Positions 1 to 33,017 of a stretch of DNA of 33,017 nt are shown here, one piece after another; positions within the stretch are counted from its first letter, which is position 1; every line of letters begins with the position of its first letter. The position numbers were made by a program, and so were the translations under genes. The notes under the pieces were generated by a model. The model saw only the letters and a program-made list of their open reading frames with translations, ran no database searches and was not told the origin of the DNA. Source of the stretch: Candidatus Saccharimonadota bacterium (lineage in GTDB: Bacteria > Patescibacteriota > Saccharimonadia > Saccharimonadales > Saccharimonadaceae); NCBI GenBank assembly GCA_017510985.1, contig JAFWLR010000003.1:1-33017 (forward strand). The letters are read 5' to 3'.

Positions 1-1
1 A

Positions 2-1774
2 AACGATAATACTTCTGGCAATACTTATACCATGGCGATTGGTGCTAGACTAGACTATACTATAGCTCAAGGAATCTATACTACGGAGTTTGTAGTGGCG
101 GCAGTAGGGAATCCTACACCTTATACTATTACTTATAATGCCAATGACGGAGCCAGTGGAGCTAATACTACTAATATGCCCACCAATATCACAAATGGAG
201 AATTGAATGGAGAAACTACCAATCTTAGCTCTAACATTCCTTATCGTAATGGCTACTTATTTGTAGGCTGGTGCACGAGCTCAGTAGTAGATAATGGGAC
301 TTGCACTAGCCCTAATACTCTTTATGGAGCGGGAACTACTTATGCCCTAAACCAAACTAGCACTAGCAACAACTTAGAGCTTTACGCCGTCTGGAACTCT
401 TGTAGTGGTATCGATGCTGCATCACTTTTGTATTGTAAAGTACAAGCTCAAGTGAAGAAAGATGGTAGTGGCAATGAACTTACTCAGACCCTAGCTGATA
501 TGCATGTAGAAATCACCGAGCCTACATCAAATGACCCATCTACAGATACTAGTAATTCTGGTGTATATAAATATGATGCTACTCTCTTTGGTGTAGCTAG
601 TGATGCTGCTAATACCATGCCCATCTACTACTTCCGTGGTATCCTAGACCAGACTTATAAATACTCAGATGCACCTAATGATGAACCATCAGGTATTCCA
701 TCCAGCGGTGATTCTGCTTACTACCAGAACTATGTCATCTTAGATCAAGATGGCACTAAAGATACCACAGACACTTGCTGGCGCATTGTAAGAACTACTG
801 GTTCCGGTGGAACTAAAATGATCTACAATGGCAACTGGAATGCTACAGATGGGTGTGCTAGAGCACAAGGTAATGCGCAGACTGGCTCTACTTACTTTAA
901 CCGTGGAGGTGCTAATACTAACATAGATTATGATAAAGTTAATAATACTGAAGACCTATATGGCACTAGGGGCTATGCAGTTTATGTAGGATATAACTAC
1001 AATAACGACTACAAATATGCTGGTAATCCTTCAAATGTTAGTTCTTATACTACAAGCACTCTCAACAAAGATCTCTTTGCAAACATTAACGAAGATGGCA
1101 TTATGACTTCTTCTAATCTCAAAACTACTGTAGAGAATTGGTACCAAAATACCAGTAACTTACCTAACTTTAGCAGTAAATTAGAAACTAGTGCTGGATG
1201 GTGTAACGATAGGTCTACTACTTCTTCACCACTAGATACTGATTCTACAATTCCTTATGCGCCAGGTTCTACTTACGGGACTAGTAGTGGCATTACTTTT
1301 GGCGCAGGACGAAGAAACTATTGGAGTAATGGAAAAGCATCTCTAACTTGCCCCAACGTAACTGGTCAGGATCTATTATCTACTGGCGCTACAAATAATG
1401 TAAACAACGGTTTAACTTATCCCTTAGCCCCCCTAACAGAAGATGAGGTAGCCTTTGCTGGGCACGGCTATCCGGTGGCTACCACGGTGGATGGACAAAC
1501 TAAATATTACCCAACCACAGCATCAACCTATTCTTCTAGATGGTCCTATCGCTCCTATTTGCGGTCCGGCTCCAGTTTCTGGCTGCTGTCGCCTATCTAT
1601 CGGTCCTCCGCGCTCGGTTTTGTCTCCGCGTTCTACGTGACCTCGATTGGATGTTCCGGGAGCAACTACGTCTATAATTCTTATGGGGTGCGGCCCGCCA
1701 TTTCGCTCACCTCTGGAACGACGGTGGCGAGCGGGAGTGGCACAGCGGCAGATCCGTGGGTGATAAGACCGTAG
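2..1774 (+). CDS. DGR target surface protein with InlB-type repeat and C-terminal variable lectin-like domain (5' partial)
   Basis: The reading frame is open from base 2, so the true start lies upstream; the ATG at 32 is internal. Counting from that ATG, residues about 29-121 read as an InlB B-repeat (Listeria-Bacteroides repeat), with YTITYNANDG at the start and LYAVW at the end. A Ser/Thr/Asn/Tyr-rich stretch with DTCWRIVRTTG and KMIYNGNW follows. The C-terminus has the layout of DGR-diversified C-type-lectin-like domains: FWLLSP, a variable patch, then GVRPAISL. Residues about 510-558 are encoded by the variable repeat, and about 22 invariant residues follow. It is probably secreted or surface-anchored and binds a varying ligand on the host cell or a competitor; that role is inferred from family behaviour. 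Base composition changes sharply near 1430, from AT-rich with ACT/AGT/AAT codons to GC-rich. The stop is TAG. Confidence 0.9.
   Translation, partial: NDNTSGNTYTMAIGARLDYTIAQGIYTTEFVVAAVGNPTPYTITYNANDGASGANTTNMPTNITNGELNGETTNLSSNIPYRNGYLFVGWCTSSVVDNGTCTSPNTLYGAGTTYALNQTSTSNNLELYAVWNSCSGIDAASLLYCKVQAQVKKDGSGNELTQTLADMHVEITEPTSNDPSTDTSNSGVYKYDATLFGVASDAANTMPIYYFRGILDQTYKYSDAPNDEPSGIPSSGDSAYYQNYVILDQDGTKDTTDTCWRIVRTTGSGGTKMIYNGNWNATDGCARAQGNAQTGSTYFNRGGANTNIDYDKVNNTEDLYGTRGYAVYVGYNYNNDYKYAGNPSNVSSYTTSTLNKDLFANINEDGIMTSSNLKTTVENWYQNTSNLPNFSSKLETSAGWCNDRSTTSSPLDTDSTIPYAPGSTYGTSSGITFGAGRRNYWSNGKASLTCPNVTGQDLLSTGATNNVNNGLTYPLAPLTEDEVAFAGHGYPVATTVDGQTKYYPTTASTYSSRWSYRSYLRSGSSFWLLSPIYRSSALGFVSAFYVTSIGCSGSNYVYNSYGVRPAISLTSGTTVASGSGTAADPWVIRP
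1561..1707 (+). repeat. DGR variable repeat (VR)
   Basis: This stretch aligns without gaps to 2061-2207 at a constant offset of 500 bases. Twenty positions differ. Nineteen of them are adenines in the template copy (of 34 adenines there), while 112 of 113 non-adenine positions are unchanged. Changed sites in the VR are 1575, 1596, 1598, 1604, 1605, 1610, 1613, 1614, 1619, 1620, 1625, 1626, 1634, 1641, 1653, 1662, 1667, 1682 and 1699. The one non-A difference is at 1700. The pair 1699/1700 probably marks the IMH versus IMH* difference at the 3' end. The VR is in frame in the target and ends with CGGCCCGC, two differing bases, then TTTCGCT. Confidence 0.97.
1704..1733 (+). promoter_or_regulatory. 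Candidate stem-loop at the 3' edge of VR
   Basis: CGCTC (1704-1708) can pair with GAGCG (1729-1733), and ACC with GGT just inside, with a small bulge. It starts within the last bases of VR/TR identity. In the Bordetella phage DGR, a GC-rich hairpin or cruciform just after the IMH promotes target recognition, so the position fits. The stem is short and has not been folded with software. Confidence 0.35.
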
Positions 1775-2060
1775 GATAGGATAATTGCACTTTAAGTTCC
1801 AGATACCTCGCGGGCGAAGCCCGCGACCCAAAAAGCTCGCCCCGTCCGGTGCGAAGGCCAGGCCTGAGCGCCGGCACCCGGTGCGTCCGATAGGGCGCCC
1901 GAGTGAGGGGCAAAGGGGATTAGCGATTCTGCTTCTGGCGAGGGCGGAGACATGCCTCGTCAGAAGCAGGGTTACTAATGTGACCCTGAAGTACCTTGCC
2001 GTAAGAAGTTCGCCCCCTGTTGGTGGTTGGGTGTCTCTGGGACTTTTGCCGTGGTGGGAG
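1775..2060 (+). ncRNA. GC-rich structured spacer between target gene and TR
   Basis: I see no credible gene here; the open frames in it are by-products of high GC. Two clear hairpins are present. The first is 1809-1825, with CGCGGGC pairing GCCCGCG around a GAA loop. The second is 1929-1969, a 15-bp stem with an 11-base loop whose only non-Watson-Crick pair is G-U on the + strand, which suggests selection as RNA. The first could also serve as the end of the target transcript, although no T tract follows. The stretch is probably the 5' part of the DGR template RNA or its flanking region. The remainder, about 1830-1920, is very GC-rich with overlapping short self-complementary words. Confidence 0.5.
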
Positions 2061-2207
2061 GCGGTCCGGCTCCAATTTCTGGCTGCTGTCGCCTAACAAT
2101 CGGAACTCCACGAACGGTAATGTCAACGCGTTCAACGTGAACTCGATTGGATATTCCGGGAACAACAACGTCTATAATTCTAATGGGGTGCGGCCCGCAC
2201 TTTCGCT
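2061..2207 (+). repeat. DGR template repeat (TR)
   Basis: This is the invariant template for the VR at 1561-1707. Read in the VR frame it stays open and carries 14 AAC/AAT asparagine codons. Twelve of these are a different residue in the VR (Ser, Ile, Tyr, Leu, Phe, Thr). Adenines at the first two positions of AAY codons give the widest amino-acid range without making stop codons, as is typical of DGR templates. Homology to the VR begins abruptly at GCGGTCCGGC. The frame ends at a TGA (2212-2214) just past the repeat. It should not be annotated as a protein gene. A small CCCC-TGAA-GGGG hairpin follows at 2217-2228. Confidence 0.97.
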
Positions 2208-2494
2208 GATTTGATTCCCCTGAAGGGGTTGAAACATCGGTTATACGTATTTCGCGAACAGATATATGTATATTGTCTAATGTGGAGGCCCATTCACTTG
2301 GGACCGGCGGTTAAAACTGCTGGTCGGGGAGCGTATAAAATTATGCGTCCCAAGATAAGTGAAATAGGCGAGTTACTTTAGCGCGAGAGGTAAAGCTCTG
2401 GCCTTAAATGAAATTGAGAGGTAGGCAGGATCGACAAGTAGTGTAAGTAATTACAACGAAGCGTAGGTCCTGTTGAAGCTCAGATGGAATACAG
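2208..2494 (+). ncRNA. Structured leader between TR and avd
   Basis: No gene is seen. After a short hairpin (2217-2228), a larger fold is visible. Bases 2293-2303 pair with 2348-2363, interrupted by a five-base bulge. They enclose a GC-rich hairpin (2304-2311 with 2316-2323) and a weaker one near 2331-2345. In known DGRs the RNA just downstream of TR is needed to prime and position cDNA synthesis with Avd and RT. This stretch is the counterpart by position, and that function is inferred. The avd start follows an AGATGGAATACAG leader that lacks a strong Shine-Dalgarno sequence. Confidence 0.5.
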
Positions 2495-2962
2495 ATGAAA
2501 AAACTAAGTAAACGAGATACAGGCGAGACTCCGGACTATGAGCCGTTTAAAATACGGCAGCTATTGATGGACCTGGATGAATATTTGAGAATTTTTATTT
2601 TGCCACAGATACCGGCGGAATATAAAGAATACCGAGAAGAAATACGTGAGGCGATGAACCAGGCGTGGCGAGCGCTTTATCGGGCTGGGTTTACTATGAA
2701 GCGGGAGCGACAGAAGCGACTAATAGATTTAAAAGTAGAGTTAGCAATGGCGGAAACATACCTTAAGGAGGTGCGAGATGTGTGCTATCGGGGAAAAGAG
2801 AGGAAGAAGTTGGATAAGGTTTCAGTGCGAAGGTTTGAGATTTGTGCAGGAAAACAGAAGGCGGTAATGAATATGTTGTGGGGGTGGATCACGAATGAGG
2901 ATAAAAAATTGGATTCAAGCAGAACCGAGAAGACGGTGGGGCTAGTGGAGGAGGAAGTTTAG
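2495..2962 (+). CDS. avd: DGR accessory variability determinant (Avd-like four-helix protein)
   Basis: This 155-residue, mostly helical and basic protein lies between TR and the reverse transcriptase, the standard position of Avd. Avd proteins are four-helix bundles related to the 23S rRNA intervening-sequence protein family. They form pentamers that bind the RT and the template RNA and are required for mutagenic retrohoming. The pattern fits: an N-terminal YEPFKIRQLLMDLDEYLRIF helix, an Asn/Trp-containing second helix, a basic third helix (MKRERQKRLIDLKVELAMAE), and a last helix near KQKAVMNMLWGWI. Its TAG stop overlaps the RT start by one base, so the two are translated together. The identification rests on context plus fold type rather than a sharp motif. 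Confidence 0.87.
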   Translation: MKKLSKRDTGETPDYEPFKIRQLLMDLDEYLRIFILPQIPAEYKEYREEIREAMNQAWRALYRAGFTMKRERQKRLIDLKVELAMAETYLKEVRDVCYRGKERKKLDKVSVRRFEICAGKQKAVMNMLWGWITNEDKKLDSSRTEKTVGLVEEEV

Positions 2963-4038
2963 TGGCGCATAGAAAGACGAGAAGAATATATGATGCGGCG
3001 CTAGAATATGAGAGGTTATATGCGGCGTGGAATACGGTGCTACATACCTGTAAGAATAAGAGGGGGCTGTATAAGTTTGCTTTATTTGGGCAGGCGAAGG
3101 TGGCGAAGCTATTAGAGGATTTAAAGGCGAGAAAATATTGGCCATCTAGATATAGGTGCTTTATGGTGTTTGAGCCAAAGCCGAGGCTAGTGATGAGCCA
3201 GTCGATTAAAGATAAGGTGGTGAATCATTTTGTAACAAGAGAATACTTGATACCGATATTGGAACGAACATTAATTGATACTAATGTGGCAACAAGGGTG
3301 GGTAAAGGCTCGGCTTATGCTCACAAAATGGTGTGGCGGTATATGACGCAAATGATGGCGGAGCGACCAGGAGCGAAGATTTATGCACTAAAGATAGATA
3401 TATCGAAGTATTTTTATACCATAGACCACGAGATATTAATGGATAAACTAAGAAAGAAAATTAAAGATCCAGACGTGCTAGAATTGATTCGACGGATTGT
3501 AAGCGAGACGGATAAGCCGTATATAAATAGAATAATTAGTAAGTTTAATAAATATTATTGTACAAAGATACCGTTTTATTTGAAAGGCAAGGGGCTTTCG
3601 ATTGGGGCAATGACGTCGCAGTTTTTGGCGATTTTTTATTTGAGTGATTTGGATTGGAAGATTAAAGAGGAATATGGATGCCGGTGGTATCTCAGATATA
3701 TGGATGATTTTTTGATATTGGGGTGGGATAAGGCGGAGCTACAAAAGTTGGCGAAGGTGATTGAAGAAGAGCTGAGGCAAGTAGAATTAGAGGTGAATCC
3801 GAAGTCGGCGATATATAATTGTTGCTTTTTGGCGGGATTTTCGTTTTTGGGATATAGGTATTATATAGATAATGGTAGATTGCGAGTAGTATGCCTAGCT
3901 AAAACAGTGCGAAGAGTGCGAAGGAGGTTGAGGCTGCTAGAGGAATGTAATTATGAAAAATATCAGCGGTCGTATGAGTCTTATCGAGGGTATTTTTGGC
4001 AAGCGTGGCCAAAACGGGAAATTGAAGAGATGGTTTGA
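2962..4038 (+). CDS. DGR reverse transcriptase
   Basis: This RT has 358 residues and a GTG start overlapping the avd stop, preceded by GGAGGAGG. The catalytic aspartates are visible: Asp146 in KIDISKYF, and the YMDD box at residues 246-249 (RYMDDFLILG). IGAMTSQ at residues 214-220 matches the (I/L)GxxxSQ box that separates DGR RTs from group II intron RTs (QG) and retrons. There is no maturase or HNH domain and the length is normal for the family. It copies the TR RNA into cDNA and misincorporates opposite adenines; the cDNA replaces the VR. The stop TGA lies 26 bases before a tRNA-Pro gene, so the DGR ends at a tRNA cluster. Confidence 0.96.
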   Translation: MAHRKTRRIYDAALEYERLYAAWNTVLHTCKNKRGLYKFALFGQAKVAKLLEDLKARKYWPSRYRCFMVFEPKPRLVMSQSIKDKVVNHFVTREYLIPILERTLIDTNVATRVGKGSAYAHKMVWRYMTQMMAERPGAKIYALKIDISKYFYTIDHEILMDKLRKKIKDPDVLELIRRIVSETDKPYINRIISKFNKYYCTKIPFYLKGKGLSIGAMTSQFLAIFYLSDLDWKIKEEYGCRWYLRYMDDFLILGWDKAELQKLAKVIEEELRQVELEVNPKSAIYNCCFLAGFSFLGYRYYIDNGRLRVVCLAKTVRRVRRRLRLLEECNYEKYQRSYESYRGYFWQAWPKREIEEMV

Positions 4039-4047
4039 CGAAAAGTG

Positions 4048-4056
4048 TGGTATAAT
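4048..4056 (+). promoter_or_regulatory. Extended -10 promoter of the tRNA-Pro cluster
   Basis: TGG-TATAAT lies just upstream of the first tRNA, ending 8 bases before its first base, so transcription would start at or near the mature 5' end. No good -35 is found at 17-bp spacing. TTGACG at 4035-4040 is too close to serve. Confidence 0.7.
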
Positions 4057-4064
4057 AGTGATAT

Positions 4065-4140
4065 CTGGGTGTGGCGCAGTTGGTAGCGCGCGACTTTTGG
4101 GAAGTCGAGGTCGCTGGTTCAAGTCCAGTCACCCAGACCA
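4065..4140 (+). tRNA. tRNA-Pro(TGG)
   Basis: A full cloverleaf can be drawn: acceptor CTGGGTG with CACCCAG, D arm GCGC/GCGC, anticodon stem CGACT/AGTCG around loop TTTGGGA (anticodon TGG with G37), and T loop TTCAAGT. The CCA is encoded. C1-G72 fits proline. Outside the anticodon arm it is almost identical to the next tRNA, which suggests a tandem duplication. Confidence 0.95.
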
Positions 4141-4156
4141 AGTTGAGGGGGATTTT

Positions 4157-4232
4157 CTGGGTGTGGCGCAGTTGGTAGCGCGCAGCGTTCGGGACGCTGA
4201 GGTCGCTGGTTCAAGTCCAGTCACCCAGACCA
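4157..4232 (+). tRNA. tRNA-Pro(CGG)
   Basis: The body is the same as the preceding tRNA, with the anticodon arm replaced: CAGCG/CGCTG around TTCGGGA, giving anticodon CGG with G37. The CCA is encoded. It follows the first tRNA after 16 bases, so they are probably co-transcribed. Confidence 0.95.
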
Positions 4233-4252
4233 CGTAATATTTATGTGATTGT

Positions 4253-4329
4253 CTGGGATTGGCGCAGTCCGGTAGCGCGCACGCATGGGGTGCGTGAGGC
4301 CAGGAGTTCAAATCTCCTATCCCAGACCA
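4253..4329 (+). tRNA. tRNA-Pro(GGG)
   Basis: Acceptor CTGGGAT pairs with ATCCCAG. The anticodon stem CACGC/GCGTG surrounds ATGGGGT, giving anticodon GGG with G37. The T arm is AGGAG/CTCCT around TTCAAAT, and the CCA is encoded. It is more diverged than the other two. A run of six T follows at once and may help termination. Confidence 0.95.
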
Positions 4330-4355
4330 TTTTTTATGAGAAACAGTTATAAATA

Positions 4356-4364
4356 TGGTAAAAT
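4356..4364 (+). promoter_or_regulatory. Probable ftsH promoter (-10)
   Basis: TGG-TAAAAT reads as an extended -10 about 45 bases before the ftsH start, so ftsH would have a short leader containing AAGGAGG. No convincing -35 is seen. Confidence 0.5.
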
Positions 4365-4409
4365 AGAGGTATGTACAAAATGCGAGACAGTTTATAAAAA
4401 GGAGGAAAA

Positions 4410-6365
4410 GTGGCGGAGAACGCGGCTAATAATAAGATGGTAAATAATACTAAGGGGCGGAGTGCAGATAAAAATGATGAAAATAAATCTAATGCTGTGC
4501 GGAGTGTGTTGTTTACGTTGATTTTGGTGTGTTTTGCAGCATTACTAGTTGCTAATATGACTAAAGGGAATGATGGTTCGCAGAAAACGGAAGTGCCGAT
4601 TTCGGAAGTGATTCAACGAGCGAATGACCCGGAGGGGAATATTGCCAAGATTACGGTAACTGGTAGTACATTAGATATTACATTGAAGGGAAACGAACAA
4701 CCTACCGAGACTTCGCGTAAAGATGCTTCGGGCACATTGTATGACCAAGGATTAGTGAATCATTGCGAAGGGCTGGAAGGGGATGAGCTGACTACTTGTG
4801 AAGGACAATATCCAGTGATAGAATATAAAGAAGATGTGAATACTTGGGGAATAGTGCTAGAAGTGGTGATGACAGTACTGCCGATAGTGATTATTATAGG
4901 GTTCTTTGCCTGGATGATGAAACAGGCGAATGCGGCGAATAACCAATCTTTTGGTTTTGGCAAGTCGAAGGCTAAATTATACGGACCAGATAAGAAAAAA
5001 GTATCGTTTAAGGATGTGGCGGGGAATGAAGCAGCTAAGCAAGATTTGACAGAAGTGGTAGATTTCTTAAAAAATCCGAAGAAGTATGAGAAACTAGGAG
5101 CTAAGATTCCACGAGGGGTGTTACTCGCTGGTGAGCCGGGGACAGGCAAGACTTTGATGGCTAGGGCTGTGGCAGGAGAGGCGGATGTGCCGTTTTTCTC
5201 AATCTCGGGGAGTGAATTTGCGGAAATGTTTGTGGGGGTGGGGGCGAGTCGGGTGCGGGATTTATTCTCAAAGGCAAAGAAAAATTCACCGTCGATTATC
5301 TTTATTGATGAGATTGATGCAGTAGCACATAAGCGAGACGCGCGGGGTGGAGCAGGACGTGAGGACGAGCAGACCTTGAATCAGATTTTGGTGGAAATGG
5401 ATGGATTTGATAATGATAGTGGGGTGATAGTGATGGCGGCGACCAACCGAGTGGATATGCTAGATAAGGCACTCTTGCGTCCGGGGCGGTTTGATCGACA
5501 CGTGAATGTAACTTTGCCAGAGCGCAAAGATCGGTTAGAAATTTTAAAGGTGCATTTTAAGGGTAAACCAGTAGAAGCAGATGTAGATCTTGAAGCAATG
5601 GCTAAAAAGACGGCGGGGTCGTCTGGAGCGGATCTTGCTAATATTGCCAATGAAGCGGCGATTACGGCTGCGCGGGAGGGACACAAGGCAGTGTCTAATA
5701 AGGATTTGACGGAAGCGTTTGAACGAGTAGCGATTGGGCCAGAGAGAAAATCTAAGGTAATGAACGAAAAAGAGCGCAAATTGACGGCTTACCACGAAGC
5801 AGGACATGCAGTAGTGGGGCATGTGTTGCCAGATAGCGACCCAGTGCATAAGGTAACGATTATTCCGCGGGGTGGTACGGGTGGAGTGACGTGGTTCTTG
5901 CCGCCAGAGGATAGGAATTATAAGAGTATTTATGAGCTTAAAGATATTTTGGCAAGAGCGATGGGGGGTAGGGTGGCAGAAAAATTGATATTTGGTAAAG
6001 ATGCGGTAACGACGGGGGCGGGGAGTGATCTTAAGAACGTGGCTGAATTAGCGAAGTCGATGATAGTAGAAGAGGGGATGGGCGAGGGGACGCGAAATTT
6101 GGTGTTCCCGAGTGAAGCCACAGGATATTATACAATCACTACAGGCAAGCCATATTCAGAGAAAACGGCAGAGGTGATAGACGCAGAAGTCAAGAAATTA
6201 TCGGACGAAGCGGCGAAGCGAGCAGAGGAAGTATTGAAGGCAAATAGGCCAGTGCTGGACAAATTGGCGGAGGCTCTGCTGAGTTCTGAGACTTTGGAAG
6301 AGGCGGAACTGGAACCGCTTTTGAAAGATGCAAAGTTGCCAGAAACGGCAAAATTACATAAATAA
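4410..6365 (+). CDS. ftsH: ATP-dependent zinc metalloprotease FtsH
   Basis: This 651-residue membrane AAA+ protease degrades damaged or unassembled membrane proteins and some regulators. Membrane segments lie at about residues 31-50 and 147-170, with an extracytoplasmic loop between them that holds two cysteines (119 and 130). Walker A is GEPGTGKT (241-248), Walker B is IIFIDEID (about 296-303), and the second region of homology is [20 protein letters not shown]. The zinc site is HEAGH (462-466), with a downstream Asp in GAGSDLKN. Length and domain order are normal. The GTG start is chosen because AAGGAGG sits four bases before it. It stands between the tRNA-Pro cluster and the aminopeptidase gene, probably as its own transcription unit. 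Confidence 0.97.
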
Positions 6366-6435
6366 CATATATATTATATATGGTGGTTTGGCTGGGTTAG
6401 AATAGAGATGAAAAAATAACAAAAAGGAGTGAAAA

Positions 6436-8856
6436 ATGGAGAGATTATTAGAGTGTTTTAGGCCAGAAAAGTATGTATTAGATATAAAGGTAAATAAAGG
6501 GCAGAAATCTATTGGGGGAAAGGTGGTGGTAACAGGGGAGGCTTTGAGGGAAAATGTAAAATTCCACGCGGTAGATTTAAATATTACGGGGGTGGAAGTA
6601 GGTGGTACTAAAGCGGAATTTGATGCTGACGGAGAAATATTAGAGGTAAAAAAGGTGCCAATAGGGGAGGCAGAGATCACTATATATTATAATGGTAAAC
6701 TAAATGAAAATATGCAAGGGGCATATTTGTCTACTTATGAGTATAAAGGTAAAACCGAGACAATTGTGGCGACGCAATTTGAAAGCCATTATGCGCGGGA
6801 GGCGTTTCCGTGTATTGATGAGCCAGCGGCGAAAGCGGTGTTTGAGCTGTCTTTGACGGTGCCGGAAAAAGATTTGAAAGTAGGAGATTTGGTTTTGGCG
6901 AATATGCCAGTGAAGAATGTTGTAAAAAATACAACAGTGTTTGAACCGACACCACGTATGAGTACATATTTATTGGCATGGGTGATTGGTAAGTTTCACG
7001 GTAAGACGGTGAAAAATACGCATGGAACGGAAATTACGACTTATTGTACTTTGGCGCAGGATTTGGATTCGGTGGATTTTGCCAATGAAGTGGCAGCGAA
7101 GAGTTTGGAATTTTACGATGATAATTTTAAAGTACCTTATCCTTTGAAAAAATGTGATCAGGTGGCGCTGCCGGATTTTGAGGCGGGGGCGATGGAAAAC
7201 TGGGGACTAGTGACTTATCGGGAGTCAATGATGTTGGCAGGAAAGACGGCGACGGTGGAAACGCGAAAAGAAGTTGCGCTTACTGTGGCGCATGAATTGT
7301 CGCATCAGTGGTTTGGGGACCTTGTGACAATGGAATGGTGGGATGATTTGTGGCTGAATGAGTCGTTTGCCAGCGTGATGGAATATTATGCGGTGGATAA
7401 TATCTATCCGGAATATCAGATTTTTGAAGAGTTTTTTGTGGGGAAATGTTTGATGGCGCTAATGCGAGATGCATACTCGGATGTGCAGTCAGTGCATCAG
7501 GAGGTGGCTAGTCCGGAAGAAATTGCGACGCTATTTGATGGTGCGATTGTGTATGCAAAGGGGGCACATTTGATGTTGATGTTGATACGGCTGATGGGAT
7601 GGGATGATTTTTGCAAGGGCTGCCGAGATTATTTTGAAAAATATCAGTATGCGAATACGGTGGGGAATGATTTGTGGAAATGCTTGAGTAAGTATGCAGA
7701 ATTTGATACGAAGAAATTAATGCATGCGTTTATTGACTGGCCAGGGTATCCGGTGATTACGAGCGTGGACGGGGCATTTGATGATTTTAAACAAAAGCGG
7801 TTTTTGTTGGATAGTGACAAAATGCCGGAGTCTGATTGGCCGCTGCCGGAAGTGACGGAAGATATGAGTGGGCATTACGTATTGAATTTGTCGGATGCGG
7901 AATTTATGGCACGACTTGAGGACTTTGGTAAGTTGGGGCTAGAAGAAAAGTTGCGGCTTTTGATTGACCGGTCTTTGGTATGCCGGACGGATTTGGCGAG
8001 CTCGGATTCTTTGGTGTCATTAGTGATGAAGTTTAAAGACGAGAGTTCGGCGGCGGTGTGGAATATTGTGATGACGATTGTGGGACAACTAAGGATTTTC
8101 TTTGAGCCTGGATCGGACGAAGAGAAGAGATTTAAGAAATTTACTAAAGAACTAGTGGCGCCAAAACTAAAAGAAATTGGTTTAACTACTAGAAAAAGTG
8201 ATGATGAAAATATTTTGCGTCTAAGAGCGATACTTCTTGGATTAGACTATTATGGGTCAACATTTGAGGGGGCGGATGGGGAGGTGATAGAAAATTTGCA
8301 GAAGTTGGCAAAAATGTATGAGGCGGATTATGCGGCTCTGGATCCGGAAATGCGGGATAGTATTTTGTGTGCAAAAATTTATTTGGAACCGGAATATTTT
8401 GATGATTATTTGAGGGCGTACCGAGAAACAGAAGACCCGGAAATTAAATTTGATCTTTTAACAGCGATGACTTTGGTGAAAGACGAGAGGAATGTTAAAA
8501 AGATGGTTGACCTATTGGGCAAATTGGATGTAGTAAAACTACAAAACCAAACGCAATTATTTGTGAGGTTATACCGGAATTCGTATGCACGGGCTTTGGC
8601 GTTTGCTTGGCTAGTTGATAATTGGGATTGGCTCGTGAAGACAATGGGGGATAAGTCATTGGATGCGTATCCAAGGTATACAGCGAATATTGTACGGACG
8701 GAGGATGAGTTTAAAGCATGGCGAGAGTTTTTCTTACCAATGCAAGATAACATGGCTCTTAAGCGAGCGATTGAGATTGGTGAAAAGGAAATTGCTGCGC
8801 GGCTCAAGTTAATCAAAAAAGATCGCGAGACAGTAATAAAAAAAGTAGAAGCGTAG
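6436..8856 (+). CDS. M1 family aminopeptidase (PepN/ERAP type)
   Basis: This 806-residue zinc aminopeptidase removes N-terminal amino acids from peptides. The exopeptidase motif GAMENWG is at residues 251-257. The zinc site is HELSH at 286-290, with the third ligand Glu309 at the usual 18-residue spacing (HEXXH-18-E). The beta-sandwich N-domain, thermolysin-like catalytic domain and a helical C-terminal half are all present at normal length. I see no signal peptide, so it is probably cytoplasmic. An organism that cannot make most amino acids would use it to recycle imported peptides, and peptide-derived arginine could feed the deiminase pathway nearby; that is inference. The ATG follows AAAAAGGAGTG. 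Its end converges on a methyltransferase gene with a gap of six bases. Confidence 0.95.
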   Translation: MERLLECFRPEKYVLDIKVNKGQKSIGGKVVVTGEALRENVKFHAVDLNITGVEVGGTKAEFDADGEILEVKKVPIGEAEITIYYNGKLNENMQGAYLSTYEYKGKTETIVATQFESHYAREAFPCIDEPAAKAVFELSLTVPEKDLKVGDLVLANMPVKNVVKNTTVFEPTPRMSTYLLAWVIGKFHGKTVKNTHGTEITTYCTLAQDLDSVDFANEVAAKSLEFYDDNFKVPYPLKKCDQVALPDFEAGAMENWGLVTYRESMMLAGKTATVETRKEVALTVAHELSHQWFGDLVTMEWWDDLWLNESFASVMEYYAVDNIYPEYQIFEEFFVGKCLMALMRDAYSDVQSVHQEVASPEEIATLFDGAIVYAKGAHLMLMLIRLMGWDDFCKGCRDYFEKYQYANTVGNDLWKCLSKYAEFDTKKLMHAFIDWPGYPVITSVDGAFDDFKQKRFLLDSDKMPESDWPLPEVTEDMSGHYVLNLSDAEFMARLEDFGKLGLEEKLRLLIDRSLVCRTDLASSDSLVSLVMKFKDESSAAVWNIVMTIVGQLRIFFEPGSDEEKRFKKFTKELVAPKLKEIGLTTRKSDDENILRLRAILLGLDYYGSTFEGADGEVIENLQKLAKMYEADYAALDPEMRDSILCAKIYLEPEYFDDYLRAYRETEDPEIKFDLLTAMTLVKDERNVKKMVDLLGKLDVVKLQNQTQLFVRLYRNSYARALAFAWLVDNWDWLVKTMGDKSLDAYPRYTANIVRTEDEFKAWREFFLPMQDNMALKRAIEIGEKEIAARLKLIKKDRETVIKKVEA

Positions 8857-8862
8857 TTATAA

Positions 8863-9714
8863 TTATTCAACTTTTTTCCTGAAATTGATAATATTTTGAT
8901 GATGATGGTTGATTTTGTAAGCGTATGGATAGCCAAACGGATAGAGCGGTTTGTTATCTTGCAATAAAATAGTAGTGCCGACGAATTCGAAGCCTATTTT
9001 ACACATGATACGAACTATATCGGCTTGGACGCAAACTTCCTTTTTGTTAACAGTAAAATCACTTATGATGATAGTTGTATAGGCTTTATTGCGTAATTTT
9101 GTGAAAACTTTTTGCATGACTTTTTGTAATAATAACAGAAAATCATCGTAGGTATCTTGATTGCCTAAGTCGCGTTTGTCATCGGAATAATATTCAACAC
9201 CCGTGCGTGAGCCGCTTCTGAAATTTTGTGAATCTTTGCGTAAACCGCTTCCTTTGTTATGTAAAATATTGTGATATGGAGGGGAAGTGACACAGTAGTC
9301 AATTGTAGTTTTGATTTTGGGGATTTCTCTGAGTGAATCGCCTACAATGATTTCTGTATCGGCGTTTAAAGGAATATTGAGTTGTGATAATCTTTCTTTG
9401 GCTAATTCGCAGTATTTTTTACTTAAGTCTATGCCGATTGATTTACGACCAAGATTGTGGGCTGCGATTAAAGTTGTGCCGACACCATTAAACGGATCTA
9501 GAACAGTCATGCCTTTTTTGGTAAAAAGCGAGATAAGACTTTCTATATCCCGAATAAGAAAAGGTGCAGGATGCTGGAAGGCAAATTTATCATCTTTGCA
9601 TTTTTTACTAACCCAATAGCTCCGAGTTAACTTGAGCCATTCTTTGCCAGTTAGATCGTTGAGTTGATTACGTTTATCGTATTTACCTTTATTTTCTACT
9701 TGTGTTTTTGTCAT
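8863..9714 (-). CDS. DNA methyltransferase (N4-cytosine/N6-adenine type)
   Basis: This 283-residue S-adenosylmethionine-dependent DNA methylase belongs to the site-specific DNA-methylase family (COG0863-like). The AdoMet motif DPFNGVGTT is at residues 73-81 and is followed by IGIDLS. The catalytic motif SPPY is at 144-147 (TSPPYHNI). SPPY is usual for N4-cytosine enzymes but also occurs in adenine enzymes, so the methylated base cannot be fixed. Its ATG overlaps the stop of the upstream methylase in an ATGA (9711-9714), so the two are translationally coupled and probably act together. No separate restriction gene is adjacent. The target sequence is unknown. Confidence 0.88.
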   Translation of the reverse strand: MTKTQVENKGKYDKRNQLNDLTGKEWLKLTRSYWVSKKCKDDKFAFQHPAPFLIRDIESLISLFTKKGMTVLDPFNGVGTTLIAAHNLGRKSIGIDLSKKYCELAKERLSQLNIPLNADTEIIVGDSLREIPKIKTTIDYCVTSPPYHNILHNKGSGLRKDSQNFRSGSRTGVEYYSDDKRDLGNQDTYDDFLLLLQKVMQKVFTKLRNKAYTTIIISDFTVNKKEVCVQADIVRIMCKIGFEFVGTTILLQDNKPLYPFGYPYAYKINHHHQNIINFRKKVE

Positions 9715-12146
9715 GAAAGTTTTTTGCCTAGTTTGATAAAATCGTTAAAGGTTAGTTTTCTTAAATGTGTAAGTTTTTCAAGGTCGGAGTATTTTATGTA
9801 GACCCAACTATTGTCATTGAATGAATTGACAAATAATGGATCTTTGATATTTTTGATTTCTTTTTCACGGTTGTCAGGTATGACCATTATTTTGGGTATG
9901 TCTTTTGTTAGATTGGACGCTCGTTGAATTCCGGAAGTGAAGTTGGTGGAATTTTCTACTTCTAGAGCGGTGACTATTTTGCCATTTGAAATCCATAAAA
10001 GATCAATCATTTCGAGCCGCGATAAGGTGCTTTGATCGAACTGCTGTGATAAGATTGAAAGATCTGTGTAATCGGTAAAATCTCGTAGTTGATGTGATTT
10101 GTATGGCTCTGGCTGTTCTCTGCGTCCGACGTAAGTTTGGAATCCTAGTTTTTTGCCGACATCTAGAGCCCATTTGATGGCTTCGGTATGTTTGGTGAAT
10201 TCTTTTTCGATGTCGCCGCCGGAATATACCCATTTGGTTCCGGATTTAGTAGCATATTTTTTTAATATATTGATAACTGAAACAGCGCTTGGTGTTAAAC
10301 CGTTGGGATATTGAATAAAGATTTCGGCTAAAGCTTCGTCGTATGAGATGGTATGTTTTCTTCGCAAGAGGTTGATGATGCTTTCTTCGACGCGGCCCAT
10401 GAGTGGCTTGTCTGGTTGTGCGATGTATTTTTGGGGGTCTTTGAACCACCAAAAGTCGCCAGCTTTGGTTGCGGTGTTGTCGGTAATTTCAAAAATATCT
10501 TTTAAGTGTTGCTTGAGGTAATTTTCGATGTTTTTGTCAAAGCCATTGATACTGAAGCCGGCGCTAGATAGCTCTGCTAATAGTCCGTTGAAGAGAATTT
10601 GATAAGGAGTGGGCTCATTGCGTTCGGCGATTAGCTTGATGGTGGTATTAAGTAAGAAATTTTCAAATTCTTTTTGGTCGTTATTGAATTCGAGAGATTT
10701 TGCCTTGATACATCTAATGTAAAAATCTGTGCCGGAGGTGCCATAAGGATTGGCCACGTTTGATTCGCCGGTGCGTCGGTTTTGCTGATGGATGACTTTT
10801 TCGATTTTGAAACCGGACATCATAATGGAATTTAGGAATGAATTCCAAATTTCGATTTTGTTGTTATGAAAGGTAAAAACGATTTTGCCGTCGTCTTTTA
10901 AAATGGCGTTTAGGTTTTTGAGAGCTTTGGTAAATTTTTGTTCATAAAGTTTGACGGGGTTTTTATTATTAATAGTAATTTCGGAGTCATAATTTGGAGT
11001 ATACCGTTTGTCGAATTTTTTGAGCCAAATTAACCATATGGTACTGAGGTCGAGATATTGTACTAATCCGCCGTATGGAGGATCTGTCATGATAAAATCG
11101 ACGCTTTTTTCGTCTAAAAATTCGGTGACAGTAAGTACATCGACAATACCGTATTTGATGTCAAAATTGGTACTACGATTACTTTTGTTGCTAGTGTCAA
11201 CGTAGAGGGTTTTGATTTTGTCTTTGCCGATGTAGCTATGAAAATTGCGGAGTGAACTGTCGGTAGATTGTTTACCGAAGCAATTTCCTGCAAAGACATG
11301 GAGGGGGTTCATTTCCATCTGGCGGGTTGCGACTAGGTAGGCTGAACGACCCCAGCTAGTGGAAAAATCGCGATTGGCTGAGGGGCGACGTGGAACATTC
11401 ATTTTGGTGGTGAGATGAAGAGTTTGAACAAAGGAATACATTAGTTGCTTTTTTACGTTTGGATCTTTTTCTTGTTGGATTTTGTCAAAAATTAAGGATA
11501 GGATATATAGATTACGCTTGGTCCATAAATTGATGAATTTTTTGCCGCCGATGTTTTTGATGAAATTAGCGCTAAATGAATCAGTATTTCTGAATTCGTC
11601 GTCGGGTAACCAAGTTTTGATTTGGATTTTTGGGATGGCGGAAATTAGGGCTTTTTCTTGCTGAGTTGGTTGACGAGTGTATCTGTAGCCGTTTCTACCG
11701 GTATGATTGTCGCATTGGATAGCGACTTCATAGATGTCTTTACCGTTCCACTTATAAGCAACGATTTTGGCGTTTTTACAGCCGCATTTTTTGCAAGTAA
11801 CGTGATAATGTTGTTTGTAAATTGGATTTTTTTCTATGGATGTAACGATTCGGTCTGAGCTGGCTTTGAATTTTGCTTGGTCGTAATCAGAAGTTAAAAC
11901 GTCTATAAAAAAGGCCGTCATTGGGTTGAGGTCAAAAGCAATGGCTTTACGCCCGGCTTTGACTGCCTCGAATGCGCTGATGGCGCTGCCGGCAAACGGG
12001 TCAAAAAAGAGACCTTCTTTTGGCGTATAACACTCAATATATTCGCGCCAAATGTTGTGTGGTTTTTTGCCCCAATATTTCATGGCGGCATAAACTTCTG
12101 GCCGAGTTTCTTCTACTAATGCGTAATCAATATCGCGTTTGCCCAT
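9711..12146 (-). CDS. Large DNA methylase with Zn-ribbon-like insert and C-terminal nuclease-like domain
   Basis: This 811-residue protein has AdoMet motif DPFAGS at residues 49-54 and catalytic DPPYGG at 355-360. Between them lies a zinc-ribbon-like cluster (Cys118, Cys121, Cys123, Cys145, His148). That layout resembles the COG1743 adenine-specific methylases with a Zn-ribbon. After about residue 580 come a winged-helix-like stretch (about 585-640) and a segment with MIDLLW (Asp715) and ALEVEN (Glu729, Glu731). This resembles a PD-(D/E)xK nuclease core with Glu in place of the lysine. If real, this is a fused restriction-modification enzyme, otherwise an effector or DNA-binding module. The gene appears to be leaderless, with TATAAT ending six bases before the ATG. 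Confidence 0.82.
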   Translation of the reverse strand: MGKRDIDYALVEETRPEVYAAMKYWGKKPHNIWREYIECYTPKEGLFFDPFAGSAISAFEAVKAGRKAIAFDLNPMTAFFIDVLTSDYDQAKFKASSDRIVTSIEKNPIYKQHYHVTCKKCGCKNAKIVAYKWNGKDIYEVAIQCDNHTGRNGYRYTRQPTQQEKALISAIPKIQIKTWLPDDEFRNTDSFSANFIKNIGGKKFINLWTKRNLYILSLIFDKIQQEKDPNVKKQLMYSFVQTLHLTTKMNVPRRPSANRDFSTSWGRSAYLVATRQMEMNPLHVFAGNCFGKQSTDSSLRNFHSYIGKDKIKTLYVDTSNKSNRSTNFDIKYGIVDVLTVTEFLDEKSVDFIMTDPPYGGLVQYLDLSTIWLIWLKKFDKRYTPNYDSEITINNKNPVKLYEQKFTKALKNLNAILKDDGKIVFTFHNNKIEIWNSFLNSIMMSGFKIEKVIHQQNRRTGESNVANPYGTSGTDFYIRCIKAKSLEFNNDQKEFENFLLNTTIKLIAERNEPTPYQILFNGLLAELSSAGFSINGFDKNIENYLKQHLKDIFEITDNTATKAGDFWWFKDPQKYIAQPDKPLMGRVEESIINLLRRKHTISYDEALAEIFIQYPNGLTPSAVSVINILKKYATKSGTKWVYSGGDIEKEFTKHTEAIKWALDVGKKLGFQTYVGRREQPEPYKSHQLRDFTDYTDLSILSQQFDQSTLSRLEMIDLLWISNGKIVTALEVENSTNFTSGIQRASNLTKDIPKIMVIPDNREKEIKNIKDPLFVNSFNDNSWVYIKYSDLEKLTHLRKLTFNDFIKLGKKLS

Positions 12147-12152
12147 GTTTAA

Positions 12153-12161
12153 ATTATAACA
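12153..12161 (-). promoter_or_regulatory. Extended -10 promoter of the methylase operon
   Basis: On the - strand this reads TGT-TATAAT followed by six bases and then the ATG of the large methylase. The expected start of transcription coincides with the start codon, so the mRNA would be leaderless. Confidence 0.75.
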
Positions 12162-12180
12162 TATTTGCCTGTGTAATTTT

Positions 12181-12267
12181 TGGTGCCCGCTGAGAGACTT
12201 GAACTCTCACGCCGTTGCCGGCACTAGCACCTGAAGCTAGCGCGTCTACCAATTCCGCCAAACGGGC
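12181..12267 (-). tRNA. tRNA-Leu(CAG)
   Basis: The reverse complement starts GCCCGTTTGG and ends with an encoded CCA. The anticodon stem CTAGC/GCTAG surrounds TTCAGGT, giving anticodon CAG. A long variable arm (GCCGGCAACGGC) marks it as class II, and the T loop is TTCAAGT. Its 5' end faces away from the methylase genes, and its 3' end lies 34 bases from their start codon. Confidence 0.95.
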
Positions 12268-12291
12268 TTGGTGTAATTATACCATATTTTA

Positions 12292-12300
12292 TGATATAAT
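12292..12300 (+). promoter_or_regulatory. Extended -10 promoter of pgi
   Basis: TGA-TATAAT ends 19 bases before the ATG at 12320. The short leader contains GGAGG at 12311-12315, which fixes the start codon. The longer reading frame beginning at 12215 would run through the tRNA-Leu gene and is rejected. Confidence 0.75.
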
Positions 12301-12319
12301 GGGGGTAATTGGAGGTAGT

Positions 12320-13444
12320 ATGATAACAATAAATTTTGACCCAAAGGTGGATGAAGTTAAAACGGCAGAGATATTGAAGGCGATTGCGCATGATAAAATG
12401 GGTGGTTGGTTGACGCTGCCAAAAAGGTTTGATATGGGGGAGTTTGTGCGGATTAAGGAGGCGGCGAAGAAGATCCAAGAAGAAAGTGAATATTTAGTAT
12501 GTATTGGAATTGGAGGGTCGTACCTAGGGCACCGAGCGATTATTGAGGCATTGCACCCACATTCGGAAACCAAAATTATTTATGCGGGAAATTCTTTAAG
12601 TCGGCGGGAGTTAGATAGGGCATTAAAAAAAGTGGGAGATCATGATTTTTCGGTTAATGTAATTTCAAAATCTGGTACTACTTTGGAGCCAGCAATAGCG
12701 TTTGGTGAATTTAAGAAGAAATTGATTGAAAAATATGGTGAGGAAGAAGCGGCGGGGCGGATTTATGCGACGACAGATCGTAAGCAAGGCGCTTTACATG
12801 ACGAAGCGGTGGCGGCAGGCTATACTATGTTTGTGGTACCAGATAATATTGGGGGGCGATATTCAGTGCTTTCGGCAGTGGGGATTTTGCCAATGGCAGT
12901 GGCGGGGGTGAACGTAGATAAATTGCTGGAAGGGGCGGCAGAAGCGGTAGAAAAGGTAGTAGAGCCGGCGACTAAATATGCTTGGATGCGATATTCGCTA
13001 GCTAAGAAAAATTACGATACGGAAGTATTTGCGAGTTTTGAGCCGGCGACGATGTATTTTAATGAGTGGTTGAAACAGCTATTTGGTGAAAGTGAGGGAA
13101 AAAATAAGCAAGGAGTGTTGCCGGTGTCAGTGGTGTATTCTACGGATTTGCATTCTTTGGGGCAGTTTATCCAGGATGGAAGGCGAAATTTATGGGAAAC
13201 GATTATTGATTATCCTACGGACGAAATTAATGCTAAAGTAGTGAAAGCGGTGCAGGTGGCGCATATAGGGGGTGGGATTCCGGTTTTGAATATCGGAGTG
13301 TCGAGTTATGATGAAATGGGGTTTGGGGAGTTGATTTATTTCTTTGAGCTTTCGTGTGCGGTTAGCGCAAAATTATTCGGCGTGAACCCATTTGATCAGC
13401 CGGGAGTGGAAGCCTACAAAAACGAGCTTAAGAAGTTATTATAG
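12320..13444 (+). CDS. pgi: Glucose-6-phosphate isomerase
   Basis: It interconverts glucose-6-phosphate and fructose-6-phosphate in the cytoplasm. Sugar-phosphate-binding signatures are visible: GIGGSYLG (residues 63-70) and SKSGTTLEP (116-124), then GGRYSVLSAVG and the C-terminal FFELSCAVSAKLFGVNPFDQPGVEAYK pattern given here in parts (FFELSCAVSA, NPFDQPGVE). With the start at 12320 the protein has 374 residues, shorter than the 430-450 of typical bacterial enzymes, as is common for compact CPR proteins. GGAGG five bases upstream supports this start. The 3' end overlaps the end of the convergent arcC gene by 17 bases. No terminator is visible between them. Confidence 0.94.
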   Translation: MITINFDPKVDEVKTAEILKAIAHDKMGGWLTLPKRFDMGEFVRIKEAAKKIQEESEYLVCIGIGGSYLGHRAIIEALHPHSETKIIYAGNSLSRRELDRALKKVGDHDFSVNVISKSGTTLEPAIAFGEFKKKLIEKYGEEEAAGRIYATTDRKQGALHDEAVAAGYTMFVVPDNIGGRYSVLSAVGILPMAVAGVNVDKLLEGAAEAVEKVVEPATKYAWMRYSLAKKNYDTEVFASFEPATMYFNEWLKQLFGESEGKNKQGVLPVSVVYSTDLHSLGQFIQDGRRNLWETIIDYPTDEINAKVVKAVQVAHIGGGIPVLNIGVSSYDEMGFGELIYFFELSCAVSAKLFGVNPFDQPGVEAYKNELKKLL

Positions 13445-14369
13445 TGCCGGCTTGACTAGACAAGGCAGATTTTAAATGAGGAATATCAGTGATAATGCCG
13501 GTGCCACCTTTTTTGGCAAATTTGATAGTGGCTTCGACTTTGGGCAACATAGAACCGGGTTTGAAATAACCGTATTTAATAAGATTTTGTAGTTCTTTGG
13601 CGGTAATGCGGTGAATAGGCTCTTGATTAGATAAACCGTAATTGATATAGACATTAGGCACGGCGGTGACGGAAGCGAAAATATCGGCATTTATTAGCTC
13701 GGCAAGTTTTTCGGCAGCGTAATCTTTGTCAATAACAGCGTCGATACCTTTGAGTTTTTTGAGAACTTTAGTGCGGTAAACTGGGATGCCACCACCGCCG
13801 GCAGCGATAACAATAATACCATCGGCAACTAGTTCTTTGATGGAATTTTTTTCGACAATGTCAATGGGCTTGGGGGAGGCGACGACGCGACGCCAACCGC
13901 GGCCGGCATCTTCTTTGACAACCCAATGATTTTGGCGAGCGAGTTTGGCGGCTTCGGCGGGGCCGTAGAATTGCCCAATAGGCTTGGTGGGGTTTTTGAA
14001 AGCCGGGTCGTTTTTATCAACTACGACTTGGGACACTATGGTGACAACTTTGCGGCGTTTGCCTTGACGCATGAAAGAATTACTAATAGCTTGGCTAAGC
14101 CAGTAGCCAATTTGACCTTGACTCATAGCGACAGCGGTTTCGAGTGGCATAGCGGGGGCATTTTTGGTGGAAGCGGATTCTTCGTGAATTAAAATGTTAC
14201 CGACTTGGGGACCGTTGCCGTGAGCGATGATAATTTCGTATTTATCGGCAAGTTCGGCGATAACTTCGCCAACAGCTGTAGCGACTCTTTTTTGAGCTTC
14301 AGCGGTGGCTTCGCCGTTTTTTTGGAGGGCGTTGCCGCCTAATGCTAGAACTACACGTTTTTTTACCAT
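13428..14369 (-). CDS. arcC: Carbamate kinase
   Basis: This 313-residue enzyme makes ATP from carbamoyl phosphate and ADP, the energy-yielding last step of the arginine deiminase pathway. It begins with the amino-acid kinase glycine motif (LALGGNALQ) and has AHGNGPQVGN, a Gln/Trp-rich middle, and AAGGGGIPVY, all typical of ArcC. Length is normal. It is transcribed away from arcB, arcA and the antiporter, unlike the single-operon order of most bacteria. The two directions share a 77-base intergenic region. Its -10 ends six bases before the ATG, so the transcript is probably leaderless. It overlaps pgi tail to tail by 17 bases. Confidence 0.95.
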   Translation of the reverse strand: MVKKRVVLALGGNALQKNGEATAEAQKRVATAVGEVIAELADKYEIIIAHGNGPQVGNILIHEESASTKNAPAMPLETAVAMSQGQIGYWLSQAISNSFMRQGKRRKVVTIVSQVVVDKNDPAFKNPTKPIGQFYGPAEAAKLARQNHWVVKEDAGRGWRRVVASPKPIDIVEKNSIKELVADGIIVIAAGGGGIPVYRTKVLKKLKGIDAVIDKDYAAEKLAELINADIFASVTAVPNVYINYGLSNQEPIHRITAKELQNLIKYGYFKPGSMLPKVEATIKFAKKGGTGIITDIPHLKSALSSQAGTIITS

Positions 14370-14375
14370 AAGAAT

Positions 14376-14384
14376 ATTATAGCA
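14376..14384 (-). promoter_or_regulatory. Extended -10 promoter of arcC
   Basis: On the - strand this is TGC-TATAAT, with six bases between the -10 and the ATG, implying a leaderless arcC mRNA. Confidence 0.75.
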
Positions 14385-14393
14385 CGAAAATAC

Positions 14394-14422
14394 TTGCGTT
14401 TAAAATAAACTTAATATATAAT
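14394..14422 (+). promoter_or_regulatory. arcB promoter (-35/-10)
   Basis: TTGCGT (14394-14399), a 17-base spacer, then TATAAT (14417-14422). The leader carries AAGAAGGG before the ATG at 14447. The arrangement is back to back with the arcC promoter, so one regulator could control both directions; no operator is recognised. Confidence 0.75.
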
Positions 14423-14446
14423 AGATAATATAAAGAAGGGCATCAA

Positions 14447-15478
14447 ATGAATTTTTATGGTAGAGACTTTTTAAGAATATTAGATTTTAGCGAGGAAGAA
14501 CTAAAATACATGCTCGCGATGGCGAGAAAATTCAAAGAAATGAAGAAGGCGAAACAAAATCATAAATATTTTCCAGAGAAGAATATCGCGATTTTGTTTG
14601 AAAAGACTTCTACGAGGACAAGATGCTCGTTTGAAGTGGCGGGATATGATCTTGGCATGGGGGTAACATATCTAGATCCAACCGGTTCGCAAATGGGACA
14701 TAAGGAATCAATTGCGGATACGGCGCGGGTGTTGGCGCGGCTTTATGATGGAATTGAATATCGGGGATTTGATCAAAAAATAGTAGATGAATTAGCGGAG
14801 TATGCGGATGTGCCGGTGTGGAATGGACTCACGGATGAGTGTCATCCGACGCAGGCTTTGGGCGATTTTATGACGATAGAAGAGCATTTTGGACATTTGA
14901 AGGGATTGACTTTGGCATTTGTGGGGGATACGCGAAATAATGTAGCAAATTCTTTGATGGCAATGAGCGCTAAGATGGGGGTGAATTTTATTGCTTGTGG
15001 GCCAGTTGGGTTAAGGCCATCGGATGAAATTATTGCAAAGTGTCAACCGATTGCCGAAAAAAATGATTGCACGATTACGGTGACGGATGATATAAGTATT
15101 TTGGATGGTCGAGCGGATGCAATATATACAGACGTATGGTTATCTTTGGGTGAAGATTCGGAAAAATGGGGCGAGCGGATTGAGTTATTAAAACCATACC
15201 AAGTGAATATGGATTTAATGCAAAGAGCGAAAGATACGGCGGTGTTTTTACATTGTTTGCCATCTTTTCATGATCTTAATACTTCAATTGCGCGAGATGT
15301 GAAAGAAAAATATGGTTTGGACGAAATGGAAGTAACAAATGAGGTGTTTGAGTCGGATAAATCAATTGTATTTGAGCAGGCGGAAAATAGAATGCACACA
15401 ATAAAATCTGTAATGTTCTTAACGCTTTGGGATCCTTCTTTAGGAAAGAAGAGTTTGAGTGAGAAGAAACCAGGTTGA
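14447..15478 (+). CDS. arcB: Ornithine carbamoyltransferase (catabolic)
   Basis: In this pathway the enzyme converts citrulline and phosphate to ornithine and carbamoyl phosphate. The carbamoyl-phosphate site STRTRCSFE begins at residue 55, HPTQALGDF is at 133-141, and the ornithine-site motif HCLPSFHD is at 269-276. All are in place, and 343 residues is normal. The catabolic role is inferred from the adjacent arcA, arcC and antiporter genes and the absence of arginine-synthesis genes here. The gene follows AAGAAGGGCATCAA and ends with TGA. A hairpin with a T tract (15478-15512) begins on its stop codon. Confidence 0.96.
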   Translation: MNFYGRDFLRILDFSEEELKYMLAMARKFKEMKKAKQNHKYFPEKNIAILFEKTSTRTRCSFEVAGYDLGMGVTYLDPTGSQMGHKESIADTARVLARLYDGIEYRGFDQKIVDELAEYADVPVWNGLTDECHPTQALGDFMTIEEHFGHLKGLTLAFVGDTRNNVANSLMAMSAKMGVNFIACGPVGLRPSDEIIAKCQPIAEKNDCTITVTDDISILDGRADAIYTDVWLSLGEDSEKWGERIELLKPYQVNMDLMQRAKDTAVFLHCLPSFHDLNTSIARDVKEKYGLDEMEVTNEVFESDKSIVFEQAENRMHTIKSVMFLTLWDPSLGKKSLSEKKPG

Positions 15479-15512
15479 AAATTGAAGTGGAAGTGAATTC
15501 TGTTTCAATTTT
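15478..15512 (+). terminator. Hairpin with conserved loop between arcB and arcA
   Basis: Stem AAAATTGAAGT (15478-15488) pairs with GTTTCAATTTT (15502-15512), including two wobble pairs. It encloses the 13-base loop GGAAGTGAATTCT, and a T run follows. The same loop with a differently spelled stem recurs at 18707-18741. Inside the cluster it may be an attenuator or processing site that sets arcB versus arcA levels. Confidence 0.7.
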
Positions 15513-15538
15513 TAAAAATAATGAAAGGAAAAATATCA

Positions 15539-16768
15539 ATGGGAAAAACAATAAGTAACTTTAGCGAAATTAATCCACTGAAAAAAGTATTAATGCATAG
15601 ACCGGGGGATGAGTTTTTGAATTTAACACCGAATACTTTAGAAAGATTGTTATTTGATGATATTCCATATCTTAAAATTGCTCAGCAGGAGCATGATGCT
15701 TATGCTAATGCTTTAAGGGCAGAGGGGGTGGAAGTAGTATATTTGGTGGATCTAGTAGCAGAGGCAATTGAAAATGGTGGTAGGACAGTGCGAAAGAAAT
15801 TTTTGGAGCAGTTTATTGACGAGGCAGGAGTAACCTCGCCGAAAGTAGTGAAACATTGTTATGATTATTTGAATTCTTTTAAAGATACTAAGGATATGGT
15901 GCGGAAATGTATTGCGGGAATTGATATTTCGGAGCTAAAGAAGTTAGGCTCGATATCGGGATTTTATGCAACGCGGGATACCGGACGAATGATTATCGAT
16001 CCGATTCCGAACTTGTATTTTCAACGGGATCCAATGGCAACGGTAGGAAATGGAGCAACTTTGCACCGGATGTGGTCGGTGACGCGGACGCGAGAGTCGA
16101 TTTTTATGGAATATGTATATAAGTATCACCCGTTTTATGATGATGTGAAATTATATTATGATCGAAGTGAGCCGTATTGTCTTGAGGGCGGAGATATTCA
16201 AGTACTGTCATCCGAAGTAGTGGCGATTGGGATTTCACAACGGACAGAGCCGGACGCAATTGCGAACTTTGCGCGGCGGTTATTTAAAGATAAGTCAAAT
16301 AATTTTAAATATGTATTGGCAATTGATATTCCGGACGAAAGATCATTTATGCATTTAGATACCGTGATGACGCAGGTAGATGTAGATAAATTTGCGGTGC
16401 AAGATGCGATTATGGATATTTCGACAGTGTATGAAATTTCGGCTGGAAAAGGTGGTGAGATTGAAATTATGGAAATTCGTCAGAGTTTGAGTAAAGTTCT
16501 GGAAAAATATTTACATTTAAATAAAGTGGAACTGATAAAATGTGGTAACGGACGACGCATAGATGCGGAGCGCGAGCAGTGGAGTGATGGGGTGAACTTA
16601 TTGTGTATTCGGCCTGGTGTAGTGGCAGCGTATGACCGAAATTATGTAACAAATGCAACACTAAAGAAGCACGGAATTAAAGTGATTGAACTACCGAGTT
16701 CAGAGCTTTCGCGTGGGCGTGGTGGCTCGCATTGTATGACTATGGCGTTAGCCAGAGAGGAGGCATGA
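15539..16768 (+). CDS. arcA: Arginine deiminase
   Basis: It hydrolyses arginine to citrulline and ammonia. Family motifs are clear: the N-terminal NPLKKVLMHRPGDE, PIPNLYFQRDPMATVGNG, the catalytic His in FMHLDTVMTQVD, and the nucleophile Cys399 in GGSHCMTMALARE. I chose the ATG at 15539 over the one at 15521. AAAGGA lies nine bases before it, and the resulting 409 residues match normal arginine deiminases; the earlier ATG adds six residues and has no ribosome site. The ammonia produced also buffers acid, which could protect both the epibiont and its host cell; this is inference from known roles of the pathway. Confidence 0.96.
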   Translation: MGKTISNFSEINPLKKVLMHRPGDEFLNLTPNTLERLLFDDIPYLKIAQQEHDAYANALRAEGVEVVYLVDLVAEAIENGGRTVRKKFLEQFIDEAGVTSPKVVKHCYDYLNSFKDTKDMVRKCIAGIDISELKKLGSISGFYATRDTGRMIIDPIPNLYFQRDPMATVGNGATLHRMWSVTRTRESIFMEYVYKYHPFYDDVKLYYDRSEPYCLEGGDIQVLSSEVVAIGISQRTEPDAIANFARRLFKDKSNNFKYVLAIDIPDERSFMHLDTVMTQVDVDKFAVQDAIMDISTVYEISAGKGGEIEIMEIRQSLSKVLEKYLHLNKVELIKCGNGRRIDAEREQWSDGVNLLCIRPGVVAAYDRNYVTNATLKKHGIKVIELPSSELSRGRGGSHCMTMALAREEA

Positions 16769-16823
16769 TCAGCAATAGATTTTTGACGATAGGGGATGAA
16801 TATTAAAATTAAGAGGACATAAA

Positions 16824-18662
16824 ATGTTTAGAAAGAAAAATCGTAGCAAGAGACGTAGTCGAGCAATGCTTTCGGCATACTCGATTATTATGATTTTGAT
16901 TATTATACTAGGTATTCTTTCTCACGTACTGCCACGAGCACAATTTGCGGTGGCGCCGGTTGAGGGAGATGAGGCTAGTGTGGAAGTAGGTCCGGGTGAG
17001 TGGGAAGGCGAGATGCCGACTGGCGGACCAGCGGAATTAAATGGTGAAGCACCGGCTAGTGAGGAGGCTTTGCCTTTGCCGGAAGGTGAATCGGTAGCGC
17101 CGGTAGTGGGCGATGAAGTTACTACGGGTGACGAGACCAATGCAGGCAATGAAACTACTGAAGCTGCTGGGGATGAAGTAGTGGTGCCGGAAGCAGAAAC
17201 TACGGATGGTGTGCCGGCCGGCAATGACCAAGAGCTAGTGGTTGCGCCGGTTGATAGTACGGATGGTGAAACAACGCCAGAAGAGACTTATGATTCTTTA
17301 GCAGCTTGTGAAGAAGCAAATGGTGAAGGCGCTTGTGCAATCGTAGATGGTTCTGGTGTAGTGGGGGCGGAACTTTATCAAGTTTTGATTGCTCCGATTT
17401 TGGGATTTGAAGACGCGATTGATGTATGTATTTTCGTGATGGTGCTTGGTGGGTTCTTAGCTGTGGTAGCAAAGACTAAGGCGCTTGAAACTGGCATCAA
17501 ACTGTTAGTAAAGAAATTGCATGGCAAAGAATACATTTTGATTCTTTTGCTGATGTTTATATTCTCAATAATGGGTACGACGTATGGGTTTTTGGAAGAA
17601 AGCGTAGGATTTTATGTGTTGATTGCAGCGACGATGTTTGCGGCAGGATTGGACCCGTTGGTGGGTGTGGCGACTATTCTACTCGGTGCGGGGTCTGGTG
17701 TACTTGGTTCGACGATTAACCCATTTGCAACTGGCGTAGCGGTGTCAGCGATGAAGGATGCGGGGATAGATTTTAATCAAGGTACGATTATCTTGATTGC
17801 GACGGTACTGTGGCTTACGACGTTGGCGATTTCGGCGTTCTTTGTGGTGAGATATGCCAAAAAAGTGCAACGGGATAAAGGTTCAACATTTCTTTCATTA
17901 CGTGAGCAGGCGGCAGCAGAAAAGAAGTACGGTAAATATATGGAGACTCATGATGAAGTAATTAAGTTGACCGGTAAACAAATTGCAACTTTAGTAGTGT
18001 TTGCGCTGACGTTTGTAGTAATGATTGTCGGGTTCGTGCCATGGAACGAGTTTGGTATTACGTTCTTTGATGATTGGACGGGATGGCTAACTGGCGCGTC
18101 ACTAGGAAACTGGTGGTTCTATGAAGCGGCGTTATGGTTCTTGATCGCAGCAATTATTATTGCGATTATCAATCGGCAGGGCGAGCATGGATTTATTGAC
18201 ACATTTATCGATGGGGCGGACGATATGATTGGCGTGGTACTGGTGATTGCGGTAGCGCGAGGTGCGTCGGTATTGATGGCGCAGACTTCACTTGATAATT
18301 TTATTGTAGTGAATGCAGCAAACGGACTAGAGAATTTGCCAGAAATGGCCTTTGTGCCTTTGAACTATTTGCTACATGTAGTGTTGTCGGTGCTAGTGCC
18401 GTCATCGTCTGGACTCGCTACTCTATCTACGCCGATTATTGCGCCGGTGGCGGCTACGCTTGGATATAGTACTAACGTGGCAGCTATGACGATTGTGGCG
18501 GCGAATGGATTAGTGAACTTAATTACGCCGACCTGTGGTGCGATCATGGGTGGTTTAGCGCTAGCAAAGGTAGATTATACTACTTGGTTTAAGTGGGGGA
18601 TACGAGTGGTGGCTTGCATTGCGATAGTGAATATTATCGTGTTATGCTTGTTCTCTTTGTAG
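16824..18662 (+). CDS. YfcC-family arginine/ornithine antiporter with a large acidic outer loop
   Basis: This 612-residue membrane carrier belongs to the YfcC/DcuC-like family, members of which serve as arginine-ornithine exchangers next to arginine deiminase genes. The core follows the family closely: LPRAQF after the first membrane helix, APILGFEDAIDV, GTTYGFLEESVGFY, and the STINPFATG and LVPSSSGLATLSTPI regions. Between the first helix (about residues 16-38) and the second lies an insertion of about 120 residues rich in Glu, Gly, Thr, Val and Pro. No Lys or Arg occurs from residue 40 to about 216. Usual members are about 470-510 residues, so this loop is unusual. It should face outwards. 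AAGAGGAC precedes the ATG. Substrate assignment rests on context. Confidence 0.88.
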   Translation: MFRKKNRSKRRSRAMLSAYSIIMILIIILGILSHVLPRAQFAVAPVEGDEASVEVGPGEWEGEMPTGGPAELNGEAPASEEALPLPEGESVAPVVGDEVTTGDETNAGNETTEAAGDEVVVPEAETTDGVPAGNDQELVVAPVDSTDGETTPEETYDSLAACEEANGEGACAIVDGSGVVGAELYQVLIAPILGFEDAIDVCIFVMVLGGFLAVVAKTKALETGIKLLVKKLHGKEYILILLLMFIFSIMGTTYGFLEESVGFYVLIAATMFAAGLDPLVGVATILLGAGSGVLGSTINPFATGVAVSAMKDAGIDFNQGTIILIATVLWLTTLAISAFFVVRYAKKVQRDKGSTFLSLREQAAAEKKYGKYMETHDEVIKLTGKQIATLVVFALTFVVMIVGFVPWNEFGITFFDDWTGWLTGASLGNWWFYEAALWFLIAAIIIAIINRQGEHGFIDTFIDGADDMIGVVLVIAVARGASVLMAQTSLDNFIVVNAANGLENLPEMAFVPLNYLLHVVLSVLVPSSSGLATLSTPIIAPVAATLGYSTNVAAMTIVAANGLVNLITPTCGAIMGGLALAKVDYTTWFKWGIRVVACIAIVNIIVLCLFSL

Positions 18663-18663
18663 G

Positions 18664-18741
18664 CTTTTCTTCAGGAAAGAAAAGTTCAATAAAAGAAATC
18701 AGTAAGAAAATTGAGTTGGAAGTGAATTCTAACTCAATTTT
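18664..18741 (+). terminator. Terminator region after the arc genes, with conserved-loop hairpin
   Basis: Two hairpins are present. An 8-bp stem CTTTTCTT/AAGAAAAG lies at 18664-18684. A perfect 11-bp stem (18707-18717 with 18731-18741) has the same 13-base loop GGAAGTGAATTCT as the hairpin between arcB and arcA, and a T run follows. A third inverted repeat, ATTTTAATT/AATTAAAAT (18752-18776), lies just upstream of the gpmI promoter. Confidence 0.75.
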
Positions 18742-18781
18742 TGATTAGAATATTTTAATTTTGTTAGAATTAAAATGATTA

Positions 18782-18790
18782 TGGTATAAT
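18782..18790 (+). promoter_or_regulatory. Extended -10 promoter of gpmI
   Basis: TGG-TATAAT ends six bases before the ATG at 18797, so the transcript should be leaderless. The inverted repeat at 18752-18776 covers the place where a -35 or an operator would sit. Confidence 0.75.
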
Positions 18791-18796
18791 AAGGTT

Positions 18797-20395
18797 ATGG
18801 ATAAATTATCGTATGATGGGCCGGTAGTTTTGGCGGTGCTTGATGGGGTGGGATTGGCGCCGGACTCTGCGGGAAATGCTGTATCGAAGGCCAGGACGGC
18901 ATGGTTGGGACATGCGTCGAGAGATTATTTGCATGTAGCGCTTAATGCTTCGGGTGAAGCCGTGGGGCTATTGCCTGGGCAGATGGGTAATTCGGAAGTG
19001 GGACATAACACAATGGGCTCGGGGCAGGCAATTAAGCAAGGAATTGCACATATTGAAGCGGCGTTTAATGATGGTGAAGTATTTAGGTCGGAGGCTTGGC
19101 GAGGAGCAATAACTAGAGTGCTAGATGGTGAAGTTGGTGGACAACGGACTTTACATTTTGCGGGGATTTTCTCGGATGGAGGAGTGCATAGTCATATTTC
19201 ACATTTGGAACAAATGGTTGAGCAAGCCTATAATGAGGGGGTAAGGCGAATGCGGGTGCATGCGATATTTGATGGGCGTGATGTGCCGCCGCAGGCGGAG
19301 CCGAGATTTATTCGGAGATTTGAGGATTTTGCCAATCGCTTTAAAGATGCGGACATTAAGATCGCTTCGGGTGGGGGGCGAATGGTATGTGTGGCGGATA
19401 GATACGAAAATGATTGGCGGGTAGTAGCTAGGGGGTGGGATATGATGGTAAATGGAGAAACGGATTATTATTTTCATCGAGCAGAAGAAGCAGTGATGAC
19501 TTTAAGGCGGATAGATCCAGGTGTACAAGACCAATATTTGCCGCCGTTTGTAATTGTGGATGGCGAGGAAAAGCCGGTAGGGCGAATTGAAAAAGGTGAC
19601 GCATTAATTTATTTTGATTTTCGGGCGGATCGGGCGATTGAGATTGCGATGGCGTTTACTTACTTTGATTTTCCGTATTTTAACCGAGGGGATTACACGC
19701 CAGATGATGTGTATTTTGTGGGAATGACGGAATATAATTCGGATACGCATGTGCCGGAACATAGGTTGGTGGAGCCGATTGTGATCGATGAGACTTTGAA
19801 TCAGTTTTTGGGTTCTAGAGATATTTCACAGTTAGCGATTAGTGAGACGGTGAAATTTGGACATATTACTTATTATTTCAATGGAAATAGTTACGATAAG
19901 GCTGTCGGTGAGGAACATGTGCAGATAGATTCTTATATTGAACCATTTGAAACAAGGCCATGGATGCGATGCGCAGAGATTACGGATGTGGCGTTAGAAC
20001 GAATGGGTGATTTTAAATTTGTACGGATTAATTATCCGGGTGGTGATATGGTAGGGCATACGGCAGATATGGTGGCGACGATTGTGGCAATGGAATCGAT
20101 TGACCTTAGTTTAAAGCGTTTGGCAGAAAAAGTGGATGAGCTAGGTGGAGTATTAGTTGTGGTGGCGGATCATGGAAACGCGGAGGAGTTGTTGGATACT
20201 AATGGTGCTCCTAAGACTTCACATACGACTAATAAAGTGCCGTGTATCATTTATGATAATACGATTAATAAGGGTAAATATCGGCTTGCGGAAGTAATGG
20301 ATCCAGGTTTGAAAAATTTAGCAGCGACAATTGCTGTGTTATTAGGGCAAAATGATTATCCGAAATCTTGGAGTCCGGCGTTGATAGAAAACTAA
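18797..20395 (+). CDS. gpmI: 2,3-bisphosphoglycerate-independent phosphoglycerate mutase
   Basis: This manganese enzyme of the alkaline-phosphatase superfamily interconverts 3- and 2-phosphoglycerate. The N-terminal metal site is in VLAVLDGVGLAP. The phosphorylated Ser66 lies in GQMGNSEVGHNTMGSG. Further signatures are HIFDGRD-like HAIFDGRDVPP, the Arg pair in DFRADRAIEIA, and the C-terminal metal residues in ADHGNAEELLD and TSHTTNKVPC. At 532 residues it is slightly longer than usual (about 510). It reads towards galU, 35 bases away, with no clear terminator. With pgi it forms part of the window's glycolytic genes. Confidence 0.96.
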   Translation: MDKLSYDGPVVLAVLDGVGLAPDSAGNAVSKARTAWLGHASRDYLHVALNASGEAVGLLPGQMGNSEVGHNTMGSGQAIKQGIAHIEAAFNDGEVFRSEAWRGAITRVLDGEVGGQRTLHFAGIFSDGGVHSHISHLEQMVEQAYNEGVRRMRVHAIFDGRDVPPQAEPRFIRRFEDFANRFKDADIKIASGGGRMVCVADRYENDWRVVARGWDMMVNGETDYYFHRAEEAVMTLRRIDPGVQDQYLPPFVIVDGEEKPVGRIEKGDALIYFDFRADRAIEIAMAFTYFDFPYFNRGDYTPDDVYFVGMTEYNSDTHVPEHRLVEPIVIDETLNQFLGSRDISQLAISETVKFGHITYYFNGNSYDKAVGEEHVQIDSYIEPFETRPWMRCAEITDVALERMGDFKFVRINYPGGDMVGHTADMVATIVAMESIDLSLKRLAEKVDELGGVLVVVADHGNAEELLDTNGAPKTSHTTNKVPCIIYDNTINKGKYRLAEVMDPGLKNLAATIAVLLGQNDYPKSWSPALIEN

Positions 20396-20430
20396 TATCT
20401 ATTTTCGTGAGCGTTTGACTTTGCACTATG

Positions 20431-21264
20431 TTAGTTTTTGCTGCCACATACTACATTGTTGGCGTGGAGCCAGCCTTCGACAGAGCCGCCGTCTAAATAT
20501 TCACCAGTGGTGGGAGCAACGCGCATAATGCCACCGTTTTTGACAAAATCGTCGAAGACATCGGTGATCATATATTCTTGATCGGTGGGGCCGAAATCGT
20601 TGTCATTGACGTATGTGACGGTGTTTTGTAAAAGCTCTGGAGTCATGATGTATTTGGATACATTAATCATATTGGAGGGAGCTTCGGAAGGTTTAGGGGT
20701 GTCAACGACGCCGACAAGGTTACCGTCTTTGACTTCGAGTACACCGTATTTTTCAACTTTTTCAATAGGGATTTCGACGCCAAGAATGGCGGCGTTTTGA
20801 CCGTCGGAGGCTTTGATGAGAGCTTCAGTGGCAGATTCGCCGTTTGGGTTCCAGATAAAATCATCTCCCATGAAGACAAGGACAGGTTCGTCGATTTTAT
20901 ATTCTTCGACTACTAATGCAATAGGAACGGCGGTGCCGTATTTGCCAGCTGGGTCTTGGATGGTGTAGTGAATGGTGACGTCATCGGGGAGAGTTTTGGC
21001 GAGTTTAAGCCGGTCTTCCTTGCCGCGATCAATTAGATATTGATTAAGGGCAAGATTGTCTCGGTAAAATTCTCGAACTTGACAAGGTTCGGCATTACTG
21101 ATAACCATGTAGATGTCTTTGACGCCGGCTTTGATTAATTCTTGGACAGAATAGTCCACGAGAGGCCGGTTGCCAACTGGCAACATAGATTTTTCAATAA
21201 TTTTAGTAATAGGTAGTCTTCTTGTGCCCCAGCCTGCGACTGGGATAATGGCTTTTGTAATCAT
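20431..21264 (-). CDS. galU: UTP-glucose-1-phosphate uridylyltransferase
   Basis: It makes UDP-glucose from UTP and glucose-1-phosphate for surface polysaccharide or glycolipid. The nucleotide-binding signature AGWGTRRLPITKIIEKSMLP (residues 9-28) and the early motif NRPLVDYSVQE are typical of GalU rather than RmlA. VLVFMGDDF holds the metal-binding Asp, and DNDFGPTDQEYMITDV is also family-like. At 277 residues it is slightly short but complete. The - strand -10 lies nine bases before the ATG, within a bidirectional promoter shared with the acyl ligase gene. Confidence 0.94.
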   Translation of the reverse strand: MITKAIIPVAGWGTRRLPITKIIEKSMLPVGNRPLVDYSVQELIKAGVKDIYMVISNAEPCQVREFYRDNLALNQYLIDRGKEDRLKLAKTLPDDVTIHYTIQDPAGKYGTAVPIALVVEEYKIDEPVLVFMGDDFIWNPNGESATEALIKASDGQNAAILGVEIPIEKVEKYGVLEVKDGNLVGVVDTPKPSEAPSNMINVSKYIMTPELLQNTVTYVNDNDFGPTDQEYMITDVFDDFVKNGGIMRVAPTTGEYLDGGSVEGWLHANNVVCGSKN

Positions 21265-21273
21265 AATATACTA

Positions 21274-21297
21274 ATTATATCACAGATGTGCTATAAT
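21274..21297. promoter_or_regulatory. Bidirectional -10 module between galU and the acyl ligase gene
   Basis: ATTATA, one base, CACAGATGTG, one base, TATAAT. Read on the - strand, the left end is a TATAAT for galU; the right end (21292-21297) is a TATAAT for the ligase, and both are extended -10s. The same module occurs at 29701-29724. Confidence 0.8.
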
Positions 21298-21321
21298 TAG
21301 ACTAATAAGAGTGAGGTAAGT

Positions 21322-23028
21322 ATGCTAAAAATTAAGAATCAGAAGAAAGATCCGATTGTGCCGCCGTTGAGTATTTCGGCACTTTATAATTTGTCGAGTT
21401 TTCGGCATTGGAATGATATAGTAGTCAATCAAAAAGAATTTGATTTTACACGTCGCGAGTTGAAATATGACCGCAAGATTTTGGCTAGAACGTTTTTACA
21501 ATTAGGAGTGAAAAAAGGTGATATTATTACTGTAGCTACTAGTAGGTCAATGTATGAAAATGTGTTGATTTTTTTAGCGGCGAATAAGATTGGGGCAATT
21601 GTGAGTTATTTTGACGAAAAAAATTCACGAGATACAATTTTGCATTATTTGGAAGAGTTTAATTCATCACTTTTGATTACTTATAAGTATGGTCCGAAGC
21701 GAATTAAGCAAATTCAGCATGATGCGAAATCGGTGAAACATATAATAAATATGGATGGTGAGTTAATTCGGCAGGGTGATATTGACGAAGAGCAAACTGA
21801 AGATCTTGAGATGTCGGTGCTAGACCATATGTGGGTGGGCAAACAGACCGTGCGAAAAATTGCGGAAAAATATCATGGTCATGTGCCGCGAAATATTTTT
21901 GGTGGCAAGAATGAGGCTTTAATTACTTTTACTTCGGGGTCTACCTCGGGGCCAAAACCAATGGTATTTACGAATAAAGCTTTGATTGCGGCGGCGTTGT
22001 TTTCAAAAGCTGCGTCGGGAATTAAAATGTGGGATAAAGAAGTAAAGGATTGGTTTTCGTTTGTTAAATTTGATTGCCCGTATGGGTTTTGGACTTCAAC
22101 AATGACGCCGATTATTGGCGGGAGCAAAGTGACTTTGACGCCAGATATTGACGAGAATAATATGGCGTATTATTTTGGTAAAGAAATTAGTGTGGTACAA
22201 GCGGTGCCGCTACTGTTTGATATGTTGCCAAAGGTTTTGCCAGAGGATTTGGATTTGTCGTCGGTGAAAATGTGTATTTCAGGGGGCGAAAGGCTGGAAA
22301 AACAGGCTTCGCTGGATATTGCGGAGTTCTTTGCGAACCATGGTGCGACGGTAAAAATGTGTAATGGCTATGGCGTGGGGGAGTGCCTGGGATCGATTAC
22401 GGTGGCGGTAGGTTCAACCTACCATCCGGATACGGTGGGGCGAGTGGTGCCGGGAGCGCACGTGGCAGTGCTAGATCCGGAGACTGGCGAAGAAAAGGGC
22501 TTTGGCCAGACGGGAATTTTGCATGTTACGGGCAAACACATGTTGAGTCGTTATTTTAACCGGCCGGAGCTTACAGAAGAAAAGTTTAAGATTTTGCGGG
22601 GGCGTAAATTTGTAAATACGGGTGACATTGCGGCGGTGTCGGAAACTGGGTTTGTAACTTTGGTGGGACGAGCAACTTTCTTTATCAATAACTTGCCGGA
22701 CAAAGTTTATTATGAAGTAGTGCGGGCGGCAGTAGCGAAATCGGATTTGGTCAGTAAATGTTATGTAGTAAAGGGGCCGGACAAGAAATTAAAGTTGGCG
22801 GCGTATGCATTTGTGGTGACTAAGGAAGGTGTGGGGCATAATAATGAAGTACGGCGACAGATTGTGACCGATTCTACACAACCGTTTTATATTGGGAAAA
22901 GGCGGGTGATTTTGAAATCTTATGAAATTCCGCGAAAAGTGATATTCTTAGATGATTTGCCTTTGACGCGGGCGAATAAAACTGATTTTCGCAAGTTGGA
23001 AAGAATGGCAAACGAGATGGGGGAATAA
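21322..23028 (+). CDS. AMP-forming acyl ligase / acyl-CoA synthetase-like protein
   Basis: This 568-residue adenylate-forming enzyme has the phosphate-binding motif FTSGSTSGPKP (residues 203-213), the adenine motif NGYGVGECLG, NTGDIA with its conserved Asp, and the C-terminal catalytic lysine region LPLTRANKTDFRKL. It should activate a carboxylic acid as its adenylate and pass it to CoA or a carrier protein. The substrate cannot be read from the sequence. Patescibacteria usually lack fatty-acid synthesis, so activation of scavenged host fatty acids is plausible but unproven. No thiolation domain is present and no acyl-carrier gene lies beside it. The leader carries GAGTGAGG before the ATG. 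The next feature after its stop is the CIRCE operator. Confidence 0.85.
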   Translation: MLKIKNQKKDPIVPPLSISALYNLSSFRHWNDIVVNQKEFDFTRRELKYDRKILARTFLQLGVKKGDIITVATSRSMYENVLIFLAANKIGAIVSYFDEKNSRDTILHYLEEFNSSLLITYKYGPKRIKQIQHDAKSVKHIINMDGELIRQGDIDEEQTEDLEMSVLDHMWVGKQTVRKIAEKYHGHVPRNIFGGKNEALITFTSGSTSGPKPMVFTNKALIAAALFSKAASGIKMWDKEVKDWFSFVKFDCPYGFWTSTMTPIIGGSKVTLTPDIDENNMAYYFGKEISVVQAVPLLFDMLPKVLPEDLDLSSVKMCISGGERLEKQASLDIAEFFANHGATVKMCNGYGVGECLGSITVAVGSTYHPDTVGRVVPGAHVAVLDPETGEEKGFGQTGILHVTGKHMLSRYFNRPELTEEKFKILRGRKFVNTGDIAAVSETGFVTLVGRATFFINNLPDKVYYEVVRAAVAKSDLVSKCYVVKGPDKKLKLAAYAFVVTKEGVGHNNEVRRQIVTDSTQPFYIGKRRVILKSYEIPRKVIFLDDLPLTRANKTDFRKLERMANEMGE

Positions 23029-23035
23029 AAATGAA

Positions 23036-23073
23036 TTAGCACTCTTGACGTGAGAGTGCTAATTTGCTATAAT
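23036..23073 (+). promoter_or_regulatory. CIRCE operator overlapping the clpC promoter
   Basis: TTAGCACTC (23036-23044), nine bases, GAGTGCTAA (23054-23062) is a perfect CIRCE element, the binding site of the heat-shock repressor HrcA. The nine-base spacer contains a -35 TTGACG (23045-23050). A TATAAT (23068-23073) follows at exactly 17 bases, so HrcA would sit on the -35. Confidence 0.96.
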
Positions 23074-23141
23074 GGGAGTAGGCAGACAAGTGGTGCTGAA
23101 AAAATGAAAAAATGATAAAAATTTGCCTAAAGAGAGGAAAA

Positions 23142-25613
23142 ATGCAAGCAGAATTTAATGAAATAATGAATAATTTGTCAGAAGATGCAAGGTTTGCTTT
23201 GCAGAAGTCTGATTATTATGCCAAAAGATATAATAATGGTTATATGGGGACGGAGCATCTACTACTTGGAATTATGGCGATGGATACTTCTACGGGTGCA
23301 AAGATGATCCGCGAGGAGGGGGCAACTTTAGAGGAAATGGAGAAGGCCCTCAATAAGGTAGCAGTGGAGGTGCTTGGTTCGGATATGGCAATGATGTCGC
23401 TTAGTGAATCGGTAATTTTGACACTACGGATGGCACAAAATTTTGTGAATGAACAGGGATTAACGGTGATTGGAACGGAACATATGTTGTATGCATTGCT
23501 TAGCCAGCCAAATTCACGCGCGGCGTTGATATTACACGGGTTAAAGGTAGATAATGAGAAGATCCTGGATGAAATTGAAAGATTAGTGGAGGAACAAACT
23601 AAAGACGAAAAAACTAAAGCAGAAAAAGCGAAATATCTCAATAAAAAACAGCTTAAGTTTCTTAGCAGATACGGGAAAAATTTAACGGAAGAGGCTAAAC
23701 AGGGACACTTGGATACGGTAATTGGGCGGGAAAGTGAGATTGAGCGAGTGGTGACGGTGCTTTCTAGACGGACAAAATCAAATCCGGTGCTAATTGGTGA
23801 GGCGGGGGTAGGTAAGACAGCGATTGTGGAGGGGTTAGCGACGCGGATTGCCAATAATGATGTGCCGGGCGGTTTAATTGGCAAACAAATTTATCAGGTG
23901 GATTTGTCAAGTGTGGTGGCAGGGACGAAATTTCGGGGGGAATTTGAAGAGAGAATTAAGGGGATTGTAGATGAGGCGACTGGGGATGATTCGATATTAT
24001 TGTTTATTGATGAAATTCATTTATTGTCTGGGGCTGGCTCAGCAGAAGGGACAATGGATGCGGCAAATATTTTGAAACCGGCTTTGGCGCGAAACACGAT
24101 TAATTTAATTGGGGCGACGACATTGGATGAATATCGCAAATTCATCGAGAAGGATAAAGCACTTTCTCGGCGATTCCAAACAGTAATGGTGGAAGAGCCA
24201 TCAGTGGCAGTATGTCTCCGAATTTTGAAGGGAATTAAGAAGCACTATGAAGAACATCATGGAGTAGTAATACCAGATACGTTGCTTGAAACGGCGATTG
24301 TGATGAGTCAAAGGTACATTAACGATAGATTTATGCCGGATAAAGTAATTGATATTATTGACGAGGCGTCGGCGATTGCTAAGGTGGCGGCGGATAAGAA
24401 GGGTGGGGGTAAATATAAGAAAATGAGAATTGAAAGGTCGACACTAGAGAATAAAATTGAAGAAGCGGCAGAGGCAGAAGATTATGAAAAAGCGGCTGGG
24501 TATAAGACGGAATTAGAAAAATTGAAAAAAGAAATTAAGAAATTAGAAAAGTCGGGCGTGAAAGAAACTTCTACGCCAAAGTTGACGGAAGAGAATTTGG
24601 CAACGGCGGTGTCTTTAAAGACTGGCATTCCGGTGTCCAAAGTACATGGGTCGGAAATGAAAATGTTAATGGGACTAGAAGACCATATTAAGGAGTCGAT
24701 CATTGGACAGGATGAAGCGGTGACAAGTGTGGCTAAGGCGATTCGGCGGGGACGCAGTGGAATTGCGGATTCTAGGCGTCCAATTGGTTCGTTCCTATTT
24801 ATGGGGCCGACAGGCGTAGGTAAGACGGAGCTGGCTAGGGTGATTGCACGGGAAGTATTTGGGGGTGAAAACGCGCTAGTTAAAATTGATATGAGTGAAT
24901 TTGGCGAGAAACATAATGTGTCACGACTGGTAGGGGCGCCGGCAGGGTATATTGGTTATGATGATGGCGGTAAATTGACCGAGGCGGTACGACGGAAACC
25001 TTATTCGGTGATTTTGTTTGATGAGATTGAAAAGGCGCATCCGGATGTATTTAATTTGCTGCTTCAGGTCTTGGAAGATGGGATGTTGACAGATGGTCAG
25101 GGTAATAAAATTAAGTTTAATAATACAATTGTGATTTTGACTTCTAATCTTGGCTCGGCGGACATGTATAGAGAAAGCGAACTGGGCTTTACAGCAAAGA
25201 CAGTAAAAGATAAGAAAGCTTTGGCGGAGGAGTATGAAGAAAATAAGGCCTATGCGATGAAGGCGTTAAAGAAGGTAATGCGACCGGAGTTGATAAATCG
25301 GCTAGATAAAATTGAAGTGTTTCACGCGTTGACGCGGAAAGATGTGGAGCGAATTTTTGATAATTTAATGAATGATTTAAAGAAACGATTAGCGACGAAG
25401 GGGATTGGATTGAAAGTTGATGCAAAGGCGAAAAATTATTTGATTGAAAAAGGATATGACCCGAAAAATGGCGCTAGGCCGCTTAGGCGAGAAATTGAGG
25501 ATGAGGTGGAGTCGTTATTGAGCGAGAAAATTATTGCGGGTGAACTTGTAAAAGGTGATATTCCGATATTGAAATTAGTGGGTAAAAAATTGAAATTAGT
25601 AAAGGAGAAATAA
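23142..25613 (+). CDS. clpC: ClpC-type AAA+ unfoldase
   Basis: This is the ATPase partner of ClpP: it unfolds proteins and feeds them to the protease. Two N-terminal Clp repeats (from LSEDARFAL), a first Walker A GEAGVGKT (residues about 219-226), Walker [11 protein letters not shown], a middle domain with a UVR-like [15 protein letters not shown] segment, and a second Walker A GPTGVGKT are present. The short middle domain marks ClpC rather than ClpB. I chose the ATG at 23142, preceded by AGAGAGG, over the in-frame ATG at 23112; this gives 823 residues. CIRCE control implies heat induction. The stop lies one base from the clpP start. Confidence 0.94.
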
Positions 25614-25614
25614 T

Positions 25615-26199
25615 ATGGTAAAAAATTATTTAGTACCAACAGTAATAGAAGAAACGAATAAGGGGGAGCGGGCGTACGATATTTATTCGCGGTTATTAAA
25701 TGACCGGATTGTGTTTTTGGGTGAGGATGTGAATCCGCATACGGCGAATCTTGTGATTGCACAAATGTTGTATTTGGCGCATGAAGATCCGAAAAAATCG
25801 ATTAAATTTTATATTAATTCGCCGGGTGGGTCGGTGTATGATGGGCTAGCGATTATTGATACGATGAATTATATTGAACCAGATGTGGAAACGATTGGGA
25901 TTGGATTGCAGGCTTCGATGGGTGCTATGTTGCTTTCTTGTGGAACGAAGGGCAAACGGTATGTGTTGCCAAATTCGCGAATTATGATTCATCAGCCGTC
26001 TTCGGGTACGGAGGGAAAAATTACTGATCAAGAAATTATGCTAAAAGAAGGGATTTTCTTAAAAAAGCGACTAGCGGAAATTTTTGCCAAAAATACGGGG
26101 AAGGATTTGAAGCAGGTAGAAAAGGACATGGATCGAGACAATTGGATGAGTGCAGAAGAAGCGAAGGAGTATGGAATAATCGACGAAATAATAAAATAG
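25615..26199 (+). CDS. clpP: ATP-dependent Clp protease proteolytic subunit
   Basis: This 194-residue serine protease forms a tetradecameric barrel that works with ClpC. The nucleophile Ser is in [10 protein letters not shown], the His is in [10 protein letters not shown], and the Asp follows in the handle region ([21 protein letters not shown] in parts: DRDNWMS, EYGIIDE). [14 protein letters not shown] is also typical. It sits one base after clpC with AAAGGAG just before the ATG, so it shares the CIRCE-controlled transcript. A ClpC-ClpP pairing in one operon is uncommon in model bacteria, where the genes are usually apart. Confidence 0.97.
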
Positions 26200-26209
26200 G
26201 AGGTAAATT

Positions 26210-26650
26210 GTGAGAGTCTTGTGGACGGATGGAAGTGCGGTGCCGAACCCGGGTGAGGGTGGGTTTGCGGTGATTGAAGTGTCTGGTGGTGAAGCTAGGC
26301 CGGTGGTGCTAGGTCGAGATGACACTACGACGAATATTCGGATGGAAGGTAAGGCGATGACAGCGGCCATTAAATATGCGGGCGAGGAAGGTTGTGAAAT
26401 CCATAGTGATTCGGAGTTTTGGATTAATGTACTGACAAAATGGGCGGATGGTTGGAAAGCGCGGGGATGGAAAAAGGCGCGGGGTGAGATTATGAATCTA
26501 GACATTGTCAAGGAATTGTATGAATTATATCACCAATATCCAGTGAAATTAGTATGGGTGAGGGGGCATGTGGGGACTAAATATAATGAAATGGCAGATG
26601 AGTGGGCTAATCGGGCGCGAATGGGCGAGACGCTAGATATAACGCGCTAG
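26210..26650 (+). CDS. RNase H family protein
   Basis: This 146-residue type 1 RNase H degrades RNA in RNA-DNA hybrids. The four acidic residues can be placed: Asp in LWTDGSAVPNPG, Glu in NIRMEGKAM, Asp in IHSDSEFWI, and Asp in YNEMADEWANRA, with the preceding His in VRGHVG. The GTG start follows GGAGG by seven bases, and the gene begins ten bases after clpP, so it may be read through from the clp transcript. It lacks the extended basic loop typical of E. coli RNase HI. The 75 bases after it hold three copies of CTAGATAT and the tyrS promoter. Confidence 0.9.
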   Translation: MRVLWTDGSAVPNPGEGGFAVIEVSGGEARPVVLGRDDTTTNIRMEGKAMTAAIKYAGEEGCEIHSDSEFWINVLTKWADGWKARGWKKARGEIMNLDIVKELYELYHQYPVKLVWVRGHVGTKYNEMADEWANRARMGETLDITR

Positions 26651-26710
26651 ATATGGCGTGTTTGATATGCGTGAAAATAGTATAGGTACTAGATATAGCG
26701 TGTGGGGTTG

Positions 26711-26719
26711 TGGTATAAT
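26711..26719 (+). promoter_or_regulatory. Extended -10 promoter of tyrS
   Basis: TGG-TATAAT ends six bases before the tyrS ATG, predicting a leaderless transcript. There is no room for a T-box or other leader regulator. Confidence 0.75.
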
Positions 26720-26725
26720 TAGGAT

Positions 26726-27979
26726 ATGAAATTATCAGAGGAATTAATTTATCGGGGATTCAAGGCAGAGACGACGATTGAGAATCCGGGGGATTTGGAT
26801 TCGCGAAAGGTGAAGAAATTTTATTGGGGAGCGGATCCGAGTGCAGACTCATTGACAATTGGAAATTTGGCGGCACTAATGATGTGTGCGTGTTTTGTGC
26901 GACATGGGTATCAGCCGTATTTATTAGTAGGCGGGGCGACGGGGCAAATTGGTGATCCAAAAGAAAATGGTGAAAGAGAATTAAAATCTCTTGATGAGGT
27001 GGAACATAATAAAAAATGTATTCGAGAACAGATTGAGCGAGTAGTGAATGGGGGTGATGGCGGTAAGGATGTTGATTTGGTGATGGTGGACAATTATGAT
27101 TGGTTCCGAGAAATGAAATATTTGGATTTTTTGCGTGAAGTAGGCAAAGCTTTTTCTATGACACAATTATTAGATAGACAGTTTGTGCAGAATCGGATTG
27201 GTGAGGGCGGCTCAGGGATTTCGTATGCGGAGTTTTCATATACTTTGATTCAAGGATATGACTTTTTGCATCTTTATCGGGAGCATGACGTTTCGTTACA
27301 ACTGTGTGGGGCAGACCAATACGGAAATTGTACGAGCGGGATTCATTTAATTAAACGACTAGAGGGGGGCGAAGCGGACGTGTGGTCTACGCCATTAATT
27401 ATTGATCCAGTAACGGGGCGAAAATTTGGTAAAAGCGAAGGCAATGCGATATGGCTTGCTTCGTCAGACAATGGAGGCGGAAATTATACTTCGATTTTTG
27501 ACTTTTATCAGTTTTGGTTGAATCAGCCGGATGAGGCAGTGGAATATTTGATTAAGATTTATACTTTGCTAGAATCGGAGGAAATTGAAGAGATTTTACG
27601 GCGACATCGTGAACACCCAGAGGATAGAATAGCACAGAAGGCATTGGCGTTTGGAGTAACTAGCGTGGTGCATGGGCGAGAAAGTGCGGAAACAATTGAA
27701 AACTTGACGAAAGTATTATTTGCGCGTGAGACGAATTTTAGTGAATTTAGTGAAGATGAAATATTGGAATTTGCAAAATTCTTGCCAGTGTGTGACAAGG
27801 GAGTGATGTTGGTGGATGCACTAGTAGAGAATGGGTTGGCGGAGTCTAAGAAAAAGGCGCGAGAATTTATTATTCAGGGAGCGATTACGATTAATGGGGT
27901 GAAAGTAAGAGAAGATATTGAGCTCAAGCAAACTGCGATTGTCAAGAAAGGTAAAAATAAGTTTTTGATTTGTCGTTAA
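26726..27979 (+). CDS. tyrS: Tyrosyl-tRNA synthetase
   Basis: This 417-residue class I synthetase attaches tyrosine to tRNA-Tyr. ADPSADSLTIGN (residues 36-47) carries the HIGH-equivalent signature, and KFGKS (233-237) is the KMSKS loop. The tyrosine-site region GYDFLHLY and QLCGADQYGN are conserved. A C-terminal S4 RNA-binding domain runs from about residue 350 (LVENGLAESKKKAREFI). Length is normal. The upstream -10 leaves no leader. It faces rpmA tail to tail, with a large palindrome between them. Confidence 0.97.
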   Translation: MKLSEELIYRGFKAETTIENPGDLDSRKVKKFYWGADPSADSLTIGNLAALMMCACFVRHGYQPYLLVGGATGQIGDPKENGERELKSLDEVEHNKKCIREQIERVVNGGDGGKDVDLVMVDNYDWFREMKYLDFLREVGKAFSMTQLLDRQFVQNRIGEGGSGISYAEFSYTLIQGYDFLHLYREHDVSLQLCGADQYGNCTSGIHLIKRLEGGEADVWSTPLIIDPVTGRKFGKSEGNAIWLASSDNGGGNYTSIFDFYQFWLNQPDEAVEYLIKIYTLLESEEIEEILRRHREHPEDRIAQKALAFGVTSVVHGRESAETIENLTKVLFARETNFSEFSEDEILEFAKFLPVCDKGVMLVDALVENGLAESKKKAREFIIQGAITINGVKVREDIELKQTAIVKKGKNKFLICR

Positions 27980-28006
27980 AGTAAGATAAGAGGCTTTGCG
28001 GGCGAA

Positions 28007-28116
28007 ATAGTTTATTATTGTTCTTGGGGTGGTCTCGAAAATCCAAAAAGTAAAGGCGCGGGGCTATTAACTTTTTGATTTTTTGGGATATTTTCCCAAA
28101 AATAATAATAAACTAT
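28007..28116. terminator. Large palindrome between convergent tyrS and rpmA (bidirectional terminator)
   Basis: Arms 28007-28028 and 28095-28116 match as inverted repeats at 20 of 22 positions. A second nested stem, 28038-28051 with 28070-28082 (one bulge), has A and T runs on its sides. The right arm includes the rpmA stop codon. The position and A/T-rich nested stem fit a terminator acting in both directions. The 22-bp outer arms are longer than a terminator needs. Confidence 0.65.
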
Positions 28117-28385
28117 CGAACTTCTACTCTTACTCGTGGTAAGGATTTGCCGGAGAAGTGGGTTTTCTTGGTTTTGACAAAAGTAACGACGCCATCTTTA
28201 GCGGCGTGAATGGTGAAGTTGCGGGACATATAGGTGCCGGGGCCGGCGATTTTAGTGGCGCCGGTTTGACGGACGAGAACTTCGCCGTTTTTGACTTTTT
28301 GCCCACCAAAACGCTTAACGCCGAGACGCTGACCAGCATTGTTGTGAATATTTTTGGCGGTACCGCCAGCTTTAACATGTGACAT
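28113..28385 (-). CDS. rpmA: 50S ribosomal protein L27
   Basis: This 90-residue ribosomal protein reaches the peptidyl-transferase centre with its N-terminus. It begins SHVKAGGTAKN and has QRLGVKRFGGQKV and VLVRQTGATKIAGPGTYMSR, all typical. There is no Firmicutes-type N-terminal extension needing cleavage. It is usually paired with rplU (L21), but here it starts directly after the stop of a methyltransferase gene with no gap, and AAGGA for its translation lies within that gene's end. So it depends on the methyltransferase transcript unless an unseen promoter exists. Confidence 0.97.
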   Translation of the reverse strand: MSHVKAGGTAKNIHNNAGQRLGVKRFGGQKVKNGEVLVRQTGATKIAGPGTYMSRNFTIHAAKDGVVTFVKTKKTHFSGKSLPRVRVEVR

Positions 28386-29693
28386 TTATTTTTTCCTTAA
28401 AATTAATATATCTCTTGCGACGATTTGGCCATTACGATAGTAAAGAAGCCCCTCGCGCGTTTTATTATTAACATTATACCCTAGTTTATCTAAAAATGCA
28501 AGTATTTCGAGTCTTTTGTAGGTACCATCTGCGCGGAGCCAAGCGGGAGCGGCAAGAATGATAGGAGTATTGGGCTTGATTTGGTTGCTTAAATTTTTAA
28601 GAAAACCAAGAATAATGGTAGAGCATTCTTGTTCTTGTTGTTTGAGTTTGATATCAGTAGGGATCTGGGACATGGGTTGACCAAGATAGCTTTCGCAAGC
28701 GACGGCGTCGATAGGCTGAGACCACTGAAAATCAGTAGCATCGCCTTGTTGAATTTCAAAAAACACTTTTTCGGGACCGGACGTCCTCGCGCCTGTCTTC
28801 ACAGGGCTCGGCGTCCTACACTCTCGGCAGCAGCCTGCGAGAGTTCCCTCTAAAGTGTTTTTTGAAATCCACTTTATGTTGCGGTTGCTATATTCTACCA
28901 TGCGTTTATCAATGTCGGTGCCGTAGGCTTGGTAGCCCATAAGGAGTGCTTCTTGCAAAAGAACGCCGGTGCCGCAGAAAGGATCTAGAATGTGAGAGCC
29001 TTGTGGTAGGGGTCCGCAAAGGTTAATTAGGATTTGGGCGAGTTTGGGTGGGAGCATACCGACCTTAGCGTCACGAGCGGGGCGAGCTTGATCGCGGCGA
29101 GCATAGGCGTTGATATTTTGGACGCCGATTACTTTGTACCATTCTTGATTAAGCTTGATAAACTCGACTTTGCGCTCGTTTTGGCTGGATAGCCCATTAT
29201 GAAGAGAAGTAGCGGTGGACAAAACTGCTTGACGGTTTTCGACTACACGGACTGAACGGCCGTGGCGAATGAGAATTTTTTTGAGTTTTAAGGCTTCAAG
29301 CCTTGCAGATTTATTGGTGGCTTTATTAGAATAATCAGAAATTCCGAAAGTAATTTTGCCGGCAGGTAAATTTTGTAAGAATTCGAGAGGTTTGTAGTCT
29401 AGCTTAATAGCTAATTTGAGAGTTCCACCTAGTCTATTAATGTTGGGCTCAACACAAAAATTACGCATTTCGGGGGCTTCACAATGTGATAAATTAGAAA
29501 TTTTATCACATTGCTGCGCCCCTTCGGCGGTAGAATCTGAGATTTTGCCTTTATGCCTCTTAATGCTGGTGTTTTTTGTGTTGATGTTAAACGATGCTAG
29601 ATTTTGAGAAATTTTCTGGACATTAGAAAATAGGGCTTCTAGTTCTGAGAGGGAAATTTCGGGTTGGCGGCCGAGGACGGCAAGGTATTTCAT
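28386..29693 (-). CDS. Trm11-like RNA methyltransferase with two palindromic insertions
   Basis: This 435-residue protein resembles the THUMP-type/Trm11 family of tRNA guanine-N2 methyltransferases. The AdoMet motif is DPFCGTG (residues 237-243) followed by YGTDIDKRMVEYS. The catalytic motif, normally (D/N)PPY, is replaced by ESYLGQP (334-340), so activity on guanine should not be assumed. Two segments look foreign to the family: residues 37-82, and 276-313 between NIKWIS and FEIQQGDATDF. Both coincide with large inverted repeats in the DNA and are low in recognisable structure. The gene appears leaderless, with its -10 seven bases before the ATG, and is joined to rpmA without a gap. Confidence 0.82.
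   Translation of the reverse strand: MKYLAVLGRQPEISLSELEALFSNVQKISQNLASFNINTKNTSIKRHKGKISDSTAEGAQQCDKISNLSHCEAPEMRNFCVEPNINRLGGTLKLAIKLDYKPLEFLQNLPAGKITFGISDYSNKATNKSARLEALKLKKILIRHGRSVRVVENRQAVLSTATSLHNGLSSQNERKVEFIKLNQEWYKVIGVQNINAYARRDQARPARDAKVGMLPPKLAQILINLCGPLPQGSHILDPFCGTGVLLQEALLMGYQAYGTDIDKRMVEYSNRNIKWISKNTLEGTLAGCCRECRTPSPVKTGARTSGPEKVFFEIQQGDATDFQWSQPIDAVACESYLGQPMSQIPTDIKLKQQEQECSTIILGFLKNLSNQIKPNTPIILAAPAWLRADGTYKRLEILAFLDKLGYNVNNKTREGLLYYRNGQIVARDILILRKK
28754..28867. repeat. In-frame palindromic element in the Trm11-like gene (copy 1)
   Basis: Perfect 16-bp inverted arms (28754-28769 and 28852-28867) enclose an 82-base GC-rich core with further hairpins: CCTGT-CTTC-ACAGG (28792-28805) and ACTCTCG with CGAGAGT further right. 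The core starts with TCGGGACCGGA (28771-28781) and ends with TCCCTCTAA (28845-28853). Both words recur in the palindrome at 32366-32518. Confidence 0.75.
29450..29583. repeat. In-frame palindromic element in the Trm11-like gene (copy 2)
   Basis: Arms of 11 bp (29450-29460 and 29573-29583) enclose a perfect 12-bp hairpin (29482-29493 with 29502-29513). It is nested inside a GGGG/CCCC pairing and followed by a small CGCC/GGCG hairpin. It encodes residues about 37-82, which break the expected run from ASFNI to INRLGGTLK. The arms differ in sequence from those of the other element, and the core lacks the shared words. Confidence 0.6.
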
Positions 29694-29700
29694 GAGTTTA

Positions 29701-29724
29701 ATTATAGCACAGATGTGGTATAAT
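29701..29724. promoter_or_regulatory. Bidirectional -10 module for two leaderless genes
   Basis: ATTATA, one base, CACAGATGTG, one base, TATAAT, as at 21274-21297. The left -10 (read on the - strand) ends seven bases before the Trm11-like ATG. The right -10 ends six bases before the ATG at 29731. RNA polymerase cannot occupy both at once. Confidence 0.8.
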
Positions 29725-29730
29725 TTGTTT

Positions 29731-30789
29731 ATGGCTAAGAAGAAACGTGTGAGTTTTTCTTTTCGTACGCTGCTAATTATTTTGACGGCAATATTGGTAG
29801 GATATGTAATTTATCAGAATTGGCCGGATATTTTGGAAACTTTGGATCATCTGCAAGATGCGAATTGGTTCGTGCTAGTTTTGCTAATTCCGGAACAATT
29901 GTTTATGTATTATGCGTGTGGGCAGGTTTTCTTTTCATATCTTAAACATCAGCGGAATGTGAAGAAATTTAGCAATGGAGAAATTTTGAGAATTTCAACA
30001 GAGCTAAATTTTGTAAATCATGCAATACCAGCGGGAGGAATTGGGGGGCTGGCGTTTTTGACTTATCGGTTGAAGCCGTTTAACGTGAGTGCGGGGCAAT
30101 CTAGTTTTCTGTATATTTTTCGCTATGCTATTACGACGGTGATTAATTATTTGCAGGCGTTGATTGCAATAGTGATATTATTGGCGTTGGGACTGATACC
30201 AGAGGGGGCGATGTGGATTATACCAGTGGCGCTATTAATGAATGCTGGAGTGGGTTTGGGATTGGGGCTGATTATTTATATTGCGAGCAATAAGAAGCGG
30301 ATTAATTTCTTTGCGATTTTGGTGGAGCGGTTTACGGGATGGGTAACGCGGATTTTTACTTTTGGACGGCGAAAAAAGATGATAAAAGACGAGAAAGTGC
30401 GAGATTATTTTGCTGATATTCATCAAAGTTTAAAGATTGCTAAGGACAATAAGCGTTATTTGAAAGGCCCAATATGGTGGGGGGTGATATATAGTTTTTG
30501 CGAGATTGGGACATATTGGATTGTGGCGATGTCGCTAGGGAGGCCAGAACTACTGCCGTTTATTATGGTAGGAGAGGCAATTGGGTCAGTGTTTGACGGA
30601 ATAGTACCGTATGGGTTGTATGAACTGGGGATGGCGGGGGTGATGATTGCACTAGGAGTAGATTTTCCGACCGCGACAATTGTAACAGTGATGACGCGGG
30701 TGTTTACGCTACTATTTACGATCGTGTCTGGGTCGGTGCCGTACTATCAAGCGATTAGGGGTAAAAATGGACAGTCTAACGCCAACTGA
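29731..30789 (+). CDS. UPF0104 / lysylphosphatidylglycerol synthase-like membrane protein
   Basis: This 352-residue polytopic membrane protein resembles the flippase-like UPF0104 family (MprF transmembrane-domain relatives). Several hydrophobic segments start at FRTLLIILTAILVGYVIY. The family-like NHAIPAGGIGGLAFLTYRL and the late FDGIVPYGLYELGMAGVMIAL stretch are present. No cytosolic aminoacyl-transferase domain is attached, so it probably moves or handles a lipid rather than charging it with lysine; that is inference. I start it at the ATG at 29731 because TGG-TATAAT ends six bases before it. The ATG at 29692 lies upstream of the promoter. It overlaps xseA by 23 bases. Confidence 0.82.
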   Translation: MAKKKRVSFSFRTLLIILTAILVGYVIYQNWPDILETLDHLQDANWFVLVLLIPEQLFMYYACGQVFFSYLKHQRNVKKFSNGEILRISTELNFVNHAIPAGGIGGLAFLTYRLKPFNVSAGQSSFLYIFRYAITTVINYLQALIAIVILLALGLIPEGAMWIIPVALLMNAGVGLGLGLIIYIASNKKRINFFAILVERFTGWVTRIFTFGRRKKMIKDEKVRDYFADIHQSLKIAKDNKRYLKGPIWWGVIYSFCEIGTYWIVAMSLGRPELLPFIMVGEAIGSVFDGIVPYGLYELGMAGVMIALGVDFPTATIVTVMTRVFTLLFTIVSGSVPYYQAIRGKNGQSNAN

Positions 30790-31855
30790 ATTTTTGAGCG
30801 TAGTGAATCAGACGCTGGAATATGCGTACACAAGAGTGACGATAGTGGGGGAGGTGGCGAGTTTTAAGGTGAACCAGGGGAAATGGGTGTTTTTCGATAT
30901 TAAAGACGAGGAGTCTAGCGTGTCGTGTTTTATGACTTTATGGAACTTGAGAATGCCGCTTGAAGATGGAATGAAAGTGTTGGTACGGGGCGCGCCAAAG
31001 GTAACTAAGTGGGGTAAGTTTTCTTTTACAGTGACGGCGGTACAGCCAGTAGGGGAAGGTTCGCTGAAGAAAGCTTACGAAATGCTGAAGAAGAAGTTGG
31101 CGGCGGAGGGGCTGTTTGACTCGGCTAAAAAGCGACCTTTGCCAGAGGATTTGACACGAATTGGGGTGATTTCGTCTATGCAGGCGGCGGGGTATGCGGA
31201 CTTTGTAAAAATTTTGAATGCACGATGGGGTGGGTTAAAGGTGATGGTGGCGCATACGCAAGTGCAAGGGTTGGACGCGCCGGACCAAATAATACGGGCT
31301 TTGAAGTATTTTAATGAGCGAGGTGAAGTACAGGTGATTGCGATTTTGCGTGGTGGGGGAAGTGCGGATGACTTAGCTTGTTTTAATGACGAAACGTTGG
31401 TGAGAGAAGTAGCGGCATCTAAGATTCCGGTAGTTTGTGGAATTGGGCATGAGGTGGATGAGTCTTTGTGTGATTTGGCTTGTGATGTACGAGCTTCTAC
31501 ACCGTCAAACGCGGCGGAAATGTTGACACGAGATAAAGTTGAGGTAAAGCGAAATATACAAAGGACGGTGCAAGATTTGGGACGAAATTTGGTGGATAGA
31601 ATAAACGTTATTTGTAAAGAAAAAATGAAACAAATGTTGCAAAAAATACAGGGGGAATGTCAAATTTTGGGTAGCGAAGTGAAGCAGAAGATAAAAATAT
31701 TAGAAGTATTAAATCCAGAAAAGGTATTGGCTAGGGGTTATGCAATATTAAAAGGTAAGATTTCACCAGGAATGCCCATAAAAATTACAACATTTGAACA
31801 AGAAATTAACGCTGAAATAAAGGAGGTTTATGAGCGAAAAAAAGAGTCTAAATAG
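30767..31855 (+). CDS. xseA: Exodeoxyribonuclease VII large subunit
   Basis: This 362-residue catalytic subunit of exonuclease VII degrades single-stranded DNA from both ends. An N-terminal OB-fold (VTIVGEVASFKVNQGKWVFF in part: GEVASFKV, WVFFDIKDE) is followed by the nuclease region with RIGVISS, VIAILRGGGSADDLACFND and PVVCGIGHEVDESLCDLACD. A coiled C-terminal part ends with VLARGYAIL. It is about 80-90 residues shorter than E. coli XseA, mainly in the coiled coil. The ATG lies inside the end of the membrane-protein gene, so the two are co-translated. Confidence 0.96.
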   Translation: MDSLTPTEFLSVVNQTLEYAYTRVTIVGEVASFKVNQGKWVFFDIKDEESSVSCFMTLWNLRMPLEDGMKVLVRGAPKVTKWGKFSFTVTAVQPVGEGSLKKAYEMLKKKLAAEGLFDSAKKRPLPEDLTRIGVISSMQAAGYADFVKILNARWGGLKVMVAHTQVQGLDAPDQIIRALKYFNERGEVQVIAILRGGGSADDLACFNDETLVREVAASKIPVVCGIGHEVDESLCDLACDVRASTPSNAAEMLTRDKVEVKRNIQRTVQDLGRNLVDRINVICKEKMKQMLQKIQGECQILGSEVKQKIKILEVLNPEKVLARGYAILKGKISPGMPIKITTFEQEINAEIKEVYERKKESK

Positions 31856-32027
31856 TAAAATTGCGGAGTTGGACCACCAGGTGGAGTGGTTCTATTCGGA
31901 TGATTTTGAGCTAGAAGAAGCGGTAGATAAATATAAAACCGCAGCAAAACTAGCTAGGGAAATTGAGCAGGATCTGGATAAACTAAAAAACGAAATTGAA
32001 GTCTTGGCGGAAGATTTTAGTAAATAA
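31830..32027 (+). CDS. xseB: Exodeoxyribonuclease VII small subunit
   Basis: This 65-residue helical hairpin protein binds the XseA coiled coil in multiple copies. The family pattern is visible: KIAELDHQVEWF, then a F-ELEEAVDKYKTAAKLAREIEQDL-like helix (here FELEEAVDKYKTAAKL). Its ATG overlaps the end of xseA by 26 bases and has AAAGGAGG seven bases before it. An intrinsic terminator follows. Confidence 0.93.
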   Translation: MSEKKSLNSKIAELDHQVEWFYSDDFELEEAVDKYKTAAKLAREIEQDLDKLKNEIEVLAEDFSK

Positions 32028-32043
32028 TTGCAAAATGTAATAT

Positions 32044-32070
32044 ATAGCGGCAATTGGTGCCGCTATTTTT
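32044..32070 (+). terminator. Intrinsic terminator of the xseAB operon
   Basis: A 9-bp stem, ATAGCGGCA (32044-32052) with TGCCGCTAT (32058-32066), has a five-base loop and a run of T. It is a textbook rho-independent terminator 17 bases after xseB. Confidence 0.93.
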
Positions 32071-32092
32071 GTGGGAATTTTGAGGAAATGGG

Positions 32093-32121
32093 TTGGCAAA
32101 GTGGGTGAGAGTGTGTATAAT
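32093..32121 (+). promoter_or_regulatory. Strong promoter of a structured RNA
   Basis: TTGGCA (32093-32098), 17 bases, TATAAT (32116-32121). Transcription is predicted to start at about 32128, exactly at the foot of the long hairpin that follows. It is the best complete -35/-10 pair in the window outside clpC. Confidence 0.85.
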
Positions 32122-32126
32122 GGTAA

Positions 32127-32257
32127 GTGCAACAATTAGATATATTCATCGTGAAAGCCGAGGTTTTAAATTGGCTAATAGAATATGAAAATGGCATCGT
32201 TAGAAAGTCAGTATGTTCTATTAGCTATCGGCTGGTGAATGTATCTGATTGTTGCAC
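32127..32257 (+). ncRNA. Rod-shaped structured RNA (6S-like or surface-protein leader)
   Basis: Bases 32127-32148 pair with 32236-32257 over 22 bp; the two non-Watson-Crick pairs are both U-G on the + strand, which argues that the RNA is functional. Inside, AGCCGA/TCGGCT (32156-32161 with 32228-32233) and an 11-bp stem (32173-32183 with 32216-32226) continue the rod, with bulges mainly on the 5' side. The apical part contains 32188-32202, which can pair with 32259-32273 (15 bp, one G-U). The latter can instead pair with 32294-32305 (12 bp perfect). It could be a 6S-like RNA or a switch-like leader of the next gene. No known family is recognised. Confidence 0.7.
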
Positions 32258-32341
32258 CTAACGGTGCCATTTTTAGTGTACGCCTTTCATTACAAAATGG
32301 CACCGCTGGGGAAATTAAAGGTAACAAAGGCGGAGGCAAAC
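32258..32341 (+). promoter_or_regulatory. Alternative hairpin and leader before the surface-protein gene
   Basis: CGGTGCCATTTT (32262-32273) pairs perfectly with AAAATGGCACCG (32294-32305). No T tract follows, so it is not a standard terminator. The gene's ribosome-binding site, GGCGGAGG, lies near 32329-32336. The leader therefore connects the upstream RNA to the gene at 32342. Confidence 0.55.
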
Positions 32342-33017
32342 ATGAAGGCAAAACCTAAAAAAATAGCAACATATCCAAATAATACTTTTAGACACTTCGT
32401 GTCTTCCACCGGGCGTCGTCTCGGTACAGAAAGTAAAACTTTCTGCACTCTCGCCTCCTACGGTGGTCGGGACCGGAATCATAAGGATATCCCTCTAAGC
32501 ATTGTTTGGATATGTTGCTTAACTGTTTTGTTTAGTCTTATTAGTGTTCCTACATTTGCCCTAGAATATAGTAGCTCTGCTGGAGTAAACTTTACTATTA
32601 GTCCTTCTATTAGTGTAAGTGTTTCTGGTGACCTTATTATAGACGAATTAGCCCCAGGTAGTAGTAATGATAGTAACGTAATCAATGTAACAGTTCTAAG
32701 CAATAATAGTACTGGCTATACATTATCTAGTACTACAGGTAGTAGTACTAATAATTATACAGACTTAAAACTGGATGGTAATAGTAGTGATAATACTAAT
32801 AAGTTTACTAATCTAAACACTAATAAAGCCTCTCTATCTAACTTTGATAATAACACATGGGGATACTCTTATTCAATAGACTCTGGTACTAATTGGATTA
32901 GTGGTAATACTGGTAGTACAGCCAATGGTTATAATGGTCTACCCATCTACTCTAGTACTGGTATTAAGCTAGTAGATACTACTGCTATTGGTACTAATAC
33001 TATCAAGTTTAAAATAG
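32342..33017 (+). CDS. Secreted Ser/Thr/Asn-rich surface protein, DGR-target-like (3' partial)
   Basis: The frame is open from the ATG at 32342 to the window edge, giving at least 225 residues. Residues about 52-69 form a hydrophobic signal-peptide core, with likely cleavage after TFA (residue 73). They are preceded by an unusually long, basic and cysteine-containing N-terminal stretch that largely coincides with a palindromic insertion. The mature part is rich in Ser, Thr, Asn and Gly with AGT/ACT/AAT codons, like the N-terminal part of the DGR target at 2-1774. The last residues (TTAIGTNTIKFKI) resemble the AIGARLDYTIAQGIY region there. It is probably a paralog and could have its own variable region beyond the edge. 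GGCGGAGG precedes the start. Confidence 0.82.
   Translation, partial: MKAKPKKIATYPNNTFRHFVSSTGRRLGTESKTFCTLASYGGRDRNHKDIPLSIVWICCLTVLFSLISVPTFALEYSSSAGVNFTISPSISVSVSGDLIIDELAPGSSNDSNVINVTVLSNNSTGYTLSSTTGSSTNNYTDLKLDGNSSDNTNKFTNLNTNKASLSNFDNNTWGYSYSIDSGTNWISGNTGSTANGYNGLPIYSSTGIKLVDTTAIGTNTIKFKI
32366..32518. repeat. In-frame palindromic element in the surface-protein signal region
   Basis: Arms 32366-32387 and 32497-32518 are inverted repeats matching at 20 of 22 positions. Inside are perfect hairpins: AGACAC-TTC-GTGTCT (32390-32404) and CAGAAAG-TAAAA-CTTTCTG (32427-32445). CCACCG (32406-32411) can pair with CGGTGG near 32461. It contains TCGGGACCGGA (32467-32477), TCCCTCTAA (32490-32498) and CACTCTCG (32446-32453), all shared with the element at 28754-28867. 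It encodes about residues 9-59. Confidence 0.75.

Follow-up and report, generated by a model that had tools for sequence, protein, structure and literature searches.

The DGR (diversity-generating retroelement) of phage BPP-1 (mtd-avd-TR-brt) combines a reverse transcriptase (RT) with Avd, adenine mutagenesis between a template repeat (TR) and a C-terminal variable repeat (VR), a GC-rich IMH with a 3' marker difference, and a structured spacer adjoining the TR (PMC3240598, PMC12875486). The TvpA DGR of Treponema denticola uses one TR and one RT on the bacterial chromosome for several remote surface-protein targets, some of them stale; these targets are of the FGE-sulfatase type and many are lipoproteins (PMC4891356). 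The gut-phage DGRs nd12 and FP_Brigit have tentaclins and Hoc-like proteins as targets, which are phage virion proteins with Ig domains, and their VR is carried by a C-type-lectin domain, with DUF6273 in nd12 (PMC10743442, PMC11792537). CPR DGRs (clade 2, Roux et al. 2021) are chromosomal and belong to small-genome bacteria (PMC8144416). Nanoarchaeal DUSEL4 DGRs have a hairpin behind the VR whose 3-nt loop is GRA, and a short IMH/IMH* difference (PMC4372165).

We analysed a window of 33,017 nucleotides, which is the whole of one contig (C14 of genome G000). It holds an element that shares all of the BPP-1 features listed above, in the order VR-TR-avd-RT whereas BPP-1 has VR-avd-TR-RT; it is chromosomal where BPP-1 is a phage, and the two RTs are 28% identical. 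The locus resembles T. denticola in its one TR and RT and its remote surface-protein targets, but here these are of the DUF6273 type and the remote ones are of graded age. The RT groups with those of nd12 and FP_Brigit (98/94), but no phage genes were recognised beside the cassette. As in CPR DGRs, the host has a small genome, and the class is already known, since CPR DGRs, targets of the DUF6273 type and remote targets have each been described before. The earlier note on this DNA had likewise called the class established, for which PMC8144416 is the precedent. We conclude that the element is almost certainly a complete, recently active chromosomal DGR of a small-genome bacterium that rewrites the adjoining DUF6273-type surface gene.

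Layout of the cassette and its target

The cassette spans 1561-4038, with VR, TR, avd and RT in that order on the + strand. The same order had been proposed in the earlier note and was confirmed from the ORFs, the repeat and the motifs. The features are as follows.

2..1774, + strand: target gene, 590 codons, 5' end cut at the contig start
1561..1707, + strand: VR, direct-repeat partner of the TR
1685..1698, + strand: IMH-like GC-rich 14-mer GGGGTGCGGCCCGC at the VR 3' end; identical copy in the TR at 2185-2198
VR CA 1699-1700 and TR AC 2199-2200, + strand: marker after the 14-mer, a diagnostic 2-nt difference
1712..1719, + strand: inverted repeat arm 1, TCTGGAAC, position conserved and covarying in six cassettes
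1796..1803, + strand: inverted repeat arm 2, GTTCCAGA, 3' of the target stop
1808..1826, + strand: candidate homing hairpin/cruciform, GC-rich, 8-bp stem, GAA loop
1827..2060, + strand: structured non-coding 5' flank of the TR, partly conserved in four relatives
2061..2207, + strand: TR, repeat with A-specific differences from the VR
2208..2494, + strand: structured TR-avd spacer RNA, candidate RT-Avd recruiting region
2495..2962, + strand: avd, accessory variability determinant, 155 aa
2962..4038, + strand: DGR RT, 358 aa, GTG start, motifs IGAMTSQ and YMDD

The avd and RT ORFs are uninterrupted, with a 1-nt overlap. The target ORF likewise has no interruption as far as the contig reaches, but it runs off the contig start and its 5' part lies beyond. 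Thus the claim that no component carries a frameshift or stop stands for avd and RT, and for the target only within the contig. Apart from the post-VR hairpin, the features tested agreed with the description of a complete DGR. A second DGR was not found in the recovered 60% of the host's own genome, which contains only one RT of this kind.

The surface protein encoded by the target combines a List_Bact repeat region with a C-terminal DUF6273-like domain that ends in the VR; together with its paralogs the target makes five DUF6273-type surface genes in this genome. With DUF6273 it scores 23.3 bits, marginally short of the 23.5 cut-off; DUF6273 matches were obtained for five of nine target-family members, the best at 5.5e-6. 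The target-family profile gave nothing significant against the PDB, and AlphaFold prediction without an alignment gave a pLDDT of 31 and no usable model. Searches of IMG/VR with the TR pattern and the target gave no match, and among phage records there was no close relative of, or direct match to, the cassette DNA or the target. The suggestion that the target may be new was only partly right, as DUF6273 C-type-lectin targets are already described in gut-phage DGRs (PMC10743442, PMC11792537).

The repeats in the window, in relatives and at remote genes

VR and TR form a 147-nt direct repeat of 86% identity. The VR differs at 19 of the 34 TR adenines (10 to T, 5 to C and 4 to G) and at 1 of the 113 other positions (Fisher p = 9e-14), as had been counted before. 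These numbers could be refined. The one difference outside the adenines (2200 C>A) and the change at the adenine beside it (2199 A>C) make up a 3'-edge marker, TR GCACTTTC and VR GCCATTTC, common to all five cassette-bearing species of the genus, and because both changes belong to the marker the mutagenic tract proper has 18 of 33 adenines and 0 of 102 other positions changed. The GC-rich 14-mer and the conserved 2-nt marker, present in all five species, are the predicted IMH and IMH*. TR adenines lie at codon position 1 or 2 in 32 of 34 cases, chiefly in AAC/AAT codons; thus homing rewrites about 15 residues and leaves the domain otherwise fixed.

The cassette occurs in four further species of the same genus, at non-syntenic chromosomal sites. 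These five species amount to a natural DGR experiment, with intact and broken RTs, VRs that keep pace with their TR and remote VRs of graded age, so that homing in cis versus in trans, the effect of RT loss and the sequence signals for homing can be tested by comparison. In four of the species (G000, G507, G503 and G523) there is no non-A difference upstream of the marker between the cassette VR and its own TR, although the TRs of different species differ at 11-36% of non-A sites. Homing has therefore recurred since speciation. G523 is informative as to direction: its TR and cassette VR share T at TR positions 9, 21 and 76, in contrast to the C of all six remote VRs, and at these sites the TRs of the other species have C in 4/4 at one and 3/4 at another. 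It would seem, then, that the changes arose in the G523 TR and were passed on to the cassette VR. Because the VR tracks the own-species TR in four species, and because the changes shared by the G523 repeats are absent from the six remote VRs, transfer would appear to be unidirectional, from TR to VR. With the TR flanks of two other genomes (G120 and G205), blastn gave no alignment to the flanks of the window.

The remote paralog C11 differs from the TR at 11 of 102 non-A and 24 of 33 A positions, and its VR is nearer to the TR of its own genome than to that of any other species. GC3 is 0.74 in the VR, 0.72 in the TR and 0.66 in the C11 VR, against 0.31 in the gene bodies, and both VRs are for this reason read as TR-derived mosaics. 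C11 thus bears older traces of a TR-derived VR, where the element appears to have written in trans, less recently. An alternative is that C11, C6 and C2 are sister genes never written by the element, the product of ordinary family divergence, and that C11 inherited its likeness to the TR from the ancestor of C11 and C14. The C6a, C2 and C6b copies fit such a history, with gene-body-like GC3 and 35-64 non-A differences, but C11 does not, given its TR-like GC3, its excess of A differences and its nearest TR; an ancestral shared VR is improbable for C11, and would itself have been written from a TR. We regard this alternative as possible but rather doubtful.

Trans writing at C11 remains our reading, and a separate issue is whether the element works today. 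A complete-looking DGR might have been silenced recently, all parts still open and the VR frozen from the last homing events. Two of the four same-genus relatives do have a broken RT: in G523 it is frameshifted while the cassette VR is still clean, and in G566 there are 8 non-A differences in 95, as expected once homing stops. The consensus assembly of the window, moreover, shows a single VR. Against this, none of RT, avd and TR is damaged here, and with 0 of 102 non-A differences the last homing can hardly lie far back. Recent silencing is thus unlikely, and present activity in this genome is likely, judged from sequence. The earlier description as apparently active is upheld for recent activity, by the between-species match of VR and TR, and less so for the present, since the clean G523 VR has outlasted its RT frameshift. 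The notion that the TR arose by duplication of the target-gene end and is now decaying, its A bias due to chance or pseudogene mutation, draws on the 286 nt between target stop and TR and on the codons common to the two, but it was rejected as wholly implausible given the p value of the bias, the intact avd and DGR RT that adjoin the TR, and above all the fact that four species have each brought VR and TR back to identity at non-A sites, which a decaying duplicate could not achieve.

The reverse transcriptase and Avd

The RT motifs IGAMTSQ and YMDD fit the DGR pattern [ILV]GxxxSQ and YxDD. In a tree of DGR, group II and RT-Cas1 sequences, the RT was placed in the DGR clade, and the group II and RT-Cas1 rows split off at 100/100. 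The earlier note had named RT clustering as a check on its DGR-type assignment, and the RT groups with DGR RTs, away from group II. The top PDB match was 8ub7, a 328-aa RT (2.9e-26), ahead of group II (8e-10) and retron-type (2e-8) entries. From its length we take this entry to be the BPP-1 bRT. A group II intron RT, a retron or an anti-phage DRT beside an unrelated repeat is suggested by the group II and Drt models that NCBIfam lists and the RT_UG models that PADLOC lists, but has next to no likelihood: all NCBIfam scores are far below cut-off (group II 94/300, retron St85 42/235, Drt3a 63/200 bits), the tree separates group II and RT-Cas1, the PDB ranking puts the 328-aa RT of bRT length first, the protein has the IGxxxSQ motif, and Avd adjoins the gene.

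Avd matched the PHROG Avd family at 2.3e-10 and bAvd at 4.7e-4, the latter below the Pfam cut-off, and stands at 59-64% in four relatives; in NCBIfam, too, it scores below the curated cut-off. A scan of genome contigs returned Lachnospiraceae/Clostridiales DGRs alone (23-25%). The bacterial family itself has at least two further RT lineages; in the tree, which lacks the clade 2 references, the RT of the window sits apart from them on the Firmicutes/gut-phage side.

Structures around the repeats and a proposed mechanism

We propose that a transcript carrying the TR between two structured flanks would be bound by Avd and RT, and that cDNA made from the TR would receive random bases opposite template adenines and replace the VR at the end of the adjoining surface-protein gene. 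Conversion would start at the GC-rich IMH (1685-1698) and reach about 1561; the copied tract is taken to end at the IMH edge because the CA/AC mismatch that directly follows has persisted between VR and TR. The same machinery would also have written, less recently, into at least one paralogous gene elsewhere (C11). The RNA intermediate, the recruitment of Avd and RT and the role of the post-VR structures are putative. The host is a small and probably symbiotic bacterium, probably a Saccharibacteria-like member of the CPR, of a group thought to live on the surfaces of other cells. It is easy to see how a surface protein that rewrites itself could be of use in such a life; its purpose may be to vary surfaces that contact host or phage.

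Two structures with conserved positions follow the VR, first an inverted repeat and then a GC-rich hairpin with a GAA loop. A hairpin as good as that at 1808-1826 arose in 1 of 200 shuffles, and counterparts exist in G503, G566 and G120_C7. It lies about 110 nt from the IMH and has a 3-nt loop, whereas the BPP-1 hairpin lies within 24 bp and has a 4-nt loop. The 3-nt loop and the short IMH/IMH* difference recall DUSEL4, but the DUSEL4 hairpin is inside the target gene and the present one is beyond the stop, after an inverted repeat whose arms enclose a 76-nt loop. Speculatively, and with more doubt than confidence, these elements could form a two-part target signal, in which the inverted repeat folds away the ~75 nt with the final codons and stop of the target and so brings the distant hairpin next to the IMH, in a DGR lineage of small-genome bacteria that travels as a target-TR-avd-RT cassette and has written into a dispersed surface-protein family, with rewriting frequent in cis and rare in trans. 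If so, the remote copies are a slow archive of former template states. A strict need for the inverted repeat is weakened by contig C18 of G507, which has neither hairpin nor inverted repeat and yet a VR that looks recently homed (4 non-A differences upstream of the marker).

Both flanks of the TR are structured, with z -5.3 for 1775-2060 and z -5.1 for the TR-avd spacer. The spacer had no match in Rfam, with which the window gave only tRNAs and a sub-threshold YrlA. The proposal that this structured RNA may be new holds insofar as it is structured, covarying and without an Rfam match, and less so in kind, since BPP-1 is already known to have a structured spacer in its TR-RNA (PMC12875486). In a spacer structure derived from the same five sequences as the pair count, 25 of 55 pairs had two-sided changes, a number reached in 0 of 500 shuffles.

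Repeats, avd and reverse transcriptase

The diversity-generating retroelement (DGR) carries a variable repeat (VR) at the end of the target gene (2..1774, + strand), a template repeat (TR), avd and a reverse transcriptase (RT):

1561-1707, + strand: VR, 147-nt direct repeat of TR
2061-2207, + strand: TR, 147-nt direct repeat of VR
2495-2962, + strand: avd, 155 aa, matching the PHROG Avd family (2.3e-10)
2962-4038, + strand: RT, GTG start overlapping the avd stop, motifs IGAMTSQ and YMDD

The repeats are 86% identical and spaced by 500 nt. The adenine-specific divergence claimed in the earlier note was borne out: 19/34 TR adenines are changed in VR, to T (10), C (5) or G (4), against 1/113 other bases (Fisher p = 9e-14). 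Of the 34 TR adenines, 32 lie at codon position 1 or 2, most of the altered codons are AAC or AAT (Asn), and the reading frame stays open after every replacement. The sole non-A change (position 2200) and its neighbour at 2199 look like a 3'-edge marker rather than mutagenesis, reading GCCATTTC in VR and GCACTTTC in TR. In five species of the genus the same marker sets cassette VRs and TRs apart, and the relative G120 has its own version (GTATTTTC versus GTCGTTTC). With the last 12 columns left out, the window VR differs from TR at 18/33 A and 0/102 non-A positions.

The best solved relative of the RT was PDB 8ub7, a reverse transcriptase of 328 aa (2.9e-26); group II and retron-type enzymes scored 8e-10 and 2e-8 in the same search. 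From its name, its length (BPP-1 brt has 987 nt, i.e. 328 aa) and established knowledge we take 8ub7 to be the BPP-1 bRT. The match of avd to bAvd was weak. In a tree of 38 rows, including 33 DGR-type RTs, group II and RT-Cas1, the DGR-type RTs were split from the group II and RT-Cas1 rows with support 100/100. The window RT, both G120 copies and that of a second relative, G205, formed one clade (100/100), which joined DGRs of the gut phages nd12 and FP_Brigit, Lachnospiraceae and Clostridiales at 98/94, together with one IMG/VR contig and the family member G094; the remaining DGR RTs of the bacterial family fell mainly into two separate clades. Because the tree holds few references, this gut-phage, Lachnospiraceae and Clostridiales affinity is a lead, not an origin. 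Two or more additional DGR RT lineages occur in the family (loci L040-L055), and many of these loci have clean TR/VR pairs. The two G120 DGRs of the window's RT clade (L037, L038) are laid out unlike each other, VR-TR-avd-RT on contig C7 and target-avd-RT-TR on C9, and the G205 DGR (L039) is arranged as on C9.

Copying within lineages and remote targets

The RT was found in 5 of 174 genomes in the genus, namely the window's own (G000), G507 (66%), G503 (64%), G523 and G566, always in the order target, TR, avd, RT. Comparison of the relatives' flanking genes with window genes gave no match except the surface-protein family, and the cassette therefore appears to sit at different sites in different species; no mobile-element genes were recognised. 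This set of relatives is unusually informative for the DGR. In each of four species, cassette VR and TR agree at every non-A position upstream of the marker (differences 0/102 in G000, 0/94 in G507, 0/98 in G503 and 0/97 in G523), although the TRs differ between species by 11 to 36% at the same kind of positions. Shared inheritance does not yield such a pattern; TR must have been copied into VR, or the reverse, within each lineage after the TRs diverged, and the restriction of the differences to A sets the direction as TR to VR. In G566, whose RT is broken by one stop and one frameshift, the cassette VR and TR have 8/95 non-A differences. A clean VR is no proof of an RT working today, since the G523 RT has a frameshift near YMDD. 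The window DGR is genuine, complete and recently used, and the present activity suggested in the earlier note is likely.

At TR positions 9, 21 and 76, the G523 TR and cassette VR have T and 6/6 remote VRs have C, as do the TRs of other species (3/4 at position 9, 4/4 at 21, only 2/4 at 76). Read most simply, the changes arose in the TR and were passed on to the cassette VR but not to the remote VRs.

The target family has five members in G000, the window's copy included. The contig 11 target (C11; 892 aa to the stop, with ~270 further residues behind its VR) differs from the window TR at 24/33 A and 11/102 non-A positions and is nearer to it than to any other species' TR. Its VR has a GC3 of 0.66, against 0.72 for TR and 0.31 for the gene body. 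Six of the 11 non-A differences are absent from all other TRs, which keep the window TR's base, so the C11 VR was probably written by the window lineage's TR and has drifted since. The other three copies (C2, C6a and C6b), whose GC3 is like that of the host and whose non-A differences number 35-64, are not demonstrably written by the window TR. In G523, non-A differences in the six remote targets run from 8 to 29 when the 3' edge is counted; the top value, for its C2, is inflated by an insertion near the 3' end (12/97 gapped, edge left out). G507 has two, with 5 and 29. One TR serving remote targets is already known in Treponema denticola (PMC4891356). The VR is internal in some remote targets, as C11 (L005 1-2679), G523 C2 and G507 C18 extend past it; a Pfam search of the part of C11 after VR gave no match.

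Signals around the repeats

Both TR flanks fold more strongly than shuffles (1775-2060, z -5.3; 2208-2494, z -5.1), those of G120 C7 less so (z -1.8, -2.2). The spacer 3' of TR is alignable across five species. Its RNAalifold structure pairs 88.6% of cells (33-51% when slid), and both partners are changed in 25/55 pairs (mean of shuffles 14.0, with 0/500 reaching that count). Since the structure was derived from the same five sequences, this covariation is support, not proof. The spacer beside TR recruits RT-Avd in BPP-1 (PMC12875486), a likely role here by analogy.

Downstream signals lie at the GC-rich 3' end of VR (IMH) and behind it:

1685-1698, + strand: IMH-like 14-mer, upstream of the inverted repeat
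1712-1719 (TCTGGAAC) and 1796-1803 (GTTCCAGA): inverted repeat arms 1 and 2, 76-nt loop
1808-1826, + strand: hairpin, 8 bp, GAA loop, just 3' of arm 2 (1/200 shuffles)

The target stop falls within the 76-nt loop. The inverted repeat is at the same place in 6/6 cassettes examined (7-9 bp, loops 69-76), with individual shuffle counts of 0/100 to 12/100. Its third pair is compensated from T-A to C-G in G566 and G120; the ninth is T-A, G-C or C-G, and unpaired in the window. Arm 1 codes for SGT, so its conservation is partly protein-driven; arm 2 is non-coding. The hairpin has counterparts at similar distance in G503 (GTA loop), G566 (GAA) and G120 C7 (TCCT), and is less clear or absent in G507 and G523. 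For BPP-1 to home efficiently, a GC-rich hairpin whose loop is GRNA must lie no more than 24 bp from VR (PMC3240598); the loops used by nanoarchaeal DGRs are GRA (PMC4372165). The inverted repeat would bring the hairpin beside the IMH, making the two together a candidate two-part target signal. Against a strict need for the inverted repeat, G507 C18 lacks one, yet upstream of the marker it differs at just 4 non-A positions; the BPP-1 stem-loop is likewise not strictly required (PMC12875486).

Target protein and neighbouring genes

The target is predicted to be a surface protein. Full-length paralogs (C2, C6a, C6b) start with a signal-peptide-like hydrophobic stretch behind an unusual N-terminal extension, shared among loci L066, L065 and L067 (G000 C2, C6) as SESVSRxPGRDVRDSIxTxEGKCITxTGTF; C6a has an additional segment following these. 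The C-terminal domain is DUF6273-like, with a marginal match in the window copy and matches in 5/9 relatives. A C-type-lectin fold is likely here, because modelling of DUF6273 from gut-phage DGR targets gave such a fold, with an exposed hairpin carrying the VR (PMC10743442). At the contig's 3' end (32249-33016, + strand) another surface protein starts that resembles the target family (38% against the G566 protein); the contig seems broken inside that repeated gene family at both ends.

The source assembly is 0.45 Mb and 60% complete, in a family with genomes of 0.5-1.2 Mb; the organism is probably a Saccharibacteria-like member of the CPR. Two neighbouring N6/N4 DNA methyltransferase genes (8863-12146, - strand) encode 283 and 811 aa, the larger having long stretches without a Pfam match. 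The genome has the arginine-deiminase route, as reported for Saccharibacteria (PMC10221324); carbamate kinase (by sequence), ornithine carbamoyltransferase, arginine deiminase and a DcuC-type carrier are grouped at 13428-18662. Right behind the RT lie three consecutive tRNA-Pro genes (4065-4329, + strand; anticodons TGG, CGG, GGG).
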